From Halomonas socia (GTDB lineage Bacteria; Pseudomonadota; Gammaproteobacteria; Pseudomonadales; Halomonadaceae): a stretch of 64,000 nucleotides of DNA. Position numbers and translations under genes: made by a program. Every line of letters begins with the position of its first letter. The stretch's first letter is position 1. This document shows positions 1-64,000 of this stretch, one piece after another. The DNA is taken from positions 1,860,001 through 1,924,000 of the forward strand of contig NZ_CP048812.1 of NCBI RefSeq assembly GCF_010977575.1, read 5' to 3'. The notes under the pieces were generated by a model. It did not search any database. It was given only the letters and a program-made list of their open reading frames with translations, and was not told where the DNA came from.

Positions 1-103
1 TCGAGGGCTTCCTGTAATGCCCGGGAATCTTGACGCGTTCGCCATTGGGGAACTGACGGACGTGGGTAGGAACATAGACGCGTTCGATGATGCTCTTGCT
101 CAT
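1..103 (-). CDS. Small hypothetical protein, 5' part only
   Basis: The reading frame starts at an ATG at 103 and runs off the left edge, so only the first 34 residues are visible (MSKSIIERVYVPTHV...). A strong AGGAGG lies 11 bases upstream of the ATG, which supports a real translated gene. The visible part is basic, with no signal peptide or membrane segment. I do not recognise a family. It lies just downstream of the Nudix gene on the same strand and may be cotranscribed with it. Confidence 0.55.
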   Translation of the reverse strand, partial: MSKSIIERVYVPTHVRQFPNGERVKIPGHYRKPS

Positions 104-172
104 GGTGATATGGCCTCCTAACTCAGTCGTGCCCCTCGGTGAGGGCAGTGATCACGATGACTGATACCTCCG

Positions 173-637
173 TTAGTCTGCGCCTGAAAGCGGCGATATT
201 TCAATATCCGTTTGCGACGCTCGAGACGCATTCGCGATGGTCCAGGGCAGTACCTTATTGCGGGTCAGGGGGGCCAGCGGCAGGCCAAGCGCCTGGTGTG
301 GCGTCACCCAGCGCAGCTCCGCGATTTCGGCGGCAGGTGTCACACAGCCTGCGATGTTGACCCTGAACAGGTGGGCTCGGATCTGCTGGCCTGGCTCATT
401 CGCCGCGGGGGCTTGGTACTCCCCTACGTAGACGAGACGCCCTGGACGCTGCGCCAACTCCTCGTGAAGCTCACGTACTAGTGCCGCTGCTGCTGTCTCG
501 CCGGGTTCGATCTTGCCGCCCGCTTGCATGAACGCCTGGGTATCGCGTTTACGCACCAGCAGCAGACGTCCTGCATCATCGACAATGATCGCAGCAGCGA
601 TGTGCAGGGGTGGGGCAGAGTTGGTCGGAGGGTTCAC
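173..637 (-). CDS. Nudix (MutT-like) hydrolase
   Basis: This is a 154-residue single-domain Nudix hydrolase. Enzymes of this family cleave nucleoside diphosphates linked to another moiety, in the cytoplasm with Mg2+. The Nudix box is clear: G41-x5-E47-x7-R55-E56-L57-H58-E59-E60, with Ala instead of Gly at the penultimate box position. The open frame extends further upstream, but the GTG at 637, after a GGGGGA stretch, sits 19 bases past the upstream gene's stop and starts the protein just before the first beta strand, so I chose it. The substrate (8-oxo-dGTP, another nucleotide or ADP-ribose) cannot be told from sequence. Confidence 0.85.
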   Translation of the reverse strand: MNPPTNSAPPLHIAAAIIVDDAGRLLLVRKRDTQAFMQAGGKIEPGETAAAALVRELHEELAQRPGRLVYVGEYQAPAANEPGQQIRAHLFRVNIAGCVTPAAEIAELRWVTPHQALGLPLAPLTRNKVLPWTIANASRASQTDIEISPLSGAD

Positions 638-656
638 TGAATCCCCCGAGAGTCGC

Positions 657-953
657 TCAGTGCAGCGGCGAGGCATGGCGCATGAAACGTACCGGCGGGC
701 GGTACTTGTCGCTGGGCGAGGCCTGACGCGAGGGCAGCACCCGCCAGCCACGCTCACTGGCCCACGCCTTGAGCGAGCGAAAATCGATCAGCGGGTTGGC
801 ATTGCTGGTGTAGGGCGTGTCGGCGGGGAAGGCCAGCGCGATATAGGTGTAGTAGGCGGTGGCGCTTTCTCGCTCGTGGGCCGCCAGGGCGCGGTCCAGC
901 GCTTGTTGCCACTGTCGGGAAACGTCCTGCTCGATTGCCAGAGGTGCGCTCAT
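657..953 (-). CDS. Hypothetical protein, 98 aa
   Basis: A small soluble protein of unknown function, starting MSAPLAIEQDVSRQW. The ATG at 953 is preceded by GGAGGG at good spacing and is preferred over an in-frame ATG ten codons upstream. The N-terminal half is helical and rich in Ala/Glu/Arg. The C-terminal half is basic and aromatic. There are no cysteines, signal peptide or membrane segments. It ends 19 bases before the Nudix start, so the two are probably cotranscribed. I do not recognise the family. Confidence 0.65.
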   Translation of the reverse strand: MSAPLAIEQDVSRQWQQALDRALAAHERESATAYYTYIALAFPADTPYTSNANPLIDFRSLKAWASERGWRVLPSRQASPSDKYRPPVRFMRHASPLH

Positions 954-1065
954 GGCAGTGCCCTCCATTGGGGTGGTCGGCATCCGTTGTGCCTATCGCA
1001 TGCTGGATAGGGGCAGCAGACGGTCAGTCAGTCGTGGATCATCCTTGCGTAACCTGGTGCGAGGA

Positions 1066-1087
1066 CTGCCCTCCCGAGGGAGGGCAG
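1066..1087 (-). terminator. Hairpin downstream of nrdB
   Basis: CTGCCCTCCC and GGGAGGGCAG form a perfect inverted repeat with a tight GA centre, starting 16 bases after the nrdB stop codon. No long T-tract follows on the minus strand, so termination strength is uncertain. Its position fits the end of the nrdAB transcript. Confidence 0.55.
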
Positions 1088-1102
1088 AGCATGGCGGTCG
1101 GT

Positions 1103-2355
1103 TCAATCCCAGCTCAGTGCGCCGCCCACCTGATACTCGGTGACGCGGGTCTCGAAGAAGTTCTTCTCCTTGCGCAGGTCGATGATCTCGCTCATCCACG
1201 GGAAGGGGTTCTGGGCACCGGGGTACTGCTCCTTCAGGCCGATCTGGGCCAGGCGGCGGTTGCAGATGAAGTGCAGGTACTCCTCCATGATCGCCGCGTT
1301 CATGCCCAGCACGCCGCGGGGCATGGTGTCGCGGGCGTAGGCAATCTCCAGCTCGGTGCCCTCGATGATCATCTGGGTCACCTCGTCCTGGAACTCGACA
1401 GTCCACAGCTGCGGGTTCTCGATCTTGATCTGGTTGATCATGTCGATGCCGAAATTCAGGTGCATCGACTCGTCGCGCAGGATGTACTGGAACTGCTCGG
1501 CGACGCCGGTCATCTTGTTGCGCCGGCCCATGGAGAGGATCTGGCTGAAGCCGCAGTAGAAGAAGATGCCCTCGGTGACGCAGTAGAAGGCCACCAGATT
1601 GCGCAGCAGCTCCTGGTCGGTCTCGGTGGTGCCGGTCTGGAAATCGGGACGTGCCAGCGACTGGGTGTGCTTGAGGCTCCAGGCCGACTTGGCGGCTACC
1701 GAGGGCACCTCGCGGTACATGTTGAAGACCGCGCCCTCGTCCATGCTCAGCGACTCCACGCAGTACTGGTAGGCGTGGGTGTGGATGGCCTCCTCGAAGG
1801 CCTGGCGCAGGAGGTATTGGCGGCACTCGGGTTGGTGATCAGGCGGTAGAGGGCCAGCACCAGGTTGTTGGCGACCAGCGAGTCGGCGGTGGAGAAGTAG
1901 CCGAGGCTGCGTTCGACGATGCGCCGCTCGTCGGCGGTGAGGCCGTCCTGGCTCTTCCACAGCGCGATGTCGGCGTTCATGTTCACTTCCTGGGGCATCC
2001 AGTGGTTGGCGCTGCCGTCCAGGTACTTCTGCCAGGCCCACTCATACTTGAACGGCACCAGTTGGTTCAAGTCGGCGCGGGCGTTGATCATCTGCTTGTC
2101 GTCGACCTCGATGCGCGCCGCACCCATCTCGAGCTCCTCGAGGCCGGCGGCCACGTCGAGCTCCTCCAGCGACTTGCGGGCCCGCGCCAGGCGCTCCTCG
2201 TCGGCGGTCTGGTAGCGGTTGCCGGTACCGCCCTCAGGCGCCTCCTCGGCATTCGCCGCCGCGGGCTTGGCCGGTGCAGGCTTGGGTGCCGCGTACTGCG
2301 GGCTGGATTCAGCGACCGCGCTGTCGTCCTCGTGGAATTCGTCCCAGTTCAGCAT
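1103..2355 (-). CDS. nrdB: Ribonucleoside-diphosphate reductase beta subunit (apparent frameshift)
   Basis: NrdB holds the di-iron centre and tyrosyl radical that activate NrdA for making deoxyribonucleotides. The N-terminal part ([11 protein letters not shown]..., start 2355 after AGGA) and the C-terminal part (from [21 protein letters not shown]) lie in two frames. They join inside the conserved stretch after LITNP, where one base is missing from the GGG run at 1829-1831 (CCC on the coding strand, where CCCC is needed). Restoring it gives 417 residues. Iron-ligand motifs are intact on both sides: [14 protein letters not shown], and [10 protein letters not shown] further on. The first 65 residues form a Pro/Ala-rich linker. 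Since this is an essential enzyme, an assembly error is the likely cause. Confidence 0.9.
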
Positions 2356-2417
2356 TTGTCTATCCTGTTCTCTGGCATAGGCGCCAGTGCCTGGCGCCGG
2401 TGGCTTAGACTCTGTTT

Positions 2418-2466
2418 GCTTCGAGCTTCGAGCTTCGAGCTTCGAGCTTCGAGCTTCGAGCTTCGA
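2418..2466. repeat. Seven perfect tandem copies of GCTTCGA
   Basis: Exactly 49 bases consist of seven uninterrupted copies of a 7-bp unit (TCGAAGC on the coding strand of nrdAB). The array lies in the nrdA-nrdB intergenic stretch (2356-2500). It is not within either gene, so copy number changes would not shift a reading frame. TCGA is self-complementary, so the array can also fold on itself. Confidence 0.97.
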
Positions 2467-2500
2467 GTGGCTCGCTGCCCGCAGCCGGCGCGGAGCGCCG

Positions 2501-5386
2501 TTACTGGCATGCCTCGCAGCCCAGTTCATCGATATCCCCGGCCGAAGGGGCGCGTGAGCCGCTGCCTGCCTTGCCAGTGAGGAAGTCATCGAGCCCGCGC
2601 GGCTCGGGGGTGACTGCCGGGGCTGGCGCCGGCGCGCCGTTGCCCACGGCGTTGAGATTGCCGCGCTCGACGGTGGACTTCTCCACCGAGGTGGCGCCCA
2701 GGGCGCGCAGGTAGTAGGTGGTCTTGAGCCCCAGGTACCAGGCCATGCGGTAGGTCACGTCGAGCTTCTTGCCCGAGACACCCTTGATATAGAGGTTCAG
2801 CGACTGGGCCTGGTCGATCCACTTCTGGCGCCGCGAGGCGGCCTCGACCAGCCACTTGGGCTCGACCTCGAAGGCGGTGGCGTACTTGGCCTTGAGGTCC
2901 TCGGGAACTCGCTCGATGGGCTGCACGCTACCGTCGTAGTACTTGAGGTCGTTGATCATCACCTCGTCCCACAGGCCGCGCTCCTTGAGGTCGTTGACCA
3001 TGTAGGCATTGACCACGGTGAACTCGCCCGACAGATTCGACTTCACGTAGAGGTTCTGATAGGTCGGTTCGATCGACTGCGACACGCCACAGATATTGGA
3101 GATCGTTGCGGTGGGGGCGATCGCCATCACGTTGGAGTTGCGCATGCCCTGGGTCGCGATCTTGCTGCGGATGCTCGACCAGTCCTGGGTGGCGGAGGTA
3201 TCCACTGCGATGTACTTCTCGCCGCGCTCGGTCTTGAGCCTGTCGATGGAGTCGATGGGCAGCATACCCTGGCTCCACAGCGAGCCCTCGAAGCTCTCGT
3301 AGCGGCCACGCTCGGCGGCCAGGTCGCTGGAGGCCTCAATGGCGTGGTAGCTGACCAGTTCCATGGAGCGATCGGCGAAGGCCACTGCTTCCTGGCTGGC
3401 GTAGGCGATGCCGTGGGCGTAGAGGGCGTCCTGGAAGCCCATGATGCCGAGCCCCACCGGGCGGTGCTTCAGGTTGGAGTTGCGCGCCTGGGGCACCGCG
3501 TAATAGTTGATGTCGATGACATTATCGAGCATCCGCACGGCGGTGCGCACGGTGCGCCTCAGCTTGGCGTCGTCGAGCTGGCCGTCGACCACGTGCTGGG
3601 CCAGGTTGACGGAACCCAGGTTGCACACCGCGATTTCGTCGGGGCTGGTGTTGAGCGTGATCTCGGTGCACAGGTTGGAGGAGTGCACCACCCCGGCATG
3701 CTGCTGCGGGCTACGCAGGTTGCAGGGATCCTTGAAGGTGATCCAGGGGTGGCCGGTCTCGAACAGCATCGAGAGCATCTTGCGCCACAGGTCCTTGGCG
3801 CGGACGCGCTTGAACAGCTTGAGCTGACCGCTGCGGGTCATCTCCTCGTACTCCTCGAAGCGCTTCTCGAAGGCGGCGCCGTAGAGGTCGTGGAGGTCCG
3901 GACAAGTGGCCGGCGAGAACAGCGTCCACTCCTTGTCATCGAAGACGCGCTTCATGAACAGGTCCGGCACCCAGTTGGCGGTGTTCATGTCATGGGTGCG
4001 GCGGCGGTCGTCGCCGGTGTTCTTGCGCAGCTCGAGGAACTCCTCGATGTCGAGGTGCCAGGTCTCGAGGTAGGCACATACCGCGCCCTTGCGCTTGCCG
4101 CCCTGGTTGACCGCCACGGCGGTGTCGTTGACCACCTTGAGGAACGGCACCACGCCCTGGCTCTTGCCGTTGGTGCCCTTGATGTAGGAGCCCAGCGCGC
4201 GCACCGGCGTCCAGTCGTTGCCCAGGCCACCGGCCCACTTGGAGAGCATGGCGTTGTCGCGGATGGCGCTGTAGATGCTGTCCAGGTCGTCGGGCACAGT
4301 GGTCAGGTAGCAGCTGGAGAGCTGGCTGCGCTGGGTGCCGGAGTTGAACAGCGTGGGCGTCGAGGCCATGTAGTCGAAGCTGGAGAGCAGCTCGTAGAAT
4401 TCGATGGCGCGCGCTTCGCGGTCGTCCTCGTTGAGCGCCAGACCCATCGCCACGCGCATGAACATCACCTGGGGCAATTCGTAGCGCACGTCGTCCTGGT
4501 GGATGAAGTAGCGGTCGTAGAGGGTCTGCAGGCCAAGGTAGGTGAAGGCCATGTCGCGACTGTGGTCCAGTGCATCGCCGAGGCGCTCGAGGTCGAACTC
4601 GGCGAGCCGCTCGTCGAGCTGTTCGAAGCCGATGCCGCGCTCGATATAAGCCTTGAAGGCCGGCTTGTAGAGCTCGGCCATCTCCTGGTAGGTGGCCTCT
4701 TCGGCGACGCCCAGGAACGACAGCGCCTCGCGGCGCAGGTTGTCCTGCAGCAGGCGGGCGGTGACGTAGGTGTAGTTGGGGTCCTTCTCGACCAGGGTGC
4801 GGGCGGTCATCATCAGCGCCTGGGAGACGCCGTCGACGGTCACGCCATCGTAGAGGTTCTTCAGCGAGTCCTCGACGATCTTGTTGGGATCGACGTTGGT
4901 CAGCCCTTCGCAGGCGTCGAACACCAGGGTCTCGACGCGGCCCAGGTCGAGCGGACGGCGGCTGCCGTCGAGGGCGGTGACGTTGAGCGTCGGGTGCGGT
5001 TTCTCGATGTCGCCGCCGGCGGCGGCGCGGGCCCGGGCGTGCTCCTCGCGATAGAGCACGTAGGCGCGGGCGACTTTCTGCTCGCCGGCGCGCATCAGCG
5101 CCAGTTCCACTTGGTCCTGGATATCTTCGATATGCAGAGTGCCGCCGTCGGGCATGCGACGCAGGAAGGCCTCGCTGATAACGTTGGAGGACTGGGCCAC
5201 GAAGTCGCGGACCCGCGACGAGGCGCCGGCGTTGTCGCCTTCCACGGCGATGAATGCCTTGGTCATCGCCACCGAGATCTTGCTGGCATCGAATGAGACG
5301 ACGTCGCCGCCTCGCTTGATCACCCGCAGCTGGTTGGGGGCGGTCACGTTCACCGGCGTCTTGCCGGGAGTCAGAGTGGTATCCAT
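2501..5386 (-). CDS. nrdA: Ribonucleoside-diphosphate reductase alpha subunit
   Basis: This is the catalytic class Ia subunit, 961 residues. An ATP-cone occupies about residues 20-115. The reductase barrel carries the redox Cys in QLSSCYL and the catalytic N-L-C-T-E motif followed by [10 protein letters not shown]. The C-terminal tail ends CEACQ, the mobile dithiol pair that re-reduces the active site. The start at 5386 ([10 protein letters not shown]) gives the usual domain start; an upstream ATG would add 29 proline-rich residues and looks non-coding. nrdB follows on the same strand after 145 bp that contain a heptamer repeat. NrdR boxes and a DnaA-box-like site precede the gene. Confidence 0.96.
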
Positions 5387-5522
5387 GGCGCCGTGTCGTC
5401 CTAGCGGTGGTGGTTGGAAAGCAGCGCGAGACGCGCCTTGCCGCCCAGAGAAAAGCGGGCAAATTGGCTGCACTTGACGCGATGTCGGTGCAAGTTGACA
5501 GTCGTAAGGTGACTTGTTAAGT

Positions 5523-5538
5523 ACACACTATGTTGTGT
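5523..5538 (-). promoter_or_regulatory. NrdR box 1
   Basis: ACACACTATGTTGTGT matches the NrdR consensus acaCwAtATaTwGtgt at nearly every position. NrdR is the ATP/dATP-sensing repressor of ribonucleotide reductase genes. The site begins 137 bases upstream of the nrdA start. Confidence 0.88.
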
Positions 5539-5553
5539 TCCTATGGGTCACAA

Positions 5554-5569
5554 GCACAAGATAGTGTGC
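5554..5569 (-). promoter_or_regulatory. NrdR box 2
   Basis: GCACAAGATAGTGTGC is a second NrdR box. It starts exactly 31 bases from box 1, the three-helical-turn spacing typical of paired NrdR boxes, so both lie on the same face of the DNA. Confidence 0.86.
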
Positions 5570-5585
5570 TGTTTGGCTTTCAGCA

Positions 5586-5594
5586 AGTGGATAA
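5586..5594 (-). promoter_or_regulatory. DnaA-box-like site
   Basis: On the minus strand the nine bases read TTATCCACT, one mismatch from the DnaA box TTATCCACA. DnaA is known to bind upstream of nrdAB in E. coli, so the position is sensible. A single site with one mismatch is weak evidence alone. Confidence 0.4.
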
Positions 5595-5730
5595 GCTGTG
5601 CATATCGTGTGACTCTCCTGGGTGTGAATCGACGCCCCTCGACAGGCCGCATGCTAGAGCGTTTCACGGCCGGGCGGTGCGGCCGAAAAGAGGCTAAATG
5701 AGAAACGCTCGCTGCAAATTCGGTTATTTC

Positions 5731-5750
5731 GGGTATCCTTGGGTATCATT
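5731..5750 (+). promoter_or_regulatory. Tandem 10-bp direct repeat upstream of the rstA-like gene
   Basis: GGGTATCCTT is followed directly by GGGTATCATT: two copies with one difference and a 10-bp period. OmpR-family response regulators usually bind such tandem repeats. It lies about 120 bases upstream of the regulator start and may be an autoregulatory site (inference). Confidence 0.4.
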
Positions 5751-5868
5751 CGCCAATAACAATGTGGCCCTGTAGTGCCCTGGGTAAGCTGGCGTTGCAG
5801 GATGTCGCGAAAATGATGCTGCCGAGCAGCCGGCGGCCGTTTCCCCAACAACGGACGGATATGACGGG

Positions 5869-6582
5869 ATGGAACAACGCGTGGAGCGCAACGACCAGGA
5901 TCATGTACTGATCATCGAAGATGACGAGCGGCTCGCCGAGCTGACCCGGGACTATCTCGAAGCCAACGGCTTCCAGGTGACTGTCGAGGCCGACGGCGCG
6001 CGTGGCGTAGAGCGTATCGTCTCGCTGCAGCCGGATCTGGTGATTCTCGATCTGATGCTGCCGGGGGAGGACGGCCTGTCGATCTGCCGTCGGGCGCGCA
6101 ACGACTATGCCGGGCCGATCCTGATGCTGACGGCGCGCACCGACGACATGGATCAGGTGCTGGGACTGGAAATGGGCGCCGATGACTACGTGCCCAAGCC
6201 GGTCCAGCCACGGGTACTGCTGGCCCGGATGCGGGCCTTGATGCGGCGCACCGAGAGTGGCGAAAGCGGCGGTGAGGCGCGCCTCACCTTCAATAATCTG
6301 GTGGTCGACAGCGCTACCCGCGAGGCCTGGCTGGAGGGGGATCGCATCGACCTGACCAGCGCCGAGTTCGACCTGCTGTGGCTGCTCGCCAGCCACGCCG
6401 GGCGGGTGTTGACCCGTGAAGAGATCTTCAGCGAGCTACGTGGCATCAAGTACGACGGCCAGGATCGCTCCATCGATGTACGGGTGTCGCGCATCCGGCC
6501 CAAGATCGGCGACGATCCCAATCATCCGCACCGCATCAAGACGGTGCGCAGCAAGGGCTATCTGTTCGTCAAGGACAGCTGA
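5869..6582 (+). CDS. RstA-like OmpR-family response regulator
   Basis: A 237-residue two-domain transcription factor. The receiver domain (about residues 12-125) has the acidic pair E17-D18-D19, phospho-acceptor D61, T88 and K110. The C-terminal winged helix (about 140-234) has the OmpR pattern, with LTSAEFDLLWLLASH and the recognition region RSIDVRVSRIRPKI. The phrase LEMGADDYVPKP resembles RstA more than PhoB or OmpR. The sensor kinase overlaps it by one base (TGATG), so they form one operon and a cognate pair. Target genes cannot be read from the sequence, so I leave the symbol blank. Confidence 0.88.
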   Translation: MEQRVERNDQDHVLIIEDDERLAELTRDYLEANGFQVTVEADGARGVERIVSLQPDLVILDLMLPGEDGLSICRRARNDYAGPILMLTARTDDMDQVLGLEMGADDYVPKPVQPRVLLARMRALMRRTESGESGGEARLTFNNLVVDSATREAWLEGDRIDLTSAEFDLLWLLASHAGRVLTREEIFSELRGIKYDGQDRSIDVRVSRIRPKIGDDPNHPHRIKTVRSKGYLFVKDS

Positions 6583-8186
6583 TGCTGCGGCCGCTCTCGG
6601 GCAGTACCTTCCTGCGCGTCTACGTGCTGTTGGCGTTGGCCCTGGTACTGGCGTTCGGACTGGCGCTGAGCGGCTTCACACTGGTCGATCAGGTGCGCCG
6701 CGAGGAGTACCGTGAACAGCTTGCCGAGGCGCCGATGCGCCTGCTTGCCGGCCAACTGGGCGCTGAGCCCGAGGCGCAGCGCAGCCAGTGGCTGGCGCAG
6801 CGCGGCACCGAACTCAACGTCGAACTGCAACTGCATGAAGCCCCACCTGATGGCTTCGGCTACTTTCAGCGTGCCCGGCTCGACGAGGACCGCGTGCTGA
6901 TCGAGACCCAAGGCGACGCGGACTGGCAGTTGTTCATGCGGTTGCCCGGCGAAAGCACGACCCTGGAGGCGGGCCTCCAGGGCATCAGTGAGTCGCAGCT
7001 ACGCGGCATGGCGGCCCTGCTCGGCGAGTGGCTGGCCGACCCGCTGCTGCGTCATCAGCGTGTCGCCGAGCTGTCCAGCGGGGCGCTACCGATCACCCTG
7101 AGCGATGCGCCGCCGCGGCGACTCGACAGCGCCCAACTGGCGCGGCTGGGCGCCGGCGAGGTGATCCTGCACCTGGCCCCCGAGGCCTGGAGTCTGACGC
7201 TGTTCCTGCAGTTGGACAGTGGCACCCAACTGCAGTCGGTGCAGTGGCTGCAGGTGGGGCCGATCCACGCCTTCGAGCCGATGCCGCTGTCGCTGTCGTT
7301 GCTGCTGCTGGTGCTGATGCTCGGCGTGCTGGCCGGCACCATCTACCTGATCGTGCGCGGGGTCGAGGCGCGCATGGCCAGGCTCGAGCTGGCCGCCACG
7401 CGCATCGCTGGCGGCCACCTAGACACCCGGGTCAAGGTCGAGAGCAGCGACTTCCTGGGCCGACTGGGAATGGCCTTCAACGGCATGGCCGCCCAGGTAC
7501 AGGCGCTGCTGCGCGCCCAACAGGAGATGATCCGGGCGGTGTCCCACGAGCTGCGCACACCGGTGGCGCGAATTCGCTTCGCGGTGCAGATGGTCGAGGA
7601 CATGACCGACGATGAGGCGGTGCGCCGCCAGCTGTCGGGCATCGACGGCGACATCGAGGAGCTCGACGGCCTGATCGACGAGATCCTCACCTATGCGCGG
7701 TTGGGCAGCGACCAGGCCCACGGCGTCGAGCTGGCCACCGAGCCGCTGGAGTGCCGGGCCATGGCGCAGCGGGTCATCGACGCCCTGGCCGGGCTACATG
7801 GCCAGCTGCGCATCGAGCTGGCAGCAGGCGAAGAGTTCGAGCTCGAGGCCGAGCCGCGCTACCTGCAGCGGGCGCTGCAGAACCTGGTGGCCAACGCTTG
7901 CCGGCATGCCGAACGGCGGGTGCTGATCAGCCTGCATAACGACGCGCGGGCGGTACGCATCGATGTCGAGGATGACGGCCCCGGGGTACCTGAGCAGGAT
8001 CGCCAGGAAGTCTTCAAGCCCTTCGCACGCCTCGACGATAGCCGTGCCCGCCGCTCCGGCGGCTATGGCCTGGGGCTGTCCATCGTGCACAAGGTCATGG
8101 CCTGGCACGGTGGCAGCGTGATGGTCGACGACAGCCCTACGCTTGGCGGCGCGCGCTTCAGCCTGCTGCTGCCCGGTGGGGCCTGA
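6582..8186 (+). CDS. RstB-like sensor histidine kinase
   Basis: A 534-residue inner-membrane kinase. TM1 spans about residues 10-33 and TM2 about 235-258, with a roughly 200-residue periplasmic sensor between them. HAMP is about 258-312, the dimerisation/phosphoacceptor domain has H322 in RAVSHELRTPVAR, and the HATPase has N (NLVANACRH), G1 (DDGPGVP) and G2 (GYGLGLSIV) boxes. It presumably phosphorylates the upstream response regulator. The periplasmic region is longer than in E. coli RstB (433 residues in total), so the signal may differ. Confidence 0.88.
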   Translation: MLRPLSGSTFLRVYVLLALALVLAFGLALSGFTLVDQVRREEYREQLAEAPMRLLAGQLGAEPEAQRSQWLAQRGTELNVELQLHEAPPDGFGYFQRARLDEDRVLIETQGDADWQLFMRLPGESTTLEAGLQGISESQLRGMAALLGEWLADPLLRHQRVAELSSGALPITLSDAPPRRLDSAQLARLGAGEVILHLAPEAWSLTLFLQLDSGTQLQSVQWLQVGPIHAFEPMPLSLSLLLLVLMLGVLAGTIYLIVRGVEARMARLELAATRIAGGHLDTRVKVESSDFLGRLGMAFNGMAAQVQALLRAQQEMIRAVSHELRTPVARIRFAVQMVEDMTDDEAVRRQLSGIDGDIEELDGLIDEILTYARLGSDQAHGVELATEPLECRAMAQRVIDALAGLHGQLRIELAAGEEFELEAEPRYLQRALQNLVANACRHAERRVLISLHNDARAVRIDVEDDGPGVPEQDRQEVFKPFARLDDSRARRSGGYGLGLSIVHKVMAWHGGSVMVDDSPTLGGARFSLLLPGGA

Positions 8187-8189
8187 ACC

Positions 8190-9104
8190 TCAGGCCGGCT
8201 TGATCCCCTCCAGCACCGCGAACGAGGTCTCCCGCGCGGTGCGCAGAAAATCCTCCATCCATGGTGCCTCGCGAGTCTCCTCGCGGATCGCCGCGAACAG
8301 CGTGCTCCACATGCCTTCCTCGCCCAGCACCACGCCGCGCACGTAGTCGCGTTCGAGGTATTCGGTGAGCGCCCAGTTGGGCAGCGCGCAGACGCCGCGG
8401 CCGCTGGCCACCAGCTGCATCATCATGATGGTCAGCTCGGCGGTACGGATCTCACGCGGCTCGACGCCGGCGGGGTCGAGAAACTGGCTGAAGACGTCGA
8501 GGCGCGCGTGTTCCACCGGGTAGGTGATCAGCGTCTCCTCGGCCAGGTCGTCGGGGGTGATCCAGGCGCGTCCGGCCAGGCGGTGCTGCTTGGCCACCGC
8601 CAGCAGGCCCTGGTAGCGGAACAGCGGCTCATAGTGCACGCCGGCCAGCGGCTGAGGGTCGGCGGTGATCACCAGGTCGAGCTGCTCGCGGGCCAGTGCC
8701 GGTAGCGGGTCGAAGTGGTGGCCGCCGGGAATGTCGACCTCGACCTCCGGCCAGTGGTCGCGGAAGTAGTCGATGGTCGGCATCAGCCATTGAAAGCAGC
8801 TGTGGCATTCGATGGCCATGTGCAGGCGGCCCTGCTCGTTGCCGGCGAGCCTGGCCAGGTCGCGCTCGGCCATGCGCACCTGGGGCAGGATCTGCTCGGC
8901 CAGGGCCAGCAGCCGCTGGCCGGCACGGGTGAACTCCACCGGCCGGGTCTTGCGCAGGAACAGCGGGCTGCCCAGCCGCTCCTCGAGGTCCTTGAGCTGG
9001 TGGGAGAGCGCCGACTGGGTGAGGTGAACCCGCTCGGCGGCTTCCACCAGCGAGCCGGCGTCGCGCAGGGCGATCAGGGTGCGGAGATGGCGTAGCTCGA
9101 GCAT
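8190..9104 (-). CDS. metR: LysR-type regulator of methionine biosynthesis
   Basis: A 304-residue LysR-type transcription factor with an N-terminal helix-turn-helix (SLVEAAERVHLTQSALSHQL, about residues 18-37) and a substrate-binding-type effector domain. Sequence style and the divergent position against metE (131 bp apart) identify it as MetR, which uses homocysteine as co-effector to activate metE. It ends three bases from the rstB-like stop, convergently, with no room for a separate terminator. The ATG at 9104 is the only sensible start. Confidence 0.92.
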   Translation of the reverse strand: MLELRHLRTLIALRDAGSLVEAAERVHLTQSALSHQLKDLEERLGSPLFLRKTRPVEFTRAGQRLLALAEQILPQVRMAERDLARLAGNEQGRLHMAIECHSCFQWLMPTIDYFRDHWPEVEVDIPGGHHFDPLPALAREQLDLVITADPQPLAGVHYEPLFRYQGLLAVAKQHRLAGRAWITPDDLAEETLITYPVEHARLDVFSQFLDPAGVEPREIRTAELTIMMMQLVASGRGVCALPNWALTEYLERDYVRGVVLGEEGMWSTLFAAIREETREAPWMEDFLRTARETSFAVLEGIKPA

Positions 9105-9122
9105 GATGAGTTATTTTCACTT

Positions 9123-9132
9123 TGAAGATTAA
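9123..9132. promoter_or_regulatory. Candidate MetR site in the metR-metE divergent promoter
   Basis: TGAAGATTAA matches the MetR consensus TGAANNTTCA at 7 of 8 fixed positions. It overlaps a second inverted arrangement, TTCA-CTT-TGAA, just to the left. The AT-rich stretch 9125-9150 probably holds the promoters. Confidence 0.45.
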
Positions 9133-9235
9133 TTAATTTAGTTTGATTCACCTTTTGGTGCCAGCCAGACTGCCTTCACTGCGTATGGCGACGCCGCCAT
9201 AAATCATATCGGTTTATTACCTCAAGGGTTAGCAC

Positions 9236-11536
9236 ATGGCACTGGCACATATTCTCGGCTATCCACGCATCGGCGCGAATCGTGAACTCAAGCGCGCCAC
9301 CGAAGCGTACTGGAAAGGCGAACTGGACCGCGATGGCCTGGAAAATGCGGGTCGCGAACTGCGTGCCCGTCACTGGCGCGAGCAGCGCGCCGCGGGCCTC
9401 GACATGGTCACAGTGGGCGATTTCGCCTTCTACGACCAGGTCCTCGACGTCTCGCTGCTGCTCGGTGCGGTGCCGCCGCGCTTTGGCGCCGAGCCTGAAG
9501 TGGCCGCTGGCGATATCGACCTCGACACCGCCTTTCGCATGGCCCGCGGCCGCGCCCCCAGCGGCGAGCCGGCGGCGGCCTGCGAGATGACCAAGTACTT
9601 CGACACCAACTACCACTACCTGGTCCCCGAGCTGCATGCCGACCAGACGTTCCGCCTGGCCAGCCAGCGGCTGTTCGGCGAGGTCGACGAGGCCGTCGCC
9701 GCGGGGCACCCGGTCAAGGTCAGCCTGCTTGGCCCGCTCACCTGGCTGTGGCTGGGCAAGGTCAAGGGCAATGACGGTCTCGACCGCCTGAGCCTGCTCG
9801 ACGGGGTGCTGGCGGTTTACGCCGAAGTCCTGGCACGGCTGGCAGACCAGGGCGTCGAGTGGGTACAGCTCGACGAGCCGGCGCTGGTCCAGGACCTGCC
9901 CCGCGACTGGCAGCAGGCCTTCGAGTCGGCCTATAGCCGCCTCTCCCGCGCGCCGGTCAAGGTGCTGCTGGCGACCTACTTCGGCGGTCTGGGCGACAAC
10001 CTCAAGCTGGTCACCGGCCTGGCCGTCGACGGGCTGCACATCGACGCCGTACGCGCCCCGCAACAGCTCACCGCGGTGATCGACAATCTACCGGGCTACA
10101 AGGTGCTGTCGCTGGGCGCCATCGACGGCCGCAACATCTGGCGTGCCGACCTGGCGGTGCTGCGCGAGCGGCTGGTGGATGCGCGCATGCGCCTCGGCGA
10201 ACGGCTGTGGATTGCGCCGAGCTGCTCGCTACTGCATGTGCCGGTGGATCTCTCCGCCGAGACCGAGTTCGATGCCGAGCTCAAGAGCTGGCTGGCCTTC
10301 GCCCGCCAGAAGCTCGACGAGACAGTGACCCTGGCACGTTTGCTGGATAACCGCGCCACGCCGGACGACCGCGCCCGCCTCGAAGCCGCCAGCGCGGCGC
10401 TGGACGCGCGGCGCGCCTCGACGCGCATCCATCGCCCGGCGGTGGCCGAGCGGCTGGCGGCGGTCACCGGCACCGATGGTGAACGTCACAGCCCCTATCC
10501 GGTGCGGGCACGCGCCCAGCGCCGCGCCTTCGACCTGCCGCTGTTCCCCACCACCACCATCGGCTCTTTCCCGCAGACCGCCGAGATCCGCGCCGCGCGG
10601 CGTGCACTCAAGGCCGGCGAGCTGAGCCAGGCCGACTACACGGCGCGGATGAAACAGGAGATCGCCTATGCGGTGGCACGCCAGGACGCACTGGGCATCG
10701 ACGTGCCGGTACATGGCGAGCCGGAGCGCAACGACATGGTCGAGTACTTCGGCGAGCAGCTCGACGGCTTCGCCTTCACCCGCTTCGGCTGGGTGCAGAG
10801 CTATGGCTCGCGCTGCGTCAAGCCCCCGGTGATCTACGGCGACGTGGCGCGCCCCCGGCCGATGACGGTGACCTGGAGTGCGTACGCCCAGTCACTCACC
10901 GACAAGCCGATGAAGGGCATGCTCACCGGCCCGGTGACCATCCTGCAGTGGTCCTTCGTGCGCGACGACCAGCCCCGCGAGACCACCTGCCGGCAGATCG
11001 CCCTGGCGCTGCGTGACGAGGTCGCCGGCCTCGAGGCCGCCGGCATCGGCATCATCCAGATCGACGAGCCGGCACTGCGCGAAGGGCTGCCGCTGCGCCA
11101 GGCCGAATGGCAGAACTATCTCGATTGGGCGGTGGCCTGCTTCAAGCTGTCGGCAGCGGTGGCCGAGGACGCCACCCAGATTCACACCCATATGTGCTAC
11201 TCGGAGTTCAACGACATCATCGCCTCCATTGCCGCGCTGGATGCCGATGTGATCACCATCGAGACCTCGCGCTCGGACATGGAGCTGCTGGATGCCTTCC
11301 AGGACTTCGCCTACCCCAACGAGATCGGCCCCGGCGTCTACGATATCCACTCGCCGAACATTCCCGAGGTGGCCTGGATGGTGCAGCTGATGGAGAGGGC
11401 GCTGGACAAGATCCCCGCCAAGCGGCTGTGGGTCAATCCGGACTGCGGCCTCAAGACCCGCGGCTGGGCCGAGGTCGAGCCGGCACTGGCCAATATGGTC
11501 GAGGCGGCCCGGGAGCTGCGCCGCAAGCACGGTTGA
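9236..11536 (+). CDS. metE: Cobalamin-independent methionine synthase
   Basis: A 766-residue protein that transfers the methyl group of 5-methyltetrahydropteroyltri-glutamate to homocysteine. It has the two-barrel MetE layout. The N-terminal half opens [13 protein letters not shown]. The C-terminal catalytic half starts near [12 protein letters not shown] and carries zinc ligands H and C in [13 protein letters not shown] and C in [11 protein letters not shown]. Length is as usual (about 755). The ATG at 9236 has a weak AAGGGTT before it. It is divergent from metR, its likely activator, and is followed by a strong hairpin. Confidence 0.97.
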
Positions 11537-11557
11537 TGCTGCGCTGATGTCGACTGA

Positions 11558-11588
11558 CAGGCGCCGGGGCGAATCGCCCCGGCGCCTG
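11558..11588 (+). terminator. Rho-independent-like terminator after metE
   Basis: CAGGCGCCGGGGCGA and TCGCCCCGGCGCCTG form a perfect 15-bp inverted repeat around a single A, followed by TTATG. It starts 21 bases after the metE stop. The short T-run leaves termination efficiency open. Confidence 0.75.
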
Positions 11589-11637
11589 TTATGCTAGGCG
11601 CGATCCCGGATGCGTTCGCCTTGCAAGGAGCCCATTG

Positions 11638-12416
11638 ATGACCCTTTCTCCCTCGTTTACCCGCGTCGCCGGCATCGCCTGCGGCGCGCTGTGGCTGGCC
11701 GGCTGTGCGGCATCTCCGAGTGGCGACACCGCCCCCCGACGGTGGTCGACAGCACCGGGGCCACGGCAGTGGCCGACGAGCGTCCGGCGGCCGAGGTGGC
11801 AGCCATTGAGCCGGCCCCGTTGTTGCCATCGCTGTTCTTCCCCGGCGGCGCCGAACAGCTCGTCGGCTGGCGCTGCCAGCCGGCCCAGGATCTGGTTTCG
11901 GCGCATGGCGACGACGAGCTGCGGCTATGGTCGCGGCAGGGTGCCTACCGCCTGGCACCGGCGGTAGTGGCCAGCGGCGCGCGCTACACGGTCGATGACC
12001 TGAGTTTCTGGAACAAGGGCGACGAAGCGCTGGTGGAGAGCGACAACGGCCGCCTCGACTGCCAGCAGGACCTGACGCGCTCCGCCATGACCCGCACCGA
12101 CCGCCCAGGGGTGATGTTCCACGGGCGTGGCAACGAGCCGGGCTGGATCGTCAGCCTCGACCACGATACCCCGCGGCTATCGCTGCTGCTCGACTACGGG
12201 GAACGGGAGCTGAGGCTGCCCTACCGGGTCACCGAGATGGACAATGCCAACGGCCGGGTGCAACTGGCCAGCGGCGACGCCGAGCAGCCGTTCTTGCTGG
12301 AGCTGGAGGCCAGGGCCTGCTTCGACGACATGAAGGGCGATCCCTTCCCGGTGCGCGTGACGCTGACCCTCGACGGTCAGACGTATCGCGGCTGCGGGCA
12401 GGGCATTGCGCCTTGA
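11638..12416 (+). CDS. MliC-type lysozyme-inhibitor lipoprotein (apparent frameshift)
   Basis: The ATG at 11638 follows AAGGAG and gives a lipoprotein signal, MTLSPSFTRVAGIACGALW then LAGC. The rest lies in the next frame. The C6 run at 11732-11737 needs one more C, giving 259 residues. The middle holds a MliC-like motif (SGARYTVDDLSFWNKGDEA), as in membrane-bound inhibitors of c-type lysozyme. The C-terminal half, from about FHGRGNEPGW, resembles the domain often fused to MliC in COG3650-type proteins. The predicted location is the periplasmic face of a membrane. Its last 261 bp recur at 18297-18557. A phase-variable C-tract is possible, but undercalling is likelier. Confidence 0.75.
12156..12416 (+). 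repeat. Direct repeat, left copy (3' end of the lipoprotein gene)
   Basis: This segment recurs in the same orientation at 18297-18557. The first 85 bp differ at about a dozen positions, while the last roughly 175 bp differ at only two, so identity is mosaic. The two copies bracket the 5.2-kb allantoin/ABC-transporter operon. Confidence 0.93.
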
Positions 12417-12453
12417 GTGGCGCCATGGTGAAAGAAATCGGCGCATGACGATA

Positions 12454-12472
12454 GGCCACCCGACGGGTGGCC
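12454..12472. terminator. Bidirectional hairpin between convergent genes
   Basis: GGCCACCC-GAC-GGGTGGCC forms an 8-bp stem in the 66-bp gap between the lipoprotein gene (plus strand) and puuE (minus strand). It could end transcripts from both sides. Confidence 0.6.
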
Positions 12473-12482
12473 CACCAAGGTA

Positions 12483-13391
12483 TCAGCCAGAGTAGGGGTG
12501 CGTCTCGATCCAGTGGTTGGCGATATCGATGCGGCGGGTGATCCACACATCTTCATGCCCCATGACGTAATCCAGGAAGCGTTGCAGGCCGACGGCCCTG
12601 GCGGGATGGCCGACGAGTCGCATGTGCAGCCCCACCGACATCATCTTGGGGGTGGTCGCTCCCTCGGCGTAGAGCATGTCGAAGGCATCCTTGAGGAAGC
12701 CGAACCACTGGTCGGAGGTACCCATCCAGCCGGCGTACTTGCCGTCGTTGTTGGTCAGCGAGTAGGGCACTACTAGGTGCGGCTCGCCCTCGACGAGTTG
12801 CCAGAAGGGCAGTTCGTCGGCGTAGGAGTCGGAGTCGTAGACGAAGCCGCCCTCCTCGTGCAGCAGTCGGCGGGTGTTGAGGCTGGGCCCGTAGCGGCAA
12901 TACCAGCCCAGGGGACGGGCGCCGACGCTCTTCCCCAGCGAAGTGATCGCCTTGCGGATATGCTCGCGCTCCTCTGCCTCGCTTAGCTCGTAGTGCTTAA
13001 TCCAGCGCCAGCCGTGGCAACAGACGTCGTAGCCGGCCTCGCGGATCTTCTGTGCCGCGCGGGGATTGCGCTCCAGCGCCAGCGCGCAGCCGAAGACCGT
13101 CATGGGCAGGTTGCGCTCCTCGAACAGGCGTACCAGGCGCCAGAAGCCCACCCGGCTGCCGTATTCGAACATGCCTTCGGCGGCCAGGTCCCGGCCGGAG
13201 TCGAACTGGTTGAGGCCATGCGCCTCGGTGAGGCCGGTTTCGGTGTAGCCTTCGCCGTCCTGGAAGGAGGGTTCCGAACCTTCCTCGTAATTCATTACGA
13301 AGTTGAGGGCCAGGCGGGCACCGTTGGGCCATTGCGCGTGGGGCGGTCGGTCGGCGTAGCCGACGAAGTCGCGTTCAGGGGTCCAGCTCAT
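12483..13391 (-). CDS. puuE: Allantoinase of the polysaccharide deacetylase family
   Basis: A 302-residue NodB-fold protein like PuuE, a cofactor-independent allantoinase that opens allantoin to allantoate. The start at 13391 (MSWTPERDFVGYADRPP) is set by GGAGGT. Typical features are NFVMNYEEGSE, GCALALERNP, the CHGWRW motif and the late GLHMRLVGHP. It is the last gene of the operon that begins with the ABC transporter and is preceded by allA, which acts later in the same route, so purine-derived ureide use is the likely role. The NodB family has close relatives acting on other amides, so the exact substrate is inferred. Confidence 0.85.
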   Translation of the reverse strand: MSWTPERDFVGYADRPPHAQWPNGARLALNFVMNYEEGSEPSFQDGEGYTETGLTEAHGLNQFDSGRDLAAEGMFEYGSRVGFWRLVRLFEERNLPMTVFGCALALERNPRAAQKIREAGYDVCCHGWRWIKHYELSEAEEREHIRKAITSLGKSVGARPLGWYCRYGPSLNTRRLLHEEGGFVYDSDSYADELPFWQLVEGEPHLVVPYSLTNNDGKYAGWMGTSDQWFGFLKDAFDMLYAEGATTPKMMSVGLHMRLVGHPARAVGLQRFLDYVMGHEDVWITRRIDIANHWIETHPYSG

Positions 13392-13407
13392 CAAGTACCT
13401 CCATTCT

Positions 13408-13884
13408 TCAGGGAAGGTTGACGGTCACGGGGCTCACGTCGACGAACTCCTCGTCTCCACTGCCGCCTTCGAGCCACATGAAGACGGCGAAGGTGGCGGG
13501 GGCGGCGAACACGGTCACGCCGTGGTGCCAGGTATCGGGCCGGTAGGTCACGCCCTGGTCCCCGCGTGCGATGAATGCCCGCAGCTTGTCCATGTCGGGA
13601 GCACCGGAGGCGTTGTGGGGCGCGACGATGACGATCCAGCTATCCACGTCGACGGGCACGAAGGATTGCGAGGAGAACTCGTGGCGCTCCAGCATTTCCA
13701 CCCGCAGCGGCTGCGCGGGGGAGGGCTCGACGAGGCTGATGGAGAGGCTGGGCTTGGCGCTGTCGCGCAGGTTGCCCAGGGCGTCGCTGTAAAAGTGGCG
13801 GCCGGGCGTCTTGGGCAGCTCCAGCACGTCGCCGAACGGGGCGAAGCGCTCCTGGGTCAGCGGTTGGGCGGTAATGGATGTCAC
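13408..13884 (-). CDS. allA: Ureidoglycolate lyase
   Basis: A 158-residue cupin-fold enzyme that splits ureidoglycolate to glyoxylate and urea. Family motifs visible are APFGDVLE near the start, MLERHEFSSQSFVPV and YRPDTWHHGV. It uses a GTG start at 13884, placed by a strong AAGGAGATC. It lies between the permease gene and puuE, with short gaps, in the same operon. Together with puuE it argues that the transporter imports allantoin, allantoate or a related ureide. Confidence 0.9.
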   Translation of the reverse strand: MTSITAQPLTQERFAPFGDVLELPKTPGRHFYSDALGNLRDSAKPSLSISLVEPSPAQPLRVEMLERHEFSSQSFVPVDVDSWIVIVAPHNASGAPDMDKLRAFIARGDQGVTYRPDTWHHGVTVFAAPATFAVFMWLEGGSGDEEFVDVSPVTVNLP

Positions 13885-13912
13885 GCTTGATCTCCTTGAA
13901 TGAGCACGCCGG

Positions 13913-14758
13913 TCAGTCGTTCAGTCGCCTGGAGAGGCCGACCAGGCGTTCCATGACGAGCATCAGCACGAGCACGGAAACGATGAAGATGCCCGATACC
14001 GCGGCGATGCGTACGTCCAGGGTGGACTCCATCATGCCCCACAGGCGTATCGGCAGCATGTCGCTGCGCGGGCTGGAGAGGAACAGCGAAACGGGCACGT
14101 TGTCGATGGAGGCCATGAACGCCATGAAGCCGCCCGCCACCAGGCCGGGAAAGATGATCGGTAGCGTGATACGCCGGAACGAGTACCAGCGTGTCGCCCC
14201 CAGGCTTGCCGAGCACTCCAGCAGCGTGCCGTCGAGCTGGGCCAGGCTGGCGCTGGTCGTGCGCAGCACGAAGGGCGTGACCATCACGATATGGCCAATG
14301 GTGATCAGCGCCAGGGAGGGGCGGAAGCCGATCATGGTGAAATAGACCAGCGCCGCCAGGCCGAAAGCGATGCCAGGCAGGATGAGCGGCGACATGAACA
14401 GCGAATCCATGACCCGCGCACCGCGCCGTCGCGATCGGGCGATGGCCAGCGATGCCATGCAGCCCAGCACGGCGGCGGCCAGGGCGGACACCAGCGCCAC
14501 GAGCAGGCTGTTGCCGGCTGCCCGGTGAATGGGGGTGGACCTCGCGCTGAACAGTTCCTGATACCAGCGGAGGGAGAGTCCCGTGGGCGGGAAGCGCAGC
14601 GTCTGACCATCGGTCAGCGAGGTGATCAGCACGATGACCACCGGCCCGAGCAGGATCAGCAGCGCCAGGCCGGCCACCGTATAGATGCATGCCGAGTACG
14701 ATGCATCGGCCAGCGACTTGTAGCTGGGCAGGTGCTTGAGAGATGTCTTGTCAGACAT
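13913..14758 (-). CDS. ABC transporter permease, PotC-type
   Basis: A 281-residue inner-membrane permease with six predicted segments and the binding-protein-dependent transport loop near ECSASLGATRWYSFRRITLPI (about residues 180-201), which docks to the ATPase. It resembles the second permease of spermidine/putrescine-type importers. It overlaps the upstream permease by eight bases and precedes allA by 28 bases. A ureide substrate is suggested by context only, so I give no symbol. Confidence 0.9.
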   Translation of the reverse strand: MSDKTSLKHLPSYKSLADASYSACIYTVAGLALLILLGPVVIVLITSLTDGQTLRFPPTGLSLRWYQELFSARSTPIHRAAGNSLLVALVSALAAAVLGCMASLAIARSRRRGARVMDSLFMSPLILPGIAFGLAALVYFTMIGFRPSLALITIGHIVMVTPFVLRTTSASLAQLDGTLLECSASLGATRWYSFRRITLPIIFPGLVAGGFMAFMASIDNVPVSLFLSSPRSDMLPIRLWGMMESTLDVRIAAVSGIFIVSVLVLMLVMERLVGLSRRLND

Positions 14759-15596
14759 ACAGGTGCCTCATGCTGCGGCGTCCCAGCAGCGTGATCAACG
14801 CGATGCACAGGGAAACGGACACCAAGAGGACGATGGCTCCCACCGCGGCCAATGGCCAGTTGTAGAGCACCGACGTCTGCTGCCAGATCATCAACGGCAG
14901 GTAGATGAGGCGGTTGCCGCCGATGATGGAGTGGGAGATGAACGCCGTGGTCGAGCTGGCGAACACCAGGATGCAGCCGGCGATCAGACCCGGGAAGCTC
15001 AGCGGCACGATCACCTTGAACAGTGTGCCCCACCGCGATGCACCGAGGGAGGTGGAGGCATCAATCAGGTTGGGATCGATACGCGCCATGACGCTGATCA
15101 GCGGCAATAGCATCAGCGGCATCTCGATCTGGGTCAGGGAGATGACGAGACCCAGCTCCGTCTGCAGTAGCCGGATCGGCGTGGAGGTCAGCCCCAGCGC
15201 CATGATGGTCTGGTTGATGACACCCTGCTCGCTAAGGATCACGATCCAGGCGAAGGTGCGCACCACCACCGAGAGCAGCACTGGCATCAGGATGATGAAC
15301 AGCAGGATCCTCTTCGTCCGCGGGCCGGCCTGCATGTACACCAAGGCCAGCGGATAGCCGACCAGGATGGTGGCGCATACGGTGTAGACGCCCAGCTTGA
15401 CGGTATCGAACGTCACCTTCCAGTAGAAGGCGTCGCTGACGAAGCGGCGCCAGTTGCCCAGCCCCGGCTGGGTCAGCATCTCGTCGTTGAAGAAGCTGAC
15501 CCCGATGAGCAGCAGCAAGGGAGCCGCGAAAAAGGCGATGTAGAACAGGCTCAGTGGCAACGCCAGTTGCCACTGAGCCGATTTCGGCAGCTGCAT
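14751..15596 (-). CDS. ABC transporter permease, PotB-type
   Basis: A 281-residue permease, first membrane subunit of the same importer, with a hydrophobic N-terminus (LALPLSLFYIAFFAAPLLLL) and the EAA-like loop at ASTSLGASRWGTLFKVIVPL. The ATG at 15596 (MQLPKSAQW) follows GAGGTGG and overlaps the stop of the binding-protein gene by one base (TGATG), so translation is probably coupled. A longer frame upstream has no ribosome binding site. Confidence 0.9.
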   Translation of the reverse strand: MQLPKSAQWQLALPLSLFYIAFFAAPLLLLIGVSFFNDEMLTQPGLGNWRRFVSDAFYWKVTFDTVKLGVYTVCATILVGYPLALVYMQAGPRTKRILLFIILMPVLLSVVVRTFAWIVILSEQGVINQTIMALGLTSTPIRLLQTELGLVISLTQIEMPLMLLPLISVMARIDPNLIDASTSLGASRWGTLFKVIVPLSFPGLIAGCILVFASSTTAFISHSIIGGNRLIYLPLMIWQQTSVLYNWPLAAVGAIVLLVSVSLCIALITLLGRRSMRHLYV

Positions 15597-16627
15597 CAGC
15601 TCGCCACCTCGCGGTTGAACCTCTCGATCCACTCGGCGCGGCGCGGATTGATCAGTGACCAGTCATGCTGAACCATGTTGGCGATTTCGCTCATGTCGCT
15701 CAGCGGCAGATCGGCCAGATCGACCTCGGAGTTGACCGGCGCCATGAAGTAGGGATCCGCCATGAGCTGCTGCTGCACCGGCGTGGAGAGCACGGTGTCG
15801 ATGTACTTGTAGGCGTTGTCGACTTCGTTCGCGCCCCTGGCGATATGCATGGTGGTAAAAAAGGTGATGACACCGCTGGCGGGCCGTACGAACTCGATAT
15901 CGACGCCCCGGGCGCGCAGTGTGCCGACGGTCTGGGTGTTGGTGTACATGATGTCGCACTGGCCCTGCTGGAACAGGCTGGGCATGGAGGCCGGCGTGCC
16001 GATGGTGGCCACGTGGGGCAGCACGCGCTGCAACTCCTCGAAGAACGGCTCGACATTCTCCTCGGAGCCACCGAACGCCTTGGCCATCTCGATGATCGAC
16101 ACGGTGCCGAAGGTGGTCTGGAAACCGGTCAGGCCGAGCCGTGAAACGTAGGGCTCCTCGAACAGGTCGGCCCAGTCCGTCGGCGGCTCGTCGAAACGGT
16201 TAGGATTGTAGGCGATGCCCACGAACTGGGCGGCGACCGGCACGCCATGCTCGTCGGCCATGCCGGGCTCCAGGTGGGCGGAGTTCTCCAGCCGCGAGGC
16301 GTCGAAGGTATCGAACAGGCCGCTCTCGATGGCCGTCACGCGGGGGCCGGGGTCGAGCACGAAGGTATCGAAGGAGGGATTGCCGCGCGCCGCTCGCGCC
16401 TGAGCGATCTGGTCGACCGCGAATAGCGGCTGCATCTGCAGGTCGATGCCATGAGTCTCTCTGAGGGCTTCGGCGACGATGCCGCGATACGCCTCTTCCC
16501 AGGCGCCGGGATAGATGGCGGTGGTCGCGCTGCCCTGCTGGGCGAGCGCCAGCTTGGGGAACATGGCACAGGCGCCCATGACGCCCGCTCCGGCCAGGAG
16601 TTGGCGCCGAGTGATGTGCGGGTTCAT
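15596..16627 (-). CDS. ABC transporter substrate-binding protein with Tat-like signal
   Basis: A 343-residue periplasmic binding protein of the PotD/AEP-like group. The N-terminus carries a twin-arginine-type signal (ITRRQLLAGAGVMG, R7-R8) with cleavage near LALAQ, which suggests export of a folded protein. The mature part starts with a typical binding-protein strand (TTAIYPGAWEEAYRG). It lies between the ATPase and the permeases. The link to puuE and allA suggests a ureide ligand, but nothing in the sequence fixes it. Confidence 0.88.
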   Translation of the reverse strand: MNPHITRRQLLAGAGVMGACAMFPKLALAQQGSATTAIYPGAWEEAYRGIVAEALRETHGIDLQMQPLFAVDQIAQARAARGNPSFDTFVLDPGPRVTAIESGLFDTFDASRLENSAHLEPGMADEHGVPVAAQFVGIAYNPNRFDEPPTDWADLFEEPYVSRLGLTGFQTTFGTVSIIEMAKAFGGSEENVEPFFEELQRVLPHVATIGTPASMPSLFQQGQCDIMYTNTQTVGTLRARGVDIEFVRPASGVITFFTTMHIARGANEVDNAYKYIDTVLSTPVQQQLMADPYFMAPVNSEVDLADLPLSDMSEIANMVQHDWSLINPRRAEWIERFNREVAS

Positions 16628-16651
16628 CTTCTTTCTCCTTGTTTTGTCGGC

Positions 16652-17731
16652 TCAATTGATAGGAAATACCTTGGGGCTTGCTTCCGGCTTCAGTCCACAC
16701 CAATGGGGAATGGCGGCGTCGATGTCCGACTGGTTTTCGCTGCGTGAGGCGGTGATCTTCAGTTCGGCTCCGTCCCGGGTCCAAGCCTGGTGGATCACCG
16801 TCGGACCAATGGGCATGTGCAATCCCAGTTTCACCGGCCAACTGGCGTCGCCGGGTTGGGGGGATAGGGACAACTGCTCTGGCCGGACGGAGACCGTCAC
16901 GTGCTGGCCGGCTGCAAGGCCGTTCGTCGCGGGCAGTTCCAACCGGACGCCGGCGTCCAGTTCGACGTCGAGGCGTTCAGGCGAGGCGGCGACAACCTTG
17001 CCCTCGATCAGGTTCGTCGTACCGATGAAGTTGTTGACGAACAGGGTCTGCGGGTCGTCGTAGATCGCGGTGGGAGAACCCACCTGCTCGATGCGGCCCT
17101 GGTTCATCACTGCGATCCTGTCGGCGACGCTCATGGCCTCCTCCTGGTCGTGGGTGACCAGTATCGCGGTCAGGCCGAGTTCGCGCTGAAGGCGCTTGAT
17201 CTCGATCTGCATGTCGAGCCGCAGATTCTTGTCGAGGGCGCTGAAGGGTTCATCGAGCAACAGAATGTGGGGCCCGGTGGCGATGGCGCGGGCCAGGGCG
17301 ACGCGCTGCTGCTGTCCACCGGAAAGCTGCTTCGGATAGCGGTCGGCGATATGCGGGAGCTGCACGATATCGAGGCATTCGCGCACGCGCTCCTTCACCT
17401 TGGCACGCGACTCGCCCCTGGCGTCGAGGCCGTAGGCGACATTCTGGGCGACGGTCAGATGCGGGAATAGCGCATAGTTCTGGAAGACGATGCCGATGTT
17501 TCTCTGATTGGACCGCAGGTTGTCGATGGCATGCCCGCCGACCATGACGCTGCCTTGGCTCTGCGAGACGAATCCGGCGACGATCCTTAGCAGGGTGGTC
17601 TTGCCGCAGCCCGAAGGTCCCAGCAGGGCAATGATTTCCCCGGCTTCGACGGAGAGCGAGACATCGTCGACTGCCAGAAAGTCGCCATAGCGGTGAGTGA
17701 CGGATTCAATGTCCAACGTGTATCCAGTCAT
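16652..17731 (-). CDS. ABC transporter ATPase, PotA-type
   Basis: A 359-residue ATPase, first gene of the transporter-allA-puuE operon. Walker A is GPSGCGKTT, the signature LSGGQQQR, Walker B LLLDEPFSALD, and the switch His lies in LVTHDQEEA. A C-terminal TOBE-type regulatory domain spans about residues 240-350. The ATG at 17731 (MTGYTLDIES) has a modest GGATAAA upstream. An in-frame extension of 14 residues is lysine-rich and unlikely. A 325-bp AT-rich leader region precedes it. Confidence 0.92.
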   Translation of the reverse strand: MTGYTLDIESVTHRYGDFLAVDDVSLSVEAGEIIALLGPSGCGKTTLLRIVAGFVSQSQGSVMVGGHAIDNLRSNQRNIGIVFQNYALFPHLTVAQNVAYGLDARGESRAKVKERVRECLDIVQLPHIADRYPKQLSGGQQQRVALARAIATGPHILLLDEPFSALDKNLRLDMQIEIKRLQRELGLTAILVTHDQEEAMSVADRIAVMNQGRIEQVGSPTAIYDDPQTLFVNNFIGTTNLIEGKVVAASPERLDVELDAGVRLELPATNGLAAGQHVTVSVRPEQLSLSPQPGDASWPVKLGLHMPIGPTVIHQAWTRDGAELKITASRSENQSDIDAAIPHWCGLKPEASPKVFPIN

Positions 17732-18056
17732 GTGGTTGTTTTTATCCTTAATGAGTATTTGTTTGCATGCCAATATTTAACATGCAATAATCGTGCCAGA
17801 TTTGTCGAAAGCATACAGGCGTGATAAGAAAACCCCTTTTCTCTCAGTTGTTTCTTATGGGGAAAGATTTTTCTTCATATGTGATACATGTTGGAAATGC
17901 ATGTCAGAAAAATACGTTTTGCCTGAGGCGGGTGCATGTTTATGTCGATGGCAGCGGGATGGGAACCGTGATGGTGCGGAAGTGCAAGGTATACTTGAAC
18001 GTGCGGAGGAGATGGGCGCCCCGCTCCATGGCGGACCGGGGCTCATGCGCGGGAGC
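17732..18056. promoter_or_regulatory. Leader region of the ABC-transporter/allA/puuE operon
   Basis: About 325 bases with no gene I can support. They are clearly AT-richer than the surroundings (for example 17750-17920), as expected of a promoter or of transferred DNA. The region holds the TTGCATG-N11-CATGCAA inverted repeat, and ACATG-N9-CATGT at 17886-17904. No regulator gene is next to the operon. Confidence 0.6.
17763..17787. promoter_or_regulatory. Inverted repeat TTGCATG-N11-CATGCAA
   Basis: A perfect 7-bp inverted repeat with an 11-bp AT-rich spacer, centred about 44 bases upstream of the potA-like start. Arm spacing (18 bp centre to centre) fits a dimeric regulator on nearly successive turns. 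The binding protein is unknown. Confidence 0.5.
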
Positions 18057-18296
18057 TCAGTTGCCACATGTTTCTTTGGTATGCCACTTGGGGGAGACGT
18101 GGTGCCCTAAGAAGAGGGACGTGCCGAGGGTAAGGGGCCGCCGCAACAGTTGCGCCAGCGCCTCGCCGTTGGCGCGGGTTGGCGTCTCGCGCTGTTCGCT
18201 GGCCAGCGGATGCCACTGGCCGGCGTCGAGGTCGGCCTCGAGTAGGGTGTTGAACGGCGTCGGCTGGACCAGCCGCGGGGTGTCGTCCAGCCCTCG
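18057..18296 (-). pseudogene. Remnant of a second metal-dependent-hydrolase-like gene
   Basis: The minus-strand translation matches two separate parts of the intact gene at 18712-19776. RGLDDTPRLVQPTPFNTLL corresponds to RGLDDAPRLVQPTPFNTLL, and EADLDAGQWHPLASEQ corresponds to EAELESGQWLPLRSEQ, followed by a diverged tail up to a stop. Roughly 100 residues that separate these parts in the intact protein are missing, and the break falls between two TLL-encoding sites (NTLL and FTLL). No start or signal remains. It abuts the lipoprotein fragment at 18297. Confidence 0.85.
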
Positions 18297-18557
18297 CTCG
18301 ACCACGATATTCCGCGGCTATCGCTGCTGCTCGACTATGGTGAGCGCGAGATGACGCTGCCCTATCGGGTCACCGTGATGGACAATGCCAACGGCCGGGT
18401 GCAACTGGCCAGCGGCGACGCCGAGCAGCCGTTCTTGCTGGAGCTGGAGGCCAGGGCCTGCTTCGATGACATGAAGGGCGATCCCTTCCCGGTGCGCGTG
18501 ACGCTGACCCTCGACGGTCAGACGTATCGCGGCTGCGGGCAGGGCATTGCTCCCTGA
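18297..18557 (+). pseudogene. 3' fragment of the MliC-type lipoprotein gene (right copy of the direct repeat)
   Basis: A second, truncated copy of 12156-12416 encoding only the last 85 or so residues, ending with the same YRGCGQGIAP tail and stop. It has no signal peptide and no ribosome binding site before its first ATG (18351), so it is presumably not expressed as a secreted protein. Near-identity over the last 175 bp points to recent duplication or gene conversion. Confidence 0.88.
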
Positions 18558-18711
18558 GGAGCCACTGATTTATTGCTGCGCTCGATATCTTGATCGCCGG
18601 CGGTGCCGAAGCGTCACAATCCTCATTGAGCAACCTGTCAACTCCGGTTGCTGTACGCCGGCGGCGACCAACCTATCTTCGCACGCGACATAAATCAGCC
18701 GGCTCCTTCTA

Positions 18712-19776
18712 TCAGCAGGCCACCTCTTCATGCCAGGCCGGATCGACCAGGGCGCCGAGGCATAGCGGCGCATCGCGATCGACGATACGCCGGCCGAGCA
18801 GTGTCAGTGCTGCACCGTTGCTGCGCGCAGGGGGGACCAACTGCTCGCTCCTCAAGGGTAGCCATTGGCCACTCTCCAGTTCGGCCTCGAGCAGGGTGAA
18901 GGTGAAGGGGTGAAAGCCCGGAAAGCCCAGGCGCAGGTCGGTAGCGGTGAGCGTCGGGATGTCGTCGATCAGCTCGACGTCGTAGCGCAGGTAGGGGCCG
19001 GCAAACCAGTCGAGCCGCGCGCCGTTGGTGCTGGCCAGCGCCGCCAGCTCCCACTGGGCACCGCGCGAGAAGCGCTCGAACTCGACTGGTGCGCGGCCGT
19101 CGAACACGCTGACCAGCGCCTCGTGCTGGTCGTCGCCATCGATCACGGTGACCCGCCACAGCAGCGTATTGAACGGCGTAGGCTGCACCAGCCGCGGGGC
19201 GTCATCGAGCCCGCGTTTGGCTAGCTCGGGTCCGAGGCGATACTCCACCAGGCTCTTGGCGCCGAAGGCGACCACCAGATACAGGCTCGACAGCGCCAGC
19301 CCCCAGGCGGGGCCGCGGCGGCCATTGCCGCTGACCAGGGCGATGACGATGCCCACCAGTAGCGGTAGGGTGTAGAGCGGGTCGATGATGAACACGATCG
19401 GCCAGGCGCTGGGGTGCACGTCCAGCGGCCACCACAGCTGGGTGCCGTAGGTGGTCAGCGCATCGAGCAGCGGATGGGTGGTCAGGCAGAGCATGAAGAA
19501 CAACCACCAGTGGCGCAGCGGAATGTCCCGCGCCGGAGCAAAAGGCGCGGCGAGCAGCGCCAATAGCGTAGCAAGCCCGGTGAGCACGAACAGTGAATGG
19601 CTGAAGCCGCGGTGCTCGGTGTAGTTGGCCACGGCGTCGCCGTAGTCGAGCACCACGTCGAGGTCCGGCAAAGTGCCCAGCGCTGCACCGATCAGCACTG
19701 CCTTGCGGCCCAGGCGGCGGCCGAGCACGGCCCCGCCGACGGCGGCGCCCAGCGCCGCCTGTGTTATCGAATCCAT
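18712..19776 (-). CDS. YdjM-like membrane-bound metal-dependent hydrolase (DUF457 type)
   Basis: A 354-residue inner-membrane protein. The N-terminal half has the family features MDSITQAALGAAVGG, a D-x-D motif in LPDLDVVLDY, HRGFSHS and THPLLDALTTYGTQ, which are likely metal ligands near the membrane, with four to six hydrophobic segments. The C-terminal half (about residues 205-354) is soluble. The ATG at 19776 follows GGGAGAAC. Its biochemical role is not established for the family. A decayed copy of its 3' part lies just downstream at 18057-18296. Confidence 0.82.
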   Translation of the reverse strand: MDSITQAALGAAVGGAVLGRRLGRKAVLIGAALGTLPDLDVVLDYGDAVANYTEHRGFSHSLFVLTGLATLLALLAAPFAPARDIPLRHWWLFFMLCLTTHPLLDALTTYGTQLWWPLDVHPSAWPIVFIIDPLYTLPLLVGIVIALVSGNGRRGPAWGLALSSLYLVVAFGAKSLVEYRLGPELAKRGLDDAPRLVQPTPFNTLLWRVTVIDGDDQHEALVSVFDGRAPVEFERFSRGAQWELAALASTNGARLDWFAGPYLRYDVELIDDIPTLTATDLRLGFPGFHPFTFTLLEAELESGQWLPLRSEQLVPPARSNGAALTLLGRRIVDRDAPLCLGALVDPAWHEEVAC

Positions 19777-19825
19777 GCTTTGGTCGTTCTCCCTGCGCGC
19801 CGAGGTCGACGTGAATGAACGGTTG

Positions 19826-20404
19826 TTATGAGTAGCAATCCGGGGCAGGGTTCCCAGCACCTCTCGCGGTGTCGTCTGCCCAGGCGGGCCCGGCGGCGAG
19901 GATACGCGCCTGCACCGGGCAGTCGTCGCGGTGGGCGCCGGGCAGGTAGCCGCTGCTCATCAGGAACTCGTTGACGATCTCGGGGCCGGTGAAGCGGAAG
20001 GTGCGCTTGAACAGCTTGACCCAGTCGGCGTGGGGCAGCGGGTGGTGGTGGTCGAGCCAGGCCTTGAAGCTGCCGTGCTCGGCCTGCAGGTGCTGCACGA
20101 CCCGGGCGTTGTGGATCGTGGCATCGACCTTGAGGCGGTTGCGGATGATCCCGGCATCACTCAGCAGGCGCGTGCGCTCTGGCTCGCCGTAGGCGGCCAC
20201 CCGGTCGATGTCGAAACCCTCGAAGGCGGCCTGGAAGGCCGCACGTTTCTTGAGCACGGTGAGCCAGGAGAGCCCGGCCTGGTTGATCTCCAGGATCAGG
20301 CGTTCGAACAGGGTGTCGTCGTCTTCGACCGGGAAGCCATATTCGTGGTCGTGGTAGGGGCCGTGGAATTCGTGGCCCGGGGCCAGGTCACAGTAGGCGG
20401 ACAT
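19826..20404 (-). CDS. tag: DNA-3-methyladenine glycosylase I
   Basis: A 192-residue base-excision repair enzyme that removes 3-methyladenine from alkylated DNA. Diagnostic motifs are YHDHEYGFPVEDD, the catalytic region LILEINQAGLSW, and the helical segment GIIRNRLKVDATIHNA. It ends with a slightly longer tail than E. coli Tag (187 residues). The start at 20404 (MSAYCDLAPG) keeps the N-terminal Cys region involved in zinc binding in the family. It is divergent from the DUF411 gene, 53 bases away. Confidence 0.92.
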   Translation of the reverse strand: MSAYCDLAPGHEFHGPYHDHEYGFPVEDDDTLFERLILEINQAGLSWLTVLKKRAAFQAAFEGFDIDRVAAYGEPERTRLLSDAGIIRNRLKVDATIHNARVVQHLQAEHGSFKAWLDHHHPLPHADWVKLFKRTFRFTGPEIVNEFLMSSGYLPGAHRDDCPVQARILAAGPAWADDTARGAGNPAPDCYS

Positions 20405-20457
20405 GCTGGTGTATCCTAAGGGTCGAAGATCACTATCGTTAGCATCGAGGAGGCGTC

Positions 20458-20919
20458 ATGTCGAGCCTGTTTTCCGCCGCTGCCCGCCGCTTGGTCGGCA
20501 TCGGTCTGTTGAGTGCCTTCTCCACCGCGGCTTGGGCCGGCCCGCTGGTGGAAATGTGGAAAGACCCCAACTGCGGCTGCTGCAGTGCCTGGGCCGAGCA
20601 CCTCGAAGCGGCCGGCTTCGAGGTCGAAGCACACGACACCCGCGAGCTGCGTGAGGTCAAGATCGAGCATGGCATCCCCCAGGAGATGGCCTCCTGCCAT
20701 ACCGCGCTGGTCGATGGCTACGTGATCGAGGGCCATGTGCCGGCGGCGGACATCCAGCGTCTGCTCGAAGAGTCGCCGGAGGTTGCCGGACTGGCGGTGC
20801 CGGGGATGCCCCACGGCTCGCCGGGCATGGAGACCGGGCGCGTCGACGACTACGCCGTGTTCGCCTTCGGCGGTCAGCACGAGGCGCCACAGGTCTTCCA
20901 GGAGTATATCCACGACTAG
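20458..20919 (+). CDS. DUF411 periplasmic metal-binding-like protein
   Basis: A 153-residue exported protein with an N-terminal signal peptide (cleavage near AWA-GP, about residue 26). The DUF411 core follows: [11 protein letters not shown] with three cysteines near residues 40-42, [24 protein letters not shown], and [15 protein letters not shown]. The Cys/His/Met pattern suggests copper or another soft metal, and family members often sit near copper-handling genes, but none is seen here. The ATG follows GAGGAGGCGTC. Confidence 0.85.
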
Positions 20920-20950
20920 CGCCGTTTCTCACCAGCCAAGGAGGCAACCC

Positions 20951-21391
20951 ATGCAATACCTGCACACCATGGTGCGCGTCAGCGATCTCGACGTCTCGCT
21001 GCACTTCTACTGCGACCTGCTGGGCCTCAAGGAGGTGCGCCGCAAGGAGAACGACAAGGGGCGCTTCACCCTGGTGTTCCTCGCAGCGCCCGAGGACGAG
21101 GAGCGCAGCGCCGCACTCAAGGCCCCGGAGCTGGAGCTGACCTACAACTGGGACCCGGAGGCGTATTCCGGCGGGCGCAACTTCGGCCACCTAGCCTATC
21201 GCGTCGACGATATCTACGCGCTGTGCCAGCACCTGCAGGACAACGGTGTGACCATCAATCGCCCACCTCGTGATGGCCATATGGCGTTCGTCAAATCGCC
21301 GGACGGCATCTCGGTGGAGCTGCTGCAGAAGGGCGATGCCCTGGTGCCCCGCGAGCCCTGGGCATCGATGGAGAATACCGGCAGTTGGTAA
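20951..21391 (+). CDS. Glyoxalase I-like protein (lactoylglutathione lyase family)
   Basis: A 146-residue VOC-fold protein close to bacterial GloA, which detoxifies methylglyoxal as its glutathione adduct. The four expected metal ligands are present in order: H5 (YLHTMVRV), E in ELELTYNW, H in NFGHLAYRV, and E in GISVELLQ. The ATG at 20951 is fixed by AAGGAGG. It follows the DUF411 gene by 31 bases and is probably cotranscribed. The C-terminal tail is about ten residues longer than in E. coli GloA. Confidence 0.85.
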
Positions 21392-21402
21392 GCGCGGAGT
21401 GG

Positions 21403-22991
<1,589 letters not shown>

Positions 22992-23156
22992 CGCTTGGCC
23001 TCCCGACCCGGGTTGCCCATCGCTGACGCCTCGACCCTGGTCTGGCCGGGCGCCGCTCGAGCCGCCAACATACCGAGCGCCCAGCGGCGGTGGTAGGGCC
23101 AATTACCGGCGGTGAATGAGACATGCTGGGCATCTGTCCCGAGCGGCGCGGAATTT

Positions 23157-23165
23157 TGGCTCTAT
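23157..23165 (+). promoter_or_regulatory. TGGCTCTAT motif upstream of the aminotransferase
   Basis: The 9-mer TGGCTCTAT occurs 128 bases upstream of the aminotransferase start and again, 115 bases upstream of the ABC binding-protein gene, at 26255. A MocR regulator is encoded between the two, so it is a candidate half-operator shared by both promoters. Confidence 0.45.
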
Positions 23166-23284
23166 TCAAGTGGGCTGATCGCCACCTAGGCTTGGCTATG
23201 TTGCGCATGCATGGGGCGCGGGCCAGCGACCCTCGCGCCTCGACCGCCCGGCGAGAGCCGATCAACCATAAAAGGAATCCTGCG

Positions 23285-24591
23285 ATGAGCGATTGCGTGA
23301 CCAATGACTTCGTCCATCAACTCGACCGCCAGCACGTCTTTCACTCGTGGTCCTCGCAAGGCAAGCTAGACCCGCTGGTGATAGCGGGGGCAAGGGCTGC
23401 CGGATGTGGGACTATGCGGGCAAGGAGTATCTGGACTTCAGCAGTCAACTGGTCAATACCAATATCGGCCACCAGCATCCCAAGGTGGTGGCCGCAATTC
23501 AGGCCCAGGCCGAGACGCTTGCCACCGTCGCACCGGCGCATGCCAATCTGGCTCGCGGCGAGGCCGCCAAGCGCATCTTACAGCGTGCTCCCGGAGGCTT
23601 TGGCAAGGTGTTCTTCACCAATGCTGGCGCCGATGCCAACGAGAACGCCATGCGCATGGCGCGCGGCTTCACCGGTCGCGACAAGATCCTCTCGGCCTAT
23701 CGCTCCTACCATGGCAATACCGGTGCCGCCATCGTCGCCACTGGCGACCCGCGTCGCATACCCAACGAATTTGCGCGCGGCCATGCCCACTTTTTCAATC
23801 CCTATCTCTACCGTACCGACTTCTGGGCCACCAATGAGGCGGAAGAGTGCGAGCGTGCCCTCCAGCACTTGCAGCGCGTGATCGAGTGCGAGGGGGCGGC
23901 CTCCATCGCTGCGATCCTGCTCGAATCGATTCCTGGTACCGCTGGGGTCCTGATTCCACCCAACGGGTATCTCGAGGGAGTGCGAAAACTGGCCGACCAA
24001 TACGGCATCCTGTTGATTTTCGATGAAGTGATGGCTGGCTTCGGCCGCACCGGACGCTGGTTCGCGTTCGAACATTTCGAGGTCACACCGGATCTGATCG
24101 TCTTCGCCAAGGGAGTCAACTCCGGCTACGTTCCCGCCGGTGGGGTGATCGTCTCCGAAGCCATCTGCCGTCACTTCGACGACCAGATGTTTTTTGGTGG
24201 CCTTACCTACTCTGGCCATCCGCTGGCGATGGCATCGATCGTTGCCACGCTGGATGCCATGCGTGACGAAGGCGTGGTAGAAAACGCCGACCGGGTAGGC
24301 AATGGGGCGCTGGCCAAGGGACTCAGTCAGCTAGCGGCCGATCATGCAATTGTCGGTGAAACCCGCGGTCTTGGCGTCTTTCACGCATTGGAGTTAGTCA
24401 GTGATCGCCGGACCCGTACACCGTTGCCTGCTGACGATATGGCCAAGCTAAAGAGCGCACTGCTCACGAAAGGCCTGTTGCCCTTCGTAATCGAGAACCG
24501 CATTCATATCGTACCGCCCTGTATCGTCAGTGAGGCGGAAGTCGAACAGGGGCTGGCGATTCTCGACGAGGCGCTCGGTGCAGTGAAATAA
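23285..24591 (+). CDS. Class III PLP aminotransferase (apparent frameshift)
   Basis: A fold-type I, omega-amino-acid-type aminotransferase. The N-terminus (MSDCVTNDFVHQLDRQHVF) starts at 23285 after AAGGA. The remainder, from GCRMWDYAGKEYLD, lies in another frame. One G is missing from the G5 run at 23386-23390; restoring it gives 435 residues. Motifs are FFTNAGADANENAMRMA, LLIFDEVMAGFGRTGR and the PLP lysine in FAKGVNSGYVPAGG. The MocR regulator is immediately downstream on the other strand, and an amino acid importer follows, so it probably starts degradation of an imported amino compound. The substrate is not evident. Confidence 0.85.
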
Positions 24592-24606
24592 CCAATGCCG
24601 CCGTAC

Positions 24607-26070
24607 TCATGAACCAAGTGACTGCGCCAGTCGAGCAATACCTGGTTTGATCCGTTCGACGTCGATGGCACCGAAACCCAGGCGCATGTAATTGCGCGGC
24701 GGTACCTGATCGAAGAAGTGCTGAAAGCCGGGTTCGATCAATACGCCATGCTGGGCTGCTCGCCAAGCCAGGCGCTGGGTGTCGATGTGCTTAGGTACCT
24801 CGACCCAGAACACGCTGGCGTGATCACCTCCAACCCGACGGCAGTTGGGCAACTCATGCATCAGGCTATCGTTCATCACCTCCCAGCGTTCACGCATCTT
24901 ATCGGCGAACAGGCGCAGATAGCGATCGTAGTGCCCCTGAGAAAGGAACTGCGCCAGCTGTTGCTGCAATCCGGAGGGCGGGTGGCGATACATCAGGCGT
25001 CGCAGCGCACGCAACTCATCGATCAGCTCGGCATCCGCCACTAAATAACCTAGCCGCAAGCCCGGCGACAGCGGCTTGGAGAGACTGCTCATATAGATGA
25101 CGCGGGAACCGGCACAGCTCGCCTTGAGTGCCGGCTGGGCGTGATGGTCGAAGTTCACCTCGGCGTCGTAGTCATCCTCGAGTACGATCTGATCGCGTCG
25201 TTGGATCTGGTTGATCAGCATCTCGCGACGAGCCCGACTCATGGTGATGCCGGTTGGCCCCTGATGGCTGGGGGTGACGTAGAGGTAGTCGCAGTTGGCT
25301 GCCGCTTCATCGAGGCACATACCTTCGCCATCCACGTTCTGATAGCTGAGTTGAGCGCCTTGGCGCAGGAAGACATTGGCTGCTTCGCGATAGCCGGGAT
25401 TCTCCACGGCGATGCGGCTATTGGTATCGAGCAGCAGTTGGGCGATCAGGAAGAGGGCATTCTGCGAGCCCAGCGTAATCAGGATCTCATCACTGCGTGC
25501 GTGGATGCCACGCTTGGGTAGAACCCGGGTGCGCAACTGCTCCACCAGCATCGGATCATCCTGGTCGTAGCGGTCGCTCAACCAGTGACGTTCACGATGA
25601 CCGCCCAGCAGGCGCCGCGATGCTTCCCGCCACTGTTCCAAGGGAAATAGCCGTGTGTCGAGCTGGCCGTAGATAAAGGGAAAGTCGTAATCCATCCAGT
25701 TGCTGGGACGCAACACGCCCTGCAAGTGGCTGGGGCGATGGGTGAATCGCTGGCTCCATCCTGGTGCATCCACGGCTCGATTACGCACCGCGACCGGCAT
25801 CTCCGGTGCATCCACGTCATGGTAAGCATCGTGCAGATAGTAGCCGCTGCGCGGTCGACTGATCAGATAACCACCCTCCACCAGTCCCTCGTAAACCAGC
25901 GCTACGGTATTACGTGAAATACCGAGCTGAAGCGACAGCCTGCGGCAGGAAGGCAATGCCTCTTCAGCGGGAATGGTCCCCGTATGGATGGCATCGAGAA
26001 GTGCCTCGCGCAGCTGTTCCTGCAGACCCCGTTGGCCGTCGAAGTCGAGATGAAAAAAGTGGTCGAGCAT
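24607..26070 (-). CDS. MocR-family (GntR-aminotransferase) transcriptional regulator
   Basis: A 487-residue MocR protein. An N-terminal GntR winged helix (about residues 8-76, with SCRRLSLQLGISRNTVALVYEGL) is joined to a fold-type I aminotransferase-like domain. PLP-binding features are retained: SHQGPTGITMSRARR, LEDDYDAEV and the Lys in MSSLSKPLSPGLRLGY. The ATG at 26070 follows GGGAGCG. It is convergent with the aminotransferase and divergent from the ABC importer, which makes it their likely regulator, sensing a PLP-amino acid adduct. Confidence 0.88.
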   Translation of the reverse strand: MLDHFFHLDFDGQRGLQEQLREALLDAIHTGTIPAEEALPSCRRLSLQLGISRNTVALVYEGLVEGGYLISRPRSGYYLHDAYHDVDAPEMPVAVRNRAVDAPGWSQRFTHRPSHLQGVLRPSNWMDYDFPFIYGQLDTRLFPLEQWREASRRLLGGHRERHWLSDRYDQDDPMLVEQLRTRVLPKRGIHARSDEILITLGSQNALFLIAQLLLDTNSRIAVENPGYREAANVFLRQGAQLSYQNVDGEGMCLDEAAANCDYLYVTPSHQGPTGITMSRARREMLINQIQRRDQIVLEDDYDAEVNFDHHAQPALKASCAGSRVIYMSSLSKPLSPGLRLGYLVADAELIDELRALRRLMYRHPPSGLQQQLAQFLSQGHYDRYLRLFADKMRERWEVMNDSLMHELPNCRRVGGDHASVFWVEVPKHIDTQRLAWRAAQHGVLIEPGFQHFFDQVPPRNYMRLGFGAIDVERIKPGIARLAQSLGS

Positions 26071-26254
26071 GATCGCTCCCGAAGCATTGCAGGAATGGGC
26101 GCTTATGCCATATACGCTGCAAGAACCGGGCCAGAAGGGCGGAGACGTCACCCAATGTTGGCGAGAGGCTGGAAGGCGAGCGCTTGATGGGGAAGGCGAT
26201 GCCGGGGCGTGAATCGACGACTGACCGCTATCTGGCCAATCGGGGAGGTCAAAC

Positions 26255-26263
26255 TGGCTCTAT
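26255..26263 (+). promoter_or_regulatory. TGGCTCTAT motif upstream of the amino acid ABC operon
   Basis: Same 9-mer as at 23157, here followed by a second CTGGC eleven bases later, giving the direct-repeat look common for MocR sites. The whole 26071-26369 gap contains no gene and must hold the divergent promoters of the MocR gene and the importer. Confidence 0.45.
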
Positions 26264-26369
26264 AGCCTGGCCGTCGGGATTCTTTAGGGTGGACCTTAGC
26301 GATACGAGTCCCCGTTCGGCAATTGGCATTCGTATCGTGCCTTTCAACAAAAATACTGAGGTGTAGCTC

Positions 26370-27272
26370 ATGATTCCTGCTATGTTTCATCAATTATTTA
26401 CACTGAACTCCCAGCGTCCGGCCATCGGCTGCCTGGCAATTACCGCGGCCGCTGGGATGCTGATACTGCCCACTAAAGGACTGGCAGCGGATCTTTCTGA
26501 GATCGAAAGTCGTGGCTACATGATAGTCGCGACAGAGGACAATTACTCGCCATTCAACTATATCGATGATGGCGATGCGGTAGGCTTCAATGCCGATATG
26601 ATGGAAGAGCTCCAGGAATACGCAGACTTCGAGATTCGCCAGGAGATCCTGCCGTGGACAGGGCTTCTCGCCTCGGTGTCGGGCGGCCAGTACGACATGG
26701 CCCTGACCGGCGCATCGGTCTCCGACGAGCGCCTGCGGGTCTTCAACTACACGCCTCCCTATGCCTCGGCTCAGCACTTTGCCATCAAGCGCGTGGACGA
26801 TGATCGCATCGATGATGTCGGCGATCTGAACGGCATGACCGTCGGGGTCCAGGCCGGCAGCGTACTGCTCTCGAGACTCCCCGAACTCGAGGAGATGCTG
26901 GCCGAGGAGGGGGGTGCCCTGGGAGATGTGGTGCAGTACGAGTCGTATCCTGAAGCTTTCTCCGATCTGGCCAATGGGCGACTTGACTTCGTGATCGACT
27001 CGGCGGTGCCGGTCAATGTGCTAGTCAGCTCGCGCCCGGATGTCTTTGCCCAGGGCCCGGCAGTCTCTGGTCCCGGCTATGTCTCCTGGCCAATCCCCAA
27101 GAGCAGTCCTGAACTACTCGAGTTCATGACCGAGTTCCTCGCCGAGATGCGCGACAGCGGTCGCCTCGACGAACTCCAGGAAACCTGGTTCGGAGAGAGC
27201 TTCCCCGATCTTCCGCAAGAGCCACTGACCAGCGTGGAACAGTTTCACGAGCTGGCCGGCATTGGCGAATAG
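26370..27272 (+). CDS. Polar amino acid ABC transporter, substrate-binding protein
   Basis: A 300-residue family 3 solute-binding protein. The signal peptide spans residues 1 to about 39 (cleavage near GLAA-DL). The mature protein begins EIESRGYMIVATEDNYSPFNYIDDG, and the DMALTGASVSDERL strand that binds the amino acid backbone carboxylate is present. It is the first gene of a four-gene importer operon divergent from the MocR gene. GAGGTG precedes the ATG. The ligand is unknown, presumably the amino acid or amine handled by the nearby aminotransferase. Confidence 0.9.
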   Translation: MIPAMFHQLFTLNSQRPAIGCLAITAAAGMLILPTKGLAADLSEIESRGYMIVATEDNYSPFNYIDDGDAVGFNADMMEELQEYADFEIRQEILPWTGLLASVSGGQYDMALTGASVSDERLRVFNYTPPYASAQHFAIKRVDDDRIDDVGDLNGMTVGVQAGSVLLSRLPELEEMLAEEGGALGDVVQYESYPEAFSDLANGRLDFVIDSAVPVNVLVSSRPDVFAQGPAVSGPGYVSWPIPKSSPELLEFMTEFLAEMRDSGRLDELQETWFGESFPDLPQEPLTSVEQFHELAGIGE

Positions 27273-27297
27273 CCTCCAACTGAAACTCTCCCTGCAG

Positions 27298-27324
27298 CGG
27301 CGTCGATAGCCTCTATCGACGCCG
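27298..27324 (+). terminator. Intra-operon hairpin between binding-protein and permease genes
   Basis: CGGCGTCGATAG-CCT-CTATCGACGCCG forms a 12-bp perfect stem with a 3-base loop and no T-tract. In this place it more likely stabilises or partly terminates the binding-protein message, giving more binding protein than permease. Confidence 0.6.
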
Positions 27325-27355
27325 ATCCATTTTCATTCGATGGGAGGTCGGCACT

Positions 27356-27997
27356 GTGAATGCAAGTGCTTGGAACATGTTGCTGGAGGGAGCCTGGGTC
27401 ACCCTCTGGATCTCGGGGGTATCCATCGCGCTGGGCGTAGTGGCCGGCCTGCTGGTGGCGCTGGTACGGCTCGCAAAAATCCCCATCATCGACCAGCTCC
27501 TGGTGCTCTACATTAGCCTGGCACGTGCCACCCCGCTGGTCACCCTGACCCTGTTCATCTTTCTCAGCGCTCCCAACTTCGGGATTCAACTGGATCGAAG
27601 CGTTGCCGGTATCTTGGCGCTCACCATAAACACCACGGCGTTCAACGCCGAGATCTGGCGGAGCGCCTTCGGCAATTTCTCCCGCGAGCAGCGCGAGGCG
27701 GCAATGGCCATGGGCATGACGCCGTGGGTGATGTTCCGACGCATCATGTTCCCGCAGTTGACGATTACCAGCCTGCCGGGGCTGGTCAACGAGATGTCGT
27801 TCCTCATCAAGGGCAGTCCGGCCATTGCCGTGATCGGGATCGTCGACCTGACGCGTGTCACCAACCGGATCTCAGCGGTGACCTACGAGCCGCTGCCACC
27901 CATCCTGGTCGCCTGCGTACTCTACATGGCGATTATCGGTTGCCTGGTGTGGCTGCAGCGGGTGGCCGAGCGCCGCGCGAATCGCTTGGCGGAGTAA
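27356..27997 (+). CDS. Amino acid ABC transporter permease 1
   Basis: A 213-residue HisM/HisQ-type permease with about five membrane segments and the EAA loop around EQREAAMAMGMTPWVMFRRI. The start is a GTG at 27356 placed by GGGAGG. It pairs with the next permease to form the heterodimeric pore. FGIQLDRSVAGILALTINTTAFNAEIWR is the usual family core (only the first part is needed for recognition). Confidence 0.88.
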   Translation: MNASAWNMLLEGAWVTLWISGVSIALGVVAGLLVALVRLAKIPIIDQLLVLYISLARATPLVTLTLFIFLSAPNFGIQLDRSVAGILALTINTTAFNAEIWRSAFGNFSREQREAAMAMGMTPWVMFRRIMFPQLTITSLPGLVNEMSFLIKGSPAIAVIGIVDLTRVTNRISAVTYEPLPPILVACVLYMAIIGCLVWLQRVAERRANRLAE

Positions 27998-28006
27998 GGA
28001 GACGTC

Positions 28007-28672
28007 ATGAGCAACTGGGAAATACTTTGGCTGGAGAGAGCGCAGTTCATAGATGGCTTCATCAGCACGCTAGAGATCTTCGGCCTGTCCATATCTGTCG
28101 CCTTCGTCATCGGCTGTGGCATGCTCTATATGCTGGAGGGGGCCAAGCCCAGGTTGGAGGTGCCGTTGCGCATCTTCGTCGATTCCATGCGCATGCTGCC
28201 CTTCCTGATTCTTGTGTACCTGCTCTATTACGGGTTGCCCAGCTTTGGCATCAGGTTGAATGCGTGGTGGGCCGGTGTCGGGGCATTGGCCGTCTATCAC
28301 GGCTGCTATTTCGCCGAGATCTTTCGCGGTGTCCGGCAAACTTTTTCCCCGGGGCAAGTCGAGGCCGCCCGCGCCTGTGGCTTCAACACCGGCAAGATGT
28401 TCCTGCGCCTGATCCTGCCGCAGATCATCATGCGTGCGCGGCCACTGATCGGTAATCAATTGATCTATGCGCTGAAGGATACCGCCTTCCTGGTCATCAT
28501 TACCGTTCGGGAGCTGACCGCTGCGGCCAATAGTTTGTCGGGTACCTACTTCATACCGACCGAAGCCTTCGTCGTGGTCATCGGCTGCTACTGGCTGGTG
28601 AGCATGAGTATGGAGCTCATCATCAAGCAGTGTGGGCGTTTCAGCGCAAAGAGAGGGTTCGATAATGTCTGA
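28007..28672 (+). CDS. Amino acid ABC transporter permease 2
   Basis: A 221-residue permease of the same family, with AYHGCYFAEIFRG-like core (AVYHGCYFAEIFRGV) and the coupling loop GQVEAARACGFNTGKMF. AAGGAG precedes the ATG nine bases after the first permease stop. Its end overlaps the ATPase start by eight bases. Confidence 0.88.
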   Translation: MSNWEILWLERAQFIDGFISTLEIFGLSISVAFVIGCGMLYMLEGAKPRLEVPLRIFVDSMRMLPFLILVYLLYYGLPSFGIRLNAWWAGVGALAVYHGCYFAEIFRGVRQTFSPGQVEAARACGFNTGKMFLRLILPQIIMRARPLIGNQLIYALKDTAFLVIITVRELTAAANSLSGTYFIPTEAFVVVIGCYWLVSMSMELIIKQCGRFSAKRGFDNV

Positions 28673-29426
28673 GGCGACGGCAGTCTCCATTCAAAATCTA
28701 TCCAAGAGCTTCGACGAGATAGAGGTCTTGCGTGACGTCGACCTGATGGTGAACAAGGGCGAGGTCGTCACGATCCTGGGATCTTCCGGTTCGGGGAAGT
28801 CGACGTTGCTGCGCTGCATCAACTGGCTGGAGCAGCCCGACCGCGGCATCATCAAGATCGCCGGACAGCGCATCGGCGTCACCGATGGGGGGAAGCCCAT
28901 GTCGATGCGCGAGCTGGCCAAGGTGCGTGCGCGCACCGGCATGGTCTTCCAAAGCTTCAATCTGTGGCCGCATCTCAACGTACTGCACAATGTCACCGAG
29001 GCCCCGATCCACGTCCTGGGCAAGTCCAGGTCGGAGGCCGAGGCATACGCCCATGAGCTGCTCGACAAGGTCGGCATGTCGCACAAGGCCAAGGCCTACC
29101 CCAATACGCTCTCCGGCGGGCAGAAGCAGCGTGTGGCGATCGCCCGTGCCTTGGCGATGAGACCTGAAGTGATGCTCTTCGACGAGCCGACCTCGGCCCT
29201 GGACCCGGAGCTGGTCGGCGAGGTGTTGGCCGTGATCAAGGCACTCTCCGCGGAGGGCTATACGATGGTCATCGTCACCCACGAGATGACATTCGCCCGG
29301 GCCGTCTCCGATCAGGTGGTGTTTCTCGAGAAGGGCCGAATCATTGAACGCGCGGATCCTGAGACCTTCTTCACCCGCCCGGATACCGAGCGCGTCAGGA
29401 AGTTTCTCGAGCGCAATGAGGGTTGA
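28665..29426 (+). CDS. Amino acid ABC transporter ATPase
   Basis: A 253-residue GlnQ/HisP-type ATPase. Walker A is GSSGSGKST, the Q-loop region [10 protein letters not shown], the signature LSGGQKQR, Walker [15 protein letters not shown], and the switch His lies in IVTHEMTFA. The start inside the permease end (28665) gives the normal N-terminus. The operon stops here, converging on the DoxX gene 15 bases away. Confidence 0.92.
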
Positions 29427-29441
29427 GCATCTGGCAGTTCC

Positions 29442-29846
29442 TCAATCCGGCCGGTAGGCGGTACGCCCGCTACCCAGGAACATGATCGCGGCGGCGCCGA
29501 ACAGGAACAGCCCCTGCAGTTCCAGCGCCCAGGCGCCGTTGGCCTGGAAGTCGAGTAGTTCGTGGCGATGCACTAGGAAGATCGCCACCAGCATGTTGAG
29601 CGTCATCAGCAGGCCGGCGAGGCGCGTTTGCAGGCCGACGATGGCCATCAGCGGGGCGACGATCTCGCCGACCAGCACGCCGTAGGCGAGAAAGCTCGGC
29701 AGCCCCTGGGCGCTCAAGGCGTTACCGATCCAGGTCAGGCTGCCGGGATTGGTGAGCTTGGCGATGCCGTGCATCAGCATCAGGCCTCCTACCGAAAGTC
29801 GCAGGAGCAGTTTTCCCAGGTCGTCGTTGTGCAGCGCGTGAAGCAT
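29442..29846 (-). CDS. DoxX-family membrane protein
   Basis: A 134-residue protein with four predicted membrane helices and the DoxX pattern LLLRLSVGGLMLMHGIAKL at the start. Members are small inner-membrane proteins linked in some bacteria to redox or sulfur stress; the role here is unknown. A GGAGAGAAC stretch precedes the ATG. It is a monocistronic, convergent neighbour of the ABC operon. Confidence 0.82.
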   Translation of the reverse strand: MLHALHNDDLGKLLLRLSVGGLMLMHGIAKLTNPGSLTWIGNALSAQGLPSFLAYGVLVGEIVAPLMAIVGLQTRLAGLLMTLNMLVAIFLVHRHELLDFQANGAWALELQGLFLFGAAAIMFLGSGRTAYRPD

Positions 29847-29954
29847 GTTCTCTCCGTGAGCAGTGTCATCCAGCCCTCATGATACAGGCTGGGCTGGCCA
29901 AGCGGAGAGCCTTGCGGCACTCTTGTCGCCGGAGTCATTCACCGAGGAACGACG

Positions 29955-30410
29955 ATGAGCAAGACATGGATCCCCGCGCTGCTGGCGATGGCGGTCGTGG
30001 CAGGCTGTGCCCGCTCGCCGGCACCGGACCCTGAGCGAGCCCCTGAACCCGATACCCGCGCCGAGCAGTCGCCGATGGTCGGCGAGCGTTGGCAGTTGAT
30101 CCTGCTGGGCACCGCCGAGCGCTGGTCTGGCGAGCAGCGCCCCTATATCGAGGTCCAGCCCGACGGCGGCGCGCTACGCCTGAGTGGCAACAACGGCTGT
30201 AACCAGCTCAACGGGCGGGTACAGTTCGATGATGGCAACCGCATCCGCGTCAGCGAGCTCTCCTCGACGCGCCGGGCCTGCCCCGATATGGCCGACGCCC
30301 AGCGCGTCGATGACATGCTGGAAAACGCCTACCGCTACCTGATCGACCACGACCGCCTGGTATTCTTCGGCAGCGACAGCCGCGTGCTGGGGGGCTTTCA
30401 GCGCCGCTGA
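29955..30410 (+). CDS. META-domain (HslJ-like) lipoprotein
   Basis: A 151-residue predicted lipoprotein: signal MSKTWIPALLAMAVVAGC with the lipobox Cys at residue 18, a Pro/Glu-rich linker to about residue 40, then a META domain (LRLSGNNGCNQLNGRV, LSSTRRACPDM). META proteins such as HslJ are envelope proteins linked to stress or antibiotic resistance. The related MliC-type lipoprotein lies about 18 kb upstream. GAGGAACG precedes the ATG. Confidence 0.85.
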   Translation: MSKTWIPALLAMAVVAGCARSPAPDPERAPEPDTRAEQSPMVGERWQLILLGTAERWSGEQRPYIEVQPDGGALRLSGNNGCNQLNGRVQFDDGNRIRVSELSSTRRACPDMADAQRVDDMLENAYRYLIDHDRLVFFGSDSRVLGGFQRR

Positions 30411-30432
30411 TTCGGATATGCCACTACGTGAT

Positions 30433-30457
30433 AGCGCCGGCCTCAAGGGCCGGCGCT
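30433..30457. terminator. Bidirectional terminator hairpin
   Basis: AGCGCCGGCC-TCAAG-GGCCGGCGCT makes a perfect 10-bp stem between the convergent META lipoprotein and PAP2 genes. No clear T-tract on either side. Confidence 0.65.
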
Positions 30458-30478
30458 GTCATGTTGGGGCTGTAGTCG

Positions 30479-31216
30479 TTAGCGGGTGGGCAGCAGCCGA
30501 GTCTTGACTGCCAGCATGCCGCGGGTGATGCCGCGGGCCGTGGCCGGTGCCAGCGGGGTGCACAGCACCCAGGGCAGGGTGACCAGGCAGATCGCCAGCG
30601 CGCCGTTGAAGATGTCGCTGAACCAGTGGGCGCCGCCCAGCATCCGCGGCAGGCTCAGCAGGATGGCCATCAGCGCGCTGGCCAGGCCAACCGTGCGGCC
30701 GGAGAAACGCCAGATGAAGGCGGTGAACAGCATCAACATCATGCCGTGATCACCGGGAAAGCTGGTCGTCGAGACGTCCTTGGTATCGAACTCGACCATC
30801 TGGGTGATCAGGTTGACGTCGTCGTAGACCAGGGTCGGGCTGAGGCGCTCCCAGGTGATGGCGTAGCGCACCGCCTGGCTGAGGATGCCGGCGGTGAGCA
30901 GCATGGTGATACCGATGCCGCCCCAGCGCAGCAAGCGATGCTCGGCTACCGAATCGCGGCGAATCGCCCACAGGTAGAGCCCCAGCAGGACCAGGAAGCT
31001 GGCCACGTCGAACAGCCGGTTGTTGACCGCGGCGACGAAGGTTACCCAGACCATGTTGTCGTCGTGCAGCCAGGCGTTGGTGACGAAGAATACCGCATCG
31101 TCGAGCTCTTCCCAGATCAGCAGGTTGGGCGACCACCAGCTGAGCACCAGGGCGATGCCGAGCAGGTTGTAGAAGAGGATGCGCAGGGGGTGAAAGGTTG
31201 ATGCCGGCTGGGTCAT
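30479..31216 (-). CDS. PAP2-superfamily membrane phosphatase
   Basis: A 245-residue membrane protein with about six hydrophobic segments. The PAP2 catalytic blocks are present: STTSFPGDHGMM (general SxxPxGH type) and GGAHWFSDIFNGA with the catalytic His and Asp. A lysine-containing KDV precedes the second block. Possible substrates are undecaprenyl pyrophosphate, phosphatidic acid or lipid A phosphate. I start at ATG 31216 (MTQPASTFHP), but ATGs up to 31261 are possible because no site has a good ribosome binding sequence. Confidence 0.8.
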   Translation of the reverse strand: MTQPASTFHPLRILFYNLLGIALVLSWWSPNLLIWEELDDAVFFVTNAWLHDDNMVWVTFVAAVNNRLFDVASFLVLLGLYLWAIRRDSVAEHRLLRWGGIGITMLLTAGILSQAVRYAITWERLSPTLVYDDVNLITQMVEFDTKDVSTTSFPGDHGMMLMLFTAFIWRFSGRTVGLASALMAILLSLPRMLGGAHWFSDIFNGALAICLVTLPWVLCTPLAPATARGITRGMLAVKTRLLPTR

Positions 31217-31273
31217 GAAAACGTCACGTTGGTGAAAGATTTCCGCCATTCTAGCAGCCACGCCCGCGGATGT

Positions 31274-31302
31274 GATCAGGCCCCGCGTTGCGGGGCCTGA
31301 TC
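31274..31302 (-). terminator. Hairpin after the acetoacetyl-CoA synthetase gene
   Basis: GATCAGGCCCCGC-GTT-GCGGGGCCTGATC is a perfect 13-bp stem starting 26 bases after the synthetase stop and before the PAP2 gene. Probably ends the hydroxybutyrate operon. Confidence 0.7.
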
Positions 31303-31327
31303 CTCTTCTCCAGCATGCCTGCGCGGC

Positions 31328-33306
31328 TCAGCCCGGCAGCAGCCTGGCTTCATCCAGGGCGTCGCGGATCGCGTCCAGCGACTCGGGGTTGCTCAGCGCG
31401 CTGCGGTTCTCGGCCTTGGTGTCGCCCTGCAGCATGCGTGCCACCGCCAGCTCCACCTTCTTGCCGCTGCGGGTATAGGGAACCGCCGGCACCGCGACGA
31501 TGTGCGCTGGCACGTGGCGCGGACTGGCGTGCTGGCGGATGCGCTGGCGCAGCTGCTTGAGCAGTGCCTCGTCCAGCGCCTGGCCCGCGGCTAGGGTCAC
31601 CAGCAGCACGACCTCCACATCGCCGTCGACGGGGCGGCCCACCACCAGGCTATCGGCCACGGCCTCGATCGTCTCCACCTGACGGTAGATCTCGGCGGTG
31701 CCGATGCGCACGCCGCCGGGGTTCAGGGTGGCATCGGAGCGGCCGTAGATCACCGCGCCGCCCTCGGGGTGAAGCGCACGAAGTCGCCGTGGGCCCAGAC
31801 CCCCGGGAAGCTGGCGAAGTAGGCATCGTGGTAGCGCTGGCCGTCGGCGTCGTCCCAGAAGCTGACCGGCATCGACGGCAGCGGCTGGCGACACACCAGT
31901 TCGCCGCGGGCATTGTCGAGGGCTTCGCCGTCGGGGGAATAGGCCACCGCGTCGACGCCCAGGAAGCGGCACTGGATCTCGCCGCGGCGCACCGGCAGCA
32001 GCGGGGTGCTGCCGACGAAGCAGCCGCAGATATCGGTGCCGCCGGCGATCGAGCCGAGCAGCAGGTCGCCGGAGACATCGCCGTAGACCCAGTCGTAGTC
32101 CTCCGGCAGCAGCGGCGAGCCGGTGGAGAAGATCACCCGCAGTGCGCTGAGGTCGTGGTCGCGCCCCGGGGTCAGCTGCTGCTTGCGGCATTCGGCGAGG
32201 AAGCGTGCGCTGGTGCCGAAGTGGGTCAGGCGCTCGGCGGCGGTGGTGCGCCACATCAGGTCCATGTCCGGGTAGCCGGGGGAGCCGTCGTAGGTCACCA
32301 GGGTGGCGCCGGTGAGCAGCGCAGAGGCCTGCCAGTTCCACATCATCCAGCCACAGGTGGTGAAGTAGAGCAGCCGGTCGCCGGGGCCCAGGTCGCCATG
32401 CAGCATCAGCTCCTTGGCGTGGTTGAGGAGGATGCCGCCGGCGCCGTGGACGATGCACTTGGGTTTGCCGGTGGTGCCCGACGAATAGAGGATGTAGAGC
32501 GGATGGTCGGCCGGCAGCGGGGTGAACGACGGCGCGCTGCCGCGGTGGCGGGCCAGCGCTGCGTTCCAGGCGCTGAAGCGCTCGCCCGGCGGCAGGCCAG
32601 TGCCCGGCAGTTGGTCGACCACGACCACCTGGCGCACGCTGGGCAACCGTTCGGCGAGCTGGCTGATCTGCTCAAGGCGTGGGAAGGTCTTGCCGCCGTA
32701 GCCGTAGCCGTTGACTGCCACCAGCAGCGCCGGCTCGATCTGGCCGAAGCGGTCGACGGTGGCCTCGACGCCGAAGTCCGGTGATGCCGACGACCATACC
32801 GCGCCCAGGCTGGCGGCGCCGAGCATCGCCACCAGCGCCTCGTAGCCGTTGGCCACCAGGCCGGCGACGCGGTCGCCGACCTGCACGCCGTGCTCGCGCA
32901 GCACGCCCTCGAAGGCGCCCACGTCCTCGTAGAGCTCGGCGAAGGTCACCCGCCGGGTGTCGCGGCATTCGGCCATGGCCACCACCGCTTCCTGATCGGC
33001 GCGCTCGCCGCGGGCGTGACGCAGCAGGTTGGCGGCGACGTTGAGTCGCGCGCCGGGCAGCCACTCGGCGCCGGGCATTTCGCGGCGGCCGAGCATCGCC
33101 GTTGGTGGCGTCTCGGCCTCGAGGGCGCAGAACTCCCATACCGAGCGCCAGAAGGCTTCCAGGTCGGCGATCGACCAGGCGTGCAGCGCCTGGTAGTCGG
33201 CGAAGTCGCCGTAGCCGGTGCTGGCCAGCCAGCGCAGGTAGTGCGCCATCTGGCTCTGCTCGCGCTGCGCCGGGCCGGGTTCCCAGAGGAGCTCTGCCGT
33301 GTCCAT
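31328..33306 (-). CDS. Acetoacetyl-CoA synthetase (apparent frameshift)
   Basis: An ANL-superfamily ligase that activates acetoacetate to acetoacetyl-CoA. The start MDTAELLWEPGPAQ at 33306 follows AGGAGA. The AMP-binding motif YSSGTTGKPKCIVHG and the early LVANGYEALVAMLGAASLGA are present. The frame breaks at HGDFVRFTP, where one base is missing from the GGGG run at 31766-31769. The other frame continues EGGAVIYGRSDATLNPGG and includes the late catalytic Lys region YTRSGKKVE. Restored length is 659 residues, usual for the family. It follows hbdH closely, and together they form a 3-hydroxybutyrate utilisation pair. Confidence 0.88.
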
Positions 33307-33326
33307 GTGCGGGGTGTCTCCTGCTG

Positions 33327-34109
33327 TCATTGCATGTACCAGCCGTGGCTGACCACCAGCGACTGCCCGGTCAGCGCCGCCGAGGGGAAGGCTGCCAGGT
33401 TGACCGCCACTTCGCTGATATCTTCCAGCGTAGTGAATTTCTGGTCCACGGTATCCTTGAGCATCACGTCGCGGATCACCTCCTCCTCGCTGATGCCCAG
33501 CTCGCGGGCCTGCTCGGGAATCTGCTTCTCGACCAGCGGGGTGCGCACGAAGCCGGGGCAGATCACGTTGGCGCTGACGCCGTGGGCGGCACCCTCCTTG
33601 GCCACCGCCCGGCACAGCCCGAGCAGGCCGTGCTTGGCGGCGACATAGGGCGCCTTGAGCGGCGAGGCCAGCTTGCTGTGCACCGAGCCGATATACAGGA
33701 TGCTGCCGCCACCCTGCTGCTGGTACATCTGGCGCAGGCTGGCGCGGGTGGTCAGGAAGGCGCCGTCGAGGTGGACGCCGGTGACCTTGCGCCAGTTGGC
33801 CAGGCTCAGCTTGTCCAGCGCTTCGATATGCTGGATGCCGGCGTTGGCTACCGCCACGTCGATGCGGCCCCAGGCCTCTACCACCTTGGCGAAGCCGGCA
33901 TCGACGGCGGCTTCGTCGGTGACGTCGATGGCCACGGCCATGGCCTCACCGCCAGCGTCGCGGATACCAGCGGCAGCGCGCTCGGCGGCGTCGGGGTCGA
34001 GGTCGCTGATGGCGACCTTGGCGCCCTCGCGGGCGAAGCCCTGGGCAATCGCCAGGCCGATACCACCGGCGGCGCCGGTGATCAGGGCAATCTTGTCAGT
34101 CATGCGCAT
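33327..34109 (-). CDS. 3-hydroxybutyrate dehydrogenase
   Basis: A 260-residue SDR that oxidises 3-hydroxybutyrate to acetoacetate with NAD. The cofactor motif is TGAAGGIGLA, Asp in ISDLDPDAAE favours NAD, and NAGIQHIE, the catalytic YVAAKHGLLG and the family-typical VCPGFVRTPLV-like segment (NVICPGFVRTPLVEKQIP) are present. GGAGAC precedes the ATG at 34109. Downstream is acetoacetyl-CoA synthetase, which handles the product. This suits an organism that makes and uses polyhydroxybutyrate, though no PHB gene is in the window. Confidence 0.9.
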   Translation of the reverse strand: MRMTDKIALITGAAGGIGLAIAQGFAREGAKVAISDLDPDAAERAAAGIRDAGGEAMAVAIDVTDEAAVDAGFAKVVEAWGRIDVAVANAGIQHIEALDKLSLANWRKVTGVHLDGAFLTTRASLRQMYQQQGGGSILYIGSVHSKLASPLKAPYVAAKHGLLGLCRAVAKEGAAHGVSANVICPGFVRTPLVEKQIPEQARELGISEEEVIRDVMLKDTVDQKFTTLEDISEVAVNLAAFPSAALTGQSLVVSHGWYMQ

Positions 34110-34184
34110 GCGGTTGTCTCCACAGATGGGGAAGGGCGGTCAGCGGCCGCCGTGGACGTTTCCGGGACGCCGGGGCCGGCCATC

Positions 34185-37034
<2,850 letters not shown>

Positions 37035-37432
37035 GGGGCGTTCCGGGTCCAGAAATGGTTGCCGCCGGGGCGTGGCGCCGGGCGGCAGGAAATCGTCTAG
37101 GCGTGCGAAAAATGGCCACGATTATAGCGCGATGAGGCGCTTGGCGTCAGCCTGGTGCTCGGAGCTGGCCTGGTCTCAGCGTCGTTGTCCCGGGGCTGAT
37201 CCGGCGGTAGGCTTGCGAGGAGGCGCTGTAAACCCATCCCTGGGCGCTACCTTGCGCCCTGCTGCGCTCTCGCATCCTGCTTCGCTTGCAGGACCGGTGC
37301 TGGCCATCCATGGCCAGCCCGTTCGGAGGAATCCTCCTCACCCATGGCGCAAACCCCCTCTTCGGCCTGCCCCCTGCGCCCCTAAGCTTGGCAATGCAGG
37401 GCAAGTGCCCCGAGCTTCACTACGCCAGAGAG
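37035..37432. other. Gene-free holC-valS gap with a multi-hairpin element
   Basis: No open frame here looks like a gene. Between 37233 and 37337 there are four inverted repeats in a row: GGGCGC/GCGCCC (37242-37259), CCTGC/GCAGG (37278-37294), GCTGGCCAT/ATGGCCAGC (37301-37320) and GGAGGA/TCCTCC (37325-37337). A fifth, CCCA-TCCC-TGGG (37233-37244), overlaps the first. The array looks like an interspersed intergenic repeat unit rather than a simple terminator. Only one copy is visible in this window. Confidence 0.7.
37301..37320. repeat. Perfect 20-bp palindrome
   Basis: GCTGGCCAT-CC-ATGGCCAGC is the strongest hairpin of the holC-valS element: nine paired bases around CC. Confidence 0.85.
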
Positions 37433-37887
37433 TCAGCCGCGGCCCTCTTGCCCAGCCAACTGGTGCGCCTTGACCGGGTAGCCGCGGTCCTTGTAGGTCT
37501 TCCAGCAGGCGCGCTTGGCCCTCAGCACCTCCTGGTGCTGGTTGATGATCTCGGCGACCCGTTCGAAGCGCGAGAACCATTCGGGGATCTCGGGATGCAG
37601 GTTGAGCATCGCCTGGGGGTGCTCCTCGGCGGGGTCGGGGGGCCCTGCCAGCCGATCACCACCGGCACTTGGCTGGCCATCTCGCTGCCGGCCAGGGCGT
37701 GGGGCACGTAGGCGTCGGGGCGAAAGGTCCACAGCACCTCGTCGAGCTGACGGGCCATGGCCTCGTCCTCGGCGTGCAGGTGCAGGCGATAGCCCTTGCG
37801 CTGGATGGTCTCGGTGAGCCGGCAGGCGAAGGCCAGCCGGGCCTCCAGCGTGGTGTCGGGTAGAACGTAGAAATCGACTTGAGTCAT
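37433..37887 (-). CDS. holC: DNA polymerase III chi subunit (apparent frameshift)
   Basis: HolC links the clamp loader to single-strand-binding protein. The N-terminal half (MTQVDFYVLPDTTLEARLAF, ATG at 37887) is in one frame up to PVVIGWQGPP. The C-terminal half (DPAEEHPQAMLNLHPEIPEW onward) is in another. One base is missing from the G6 run at 37637-37642; with it the protein has 151 residues, close to E. coli chi (147). Position next to pepA and valS is the conserved gammaproteobacterial arrangement. The tail includes CWKTYKDRGYPVKAHQL. Confidence 0.88.
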
Positions 37888-38034
37888 ACGGCTCGCCAAA
37901 AGGGGTGTTGATCGTGACGTCGAGGCAGGTGCTCTCCCGGCGACAGGGCGACGAGGGGGCGCAAACCTTCGCTACGACCTGCCCGGCGGCGCCCCGCCAC
38001 GCTGGTGGAGGGGCGCAACCGCTGTGAGAGCTGA

Positions 38035-39132
38035 TTACACCAGCCGGGTCAGCCAGCCATGGGTGTCCTCGGCGCGGCCGTACTGCAGGTCGAGCAGAGT
38101 GCGGCGGATCTGCTTGGCCACCGGGTTGTCGCTGGGCTGACAGCGGATCCGCTCATCCTCGCCGACCAGCTCGCCCACCGGGGTGATCACCGCGGCGGTG
38201 CCGCAGGCGAAGACCTCGGTGATCTCGCCGGAGGCGGCGCCCTCGCGCCATTCGTCGATGCTGATATGGCGCTCTTCCGGCTGCAGGCCGGCGTCGCTGG
38301 CCAGGGTCAGCACCGAGTCGCGGGTCACGCCCTCGAGGATGGTGCCGGTCAGCTTGGGGGTGACGATGCGGCCGTCCTTGAACACGAAGAACAGGTTCAT
38401 GCCGCCGAGCTCTTCGATCCATTTGTTCTCGGCGGCGTCGAGGAAGGCGACCTGGCCGCAGCCGTGGGCTTCGGCTTCCTTCTGGGCGGCCAGCGAGGCG
38501 GCGTAGTTGCCGCCGCACTTGGCGAAGCCGGTGCCGCCGGCGGCGGCGCGCTTGTAGTTCGCCGACAGCCAGATCGATACCGGCTCGACGCCGCCCTTGA
38601 AGTAGGCCGCCGCCGGCGAGGCGATCACGTAGTAGTCGACCTCGTGGGAGGGGCGCACGCCGAGGAAGGTCTCGCTGGCGATCATGAACGGGCGCAGGTA
38701 GAGGCTGCACTCGTCGGCTTCGTTGGCCGGCGTCGGTACCCAGCCCTGGTCGTGGGCGAGCAGCGCCTTGAGCGAGCCGATGAAGTCCTCGTCGGAGAGT
38801 TCCGGCAGCGCCAGGCGTCGCGCGCTGCGGCGGAAGCGCTCGGCATTTTTCTCGGGGCGGAAGGTCCACACCGAGCCATCGGCATGGCGGTAGGCCTTGA
38901 TGCCCTCGAAGATCTCCTGGCCGTAGTGCAGCACAGCGGCGGCGGGGTCGAGGGTCAGCGGACCGTAGGGGCGCACCTCGTGGCCATGCCAGCCGGCATC
39001 GAGGGTCCAGCGGATATGCGCCATGTGGTCGCTGAAATAGCGGCCGAAACCGGGATTGGCAAGGATGTCCTTGCGAATGGTGTCCGCCGTGGGTTGGGCG
39101 TTGGGCAGTTGGGCAAAGCTTGCAGTGGGCAC
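38035..39132 (-). CDS. ilvE: Branched-chain amino acid aminotransferase
   Basis: A 365-residue fold-type IV PLP enzyme that makes valine, leucine and isoleucine from their keto acids. It is the longer eukaryote-like type: HYGQEIFEGIKAYRH, LYLRPFMIA, the lysine-containing TGFAKCGGNYAASL, and EELGGMNLFFVF with EITEVFACGTAAVITPVG near the end. It lies between pepA and holC on the same strand, where many relatives have no gene, and may be transcribed from its own promoter in the 155-base gap after pepA. Confidence 0.93.
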   Translation of the reverse strand: MPTASFAQLPNAQPTADTIRKDILANPGFGRYFSDHMAHIRWTLDAGWHGHEVRPYGPLTLDPAAAVLHYGQEIFEGIKAYRHADGSVWTFRPEKNAERFRRSARRLALPELSDEDFIGSLKALLAHDQGWVPTPANEADECSLYLRPFMIASETFLGVRPSHEVDYYVIASPAAAYFKGGVEPVSIWLSANYKRAAAGGTGFAKCGGNYAASLAAQKEAEAHGCGQVAFLDAAENKWIEELGGMNLFFVFKDGRIVTPKLTGTILEGVTRDSVLTLASDAGLQPEERHISIDEWREGAASGEITEVFACGTAAVITPVGELVGEDERIRCQPSDNPVAKQIRRTLLDLQYGRAEDTHGWLTRLV

Positions 39133-39287
39133 GGCAAAGGGTCTCCGCTACCCCTGGGGCGCGGCAATGGCCTCAGGGTGATACAGGAACACCGAGCCGC
39201 GCGGGCGACTCGGTGCGTGAAAGCATGTCAGGCCTCCCATGAGAAAGTCGCCGCGCAAAAAAGGCAACCCCCTGGGAAGGTCAGACA

Positions 39288-40808
39288 TCACTCGGCGTCG
39301 GTTTCGACCTCGGCGTCGGCTTCGCGATCGAGCAGGTACTGGGTCAGCAGGCCTACCGGGCGGCCGCTGGCGCCTTTCTGCTTGCCGGAGCTCCAGGCGG
39401 TGCCGGCGATGTCGAGGTGCGCCCAGGGGAACTTGTCGGCGAAGCGCGACAGGAAGCAGGCCGCGGTGATGGTGCCCGCCGGGCGCCCGCCGATATTGGC
39501 CAGGTCGGCAAAGTTGGAGTCGAGCTGCTCCTGGTACTCGTCCCACAGCGGCAGGTGCCAGGCACGGTCCCAGGCGGTCTCGCCGGCCTCGAGCAGGTCC
39601 AGCGCCAGGTCGTCGTCGTTGGACAGCAGACCGGTGGCGTGGTGGCCGAGGGCGATGATGGCGGCACCGGTGAGGGTGGCGATATCCACCACGCTGGCGG
39701 GCTGGAAGCGCTCGGCGTAGGTCAGGGCGTCGCACAGCACCAGGCGACCCTCGGCGTCGGTGTTGAGCACCTCCACGGAGAGGCCCTTGAGGGTCTTGAT
39801 GATGTCGCCAGGCTTGGTGGCCTTGCCGTCGGGCATGTTCTCGGCGGCGGCGACGATCGCCACCAGGTTGATCCTGGGGCGGATCGCCAGCACTGCGTTG
39901 ACGGTGCCGAATACGCTGGCCGCGCCGCACATGTCGAACTTCATCTCGTCCATGCTTTCGCCGGGCTTGAGCGAGATGCCGCCGGTGTCGAAGGTGATAC
40001 CCTTGCCGACCAGCACATGGGGGGCATCGTCGGGATTGTCGGCGCCCTGGTACTTCATGACGATCAGTCGTGATGGCTCGGCGCTACCGCGTCCTACCGA
40101 GAGCAGCGAACCGGCGCCCAGCGCTTCCAGCGCCTCTTCGTCGAGGATCTCGACCTCGAGCGCGCCGCCGGAGCCCTTGCCCAGCGCCTCGGCTTGCTCG
40201 GCCAGGTAGCGCGGGGTGCAGACGTTGCCCGGCAGGTTGCCCAGGGTGCGGGTGACGTTGATGCCAGCACCGATGGCGGCGCCGAGGCGCGCGCCCTGCT
40301 TGGCCGCCTCGGCGTCTTGGCCATCGCCGACCAGTAGGATGACGCGCTCGAGCTTGGCTGCGGGCGCCGGGTCGGACTTGAATTCGACGAAGCGATAAAT
40401 GGCGCGCTCGGCGGCTTCCAGGGTCATGCGTGCCTTCCAGGCACAGCCGTGCTCGCCGACTGGCACATCGGTGAAGGCCGCCGCGGCGTCGCTCACCGGC
40501 AGCTTGGCCAGGGTGGTGAAGGCGGCGTCCAGCGCTTTGCGGAAGGCGGCCTCGTTGCATTTGTCGCGCTCGCCCAGACCCACCAGCAGCAGACGTTCGC
40601 CGCTGACGCCGGGGGCGAAGGGAATCATCTGCACGTTACCGAGCCCGGCGCTGAAGTCGCCGCGCTCGATCAGCTGTCCAATCAGCCGCTCGCTGGCATC
40701 GTCGAGCTTGGCTGCAGCTGGCAGCAGGTCGCCGTCCTTGAATACCGGTACCACGAGACAGGCCGTCTCGACCTTGGCCGGATTGGCCGTCTGAACAGTG
40801 AATTCCAT
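39288..40808 (-). CDS. pepA: Leucyl aminopeptidase (M17)
   Basis: A 506-residue cytosolic aminopeptidase. Two-metal active-site motifs are clear: GKGITFDTGGISLKPGESMDEMK (K and D ligands) and the M17 signature NTDAEGRLVL. The start at 40808 (MEFTVQTANPAKVE) is set by GTGGAG; the open frame reaches further upstream only by chance, antisense to lptF. In some relatives PepA is also a DNA-binding repressor and recombination factor. It is divergent from lptF, 147 bases away. Confidence 0.95.
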   Translation of the reverse strand: MEFTVQTANPAKVETACLVVPVFKDGDLLPAAAKLDDASERLIGQLIERGDFSAGLGNVQMIPFAPGVSGERLLLVGLGERDKCNEAAFRKALDAAFTTLAKLPVSDAAAAFTDVPVGEHGCAWKARMTLEAAERAIYRFVEFKSDPAPAAKLERVILLVGDGQDAEAAKQGARLGAAIGAGINVTRTLGNLPGNVCTPRYLAEQAEALGKGSGGALEVEILDEEALEALGAGSLLSVGRGSAEPSRLIVMKYQGADNPDDAPHVLVGKGITFDTGGISLKPGESMDEMKFDMCGAASVFGTVNAVLAIRPRINLVAIVAAAENMPDGKATKPGDIIKTLKGLSVEVLNTDAEGRLVLCDALTYAERFQPASVVDIATLTGAAIIALGHHATGLLSNDDDLALDLLEAGETAWDRAWHLPLWDEYQEQLDSNFADLANIGGRPAGTITAACFLSRFADKFPWAHLDIAGTAWSSGKQKGASGRPVGLLTQYLLDREADAEVETDAE

Positions 40809-40955
40809 GACGTCTCCACAAGACAAGCGAAAGGGGATTCTGGATAATGCCGGCACGACGCCTTGCCGCAGCCGAATGCCGTCCAGTGTACGCAATGCGC
40901 TGCGCCATTGCATGGGGAGCGATACCTGCCCTGCATGGAGCACCGGGAGAGTTTC

Positions 40956-42035
40956 TTGATCATATTTCGCTACCTGACCCGCGAGATCCTGCTGACCATG
41001 GCCGCCGTGGCCGGGGTGCTGTTGCTGGTGATCATGGGGAGTCGTTTCATTCGCTACTTTACCGATGCTGCCGAGGGCGATATTCCGGCCAGCATTCTCG
41101 GCACCCTGATGCTCTACCACCTGCCAGGCTTTCTCGAGCTGATCCTGCCGCTGGCGTTCTTTCTGGGTATCCTGCTGGCCTACGGGCAGCTCTACCTCAA
41201 CAGCGAGATCACCGTGCTGGTGGCCTGTGGCACCAGTCCGCGGCGGCTGCTGACCATCAGCCTGGTGCCGGCCACCCTGGTGGCGTTCCTGGTGGGGCTA
41301 TGTAGCCTGTGGCTGACCCCGGCAGGGGCGCTCAACAACGCCGTGACCCTCGAGGAGCAGCGCAGCCAGCTGGATTTCTCGGCGCTGGCACCGGGACGCT
41401 TCCAGGACCTGGGCGCCGGCCGCACGGTGTACGTGGAGGGCTTCACCGACAACCAGACGCGCATGCAGAACGTCTTCATCAGCGAGCGCCAGCGGCGCAC
41501 CGACGGCACCCCGGAAGACAGCGTGACCCGCGCCCAGAGCGGCTACCAAACCGTCGGCGACGAGACCGGCAGCCGTTTCCTGGTGCTGGCCGACGGCGAG
41601 CGCTACAGCGTCGACCCGGGGCGCTTCGAGGCCGAGCGGCTGGAGTTTTCCACCTACGCGGTGCGCCTCTCGCGCGCCGATGAAGTGGTCGAGATCGACT
41701 CTCCCGAATACGCCTCCACCGCGGCGCTGCTGGGCAGCGACGACAGCCGCGCCCACGCCCAGCTGCAGTGGCGCTTTGGGCTGCCACTGATGGTCTTCAT
41801 CCTGACCCTGATGGCGATGCCGCTGTCCAAGGTCAATCCACGCCAGGGGCGCTTCGCCAAGCTGCTGCCGGCGATCTTCCTGCATATCAGCTACCTCAGC
41901 CTGCTGCTCGCCGCCCAGGACGCCATCGGTCGCGGTGCGCTGTCGGCGGCGGTGGGCATGTGGCCGATCCACGCTGCCTACCTGGCCGTTGGCCTGGTCA
42001 TGATGCAGCGGGCACAGCACAAGGGGATGCGCTGA
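40956..42035 (+). CDS. lptF: LPS export ABC transporter permease LptF
   Basis: A 359-residue inner-membrane subunit of the LptB2FG complex that extracts lipopolysaccharide. The N-terminus I-I-F-R-Y-L-T-R-E follows a TTG at 40956 with GGGAGAG six bases before it. This gives the family N-terminus, so I prefer it over the ATG at 40935. Three hydrophobic segments precede and three follow a large periplasmic beta-jellyroll (about residues 125-260). The C-terminal segment PLSKVNPRQGRFAKLLPA is family-typical. It overlaps lptG by one base. Confidence 0.93.
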   Translation: MIIFRYLTREILLTMAAVAGVLLLVIMGSRFIRYFTDAAEGDIPASILGTLMLYHLPGFLELILPLAFFLGILLAYGQLYLNSEITVLVACGTSPRRLLTISLVPATLVAFLVGLCSLWLTPAGALNNAVTLEEQRSQLDFSALAPGRFQDLGAGRTVYVEGFTDNQTRMQNVFISERQRRTDGTPEDSVTRAQSGYQTVGDETGSRFLVLADGERYSVDPGRFEAERLEFSTYAVRLSRADEVVEIDSPEYASTAALLGSDDSRAHAQLQWRFGLPLMVFILTLMAMPLSKVNPRQGRFAKLLPAIFLHISYLSLLLAAQDAIGRGALSAAVGMWPIHAAYLAVGLVMMQRAQHKGMR

Positions 42036-43099
42036 TGATCGCCGACCGTCTCGATCGCTATATTGCCCGCAACGTACTGGGCGCGATCATCGTCGTGCAG
42101 CTGGTGCTGCTGGGGCTCGACCTGGTGATTACCTACATCAACGACCTCGACGACGTCGAGGGCAACTACGGCGCCTTTCAGGTGCTGCTCTACCTGATCA
42201 TGCGCCTGCCGTGGCGCTTCTATCAGTATGCTCCGGTGGGCGTGCTGATAGGGGCCCTGATCGGCCTGGGCAGCATGGCCTCGAGCAACGAGCTGACCGT
42301 GATGCGCGCGGCCGGGCGTTCGCTGTCGCGGATCCTGTGGGGGGTGATGAAGCCGATCATCCTGGTCGTGGTGGTGGTCTTGCTGGTGGCCGAGTACGTC
42401 AGCCCGCGCACCGAGCAGTTCGCCAGTGCCTGGCGCATCGAACAGATGCAGGGCGAGGGCGCGGTGCTCACCGAGCGCGGCGGCTGGCAGCGCGAGGGTG
42501 ATGCGGTCTATCGCTTCGGGGCGATCCGCGGCGACAACACCGTGCTCGACCTGACCCGCTACGAGTTCGAGGGCGAGACCCTGCGTTCGGCGACCACCGC
42601 CGAACGCGCGGTATGGGACGACGATCACTGGGTCCTGGAAGAGGTGTCGATTACTCGCTTCGAGGAGCAGCACAGCGCGGCCGAGTCCCTCGCACGGCTC
42701 GACTGGCAGACCAGCCTCACGCCCGACCAGTTGGGTCGCCTGCTGCGGCCGGTCAACAGCCAGGCACCCAGCGAGCTGTGGGCCTACGCGCGCTACCTGC
42801 AGGACCAGGGTCTGCAGTCGACCCAGCCGCTGCTCTACTTCTGGCAGAAGATGCTGATGCCGCTGACCATGGCCTCGCTGGTGCTGGTGGCGGCCTCGTT
42901 CGTGTTCGGTCCGCTGCGTACCGTGGCCGCCGGTACCCGGGTGTTCTACGGCGTGGTGGTCGGATTGTGCTTCAAGTATCTGCAGGACCTGCTGGCGCCG
43001 GCCTCGACGGTGTTCGGTTTCTCGCCGGTGTGGGCGGTACTCGGACCGACGCTGATCTGTGCCGGCCTCGGTTTTTATCTTCTCCGCCGCTCTGGCTGA
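42035..43099 (+). CDS. lptG: LPS export ABC transporter permease LptG
   Basis: A 354-residue partner of LptF with the same topology: TM segments at about 13-35, 60-82 and 100-120, a periplasmic jellyroll (about 125-265), then three C-terminal TM segments. Recognisable parts are LDRYIARNVLGAI, SSNELTVMRAAGRS (coupling helix that contacts LptB) and SFVFGPLRTVAAGTRVF. The ATG shares its A with the lptF stop, so the two subunits are translationally coupled. Confidence 0.95.
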   Translation: MIADRLDRYIARNVLGAIIVVQLVLLGLDLVITYINDLDDVEGNYGAFQVLLYLIMRLPWRFYQYAPVGVLIGALIGLGSMASSNELTVMRAAGRSLSRILWGVMKPIILVVVVVLLVAEYVSPRTEQFASAWRIEQMQGEGAVLTERGGWQREGDAVYRFGAIRGDNTVLDLTRYEFEGETLRSATTAERAVWDDDHWVLEEVSITRFEEQHSAAESLARLDWQTSLTPDQLGRLLRPVNSQAPSELWAYARYLQDQGLQSTQPLLYFWQKMLMPLTMASLVLVAASFVFGPLRTVAAGTRVFYGVVVGLCFKYLQDLLAPASTVFGFSPVWAVLGPTLICAGLGFYLLRRSG

Positions 43100-43111
43100 C
43101 ACGAGGACACC

Positions 43112-43564
43112 ATGCGACGACGCTTTACCGATCTCGACCGTGTATGGCCGGCCGGCCTCGCCCGCCAGCTGGGGGCCATGCTCTACGACAGCTTCCTGGT
43201 CATGGCGATCTGGGTGCTGCTGGCCTTTATTGCGGTGGCGCTCAACCAGGGCGAGGCCAATGAAACGCCGCTGTTTCACAGCCTGCTGTTCGTCACCACC
43301 TTTGCCTTCTTTGCCTTCTGCTGGATGCGTGCCGGCATGACGCTGGGCATGCAGGCCTGGCGGCTGCGCGTGCAGACCCCGGACGGCGCCAGCATCACCC
43401 TGGTGCAGAGCCTGATTCGCTTTCTGGTCGCCTGCCTGTCGCTGGCGCTGCTGGGGCTGGGCTACTGGTGGATCCTGTTCGACGGCCAGCGTCGCAGTTG
43501 GCCGGATATTGCCTCCGGAACCCAAGTGGTGGTGCTGCCCAAGCCTGGTAAGTCAGTGCCCTAG
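43112..43564 (+). CDS. RDD-family membrane protein
   Basis: A 150-residue inner-membrane protein with three or four hydrophobic segments. The start of the RDD domain lies at about residue 16 (GLARQLGAMLYDSFLVMAIW) and MTLGMQAWRLRVQTPDG in the middle is family-typical. The function is unsettled; some members act in ion transport in halophiles. It follows lptG by 12 bases and probably shares its transcript. Confidence 0.85.
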   Translation: MRRRFTDLDRVWPAGLARQLGAMLYDSFLVMAIWVLLAFIAVALNQGEANETPLFHSLLFVTTFAFFAFCWMRAGMTLGMQAWRLRVQTPDGASITLVQSLIRFLVACLSLALLGLGYWWILFDGQRRSWPDIASGTQVVVLPKPGKSVP

Positions 43565-43598
43565 TCAATAGGTCGTAGTCGTACTTGCAATACTCTCT

Positions 43599-43612
43599 GC
43601 GAATCATTTACA
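43599..43612 (-). promoter_or_regulatory. Candidate Fur site upstream of bfd
   Basis: On the minus strand the sequence reads TGTAAATGATTCGC, resembling AATGATTCGCATT-type Fur sites of related bacteria. It lies about 35 bases before the bfd start, a sensible place for iron control of bacterioferritin reduction. The match to the 19-bp consensus is partial. Confidence 0.4.
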
Positions 43613-43645
43613 TTTGTCGTGTAGATGATCAGCGAGGTGATGCGC

Positions 43646-43852
43646 ATGTATGTGTGTCTGTGCAACGGGGTAACCGACAAGGCGATTCGCGAAGCCGTGG
43701 ACGACGGCGCGCGCAGCTGGCGTGAGGTACGTCAAGCGACCGGCTGTGCCAACCAGTGCGGCAAGTGCGCCTGCACCGGCAAGGCGATCACCCGCGAGGC
43801 GGTAGTCAGTGCCATGGTCGAGGCCAACTTCGATCTCGCCTACGCCGTGTGA
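43646..43852 (+). CDS. bfd: Bacterioferritin-associated ferredoxin
   Basis: A 68-residue [2Fe-2S] protein that reduces bacterioferritin to release stored iron. The cluster ligands match E. coli Bfd at C4, C6, C38 and C41; further cysteines are at C34 and C43. The start MYVCLCNGVTDKAIRE is the family N-terminus. Upstream in-frame ATGs would add seven residues and are rejected. It is followed 182 bases later by bfr. Confidence 0.94.
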   Translation: MYVCLCNGVTDKAIREAVDDGARSWREVRQATGCANQCGKCACTGKAITREAVVSAMVEANFDLAYAV

Positions 43853-44034
43853 GTCTGGCTGGCAGCTGTCAGTCATTGCTACCCGCGACCCTTTTCAAAT
43901 GCGATAACGTCTCGCTAACTCTCTGTACCACCTGGTTTTTTTGCCTTTTGCGCGTTTTTTGACAATACTGGGGGCATGTCGTCGCAGTAGCGACGTGTCT
44001 AACATGCATGTGCCAAGCACCCAGGAGAGAGTCG

Positions 44035-44517
44035 ATGAAAGGCGACGCCAAGGTCATTCAGTACCTCAACAAGGCCCTCGGTAACGAGCTGGTGGCCATC
44101 AACCAGTATTTCCTGCATGCCAAGATGTACAAGGACTGGGGCCTCAAGGCGCTGGCCAAGTGGGAGTACGACGAGTCCATCGAGGAGATGCAGCACGCCG
44201 ATCGGCTGATCGAGCGCATCCTGTTCCTCGAGGGCGTGCCCAACCTGCAGGACCTCGGCAAGCTGCATATTGGCGAGAACGTGCGCGAGATGCTCGAAGC
44301 TGACCTCAAGATCGAGCACGACGGCCGCAAGGACTACATCGACGCCATCAGCCACTGTGAGAAGGTCAAGGATTACGTCTCCCGCGATATCTTCCGCGAG
44401 ATTCTCGCCGATGAAGAAGACCATATCGATCATATCGAGACCGAGCTCGGCCTGATCGACAAGGTCGGCATTGAGAACTACATGCAGCGGCAGATGCAGA
44501 TGGCCGGCGACGAGTGA
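44035..44517 (+). CDS. bfr: Bacterioferritin
   Basis: A 160-residue iron-storage protein forming a 24-mer with haem. All expected residues are in register with E. coli Bfr: ferroxidase ligands E18, E51 and H54 and the later E/EEDH pair in [11 protein letters not shown], and the haem-binding M52. The ATG at 44035 is fixed by CAGGAGAG. It is paired with bfd; the gap between them contains an AT-rich stretch (43895-43965) likely to carry its own promoter. A hairpin follows. Confidence 0.96.
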
Positions 44518-44550
44518 GTCGCTAGCCCCCCACACTCCACCACGCATCGC

Positions 44551-44574
44551 GACACCGGCCCCAGGGCCGGTGTC
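44551..44574 (+). terminator. Terminator after bfr
   Basis: GACACCGGCCC and GGGCCGGTGTC form an 11-bp inverted repeat 33 bases after the bfr stop, followed by TTGCGTT. Confidence 0.7.
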
Positions 44575-44785
44575 TTGCGTTGAGGCCGGTGCTGCCGGCG
44601 TCGCCAAATGTTCTATGCTGGTGCATGGGCGGGCGGCGCCTGCACCGGGGTGGCGCCATCGCGTGCCGAGATGCCATGGTCAAGGCGCATCGACCCTTGC
44701 TGCGCAGGGCCTGCGAGCAATAGCCCACGATGGCAAGAAACCTGCATGCTCAATAATGACAATCTTGTATACCGAGGCCTCTGTC

Positions 44786-45817
44786 ATGCATCGATCCGTA
44801 ATTCGCCATCTGTTCCTTGGCACCGCGCTTGGCGCCATCCTGCTGGGTGGCACCGCCAGCGCTGCTACCGATATCCGCTTCCAGCTCGACTGGCGCTTCG
44901 AGGGGCCGTCGGCGCCCTTCCTGATGGCGGTGGAGCGCGGCTACTTCGAAGAGGAGGGGCTCAACGTCGAGATCGACTCCGGCAGCGGCTCGGCGGGAGC
45001 CATCAACCGGGTCGCCAGCGGCGCCTACCAGATGGGCTTTGGCGATCTCAATGCACTGGTCGAGTTCCTGGCCGAGAATCCCAACGGGCCCGGCATCCAG
45101 GGCGTCTACGTGGTCTATGACGGCTCGCCAGCGGCGGTCTTCGCCCGCAAGGATCGCGATATCGAGCAGCCTGCCGACTTGGCCGGCAAGACCCTGGCCG
45201 CACCCGCCTTCGATACCGGCTACCGCGCCTGGGGCATCTTCGCCAATGCCAACGACCTCGAGGCCGGTAGCGTAAGCTGGCAAAACGTCGACCCGGCGCT
45301 GCGTGAAACGCTGCTCGAGCGCGGCGACGTCGATGCCATCACCGGCTTCTACTTCACCAGCCTACTCAACCTCGAATCTCGCGGCATGCACGAGGATGAG
45401 CTGACCATCTTGCCGTTCCCCGATTACGGCGTGCCGCTTTATGGCAATGCCATCATCGCCAGCGAGCAGTTCTCCGAGGCGCACCCCGAGGCGGTGGAGG
45501 GCTTCCTGCGCGCCTTCAATCGGGCCCTGGCCGAGACCCTGGCCGACCCCGAGGGCGCCATCGACTATGTGCGTAACCGCGACGGCCTGATCGACGTCGA
45601 GCTCGAGACACGCCGCCTCAAGCTGGCCATCGAGGGCGCCATCGATACTGAAGACGCCCGCGCCCACGGCGCTGGTGCCATCGACGAGGCGCGCCTGGAA
45701 GAGTCGATCCGACTGGTCGCCGAGGCCTATGACCTGCCCGAGGTGCCCGATGCCGAGCGGGTCTTCACCTCGCGCTTCCTGCCTGCCCAGGAAGACCGCA
45801 TGATCTTCGCCGACTGA
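44786..45817 (+). CDS. ABC transporter substrate-binding protein, NMT1/SsuA/TauA family
   Basis: A 343-residue periplasmic protein with a signal peptide (residues 1 to about 27, cleavage near ASA-AT). The mature part reads DIRFQLDWRFEGPSAPFLMAV and GYFEEEGLNVEIDSGSGS, the pattern of NMT1-like binding proteins for nitrate, sulfonates, or pyrimidine/riboflavin precursors. ATPase and permease genes follow directly. The ligand is not evident; there are no thi, rib or ssu genes nearby. The 44575-44785 gap holds nothing I can name. Confidence 0.85.
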   Translation: MHRSVIRHLFLGTALGAILLGGTASAATDIRFQLDWRFEGPSAPFLMAVERGYFEEEGLNVEIDSGSGSAGAINRVASGAYQMGFGDLNALVEFLAENPNGPGIQGVYVVYDGSPAAVFARKDRDIEQPADLAGKTLAAPAFDTGYRAWGIFANANDLEAGSVSWQNVDPALRETLLERGDVDAITGFYFTSLLNLESRGMHEDELTILPFPDYGVPLYGNAIIASEQFSEAHPEAVEGFLRAFNRALAETLADPEGAIDYVRNRDGLIDVELETRRLKLAIEGAIDTEDARAHGAGAIDEARLEESIRLVAEAYDLPEVPDAERVFTSRFLPAQEDRMIFAD

Positions 45818-45830
45818 GCCCAGGGTTGCC

Positions 45831-46664
45831 ATGACCGTCACTCCCACCGAGCTGCGCGCCGCCGAGGCGGCGCGCAGCGAGCGCGCCTTCGTCGACTTCG
45901 ACGGCGTCAGCCTCGCCTACGATGACAGCGGCAACGCCATCGAGGACATCAGCCTCTCCATCCGCGAGGGCGAGTTCGTCGCCATCGTCGGCCCCTCGGG
46001 CTGCGGCAAGTCGACCTTCATGAAACTCTGTACCGGCCTGCACGGGCCGACCCGGGGCAGCGTGCGAGTCGCCGGCGAGCCGGTCAGCGGGCCGCTCAAG
46101 ATCACCGGCATGGCGTTCCAGAACGCCAACCTGCTGCCGTGGCGCACCACTCTGGACAACGTGCTGCTGCCGCTGGAGATCGTCAAGCCCTACCGCTCTC
46201 AGTTTCGCAAACGGCGCGAGGAGTTCATTGGCTGGGCGCGCGACCTGCTGCGCACCGTGGGCCTGGAAGGCTATGAGGACCAGTACCCCTGGCAGCTCTC
46301 CGGCGGGATGCAGCAGCGCGCCTCGATCTGTCGGGCGCTGATCCACCAACCCAAGCTGCTGATGCTCGACGAGCCGTTTGCCGCGCTGGATGCCTTCACC
46401 CGTGAGGAGCTGTGGTGCGTGCTGCGCGATCTCTGGCAGGCCCAGTGCTTCACCGTGGTGCTGGTCACCCATGACCTGCGCGAGGCGGCCTTCCTGGCTG
46501 ACACCGTGTATGTGATGAGCAAGCGCCCGGGGCGTATCGTCGAGCGGCGGGAGATCGATCTGCCCCGCCCGCGCGAGCTGGAAACCACCTATCGCGAGCC
46601 CTTCACCACCCTGGTGCATGGGCTGCGTGCGCAGATTGGCGAGATACGCGGAGGTACGGCATGA
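45831..46664 (+). CDS. ABC transporter ATPase, SsuB/TauB type
   Basis: A 277-residue ATPase with Walker A GPSGCGKST, Q-loop FQNANLLPWRT, signature LSGGMQQRASI, Walker B LLMLDEPFAALD and switch LVTHDLREA. LSGGM instead of LSGGQ is usual in this subgroup. It has an N-terminal extension of about 20 residues rich in Ala/Arg. It overlaps the permease start by four bases (ATGA). Confidence 0.9.
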   Translation: MTVTPTELRAAEAARSERAFVDFDGVSLAYDDSGNAIEDISLSIREGEFVAIVGPSGCGKSTFMKLCTGLHGPTRGSVRVAGEPVSGPLKITGMAFQNANLLPWRTTLDNVLLPLEIVKPYRSQFRKRREEFIGWARDLLRTVGLEGYEDQYPWQLSGGMQQRASICRALIHQPKLLMLDEPFAALDAFTREELWCVLRDLWQAQCFTVVLVTHDLREAAFLADTVYVMSKRPGRIVERREIDLPRPRELETTYREPFTTLVHGLRAQIGEIRGGTA

Positions 46665-47425
46665 CGGCCACGACCAAGGAGCGCCTGGCCCCGTGGCTGG
46701 CGGTGATCGCGCTGCTGGTGATCTGGGAGGGCACGGTGCGCGCGCTGGATGTACCGCCATTCCTGTTCCCCGGCGCCTGGGACACCTTCCAGGCCATGAT
46801 CACCTTCGCCGGGCCGATCGGCATGCACTCCTGGCAGACCCTGTGGACCACCCTGGTGGGGTTCGCGCTGGGCGTGGTAGTGGGGCTGGCGCTGGGCTTC
46901 ATCATTGGCTCGTCGCGCTTCATGTACCGCGCCTGCTATCCGCTGCTGGTGGGCTTCAACGCCATTCCCAAGGTCGCCTTCGTGCCGATTCTGGTGGTGT
47001 GGTTCGGCATCGGCTCGGTGCCGGCGATCCTCACCGCCTTCCTGATCTGTTTCTTCCCCATCGTGGTCAACGTAGCCACCGGCCTCGCCACCCTGGAGCC
47101 GGAGCTGGAGGACGTGCTGCGAGTGCTCGGCGCGCGGCGTCTCGACGTGCTGCTCAAGGTGGGACTGCCGCGCTCGCTGCCGTACTTCTTCGCCTCGCTC
47201 AAGGTCGCCATCACCCTGGCCTTCGTCGGCACCGTGGTCTCCGAGACCGTGGCGTCCAACCAGGGCATCGGCTACCTGATGATGAGCGCCGGCTCGCAGA
47301 TGCGAATGCCGCTGGTGTTCGCCGGGCTGATCGTGATCAGCGCCATGGCCATGGTGATGTATGAGCTGTTCGCGCTGCTCGAGAGGCGCATGACCCGCTG
47401 GGCGCACCGCGGTCAGGATCGCTGA
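46661..47425 (+). CDS. ABC transporter permease, SsuC/TauC type
   Basis: A 254-residue permease with six hydrophobic segments and the coupling loop EPELEDVLRVLGARRLDVLLKV. VGFNAIPKVAFVPILVVWFG is the family core. It completes the three-gene importer started at 44786. The next gene (47518) starts a different operon with its own control site. Confidence 0.9.
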   Translation: MTATTKERLAPWLAVIALLVIWEGTVRALDVPPFLFPGAWDTFQAMITFAGPIGMHSWQTLWTTLVGFALGVVVGLALGFIIGSSRFMYRACYPLLVGFNAIPKVAFVPILVVWFGIGSVPAILTAFLICFFPIVVNVATGLATLEPELEDVLRVLGARRLDVLLKVGLPRSLPYFFASLKVAITLAFVGTVVSETVASNQGIGYLMMSAGSQMRMPLVFAGLIVISAMAMVMYELFALLERRMTRWAHRGQDR

Positions 47426-47451
47426 AGCGTCGTCCCTCGGATGACAAGCGG

Positions 47452-47469
47452 TTGTCACCGAGCTGTAAA
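47452..47469 (+). promoter_or_regulatory. Pho-box-like direct repeat
   Basis: TTGTCAC-CGAG-CTGTAAA has two 7-bp half-sites at the 11-bp period of a Pho box, each matching CTGTCAT at five of seven positions. A weak -10-like TACCCT starts ten bases after it (47480), the expected spacing for PhoB-activated promoters. An overlapping GAGAATGACTCAT further downstream faintly resembles a Fur site, so the regulator is not certain. Confidence 0.5.
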
Positions 47470-47517
47470 CCAATCGCAGTACCCTTACTGAGAATGACTC
47501 ATCAAGGGTACTCTTAT

Positions 47518-48498
47518 ATGCGCAAGCGCTTCACGACAACCGTGTTGGCACTGCTACTGGCGGGTATGGCGTTGCCAGCTCTGGCTAACCAGAAGCTGGT
47601 GCTCTATACCAGCCAGCCCAACAGTGACGCCCAGCAGACCGTCGACGCCTTCCAGGCGGCCCACCCCGAGATCGAGGTGGAGTGGGTGCGCGACGGCACC
47701 ACCCGCCTGATGACCCGGCTGCGCTCCGAACTCTCCGCCGACGTCAGTAACCCCGACGTGCTGCTGATCGCCGACAGCATGACCATGGAATCGCTCAAGC
47801 AGGAAGGGCATCTGCAGCCCTACCTGAGCCCCGAACGCGAGGCCTACGCCGCCGAGCTCTATGACCCCGAAGGTTACTACTACGGCACCAAGCTGATCAC
47901 CACGGGTATCGTCTACAACACCGGTGCCGAGCACCGCCCGCAGAGCTGGCAGGAACTCACCCAGCCCGAGTACGCGGGGCAGGTGACCATGCCGAGCCCG
48001 CTCTACTCCGGTGCCGCCTTGATCCATATGGCAGCGATCAGTGCCAATCCTGGACTCGGCGAAGCGTACTACGATGCACTGCACGCCAACCGCACCGAGG
48101 CCCAGGGCGGCAACGGCGGCGTGTTCAACGCCGTGGCGGCAGGCACCAGGCCCTACGGCATCGTGGTGGACTTCCTGCCGATACGTGAGGCGGCCAAGGG
48201 CTCGCCGGTGGCATTCGTGTTCCCCGAGGAGGGGGTGAGCGCCGTGACCGAGCCGGTGGCCATCATGCAGGGCGCAAGAAACCTCGACGCGGCGCAGGCG
48301 TTCGTCGATTTCGTGCTCGCACGCGATGGCCAGGAGCTGGTCAGCGAGCAGGGCTACCTGCCGGCGCATCCCGAGGTCGCTCCGCCGGCAGGCTTTCCCG
48401 CCCGCGACAGCATTGCGCTGATGCCGCTCGACATCAAAAGCGCCCTGGCCAGGGAAGCCGAACTCAAGCAGCGCTTCGACGACCTGTTCGGCGGCTGA
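47518..48498 (+). CDS. ABC transporter substrate-binding protein, FbpA/2-AEP-binding fold
   Basis: A 326-residue periplasmic protein, signal peptide residues 1 to about 23 (PALA-NQ). The mature start KLVLYTSQPNSDAQQTVDAF and DVLLIADSMTMESLKQEG place it in the iron(III)/2-aminoethylphosphonate/thiamine binding-protein group. The tandem tyrosines that iron-binding members use in the late domain are missing: the corresponding strand reads YGIVVDFLPI. A phosphorus compound is therefore more likely than iron, given the phosphatase genes in the operon. The ATG follows AAGGGTACTC. Confidence 0.85.
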   Translation: MRKRFTTTVLALLLAGMALPALANQKLVLYTSQPNSDAQQTVDAFQAAHPEIEVEWVRDGTTRLMTRLRSELSADVSNPDVLLIADSMTMESLKQEGHLQPYLSPEREAYAAELYDPEGYYYGTKLITTGIVYNTGAEHRPQSWQELTQPEYAGQVTMPSPLYSGAALIHMAAISANPGLGEAYYDALHANRTEAQGGNGGVFNAVAAGTRPYGIVVDFLPIREAAKGSPVAFVFPEEGVSAVTEPVAIMQGARNLDAAQAFVDFVLARDGQELVSEQGYLPAHPEVAPPAGFPARDSIALMPLDIKSALAREAELKQRFDDLFGG

Positions 48499-48500
48499 GC

Positions 48501-50201
48501 ATGGTGCCGGGCCTCACTGATGGCAGCCAGCAGCGTTGGCTGCTCACTCTGCTGATGCTCGTCATCGTGGCGTTGAGCCTGGTGCCCAGCCTGCGCCTGC
48601 TGATGGAGGCGCTGGGCGACCTGGCCCAAGGCAGCGAGTCGCCGCTGTGGCGGGTGCTGCAGGCCGAGAGCACCTGGCGGGCGCTATGGCGCAGCCTCTA
48701 TACCTCGGGGCTGGGCATGCTGATCGCGCTGCTGCTGGGCAGCCTGTTCGCCTTCGTGATCACCCTCACCGACATTCGCGGCAAGACCGGGCTGGTGTTC
48801 TGCTTCATGCTGCCGATGATGATTCCGCCCCAGGTCACCGCGCTGAGCTGGCTGCAGCTGTTCGGCCCCGCCAGCCCGCTGCTGAAGAGCATCGGCATGG
48901 CGCCGCCGCTGGGCAGCCCGCAGCCGCTCTACTCGGCCGAGGGCATCGCCCTGCTGCTGGGTATCCAGAGTGCGCCGCTGGTGTTCCTGGCCCTGCGTAC
49001 CTCGCTGTTGTCGCTGCCGCGCGAGCTGGTCGAGGCGGCCCGCATCAGCGGCGCCCGCCAGTCCCAGGTGTGGGGGCAGATCATCCTGCCGGTGACCCGC
49101 AGCGGCCTGGTCGCGGGGGGCGCCATGGCCTTTATCTCGAGCCTGGGCAACTTCGGCATACCCGCCATGCTGGGCATTCCCGCCGGCTACTACGTGCTGC
49201 CGACCCTGATCTACCAGCGCATGGCCAGCTTCGGCACCGGCGTGCTAGCGGAGATGGCCTCGCTGTCGCTGCTGATCGGTGCCCTGGCGCTGGCCGGGGT
49301 GGCGCTGCAGCAGGCGTGGATGAAGCGCAGCCGCTTTGGCTTGGTGGGGCACGGTGGCCGCGCCCACGACTTCGCGCTGGGGCGCTGGCGCGGCGGCGTG
49401 ACCGCGCTGCTGGTGGCGGTGCTACTGGCCATTCTGGTCGCGCCCTTGGCGGCGCTGGTGGTGAGTTCGCTGGTGCCCGCCATGGGTGTGCCGCTCTCCT
49501 GGGAGACCATCACCCTGAACGCCTACCACGAGGTGATCGGCCGCCAGGGGGCGACCTGGCGCGCGGTGCGCAACAGTTTTTGGCTGGCGGGCAGTGCCGC
49601 CGTGGTGCTGATGCTGTGCAGCCTGCCGCTGGCCTATTGCCTGCAGCGTCTGCCGCGGCGCTGGCAGGGCCTGGCACTGAGCGCCATCGAGCTGCCCTAT
49701 GCGCTGCCGGGCGTGGTGCTGGCGGTGGCCTGCATCCTGCTCTTCGTGCGCCCCATTCCGCTGGTCAATGTCGCGCTCTACGGCTCCCTGGGGCTGATCT
49801 TCGTTGCCTACCTGGCGCGCTTCCTGGTGGTGTGCCTCAAGCCGGTGGCCGCCGGCCTCGCCCAGCTAGACCCCTCGCTGGAGGAGGCTGCCCAGCTTGC
49901 CGGGGCCGGCCCCTGGCGGCGCCTGGGCGGCATCGTGCTGCCGCTGGTAGCGCCGGCGCTGTTCGCCGGTGGGCTATTGGTGTTCCTGCTGGCGGTGAAC
50001 GAGCTGACCGTCTCGGCGCTGCTGTGGAGCGCGGGCAACGAGACCCTCGGCGTGCTGATCTTCAACCTGGACGAGGGCGGCGAGAGCGTGCTGGCCGCCG
50101 CGCTGTCGGTACTGGTGGTGGCGATGGTGGCGGCGCTGATGCTCTGCCTGAGCCTGCTGGCGTATCGCCTGCCCAGGGGAGTCGTACCATGGCAGGGTTG
50201 A
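48501..50201 (+). CDS. ABC transporter permease, fused two-domain FbpB type
   Basis: A 566-residue membrane protein with two permease halves in one chain (about 12 hydrophobic segments). Each has an EAA-type loop: RELVEAARISGARQSQVWGQI in the first half and PSLEEAAQLAGAGPWRRLGG in the second. Such fused permeases serve iron, thiamine and 2-aminoethylphosphonate importers. It starts two bases after the binding-protein stop and overlaps the ATPase start by 13 bases. Confidence 0.9.
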   Translation: MVPGLTDGSQQRWLLTLLMLVIVALSLVPSLRLLMEALGDLAQGSESPLWRVLQAESTWRALWRSLYTSGLGMLIALLLGSLFAFVITLTDIRGKTGLVFCFMLPMMIPPQVTALSWLQLFGPASPLLKSIGMAPPLGSPQPLYSAEGIALLLGIQSAPLVFLALRTSLLSLPRELVEAARISGARQSQVWGQIILPVTRSGLVAGGAMAFISSLGNFGIPAMLGIPAGYYVLPTLIYQRMASFGTGVLAEMASLSLLIGALALAGVALQQAWMKRSRFGLVGHGGRAHDFALGRWRGGVTALLVAVLLAILVAPLAALVVSSLVPAMGVPLSWETITLNAYHEVIGRQGATWRAVRNSFWLAGSAAVVLMLCSLPLAYCLQRLPRRWQGLALSAIELPYALPGVVLAVACILLFVRPIPLVNVALYGSLGLIFVAYLARFLVVCLKPVAAGLAQLDPSLEEAAQLAGAGPWRRLGGIVLPLVAPALFAGGLLVFLLAVNELTVSALLWSAGNETLGVLIFNLDEGGESVLAAALSVLVVAMVAALMLCLSLLAYRLPRGVVPWQG

Positions 50202-51235
50202 CCATCGAGAGTGTCTCCAAGCGTTTCGGCGAGCAGACCGCCGTCGATGGGCTATCGCTGGAGATCGAACCGGGAGAGTTCGTCGCGCTGCTCGGCCCCA
50301 GCGGCTGTGGCAAGACCACCATGCTGCGCATGCTGGCCGGCTTCGAAGCCGTCAGCGCGGGTGAGATCCGCCTGGGCGGACGCACCCTGGCCAGCCGCGA
50401 GCGGCAGGTGCCGCCGGAGCAGCGCAACATGGCCATGGTATTCCAGTCCTACGCCCTGTGGCCGCACATGAGCGTGGCCGACAACGTCGGCTACCCGCTC
50501 AAGCTGCGCCGCCTGGGGGGCGAGGTCTACCGGCGCCAGGTGGCGAAGGCGCTGGCCATGGTGGAACTGGCACCCTACGCCCAGCGCTCGCCGCAGGAGC
50601 TTAGCGGCGGCCAGCGTCAGCGTGTGGCGCTGGCGCGCTGCCTGGTCACGGATCCCGATGTCGTGCTGCTCGACGAGCCGCTGGCCAACCTCGACCGCCA
50701 CCTGCGTGCGTCGATGGAGCTGAGCTTTCGCGATTTCCATCGCCGTACCCGGGCCACCCTGGTCTACGTCACCCATGACCAGAGCGAAGCCATGGCGCTG
50801 GCGGATCGCATTGCCGTAATGCGTGATGGCCGGCTGGCGCAGTGGGCCACGCCGCAGACGCTATATCGCCAACCGCGCAGCGCCTGGGTGGCGAGCTTCA
50901 TCGGCCAGGGCAGCTTGCTCGACGTGGCCGCGGGGCGACCGGGTCAGCGCCTGGAGGAAGCGGCGCTGATGCGCGGGCTGGCCGCGGTTGCCGCCGAGCG
51001 CACCCAGCCGCTGCTGGTGCGCCCGGAGCACGTGACGGTGCTGCCCGATGCGCCTCCACGGCAGGGGCTGCAAGCGCGGGTCGAGAGCGCGACCTTCCGC
51101 GGCGAGCGCTATGAGCTGCACCTGCGCCTCGAGAGTGGCGAAGCGCTACTGGCCTACCACCATACGGCGCTGGGTGAAGGCCAGCAGGTGGCCTTGACCC
51201 TGCGCGAGGGCTGGTGCCTGGAGCTCGAGATATGA
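50189..51235 (+). CDS. ABC transporter ATPase, FbpC/PhnT type
   Basis: A 348-residue ATPase with Walker A GPSGCGKTT, Q-loop VFQSYALWPH, signature LSGGQRQR, Walker B VVLLDEPLANLD and switch VTHDQSEA, then a TOBE-like domain (about residues 240-345). The open frame continues far upstream out of frame with the permease, but the ATG at 50189 (MAGLTIESVSKRF) is the natural start. It shares ATGA with the next gene. Confidence 0.92.
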   Translation: MAGLTIESVSKRFGEQTAVDGLSLEIEPGEFVALLGPSGCGKTTMLRMLAGFEAVSAGEIRLGGRTLASRERQVPPEQRNMAMVFQSYALWPHMSVADNVGYPLKLRRLGGEVYRRQVAKALAMVELAPYAQRSPQELSGGQRQRVALARCLVTDPDVVLLDEPLANLDRHLRASMELSFRDFHRRTRATLVYVTHDQSEAMALADRIAVMRDGRLAQWATPQTLYRQPRSAWVASFIGQGSLLDVAAGRPGQRLEEAALMRGLAAVAAERTQPLLVRPEHVTVLPDAPPRQGLQARVESATFRGERYELHLRLESGEALLAYHHTALGEGQQVALTLREGWCLELEI

Positions 51236-52272
51236 GCCTGCGCATCGAGGTGCTCAGCGGCCTGGGGGCGAAGGCACCCGCCGCCATCCTGGTCGAGGCC
51301 GAGGGCAGGCGCCTGTTGCTCGACGCCGGTGGCGCCCTGTATCCGGGCCAGTCGATGGCCTGGGCCGAAGGGCTGGACGTCGACGCCGTGCTGATCAGCC
51401 ACGACCATTTCGATCATATCGGCGGCGTATCGGCGCTTCCCGCCGAGCTGCCACTCTACTGCACGCCCTCGGTGGCGGCCGCGCTGCCGCATGGCCGAGA
51501 GTGGCGAGCGCTACCCGAGCGTGGCCAGTGCCGGATTGCAGGTATCCCGGTGATCACCGGACAGGCGGGGCACTCGCTGGGCGGCGTATGGTTGCATCTC
51601 GACATCGAGGGTGGCGTCTTTTACAGCGGCGACGCCTGCCGCGAGTCGCTGCTCTTCCCCTTCGACGAGCCGCCGGCGGCGCGTGTCGCGCTGCTGGATG
51701 CCTCCTATGGCCGCTACGACACGCCCCAGGCGCAGTGTCGCGAGGCGATTGCGCGCCGCCTGTGCGAACCGCGGGTGCTGCCGGTGCCCGTATCGGGTCG
51801 TGCCCTGGAAATGGCGCTGTGGCTCGACGCCGAGGCCGGGCGGCTGGGCGTGAGCTGGAATCTGGATCACTTTTGCCGCGCAGGGCTTGAGGCGCTGCTG
51901 CGGCTGCCAAGTGCGCTGCGCCGGGAAGGGCATGACGCTGTCATCCGCCGGCTGCTCGGGGCTTCCCGTACGGATTCGCCCATGCTATGGCTGGTGGAGG
52001 ATCGCGACGACGACCCGCAGGACTGGCCGGAGCATAGGCTGCTGCACACGGGCTATCTCACGCTCCGGCGGCAGCGCCAGAGGGCTGCCGGGGAGCTCGA
52101 CTGGCAGCGCTGGAACGTCCACCTGCGACTTTCCCATTTGCGGGCGCTGGTACGGCAACTGGGAGCTGAGCAGGTGATTCCCCTCTTTACTACTGAGGTG
52201 CGCGAAGTGAACGATTCATTGATGGCAGAAGAGCCAGCCCTGTCGGAGGAGGGCAGCGATGCTGCTGGCTAG
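51232..52272 (+). CDS. Metallo-beta-lactamase-fold hydrolase in the importer operon
   Basis: A 346-residue cytoplasmic protein. The metal motif H57-D-H59-F-D61-H62 lies in ISHDHFDHIGG. Further ligands are likely in AGHSLGG and SGDACRE. The early GSG-like stretch and DAGGALYPG recall phosphodiesterase-type members (PhnP, tRNase Z-like), and the roughly 130-residue C-terminal part is unlike these. Tight coupling to the ABC genes (4-base overlap) suggests it hydrolyses the imported compound or its product, perhaps a phosphodiester. Substrate not proven. Confidence 0.82.
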   Translation: MSLRIEVLSGLGAKAPAAILVEAEGRRLLLDAGGALYPGQSMAWAEGLDVDAVLISHDHFDHIGGVSALPAELPLYCTPSVAAALPHGREWRALPERGQCRIAGIPVITGQAGHSLGGVWLHLDIEGGVFYSGDACRESLLFPFDEPPAARVALLDASYGRYDTPQAQCREAIARRLCEPRVLPVPVSGRALEMALWLDAEAGRLGVSWNLDHFCRAGLEALLRLPSALRREGHDAVIRRLLGASRTDSPMLWLVEDRDDDPQDWPEHRLLHTGYLTLRRQRQRAAGELDWQRWNVHLRLSHLRALVRQLGAEQVIPLFTTEVREVNDSLMAEEPALSEEGSDAAG

Positions 52273-52843
52273 GCCTTTCGTCTTCATCCGCCACGGTGAA
52301 ACGCAGCTCAACCGCGAACATCGCATCTGCGGGCGCAGCGACGTGCCGCTGACGGCACAGGGCGAGGCTCAGGCGCGGCAGGCGGCCACTTGGCTGGACC
52401 GCCCCTGGAGCCGGGTCGTGACCAGCACCCTGCAGCGGGCCTGGCGCACCGCCGAAGTGGCGGTGCCCGGCCAGTTGGCCACGCGTCTGAGCGGACTCGA
52501 CGAGCGCGACTGGGGCCAGCTGGACCAGTTGCCGCTCGTGCAGCAGCCACCCTACGAGGACACTCCGCCCGGGGGCGAGAGCTGGTCGGAGTTTCAGGCC
52601 CGCGTGCTGGCGGCACTGAACGGCGTGCTGGTTGCGTCGGAGATGCCGCTGGTGGTGGCGCACTCCGGCGTGTTTCGGGTCATCCGCGCCCAGTTGATCG
52701 GCACCCCGCATGGCCCTCGGCTGGCCAATGCTACGCCGTACCTGATCCGTCCTGGCCTGCTGGGCTGGAGTATTCACCGTTTGGTCGCTACGTCACATCA
52801 GAATGCCTTGATGAGTTCGAAGCGCGGCAGCGTCTCGCCCTGA
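52259..52843 (+). CDS. Histidine phosphatase (phosphoglycerate mutase-like)
   Basis: A 194-residue branch-1 histidine phosphatase. The phospho-acceptor motif is FIRHGETQLNREHRICGRSD, and the second His lies in VVAHSGVFRVIRAQL. It starts inside the 3' end of the hydrolase gene (14-base overlap), so the five genes 47518-52843 form one operon. Its last 46 bases overlap the convergent DUF1653 gene. A likely job is to release phosphate from the product of the upstream hydrolase (inference). Confidence 0.88.
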   Translation: MLLARPFVFIRHGETQLNREHRICGRSDVPLTAQGEAQARQAATWLDRPWSRVVTSTLQRAWRTAEVAVPGQLATRLSGLDERDWGQLDQLPLVQQPPYEDTPPGGESWSEFQARVLAALNGVLVASEMPLVVAHSGVFRVIRAQLIGTPHGPRLANATPYLIRPGLLGWSIHRLVATSHQNALMSSKRGSVSP

Positions 52844-53025
52844 ATCTCGACAGTTTCGCAGAACATCTCGAGTGGCCGGACCCACAGGCCGTAGTCGCCG
52901 TAGAGGGCGCGATAGACCACCAGCGCTTCTTCGTTCTCGCTGTGCTGTGCGACACCCACCACCTCGTAGTCGGCACCCTTGTAGTGGCGGTAGATGCCCG
53001 CTACCGGGCGGTTGCTGTCATGCAT
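52798..53025 (-). CDS. DUF1653 family protein
   Basis: A 75-residue protein with the DUF1653 pattern GIYRHYKGADYEVVGVAQHSENEEALVVYRALYG (only its ends need be compared) and a WVRPLEMF motif. The function is unknown. The ATG at 53025 follows GGAGATTC. It overlaps the end of tcdA upstream by eight bases and, on the opposite strand, the 3' end of the histidine phosphatase gene by 46 bases. Confidence 0.85.
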   Translation of the reverse strand: MHDSNRPVAGIYRHYKGADYEVVGVAQHSENEEALVVYRALYGDYGLWVRPLEMFCETVEIQGETLPRFELIKAF

Positions 53026-53863
53026 CCTGAATCTCCTGAGGATCTGCTGCACGCTTGGCCAGCCGCGCCATGACCCGCGCCGCGGCGGCGAAGCCGAAGG
53101 CGCCGGTGACGAAGGTGGCGGCGCCGAAGCCCGAGGCGCAGTCCAGGCGGGTACTCTCGCCGCTGCCGGGCTTGGTGGCGCAGACTTCGCCGTCGGCCCC
53201 TGGGTAGACAAGCTGCTCGTCGGAGTAGACACACTCCACCGAGAAGCGCCGCTTGGGATTGCGCGAGAAACCGAAGTCGCGGCGCAGCCGGGCGCGGACC
53301 TTGGCCAGCAGCGGGTCGTGCTCGGTGCGGGTCAGGTCGGCGACCTGAATGCGGGTGGGATCGGTCTGGCCGCCGGCGGCGCCGGTCACGGTGATGGGGA
53401 TCTTGCGCCGCTTGCACCAGGCGATCAGCGCGGCCTTGGCCACCACGCTGTCGATGGCATCCAGCACGTGGTCGGCGTCGTCGGGAATTCGCTCGGCGAG
53501 ATTGCTCGGGGTCACGAACGCCGCGTCGGCGACCACTTCGATACCGGGGTGAATCGCCCGGCAGCGCGCGGCCAGCACCTCGACCTTGGGGCGGCCGATG
53601 GTGCCGTCGAGGGCGTGGAGCTGGCGGTTGACGTTGGAGACGCAGACGTCGTCGAGGTCGATTAGCGTCAGCTTGCCGATCCCGGTGCGGGCCAGCGCCT
53701 CTACCGCCCAGCTGCCGACGCCGCCGACGCCGACCACTACCACATGGGCGTGGCGAAAGGCCGCCGCAGCGTGGCTGCCGTAGAGCCGGCGGATGCCGCC
53801 GAAGCGCAGATCGTAGTCGTCGGCGGTGTTGGTGCCGGAAGGGGAAGCGTCGATATCGGTCAT
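53018..53863 (-). CDS. tcdA: tRNA threonylcarbamoyladenosine dehydratase
   Basis: A 281-residue E1-like enzyme (CsdL) that cyclises t6A37 of tRNA to ct6A using ATP. Visible parts are the nucleotide-binding VVVGVGGVGSWAVEALARTG (about residues 41-60), LIDLDDVCVSNVNRQ, DAIDSVVAKAALI and the late CASGFGAATFVTGAFGF. A hydrophobic C-terminal segment fits its membrane-anchored relatives. It overlaps truC by four bases, giving a small tRNA-modification operon with DUF1653. Confidence 0.93.
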   Translation of the reverse strand: MTDIDASPSGTNTADDYDLRFGGIRRLYGSHAAAAFRHAHVVVVGVGGVGSWAVEALARTGIGKLTLIDLDDVCVSNVNRQLHALDGTIGRPKVEVLAARCRAIHPGIEVVADAAFVTPSNLAERIPDDADHVLDAIDSVVAKAALIAWCKRRKIPITVTGAAGGQTDPTRIQVADLTRTEHDPLLAKVRARLRRDFGFSRNPKRRFSVECVYSDEQLVYPGADGEVCATKPGSGESTRLDCASGFGAATFVTGAFGFAAAARVMARLAKRAADPQEIQDA

Positions 53864-54663
53864 GGTGCGGTGGCGAATGTCGGTGAGTCGGCGTCATGCC
53901 AGGCGATGTCATGCTGCGGCAGGTGGGCGGCCCAGCCAAAGCGTTCGAACAGCTGCTGCATGTCCTCCTGCAGCGGTGCGCTGACCTGCAGTTGCTTGCC
54001 CTCTAGCGGGTGCGGAAAGTCCAGCTCTACGGCGGCCAGCAGCAGCCGCGGGCAGCCGAGCCGCTCCTTGAAGAAGCGGTTGTGGTTGCCCTTGCCGTGC
54101 TTGGCATCGCCGATGATCGGGTAGCCGCGCTGCGACAGGTGGCGGCGGATCTGATGGCGGCGCCCGCTGAGCGGGCGCGCCTCGATCAGTGAATAGCGAC
54201 TGCTGGGGTAGCGGTCGACCTGCAGCGGTAGCTCGACGCTATCGAGGCGGCGGATCTCGGTGGTCGCCGGCATGGCCGGCATCTGCGCCTTGGGGCGGCT
54301 GCCATCCTCCTCGCGCAGCGGGTAGTCGAGCCGCTCGGCCTCGGGGCCGACGCCGCGCACCACCGCCAGGTAGCGCTTGGCGATATGCTGCTCGGTGAAG
54401 GCCTGGGCCAGCGCTGCGGCGATCTCGGCGCTTAGCGCGAACACCATCACCCCCGAGGTGGGGCGGTCGAGGCGATGCACCGGGTAGACCCGCTGGCCGA
54501 GCTGGTCGCGCAGCGTCTGCACCATGAAGCGCGTCTCGCCGCGGGCCAGGGCGGTGCGGTGGACCAGCAGCCCAGACGGCTTGGCCACGACCACCAGCGC
54601 CGTATCGCGATACAGGATCGGCAGCAGGGTGCAAGCGTCTCGGCTGGGGGGCGTTGCAGGCAT
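53860..54663 (-). CDS. truC: tRNA pseudouridine(65) synthase
   Basis: A 267-residue RluA-family synthase that modifies U65 in tRNA. The catalytic Asp is in VYPVHRLDRPTSGV, and ALVVVAKPSGLLVHR and the downstream SGRRHQIRRHLSQRGYPI are family motifs. The absence of an S4 domain and the overall length match TruC better than RluA/C/D. The tail after about residue 240 is diverged. It is the first gene of truC-tcdA-DUF1653. Confidence 0.88.
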   Translation of the reverse strand: MPATPPSRDACTLLPILYRDTALVVVAKPSGLLVHRTALARGETRFMVQTLRDQLGQRVYPVHRLDRPTSGVMVFALSAEIAAALAQAFTEQHIAKRYLAVVRGVGPEAERLDYPLREEDGSRPKAQMPAMPATTEIRRLDSVELPLQVDRYPSSRYSLIEARPLSGRRHQIRRHLSQRGYPIIGDAKHGKGNHNRFFKERLGCPRLLLAAVELDFPHPLEGKQLQVSAPLQEDMQQLFERFGWAAHLPQHDIAWHDADSPTFATAP

Positions 54664-54737
54664 GGCAGCGGCGTCTCGAAATGGGCGGCCATTGTCGCCG
54701 CTCGGCGCGCCGCTGTCATCCGTATCGCCTCCGGATA

Positions 54738-55418
54738 TCAGCCGTAAAGGGTTTCCCAGTGGATATCCAGCTTTGGCGCAGCGTCGAGCATGAGTTCGGA
54801 TTCAATATGTTCGAGATGATGCAGCATGAGCCTGATGGCAGCCGCTTCATCGTGATTTTCTATGGCATCGACAATTTGGCTATGTTCGTCTTCGGGGCAT
54901 GCTGGGGTCTGCGGTGCGTCATAAAGCGCGATGATCAGGCACGTTAGGGGGCACAGCTCTGCCATCAGCTTCTCGATGAAGGCGTTGCCTGCCAGCGCTG
55001 CCAAGAGCATATGGAATTGACCGGATAACCGAATGATGCGGCGGCGATCTCCCGCCGCCCGCGCTTGTGCCTCTTCTTCGAGGTGCTGGTGTAGCCGGGC
55101 GATATCCTGTTCGCAGGCCCTGGCGATGACGTTACGAACGATTTCAGGCTCCACCAGCCGGCGGGTGGCGAACAGGTCTCTGGCCTCCTCGGCGGAAGGC
55201 CGCTTGACGAAGGCGCCGCGGTTGGGGTGCAGCGTCACCAGTCCCTCTTTGGCCAGCAGGGTAAGCGCTTGACGAATCTTGGTTCGGCTCACGCCGAAGG
55301 CGCCTGCCAGTTTCTCCTCCACCAGCTTGATGCCCGGCGGCAGCCGATGCTCCATCACCGCGTCGGTGATGCGCTCGGCGATCTGCTCGATGGCCAGTTT
55401 GGTGGTGGAGGCTTCCAT
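54738..55418 (-). CDS. GntR-family (FCD domain) regulator of the downstream catabolic operon
   Basis: A 226-residue FadR-type regulator: winged helix (about residues 10-72, with GAFGVSRTKIRQALTLLAKEGLV) and a helical FCD ligand domain with likely metal-binding His/Asp residues (RLSGQFHMLLA, EDEHSQIVDAI, LMLHHLEHIE). It is divergent from the TRAP-catabolic operon, which it probably represses until the substrate binds. The start at 55418 has GGGAA upstream; ATG at 55430 is also possible. Two matched palindromes lie just upstream. Confidence 0.88.
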   Translation of the reverse strand: MEASTTKLAIEQIAERITDAVMEHRLPPGIKLVEEKLAGAFGVSRTKIRQALTLLAKEGLVTLHPNRGAFVKRPSAEEARDLFATRRLVEPEIVRNVIARACEQDIARLHQHLEEEAQARAAGDRRRIIRLSGQFHMLLAALAGNAFIEKLMAELCPLTCLIIALYDAPQTPACPEDEHSQIVDAIENHDEAAAIRLMLHHLEHIESELMLDAAPKLDIHWETLYG

Positions 55419-55515
55419 TGCAATTCCCATTTGTCAGTGATGTCCCGATTCAGTATGCCGCAGCACAGCGCAGATCAGAAGCCGCAGGAAGCGCGCAGAT
55501 GTCAGTACTTCGGCT

Positions 55516-55530
55516 GCACCTTAAGGGTGC
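55516..55530. promoter_or_regulatory. Putative GntR operator 1 (GCAC-N7-GTGC)
   Basis: GCACCTTAAGGGTGC is a perfect 5-5-5 inverted repeat between the GntR gene and dctP. Confidence 0.6.
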
Positions 55531-55545
55531 CAACAATACATGTTT

Positions 55546-55560
55546 GCACAATTAATGTGC
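55546..55560. promoter_or_regulatory. Putative GntR operator 2 (GCAC-N7-GTGC)
   Basis: GCACAATTAATGTGC has the same 5-5-5 architecture as operator 1 and starts exactly 30 bases later. The AT-rich stretch 55570-55655 that follows, with no gene, is a likely dctP promoter. Confidence 0.6.
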
Positions 55561-55778
55561 GTGATCTATCTTAAAAAATTGTACTCAATATATTAGACAT
55601 AATTTTAAACAATAATAAAAACAAAATTTTTAACATTCAAAATCATAGAGTTGCAGATCACGGCGGTGGCGCGCCAAGAACGGCGAGTCCTGGCATGGCA
55701 TAGGGCTTGCTCAGACTTAGTGAGGTGGCCGAGCGCTTGGCTCGGCTCTGCCATAACAATGATCCGGAGGGTTTCCAG

Positions 55779-56777
55779 ATGTCCAAGTCCCATACTGTGA
55801 AAATGGCTACCTTGCTGACGGCGGGGATGCTGCTGTCGTCCTCGGTGCTGGCAACTGAGCGCTTGCGTGTTGCCGGCAACTTCCCCACCGACCACTCCGT
55901 GTCGAGGGCCATGGAGGTCTTCAAGGAGCAGGTCGAGAGCGAATCAAACGGTGATATCTCTGTCGAGCTGTTCCCGGCGATGCAGTTGGGCGGGGCCACA
56001 GAGAATGTCGATCAGGTGCGTTCAGGCAGCATTTTTGCCGTCTTTACCTCGATCGCCTATTTCACTCGCTCGGTTCCCGAGTACGAAGCGGTCAGCCTGC
56101 CGTTCCTGTTCGATAGTCGTGATCAGGCCTTTGCGGTAATGGATGGCCCGGTCGGCGAGCACCTCGATGAAAAGATGGCCGAGCTGGGCTTCGTCAACCT
56201 TGGCTACGGCGAGCTTGGTTTCCGGCATGTCACCAATAATCTCCGCCCGATTACCTCCGTCGAGGATTTCGAGGGGATGCGCATTCGCCTGCAGCCTAAT
56301 GAAGTTCACCTGCAGACCTTCCGCGCACTGGGTGCCAACCCAGTGTCGATGGACGTTTCTGAACTCTACTCCGCTCTCCAGCAGGGAGTGCTCGATGGTC
56401 AGGAGAACCCCTACAACATCATCGCCAGCCGTCGCTTCAATGAGGTTCAGGAGTATCTCTCCGACAGTGGCCATTTCTACGACTTCATCAATGCCGTCGC
56501 CAACCAGCGCAGCTATGAGCGCCTCTCGGAAGAGCATCGCGTCATCGTCGATGAGGCAATGCAAGCGGCCATGGAGTGGCAGCGTGAGGCAGCGGCAGAG
56601 GAGGAGGAGTCCTGGCGCGAGCAACTGATCGAGGCTGGTATGGAGTTCACCCCGATCTCTGCGGACCTGCGCGCCGAACTGCGTGAAGCGACCATGGAAG
56701 TCGCGGAGAGCCTCGCGGACCGCGTTGATCCTGAGTTCCTTGAACTAGTAATCCAGGAAGCCGAAGCGGCGCTGTGA
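55779..56777 (+). CDS. TRAP transporter substrate-binding protein DctP
   Basis: A 332-residue periplasmic binding protein, signal peptide to about residue 26 (SVLA-TE). The mature part begins RLRVAGNFPTDHSVSRAM and contains GMRIRLQPNEVHLQTFRALGANPV with the carboxylate-binding Arg, and DGQENPYNIIAS. The ATG at 55779 follows GGAGG. TRAP binding proteins mostly take organic acids; here, with hydantoinase-type enzymes downstream, the ligand may be an N-carbamoyl or ureide acid (inference). Confidence 0.9.
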   Translation: MSKSHTVKMATLLTAGMLLSSSVLATERLRVAGNFPTDHSVSRAMEVFKEQVESESNGDISVELFPAMQLGGATENVDQVRSGSIFAVFTSIAYFTRSVPEYEAVSLPFLFDSRDQAFAVMDGPVGEHLDEKMAELGFVNLGYGELGFRHVTNNLRPITSVEDFEGMRIRLQPNEVHLQTFRALGANPVSMDVSELYSALQQGVLDGQENPYNIIASRRFNEVQEYLSDSGHFYDFINAVANQRSYERLSEEHRVIVDEAMQAAMEWQREAAAEEEESWREQLIEAGMEFTPISADLRAELREATMEVAESLADRVDPEFLELVIQEAEAAL

Positions 56778-56785
56778 GGTCAGGC

Positions 56786-57346
56786 ATGGCGGACACTTCT
56801 GCACCACTGCACGACAATGCTAAGGCGCGGGGCCCCAAGCCCCCTCCACGTTCCAGTGCTTTCAGGCGTGCCAAGCGCATCGTGGAGATGCTCGATGCCA
56901 CTACCTATTGGGGCATTGTGGCAGTGATGGGCCTGATGGCGACCATTGTCTCCCTGCAGGTGTTCTGGCGCTACGTTTTGGGGTCGTCGATCGACTCCGC
57001 CGACGAGCTGTCGCGGCTGTTCTTTGTCTGGGCCATCTTCCTGGCCATTCCGCATGGTGTGAAGCATGGGGTGCATGTCGGCATCGACTTGTTCGTCATG
57101 CTGATGCCTGAATGGTTGAAGGAGCTGCTTTTCCGGTTGATGGCAGGCGTTTCGACGACCTTGATGCTGATGGTGATGCTAGGCGCCTGGGTGGCGACCC
57201 TCGATCGCTGGCCTGAACTGATGCCGACGCTACCGATCACCTCCGCCATCTACTATATCGCTGTGCTCATTTGCGGTGCCCACGCCTTCCTGCATCTGGC
57301 CCTGCTGGCCTGGGGCGGGTCGCGAACCTGGGAGGAGCTGACATGA
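56786..57346 (+). CDS. TRAP transporter small permease DctQ
   Basis: A 186-residue protein with an N-terminal cytoplasmic stretch of about 45 residues and four TM segments. Typical DctQ features are VFWRYVLGSSIDSADELSRLFFVW and HGVKHGVHVGID. It follows dctP by eight bases and overlaps dctM by four (ATGA). Confidence 0.88.
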   Translation: MADTSAPLHDNAKARGPKPPPRSSAFRRAKRIVEMLDATTYWGIVAVMGLMATIVSLQVFWRYVLGSSIDSADELSRLFFVWAIFLAIPHGVKHGVHVGIDLFVMLMPEWLKELLFRLMAGVSTTLMLMVMLGAWVATLDRWPELMPTLPITSAIYYIAVLICGAHAFLHLALLAWGGSRTWEELT

Positions 57347-58623
57347 CCTGGCTGGCGATTGGGTTGTTTCTGGGCTTGGCCGTACTCGGCATGCCGTTGG
57401 CCTTTGCCCTCGGCTTTGGGTCGCTGGCGGGCCTGTGGATGCTCGATTTCGAGCTGGTGGTGATGCCGCAGCGAATGCTGCACGCCGTCAACAGCTTCCC
57501 GCTGATGGCCATTCCGCTGTTCATGCTCGCCGGTGAGCTGATGGTGAGAGCCGGGATCATGGACCGACTTATCTCCTTTGCCAACAGCCTGGTGGGCAGG
57601 ATGCACGGCGGACTGGCCCATGTGACGATTACCTCAGGGACCATCTTCGCGTCGGTCAGCGGGGCAGCGGTGGCCAGTGCCAGCGCTATGGGCAGCACTC
57701 TGGTGCCATCACTGCGCAAATATTATCCCGACGCCTATTCGGGGGCGGTGATTGCCTCGGCGGCCAATCTGGGCCCGGTGATCCCGCCCAGCAATGCGAT
57801 GATTGTCTATGCCCTGATGGCCGGCTCTTCGGTGTCGGTGGGCGGACTATTCATGGCCGGCATTCTGCCCGGCATCCTGCTGGCGATAGGCTTCATGGTC
57901 ATTGCCAGCTGGATATCCTGGAAGCGCGGATATCCCTTGACCGGCGAGCGCTTCAACCTCTGCAACGTCGCCCGACAGGCGCGGCGTGCCATCGTCATCA
58001 TCCTGATGCCGGTGATCGTGGTAGGCGGCATCGTAGGCGGGATCTTTACCGCGACCGAGGGGGCGGCCATCGCGGTGGTCTACTCGGCGTTCATCGGATT
58101 CGTTGTCACGCGTCGTCTGCGTATCGCCGACCTGCCGGGCTGTCTCTACCGCGCCGCGGTGACCTCGGCGATGGTTGGTGCGCTGATCGCGTTTGCGTCG
58201 GTGCTGACCTTCATTTTCACCATCGAGATGGTGCCGATGATGCTGTCATCGTTCATCCAGTCGCTGACCGCGGATCCCATGATCTTCATCATGCTGACCA
58301 TGGCGCTGCTGGTGGTGATCGGCATGCTGATCGAGTCCAACGCCGCCTACATCATGCTGGTGCCGCTATTTGCGCCCGTCGCCGTGCTGTACGGCATCGA
58401 CCCGCTCTATTTCGGCTTTCTGTTCATGTACAACCTGGTGGTCGGCATGATGACGCCGCCGGTTGGCGTGCTCTACTTCGTCATGAGCGGCATCACCAAG
58501 GTGCCGATGATGACGCTGGTCAGAGAGTCACTGCCGTTCGTTGCCTTCCAGTTCGCGATCCTCGGGCTTTGCATCGCCTTTCCGCAAATCGTCACCGCGC
58601 TGCCTCGTGCACTCGGTTACTGA
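57343..58623 (+). CDS. TRAP transporter large permease DctM
   Basis: A 426-residue membrane protein with 11-12 TM segments and the DctM signatures SVSGAAVASASAMGSTLVPSL, NLGPVIPPSNAMIVYALMAG, and FTATEGAAIAVVYS. It completes the Na+-driven TRAP importer, apt for a halophile. It is followed by the amidohydrolase after 17 bases with a GAGGAGC ribosome binding site. Confidence 0.93.
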   Translation: MTWLAIGLFLGLAVLGMPLAFALGFGSLAGLWMLDFELVVMPQRMLHAVNSFPLMAIPLFMLAGELMVRAGIMDRLISFANSLVGRMHGGLAHVTITSGTIFASVSGAAVASASAMGSTLVPSLRKYYPDAYSGAVIASAANLGPVIPPSNAMIVYALMAGSSVSVGGLFMAGILPGILLAIGFMVIASWISWKRGYPLTGERFNLCNVARQARRAIVIILMPVIVVGGIVGGIFTATEGAAIAVVYSAFIGFVVTRRLRIADLPGCLYRAAVTSAMVGALIAFASVLTFIFTIEMVPMMLSSFIQSLTADPMIFIMLTMALLVVIGMLIESNAAYIMLVPLFAPVAVLYGIDPLYFGFLFMYNLVVGMMTPPVGVLYFVMSGITKVPMMTLVRESLPFVAFQFAILGLCIAFPQIVTALPRALGY

Positions 58624-58640
58624 ATCCTGAGGAGCAGGCC

Positions 58641-60014
58641 ATGCCGACACTCTCTCCGTTCGACGCCGAGCACCCCGCCGACCTGGTGATTTACGGCGGG
58701 CGCTTACTGACCGTTGACCCGCTGCTCGGTGAGGTCGCCTGCGGTCGCCTGGTGATCCATCAGGGTCGCCTGGTTGAGGTGGGGCCCCACGCTGCCGGTG
58801 AGCCGCTCCCACCCGCCCGCCGTACCCTGGATATGCATGGTCGTGTGATCATTCCAGGCTTCGTCAATATGCATACCCATACCATTCTGAGCATGGTGCG
58901 TGGCGTGGCCGAGGACATGGGCTTCGCCCCGGCTTACACCCCGGGCGTACCCCACGGTCACGAGGTCAGCGAAGAAGAGGCGGTGGCGCTGGCACGACTG
59001 GGCGCTGCCGAGGCGCTGCTGTTCGGCTCCACACTGATCAACGATAGCTATGTGCACGCCGACCTGACGCTGCCGGCGATGGGCGAGCTTGGTATGCGGG
59101 TGATCACCTGTGGCCGCATCCATGATGTGGACTTCAGTCGCGTCCATGAGGGGCTATGGGAACATCGCAGCGCGATTGGCGAGAAGACGCTGGGCGAGGC
59201 GGTGGCCTTGCATGAGCGCTGGCAGGGCAAGATGGACGGCCGCCTGGGCGTCGAGCTGGCCGCCCATGCGCCGGATACCTGCTCGCGGGATCTGCTGATG
59301 AAGGTGGCCGAGACCCGCGATGCCCTGGGCATCCAGGTCAATGGCCACCTCTCCCAGAGCCGCAAGGAGAATCGCCGCGTCGAGGAGCGCGACGGCATGA
59401 GCCCGAGCGAGCTGCTCGAGGATGTCGGGCTGCTTGGTCCGCGCTTCACCGCCGCTCACTGCATGTACGTCAGCGACAGCGACATCGCCCGTATCGGTCG
59501 CGTGGGCACCAATATCGCCCATGTCCCGCGCGGCAACGCCACCGGCGGCCGCATCGCCCCCACCACCCGACTGCGTCAAGCCGGCGCCAATCTGACTCTG
59601 GCCACCGACAACATGCATGCCGATATGGTCGAGGTCATGCGCTGGGCGCTGATCATGGGGCGCGTCCAGGAGGGCGAGGTGAACGATACCTGGCAGCCTC
59701 ACCATGTGCTGGAGATGGCCACTCTCAACGGCGCCAGGGCGCTTGGCCTCGAGCATGAGCTGGGCTCGCTGACGCCCGGTAAGCGCGCCGACCTGGCGGT
59801 CCTCGATTTCCGACGGCCGCACCTGGTGCCGCTGATCAATGCGCTGGGCAATCTGGTGCACACCGCCCAGGGGCGCGATGTGGAGATGGTGGTCTGCAAT
59901 GGACAGGTGGTGGTCGAGGGAGGCGAGCTGTGTCTGGCGGATACGTCGGCGCTGCTGGCCGATGCCCAGCATGCGGCCGAGGCGCTCTGGTCCCGCGCCC
60001 GGGCCCAGGTCTGA
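58641..60014 (+). CDS. Amidohydrolase (cytosine deaminase/chlorohydrolase group)
   Basis: A 457-residue amidohydrolase-fold enzyme. Metal-site residues occur in order: HxH in FVNMHTHTILS, H in LAAHAPDTCS, H in VNGHLSQSRKENR, and D in TLATDNMHAD. The single-metal pattern without a carboxylated lysine is that of deaminases and chlorohydrolases acting on purines, pyrimidines, triazines or guanidines. It could deaminate the imported ring compound before the hydantoinase step. The start at 58641 follows GAGGAGCAGG. Confidence 0.85.
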   Translation: MPTLSPFDAEHPADLVIYGGRLLTVDPLLGEVACGRLVIHQGRLVEVGPHAAGEPLPPARRTLDMHGRVIIPGFVNMHTHTILSMVRGVAEDMGFAPAYTPGVPHGHEVSEEEAVALARLGAAEALLFGSTLINDSYVHADLTLPAMGELGMRVITCGRIHDVDFSRVHEGLWEHRSAIGEKTLGEAVALHERWQGKMDGRLGVELAAHAPDTCSRDLLMKVAETRDALGIQVNGHLSQSRKENRRVEERDGMSPSELLEDVGLLGPRFTAAHCMYVSDSDIARIGRVGTNIAHVPRGNATGGRIAPTTRLRQAGANLTLATDNMHADMVEVMRWALIMGRVQEGEVNDTWQPHHVLEMATLNGARALGLEHELGSLTPGKRADLAVLDFRRPHLVPLINALGNLVHTAQGRDVEMVVCNGQVVVEGGELCLADTSALLADAQHAAEALWSRARAQV

Positions 60015-60041
60015 CCCTGCTAACGGCTCAAGGGAGCGCCC

Positions 60042-60794
60042 ATGAAACTGCTGATCGTCAATCCGAACATCTCACATAGCGTCACCGACCTGATCGAGGC
60101 CGAGGCGCGCCGTACGGCCAGTCCGGGCACTCAACTGACCATGCGCACGGCTGCGCTGGGCGTGGCCTATATCGAGACCCGCGCCGAGGCTGCTATCGGC
60201 GCCTATGCGACGCTCAACGAGCTGGCCGACCACTTTTCCGGACACGATGCCGCCGTGGTGGCCGCCTTTGGCGACCCGGGACTTGAAGCGGCCCGCGAGA
60301 TGCTGCCGATACCGGTGGTGGGACTGACCGAGAGTGCGCTGATGAGCGCCGCTATGCTCGGCGGCAAGATCGGCATCGTGGCCATCTCGCGGCGTATTCG
60401 GGCTTGGTACGCCGAGACCGTTGATCGCTATGGCATGACCTCGCGTCTGGCCGGTATCCGCTGTCTGGACGAGCCGCTGGCCAATATCGGCAGCGTGCAG
60501 CAGGACAAGGGCGAGCAACTGGTGGCGCTGTGTGAGGCGGCGATTCGCGACGATGGCGCGGATGTGTTGATCATCGCCGGCGCGCCTCTGGCTGGTCTGG
60601 CGCGCAGCGTGGCACAGCGCATACCGGTGCCGGTGGTGGATGGCGTGAGCTGTGCGGTGCAGCAGGCGGAGCTGCTGGCCCGCCTCGGCCCCGCCAATGC
60701 GACGGCGGGCAGCTATGCCGCGCCGCCGGCGAAAGGCGTCGTGGGCTTATCGCCGGCACTGGCGCAACTGATTGGCCGGGAGGATCAGCAATGA
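60042..60794 (+). CDS. Asp/Glu/hydantoin racemase-family protein lacking both catalytic Cys
   Basis: A 250-residue protein with the hydantoin racemase fold: MKLLIVNPNISHSVTD, the FGDPGL loop, and VPVVDGVSCAV. The two cysteines that act as acid/base in hydantoin and allantoin racemases are replaced. The first position reads VAAFGDPGL (A75), the second IIAGAPLAG (G180). Racemisation by the usual two-base mechanism is therefore unlikely; another reaction or a binding role is possible. It overlaps the DUF3830 gene by four bases. Confidence 0.82.
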   Translation: MKLLIVNPNISHSVTDLIEAEARRTASPGTQLTMRTAALGVAYIETRAEAAIGAYATLNELADHFSGHDAAVVAAFGDPGLEAAREMLPIPVVGLTESALMSAAMLGGKIGIVAISRRIRAWYAETVDRYGMTSRLAGIRCLDEPLANIGSVQQDKGEQLVALCEAAIRDDGADVLIIAGAPLAGLARSVAQRIPVPVVDGVSCAVQQAELLARLGPANATAGSYAAPPAKGVVGLSPALAQLIGREDQQ

Positions 60795-61249
60795 GCCGTC
60801 CTGAGCCGGCAGAGAGTGTCGTACGCCTGCGATTGGTCTCCCACGACCTCGAGTTCGTGGCCGAGACCCGCCCCGATGCGCCGCACAGCGTGGCAGCCTT
60901 GCTGACGCTCCTGCCCTGGCAGACGCAGCTGGTGCACGTGCGCTGGAGCGGTGAAGGGGTGTGGATACCCCTGGATGAGAGGGACTTCGCCCTGCCCTGG
61001 GAGAACCCCATCCGCTATCCCGCTCCCGGCGACGTGCTGTTCTACCCCGGTGGATACAGCGAGACCGAGATCCTGCTGGCCTACGGCGCGTGCAGCTTTG
61101 CCAGCAAGCTGGGGCCGATCGCTGGTAATCACTTTATGAGTCTGGTCGAAGGGCTCGAGCAGCTCCCGGAACTGGGACGACGCTGCCTATGGCAAGGTGC
61201 CCAGCCGTTGACCATCACCACCCACCCGACCAAAGGAGGCTCCCAATGA
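60791..61249 (+). CDS. DUF3830 family protein
   Basis: A 152-residue small protein with DUF3830 features: PHSVAALLTLLPWQTQLVHVRWSG, NPIRYPAPGDVLFYPGGYSETEIL, YGACSFASKLGP and GNHF. The fold is probably cyclophilin-like. Its function is unknown. It starts within the racemase-like gene's stop (ATGA) and its own stop overlaps the next start in the same way, so its product is made in step with the enzymes and is probably part of the pathway. Confidence 0.85.
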   Translation: MSRPEPAESVVRLRLVSHDLEFVAETRPDAPHSVAALLTLLPWQTQLVHVRWSGEGVWIPLDERDFALPWENPIRYPAPGDVLFYPGGYSETEILLAYGACSFASKLGPIAGNHFMSLVEGLEQLPELGRRCLWQGAQPLTITTHPTKGGSQ

Positions 61250-61986
61250 CCGTGAACCGCAGTCGATTCGGCGTACTCACGCCCTCGTCCAATACGGCGC
61301 TCGAGCCGCTCACGTCGGCCATGGTGGCCAAGATCCCCGGGGTCAGCGCGCACTTCTCGCGCTTTGCCGTGACTGAAATCGCGCTCAGCGCGCGGGCGCT
61401 GGGCCAGTTCGATGATCGCCATGTGCTGGCGGCAGCTCGCCTGTTGGCTGACGCTCGGGTCGACGTGATCGGCTGGAGCGGTACCTCGGCCGGCTGGCTG
61501 GGGTTCGACCACGACGAGACCCTGTGCCAACGCATTAGCGAAGAGACCGGCATCCCAGCGACGACCTCGATGTTGGCGCTGAATGAAATTCTCGCCGAAT
61601 ACGGGTTTCGCGAGTTTGGTCTGGTGACGCCCTACACCGACGACGTGCAGCAGCGAATTCTCGACAACTACCGTAGTGAAGGATTTGCGGTGGTCGCCGA
61701 GGACCATCTGGGCATCAGCGAAAACTTCGCTTATGCCGAAGTCAGCGCGGAAACGCTCACCGCTCAGGTGCGGCGTGTGGCCCAGGCCGGCGCGCCGGCC
61801 ATCGTGGTGGCTTGCACCAATCTCTGCTCGGCCGACCTGGTATCACAGTGGGAGGTGGAGCTGGGGGTGCCGGTGCTGGATACCACGGCCACCGTGGTGT
61901 GGAAGATGCTGCGCATGACCGGGCATGGCGAGGCGTCAGTGAGTGGTTGGGGACAACTGATGGAAGGAGTGATGGCGCATGGCTGA
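61246..61986 (+). CDS. Maleate isomerase/arylmalonate decarboxylase-like protein
   Basis: A 246-residue Asp/Glu racemase-superfamily member starting MTVNRSRFGVLTPSSNTALEP. One catalytic position is changed: where maleate isomerase has C-T-S it reads G79-T80-S81 (WSGTSAG). The second Cys is kept (C190, VVACTNLC). A single Cys in the second half is the pattern of arylmalonate decarboxylase, so decarboxylation or a one-base isomerisation is more likely than racemisation (inference). It overlaps neighbours by four and eight bases. Confidence 0.8.
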   Translation: MTVNRSRFGVLTPSSNTALEPLTSAMVAKIPGVSAHFSRFAVTEIALSARALGQFDDRHVLAAARLLADARVDVIGWSGTSAGWLGFDHDETLCQRISEETGIPATTSMLALNEILAEYGFREFGLVTPYTDDVQQRILDNYRSEGFAVVAEDHLGISENFAYAEVSAETLTAQVRRVAQAGAPAIVVACTNLCSADLVSQWEVELGVPVLDTTATVVWKMLRMTGHGEASVSGWGQLMEGVMAHG

Positions 61987-63424
61987 ATTCGATCTGGTAA
62001 TTCGGCGCGCACGCTGCGCCACCGCCGCCGATGTGTTCGAGGCCGATATCGGCATCCGGGACGGCGTGATCACGGCGCTGGGTAGCGGCCTTGCCGAGGG
62101 ACTCGAGGAGATCGATGCCGCCGGCCGCTGGGTACTGCCGGGCGGTGTCGACGGGCACTGCCACCTGGACCAGCCCACCTCTGACGGCTCGAAGATGGCC
62201 GACGACTTTCTCAGCGGTACCCGCTCGGCGGCCTGCGGGGGCACCACCACGGTCTTTCCGTTTGCCTGCCAGATGAAAGGCCAGAGCCTGCGTGCCGCCG
62301 TCGACGACTATCACCAGCGTGCCGAGGGCAAGGCGTGTATCGACTACGCCTTCCATCTGATCGTGACCGACGCGACCCCCGAGGTGCTGGCCAATGAGCT
62401 TCCAGCACTGATCCGCGAAGGTTACACCTCGTTCAAGATCTACATGACCTACGACGACCTGAAACTGTCGGACCGCGAAATCATCGACGTGCTGGCGGTG
62501 GCCCGTGAGCATGGCGCCATGGTCATGGTGCACGCCGAGAATGCCGACTGTATCGCCTGGCTCACCGAGCGTCTGCTCGCCCATGGCCATACCGCCCCCC
62601 GATACCATGCCGAGGCACGGCCGATGTTGGTAGAGCGTGAGGCCACCCATCGCGCCATTGCCTATGCCGAGTTGGTCGACGTGCCAATCCTGATCGTCCA
62701 CGTCTCAGGGCGTGAGGCGATAGAGCAACTGCGCTGGGCGCACAGTCACGGCCTGCGTGTTTATGCCGAGACATGTCCTCAGTATCTGTTCCTGACCGCT
62801 GACGACCTGGGCATTGATGACGATGATCATCACGGTGCCAAGTGCATCTGCAGTCCGCCGCCTCGCGACAAGGCCAATCAACAAGTGGTATGGGATGGCC
62901 TGGAGAGTGGCGCCTTCCAGATTTTCTCCTCGGATCATGCCCCGTTCACCTTCGCCGGCCCACAAGGCAAGTTCGCGGCCGGCAGTGATGCTAGTTTTGA
63001 ACGCATCCCCAATGGCATCCCTGGGCTCGAAACGCGTCTTGCCCTGCTGTTCAGCCACGGGGTGGAAACGGGCCGCTTGACCATGCAGCAGTTCGTGGCA
63101 CTCACTGCCACCAATGTGGCGCGCATGTATGGCCTCTACCCGCGCAAGGGCTCGATCGCCGTCGGCGCCGATGCCGACCTGGTGATCTGGGAGACCGGCC
63201 TGGATCGGCGTATTCGCAACAGCGACCTGCATCACGGCGTGGACTACACCCCCTACGAGGGCATACCGGTGTCGGCTTGGCCGGAGTTGACACTGTCACG
63301 TGGCGAGGTGGTGTGGCGCGACGGCGACTATCTGGGCGTCGCCGGCCGCGGCCAGTTCCTCCCCTGCGCCTTGCCTGCGCCGGCTCGGCCCAAGCCGCGG
63401 CCGCCGGGAGGTGGTGCGTGGTAA
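61979..63424 (+). CDS. Dihydropyrimidinase/hydantoinase-family amidohydrolase
   Basis: A 481-residue cyclic amidase. Binuclear metal residues are all present: HxH in GGVDGHCHLDQP, the carboxylatable Lys in YTSFKIYMTYDD, H in VMVHAENAD, H in ILIVHVSGREA, and D in FSSDHAPF. It should open a hydantoin, dihydropyrimidine or similar cyclic ureide to an N-carbamoyl acid. No carbamoylase is visible in the window; it may lie further right. The C-terminal 25 residues are Pro/Arg-rich. Confidence 0.9.
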   Translation: MAEFDLVIRRARCATAADVFEADIGIRDGVITALGSGLAEGLEEIDAAGRWVLPGGVDGHCHLDQPTSDGSKMADDFLSGTRSAACGGTTTVFPFACQMKGQSLRAAVDDYHQRAEGKACIDYAFHLIVTDATPEVLANELPALIREGYTSFKIYMTYDDLKLSDREIIDVLAVAREHGAMVMVHAENADCIAWLTERLLAHGHTAPRYHAEARPMLVEREATHRAIAYAELVDVPILIVHVSGREAIEQLRWAHSHGLRVYAETCPQYLFLTADDLGIDDDDHHGAKCICSPPPRDKANQQVVWDGLESGAFQIFSSDHAPFTFAGPQGKFAAGSDASFERIPNGIPGLETRLALLFSHGVETGRLTMQQFVALTATNVARMYGLYPRKGSIAVGADADLVIWETGLDRRIRNSDLHHGVDYTPYEGIPVSAWPELTLSRGEVVWRDGDYLGVAGRGQFLPCALPAPARPKPRPPGGGAW

Positions 63425-63479
63425 GCCGTTCACACATGCCCGAACGCCTCGAGGCGCTGATAGCGAGCGGGGTGTCCCT

Positions 63480-63953
63480 ATGAACTCACGCACATGGCCT
63501 GGGGGGCGCCTGATCGAGTCGCTGCTGGCACTCGCGGTGATCACGGTGGGGATGATGTTTCTGCGTATCGTGCACAGCACGCCGCCGCCCTTTGGCGACC
63601 CGGGCGATATCGGGTCGGCGGCGTTCTTCCCCGGCTTGATCGCACTGCTGGTGACCGGTCTGGGCGTGGTGCTGCTACTGTCCGCCTGGCGGCCAATGTC
63701 CTCGGTGGCGTTCGAGTCTGGACACACCGCCCGGGCGCTAGTGGCCTATGCGGTGATGGTGGCCATGGCCGTATCGATTCGGTTCCTGGGGATCTGGCTG
63801 GTCACCATGCTGGCCGTGCCGCTGCTGGCACTATGCTTCGGCGAACGCCGCTGGTATGTGCTGCTGGCGCTGGCGGTAGTGCCGCCGACGCTGGTGATCC
63901 ACCTCTTCGAGGGTGTCATGGGGGTCTACTTCCCCAGGGGGGTGCTGCTTTGA
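63480..63953 (+). CDS. Tripartite tricarboxylate transporter small subunit TctB
   Basis: A 157-residue membrane protein with four hydrophobic segments and a TctB-type stretch FGDPGDIGSAAFFPGLIALLV. The ATG at 63480 follows GCGGGGTG. With the following TctA start it forms a second, different carboxylate importer in the same operon as the TRAP system. A TctC binding protein is not seen before it and may lie to the right. Confidence 0.82.
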   Translation: MNSRTWPGGRLIESLLALAVITVGMMFLRIVHSTPPPFGDPGDIGSAAFFPGLIALLVTGLGVVLLLSAWRPMSSVAFESGHTARALVAYAVMVAMAVSIRFLGIWLVTMLAVPLLALCFGERRWYVLLALAVVPPTLVIHLFEGVMGVYFPRGVLL

Positions 63954-64000
63954 TCGACCTGGCGGTGCTGCAGCAGGGGCTTGCCATGCTGGCCAGTCCG
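63950..64000 (+). CDS. TctA-like large permease, 5' end only
   Basis: A TTG at 63950 overlaps the TctB stop by four bases (TTGA) and starts a frame open to the window edge (17 codons, IDLAVLQQGLAMLASP). This looks like the N-terminus of TctA, the large subunit that normally follows TctB. Too short to be sure. Confidence 0.5.
   Translation, partial: MIDLAVLQQGLAMLASP

Follow-up and report, generated by a model that had tools for sequence, protein, structure and literature searches.

The classical hydantoinase process comprises a hyu racemase, a D-hydantoinase and a carbamoylase. In TRZ/ATZ (COG0402) deaminases, the Glu of an HxxE motif follows the third metal His and has a catalytic role, and maleate isomerase requires two catalytic Cys residues. 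Ureides derived from purines are handled by PuuE, AllE, AllA, Gcl, Hyi and GlxR. The arylmalonate decarboxylase gene clusters described in the main text of PMC4996985 have Gly at site 1, Cys at site 2 and adjoining TRAP/TTT importers, features that recur at the locus analysed here, which occupies the right end of the window (the whole 64 000-nucleotide stretch of Halomonas socia DNA). The locus differs from those clusters in that its AMDase-like protein (AMD) is hydantoinase-linked and lacks the oxyanion Gly189 and the hydrophobic-pocket residues. With the classical process it shares a D-hydantoinase (HydA) beside an allantoin/hydantoin racemase-family protein (HyuRac); however, HyuRac is Cys-less, no carbamoylase was seen, and AMD, an amidohydrolase (AhA), DUF3830 and TRAP/Tct importers are additional. 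The purine ureide pathway is approached through PuuE, which lies under a common palindrome in relatives, and through ureidoglycolate and glyoxylate genes adjoining some cores, whereas the core hydrolase here is a D-hydantoinase and not AllB, and that pathway has no known place for a single-Cys AMD or a Cys-less HyuRac. Literature searches showed no matching pathway, in agreement with the first-pass annotation, which held that the parts fit no standard route; a search on guanidinohydantoin catabolism gave no bacterial pathway to the point, and one on OpaE with catabolism found no paper.

Nine genes on the plus strand, and a GntR gene divergent from them, lie where that annotation had placed them (Table 1), and its description of a tight, overlapped operon holds, given junctions of -4, -4, 17, 27, -4, -4, -8 and 55 bp. 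The order is DctPQM, AhA, HyuRac, DUF3830, AMD, HydA and TctB, then TctA, TctC and AhB past the window; Pfam matches above cut-off were FCD/GntR, DctP, DctQ, DctM, Amidohydro_1, Asp_Glu_race, DUF3830, Amdase, Amidohydro_1 and TctB. Of the two genes named there for a check right of the window, TctC is present, and the ORFs inspected to ~17 kb past AhB (minimum 140 and 220 aa) showed no carbamoylase. Beyond AhB come a small membrane protein and then an IS630-type transposase (named by eye). Throughout, flanking ORFs named without a cited profile were named by eye or by BLAST to named sequences.

Table 1. Features of the cassette and its putative operator (window numbering)
Feature	Position	Strand	Basis
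GntR/FCD-family regulator, divergent	54738..55430	-	Pfam FCD 79.4 bits, GntR 63.1 bits
Putative operator ATTGTACTCAAT, GntR-DctP intergenic region	55578..55589	+	ATTGTANNCAAT conserved in 16/16 orthologous regions
DctP, TRAP solute-binding protein	55779..56777	+	Pfam 281.5 bits; Arg of GMRIR retained
DctQ, TRAP small permease	56774..57346	+	Pfam 83.1 bits
DctM, TRAP large permease	57343..58623	+	Pfam 330.3 bits
AhA, TRZ/ATZ-type amidohydrolase	58641..60014	+	HLSQ replaces HxxE, TDN replaces TDG
HyuRac, allantoin/hydantoin-racemase-like	60042..60794	+	Both catalytic Cys absent (Ala75, Gly180); alignment, tree
DUF3830, cyclophilin-like fold	60791..61249	+	Pfam 97.3 bits; model pLDDT 85.7; Foldseek
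AMD, AMDase/maleate-isomerase-like, single catalytic-site Cys	61246..61986	+	Site 1 GTS, site 2 CTN
HydA, D-hydantoinase/dihydropyrimidinase	61979..63424	+	Intact metal-site motifs
TctB	63480..63953	+	Pfam 44.9 bits
TctA	63950..64000, runs beyond window to 65488	+	
TctC	65500-66468 (right of window)		
AhB, second Amidohydro_1 protein	66533-68053 (right of window)		HVQET + TDG

AhA is present in 17 of 275 Halomonadaceae genomes, and in all 17 the DctM, AhA, HyuRac, AMD and HydA genes occur together. Since the core order was found again in 16 further genomes (3 of them short contigs with ends cut), the arrangement is not due to chance, and the gene set is conserved outside this genome. HyuRac, AMD and HydA also recur in other Proteobacteria: among 11 further genomes picked by HyuRac alone, AMD was nearby in 8 (absent near HyuRac in G946, G717 and G927) and HydA in 9 (absent in G717 and G789). 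Two loci each from two genomes (L014/L117 and L015/L118) were counted once per genome. DUF3830 and Tct/AhB are dispensable to the cassette: DUF3830 is missing from 6 of the 17 Halomonadaceae cassettes, and TctBAC-AhB is absent from G557, G572 and G417, where flanking sequence was covered; its absence from the short contigs G464, G455 and G456 carries no information. Of the FAA-type gene, G557 has no more than a fragment, followed by a transposase-like ORF.

The GntR-DctP intergenic region contains a palindrome, ATTGTANNCAAT, in 16/16 cassettes. Its match there is the only one in the window (0.01 expected); genome-wide there are 2 matches, the second within an ORF, compared with 1 for the backwards control pattern, so the weight of the palindrome evidence rests on conservation. 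The same palindrome is found ~135-166 bp upstream of a cyclase-TRAP2-amidase unit in all five Halomonadaceae genomes having that unit, and in four of these a PuuE-like sequence follows the unit. The only one of the four that was scored, from G575, passes the curated PuuE (allantoinase) model (436.2 versus a cut-off of 424.6); the PuuE of G557 is below it (397.1). The PuuE-like match in G557 falls at the edge of two sequence stretches, near a transposase-like ORF. Core loci and flanks of other families (L154-L164, L192-L205 and L207) showed no match to the palindrome. G410 has an unexplained match (L168:7692), flanked by a HAD-like gene on one side and a further GntR-like gene on the other.

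The first-pass annotation had set the system apart from allantoin metabolism. This view is not sustained, as some relatives have allantoin and glyoxylate genes that are co-regulated with the cassette or adjacent to it. The core in G499, a member of another family, adjoins AllE, Gcl, Hyi and GlxR, all above curated equivalog cut-offs, and AllA, above the subfamily cut-off; UraD-, UraH- and PuuE-like genes are farther away. AllE-like and BhcA-like genes occur in G711 (BLAST only). The AllA-like protein of G557 matched no NCBIfam model at 1e-30. In the window's own genome, no such TRAP2/amidase/PuuE-like genes lie within 53 kb of the cassette; its PuuE-like gene is 41 kb off, lacks the palindrome, scores below cut-off (391.9 versus 424.6) and adjoins a gene just 37% identical to the AllA of G499. 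UraD and UraH are encoded elsewhere in this genome, and ordinary urate breakdown therefore need not involve the cassette. The allantoicase family search matched 0 control genomes and is hence uninformative.

HydA passes both NCBIfam PRK13404 (788.9; cut-off 647) and the D-hydantoinase model TIGR02033 (541.2; cut-off 393.25). Its motifs GHCHLD, SFKIYMTY, VHAEN, VHVSG and SSDHAP are kept in 17/17 Halomonadaceae cassettes and contain what we take to be the metal-binding residues (HxH, carboxylated Lys, two His and Asp). AhB retains HVQET, in keeping with HxxE. The best solved match of AhA is the atrazine chlorohydrolase 4v1x (7e-49), and the His/Asp motifs and TDN are common to AhA and AtzA/TRZ-type enzymes; however, the HxxE Glu, present in all five solved relatives aligned (two of them alike), is Gln (HLSQ) in 17/17 Halomonadaceae genomes having AhA and in a 43% relative in G927. 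Simple deamination by AhA, which had been suggested, is therefore unsupported. As to import, the Arg of GMRIR in DctP aligns with Arg in 4/4 solved TRAP receptors shown, and the sections of PMC5812351 on this conserved domain-2 Arg give it a carboxylate-binding role; because it is kept, the ligand of DctP is predicted to be a carboxylate.

Among known structures, allantoin/hydantoin racemases are nearest to HyuRac. Its Ala75 and Gly180 stand at the places of KpAllR Cys79 and Cys184, and both catalytic Cys are absent in 28/28 loci of the HyuRac clade (the survey covered 30 retrieved loci plus the Halomonadaceae cassettes). In the family member OpaE, changes of the catalytic Cys removed nearly all activity, according to the mutant results in PMC12661438. 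With both residues gone, the racemisation attributed to this protein is unsupported. A structure model of HyuRac (pLDDT 59.9, built from 3 sequences) was set aside.

In AMD, residues corresponding to AMDase G74, T75, S76, Y126 and C188 are kept in 28/28 rows (26 genomes) as GTS, the Tyr of TPY/SPY and the Cys of CTN. G189, V156 and M159 are replaced by Thr, Asn and Tyr/Phe, respectively, and P15 by Ser (placed by eye, outside the alignment). AMD gave 86.3 bits with each of the EutA and AMDase models, failing the respective cut-offs of 318 (NCBIfam) and 225. Identity as EutA was ruled out on score, as a true AMDase on score and on the four replaced positions, and as a maleate isomerase on the Gly at site 1 and the single Cys. 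Because several AMDase criteria failed, decarboxylation by AMD is only weakly supported by its sequence.

DUF3830 is well above its Pfam gathering cut-off of 26 bits, and we know of no function for it. Its predicted model matched 3kop (1e-8) and KslB (3e-7) in Foldseek; the alignment used for folding held the window sequence and 32 of 80 loci, 7 of 40 rows being omitted, one with an internal stop. The cyclophilin-like fold is thus common to DUF3830, 3KOP (function not known) and the Pictet-Spenglerases KslB/McbB, with only ~20% identity. From at least 596 pattern matches, 580 relatives were obtained; among the best 80 of these, which are not a random sample, HydA homologues occur at 28 loci, HyuRac homologues at 4 and AMD at only 2, both from Halomonas. 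DUF3830, put forward as a marker of the system, is unfit as one because AMD is this rare at its loci and because of its absence from the six cassettes mentioned above.

From the gene set, the common palindrome, the active-site states and the neighbourhood links, all read from sequence, we tentatively infer a mobile regulon for the catabolism of a carboxylated hydantoin/allantoin-type cyclic ureide, feeding glyoxylate metabolism, a reading to which we give somewhat less than even probability. It keeps from the first-pass annotation the conserved catabolic operon for a cyclic ureide of hydantoin type, and drops AhA deamination, racemisation, the DUF3830 marker and separateness from allantoin. 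A variant of the ordinary purine pathway, with allantoin or allantoate itself as the compound taken up and degraded, is unlikely, even though relatives have a PuuE under this palindrome, AllE-AllA-Gcl-Hyi-GlxR adjoin the core of G499, and a purine TRAP transporter and an allantoin racemase are listed for marine purine catabolism (passages of PMC11698098, 2025): HydA is under the curated AllB (allantoinase) cut-off (243.3 versus 357.85) and well above D-hydantoinase models, allantoin offers the TRAP Arg no carboxylate, and the genome has separate UraD/UraH and PuuE-like/AllA-like genes. Classical hydantoin utilisation, with racemase and D-hydantoinase yielding N-carbamoyl-D-amino acids for a carbamoylase elsewhere in the genome, appears very improbable from the missing Cys pair, the OpaE mutants and the right flank, where inspection showed no carbamoylase, for all that the HydA scores, the nearest structures of HyuRac and a carbon-nitrogen hydrolase near HyuRac in G717 agree with it.

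It is also quite unlikely that two functions are joined by position only, a TRAP-AhA-HyuRac-AMD-HydA pathway and an unrelated TctBAC-AhB carboxylate scavenging unit. The three cassettes devoid of TctBAC-AhB would fit, as would pRL10 of R. johnstonii, which has AhB, AMD and DUF3830 and no HyuRac/HydA matches in 24 kb. However, pRL10 places AhB with AMD, and G949 has an AhB-like gene and, ~6 kb away, a cyclase that shares 60% identity with the co-regulated one; AhB is therefore tied to the same pathway. A pathway of the ectoine or arylmalonate type, with AMD at its centre, would account for its equal matches to EutA and AMDase and for the TRAP and TTT genes that often adjoin AMDases in the clusters surveyed in PMC4996985. 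We regard it as extremely improbable, both scores being far under cut-off and V156, M159 and G189 being replaced; in the main text of that paper, moreover, 'dihydropyrimidinase' and 'amidohydrolase' are absent and 'hydantoin' occurs solely within 'hydantoin racemase'.

In the preferred reading of a carboxylated cyclic-ureide regulon, GntR would repress from ATTGTANNCAAT and the TRAP system would import an acidic ring compound, whose ring D-hydantoinase, with PuuE in fuller versions, would open, giving a ureido acid. The diacid so formed may be the substrate of the single-Cys AMD, whose simplest role would be that of a decarboxylase or protonase needing no cofactor; AhB, the AS amidase, the cyclase-family hydrolase or the FAA-type enzyme would finish the breakdown where present, and carbon would enter as glyoxylate. 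The chemistry of the Cys-less HyuRac, the Gln-type AhA and DUF3830 is not predicted by their names. A bolder proposal, to which we attach a low probability, is a new degradation route for an oxidised-purine-like carboxy-hydantoin, e.g. 5-hydroxyhydantoin-5-carboxylate, where opening of the ring would yield a ureidomalonate-type diacid and AMD would decarboxylate this to ureidoglycolate; the Cys-less HyuRac would have become a new lyase or hydrolase, and DUF3830 would serve as an enzyme with a cyclophilin fold.

The active sites described above advise caution where automated annotation gives the labels racemase, decarboxylase or deaminase. The same cassette, the same type of ring hydrolase and the same putative operator link four groups of no or doubtful chemistry (DUF3830, a Cys-less Asp/Glu racemase clade, a single-Cys AMDase-like clade and a Gln-type TRZ/ATZ hydrolase), and their functions are therefore directly testable with few substrates.

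Profile searches bore out the operon make-up proposed in the first-pass annotation, in gene order and in families, and the junction lengths indicate genes that overlap or almost touch. The genome consists of one contig (4.75 Mb), in which the operon continues past the window with TctA, TctC and AhB (a second amidohydrolase, besides the TRZ/ATZ-type AhA), followed by a small membrane protein and an IS630-type transposase. Of the two genes sought there, TctC was found; a carbamoylase was not seen on inspection of the ORFs to about 17 kb past AhB. Cassette flanks vary between genomes, which suggests mobility.

Orthologs of AhA (E ≤ 1e-120) were searched for in 275 Halomonadaceae genomes and found in 17, from 4 of 24 genera. 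Conservation of the gene set outside this genome was confirmed, since all 17 (own included) keep DctM, AhA, HyuRac (racemase-like), AMD (AMDase-like) and HydA (D-hydantoinase) together. DUF3830 is present in 11 cassettes; the six lacking it are genome G417 and five genomes that group in a single supported clade when the racemase-like proteins are placed in a tree. AhB and the Tct genes also occur in 11; they are missing in G557, G572 and G417, and the remaining three cassettes sit on contigs that end too early to judge. Six of the 17 cassettes carry an FAA-hydrolase-like gene after HydA (in G557 as a fragment only); the one of the six scored by profile reached 32.7 bits (cut-off 23.9). Because these three components vary, the indispensable part is the importer, AhA, HyuRac, AMD and HydA.

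The palindrome ATTGTANNCAAT was found in the GntR-DctP intergenic region in 16 of 16 cases (own and 15 others). The window contains one copy, against 0.01 expected. Genome-wide there are two, of which the other falls within an ORF; the backwards control pattern gave one match. The weight of this evidence is the conservation of the palindrome. Scanning 1.39 Mb of loci (those numbered 104 and up, some overlapping) gave 23 matches: 15 cassette sites, one repeat copy of the own site, one in-ORF site, one between two other genes (see table) and five preceding a cyclase-family gene that opens a cyclase-TRAP2-amidase unit, TRAP2 being a second TRAP importer (G557, G572, G575, G590 and G417). In all of these genomes except G572 the unit is followed by a PuuE-like match; the G575 protein, the one scored of the four, reached 436.2 (allantoinase PuuE cut-off 424.6). 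No match was found among the scanned core loci (HyuRac/AMD/HydA neighbourhoods) of other families, and joint control is therefore shown for Halomonadaceae only. The cassette is real, conserved and catabolic, and is co-regulated within that family.

Coordinates of features in and around the cassette and related loci
Feature	Genome	Location	Strand	Observation
Window	G000 (own)	C1:1860001-1924000	forward
PuuE-like and AllA-like pair	own	window 12483-13884		41 kb upstream of cassette
Operon ended by PuuE-like and ureidoglycolate-lyase-like genes	own	window 12483-17773	-	with apparent spermidine/putrescine-type ABC transporter
IS630-type transposase		L002:16599-17741		shortly after AhB
Second, short racemase-like protein	G927	L164:8557-9225	-	adjoins HyuRac; likewise without both Cys
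Cyclase-family gene	G949	L166:3003-3704		60% identical to co-regulated cyclase; few genes from AhB-like amidohydrolase
ATTGTANNCAAT match	G410	L168:7692		between HAD-like gene and another GntR-like gene; cross-regulation possible

Among 398 genomes of the phylum, HyuRac had matches at E ≤ 1e-25 in 71 and below 1e-60 in 12, own included. Around the 11 non-own genes of the latter group, AMD was nearby in 8, HydA in 9 and an AS-amidase match in 7, and AhA was seen once (G927, 43%). Neither AMD nor HydA lies near HyuRac in G717; of the two, G789 has just AMD, and G946 and G927 have just HydA. The importers, judged by eye, differ (TRAP, ABC or MFS).

DUF3830 does not mark the system: among the best 80 of at least 580 closest loci outside this genome, a HydA homologue was present in 28 and AMD in 2. 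Six of eight annotated plasmid regions with DUF3830 carry hydA, allB, acetamidase, allE or urate genes (L006, L007, L009, L011, L012 and L013), L008 carries different amidohydrolases, and L010 has no such genes. The surroundings of DUF3830 in L009, L006 and L013 include hydA together with genes for an FAD-dependent oxidoreductase and a DapA-family protein, a set reminiscent of a D-amino-acid or hydroxyproline-type pathway. The closest named relatives among the matches listed are from Halomonas. The structure model of DUF3830 (pLDDT 85.7) matches the Pictet-Spenglerases KslB and McbB as well as 3kop, to which the sequence is also weakly similar (E 0.12); our literature search found no publication on DUF3830. 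DUF3830 accompanies ureide hydrolases only loosely and is not the system's core.

Family names are misleading for at least three cassette proteins. HyuRac has Ala75 and Gly180 at the positions of KpAllR Cys79 and Cys184, and both catalytic Cys are absent in 28 of 28 loci (own, 16 from the family, 11 others). Both are essential in OpaE, of the same family, according to PMC12661438. Eighteen other racemase-like loci comprise 12 Cys/Cys, 4 Cys/Gly, 1 Ile/Gly and 1 Gly/Cys; in the tree all Cys-less rows fall on one side of a branch whose support (92/78) is not strong. In one racemase-like clade (L136, L139, L143 and L146), the first catalytic site alone carries Cys, and the second carries Gly. AMD keeps Gly-Thr-Ser, Tyr and the single Cys in 28 of 28 rows, with Asn, Tyr/Phe and Thr at AMDase V156, M159 and G189 (residue criteria from section 12 of PMC4996985). 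The AhA motif is HLSQ in all 17 family genomes and HLAQ in the G927 relative, whereas five aligned solved chains have Glu in place of this Gln. HydA and AhB retain their usual motifs.

Ureide and glyoxylate genes near some of these cores suggest a possible link to ureide and glyoxylate metabolism. Next to the G499 core lie AllE, AllA, Gcl, Hyi and GlxR, each scoring above its cut-off (for AllA, that of a subfamily model), as well as a glycerate-kinase-like gene; genes resembling UraD, UraH and PuuE follow farther out. BLAST found AllE-, BhcA- and UraH-like genes in G711, a weak UraH-like gene in G953, G667 and G781 and a PuuE-like gene in G927; the G996 BhcA-like aminotransferase scored 428.1 (cut-off 650) and so counts only as a related protein. 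Within the own genome, no gene of this kind lies closer to the cassette than the PuuE-like and AllA-like pair, which lacks the palindrome and has orthologues (94% and 83%) beside the G557 cassette; UraD and UraH are located elsewhere. The PuuE-like proteins of both genomes scored under the cut-off (391.9 own, 397.1 G557), and no model matched the G557 AllA-like gene at 1e-30.

The literature search, with subscription journals mostly outside its scope, found no published match to the cassette gene set. DctP retains the Arg described for carboxylate ligands, which in TRAP receptors binds the ligand carboxylate (PMC5812351); together with the D-hydantoinase, this suggests that the substrate is a hydantoin or dihydropyrimidine ring with an acid group. 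The cassette is a putative new form of cyclic-ureide catabolism.
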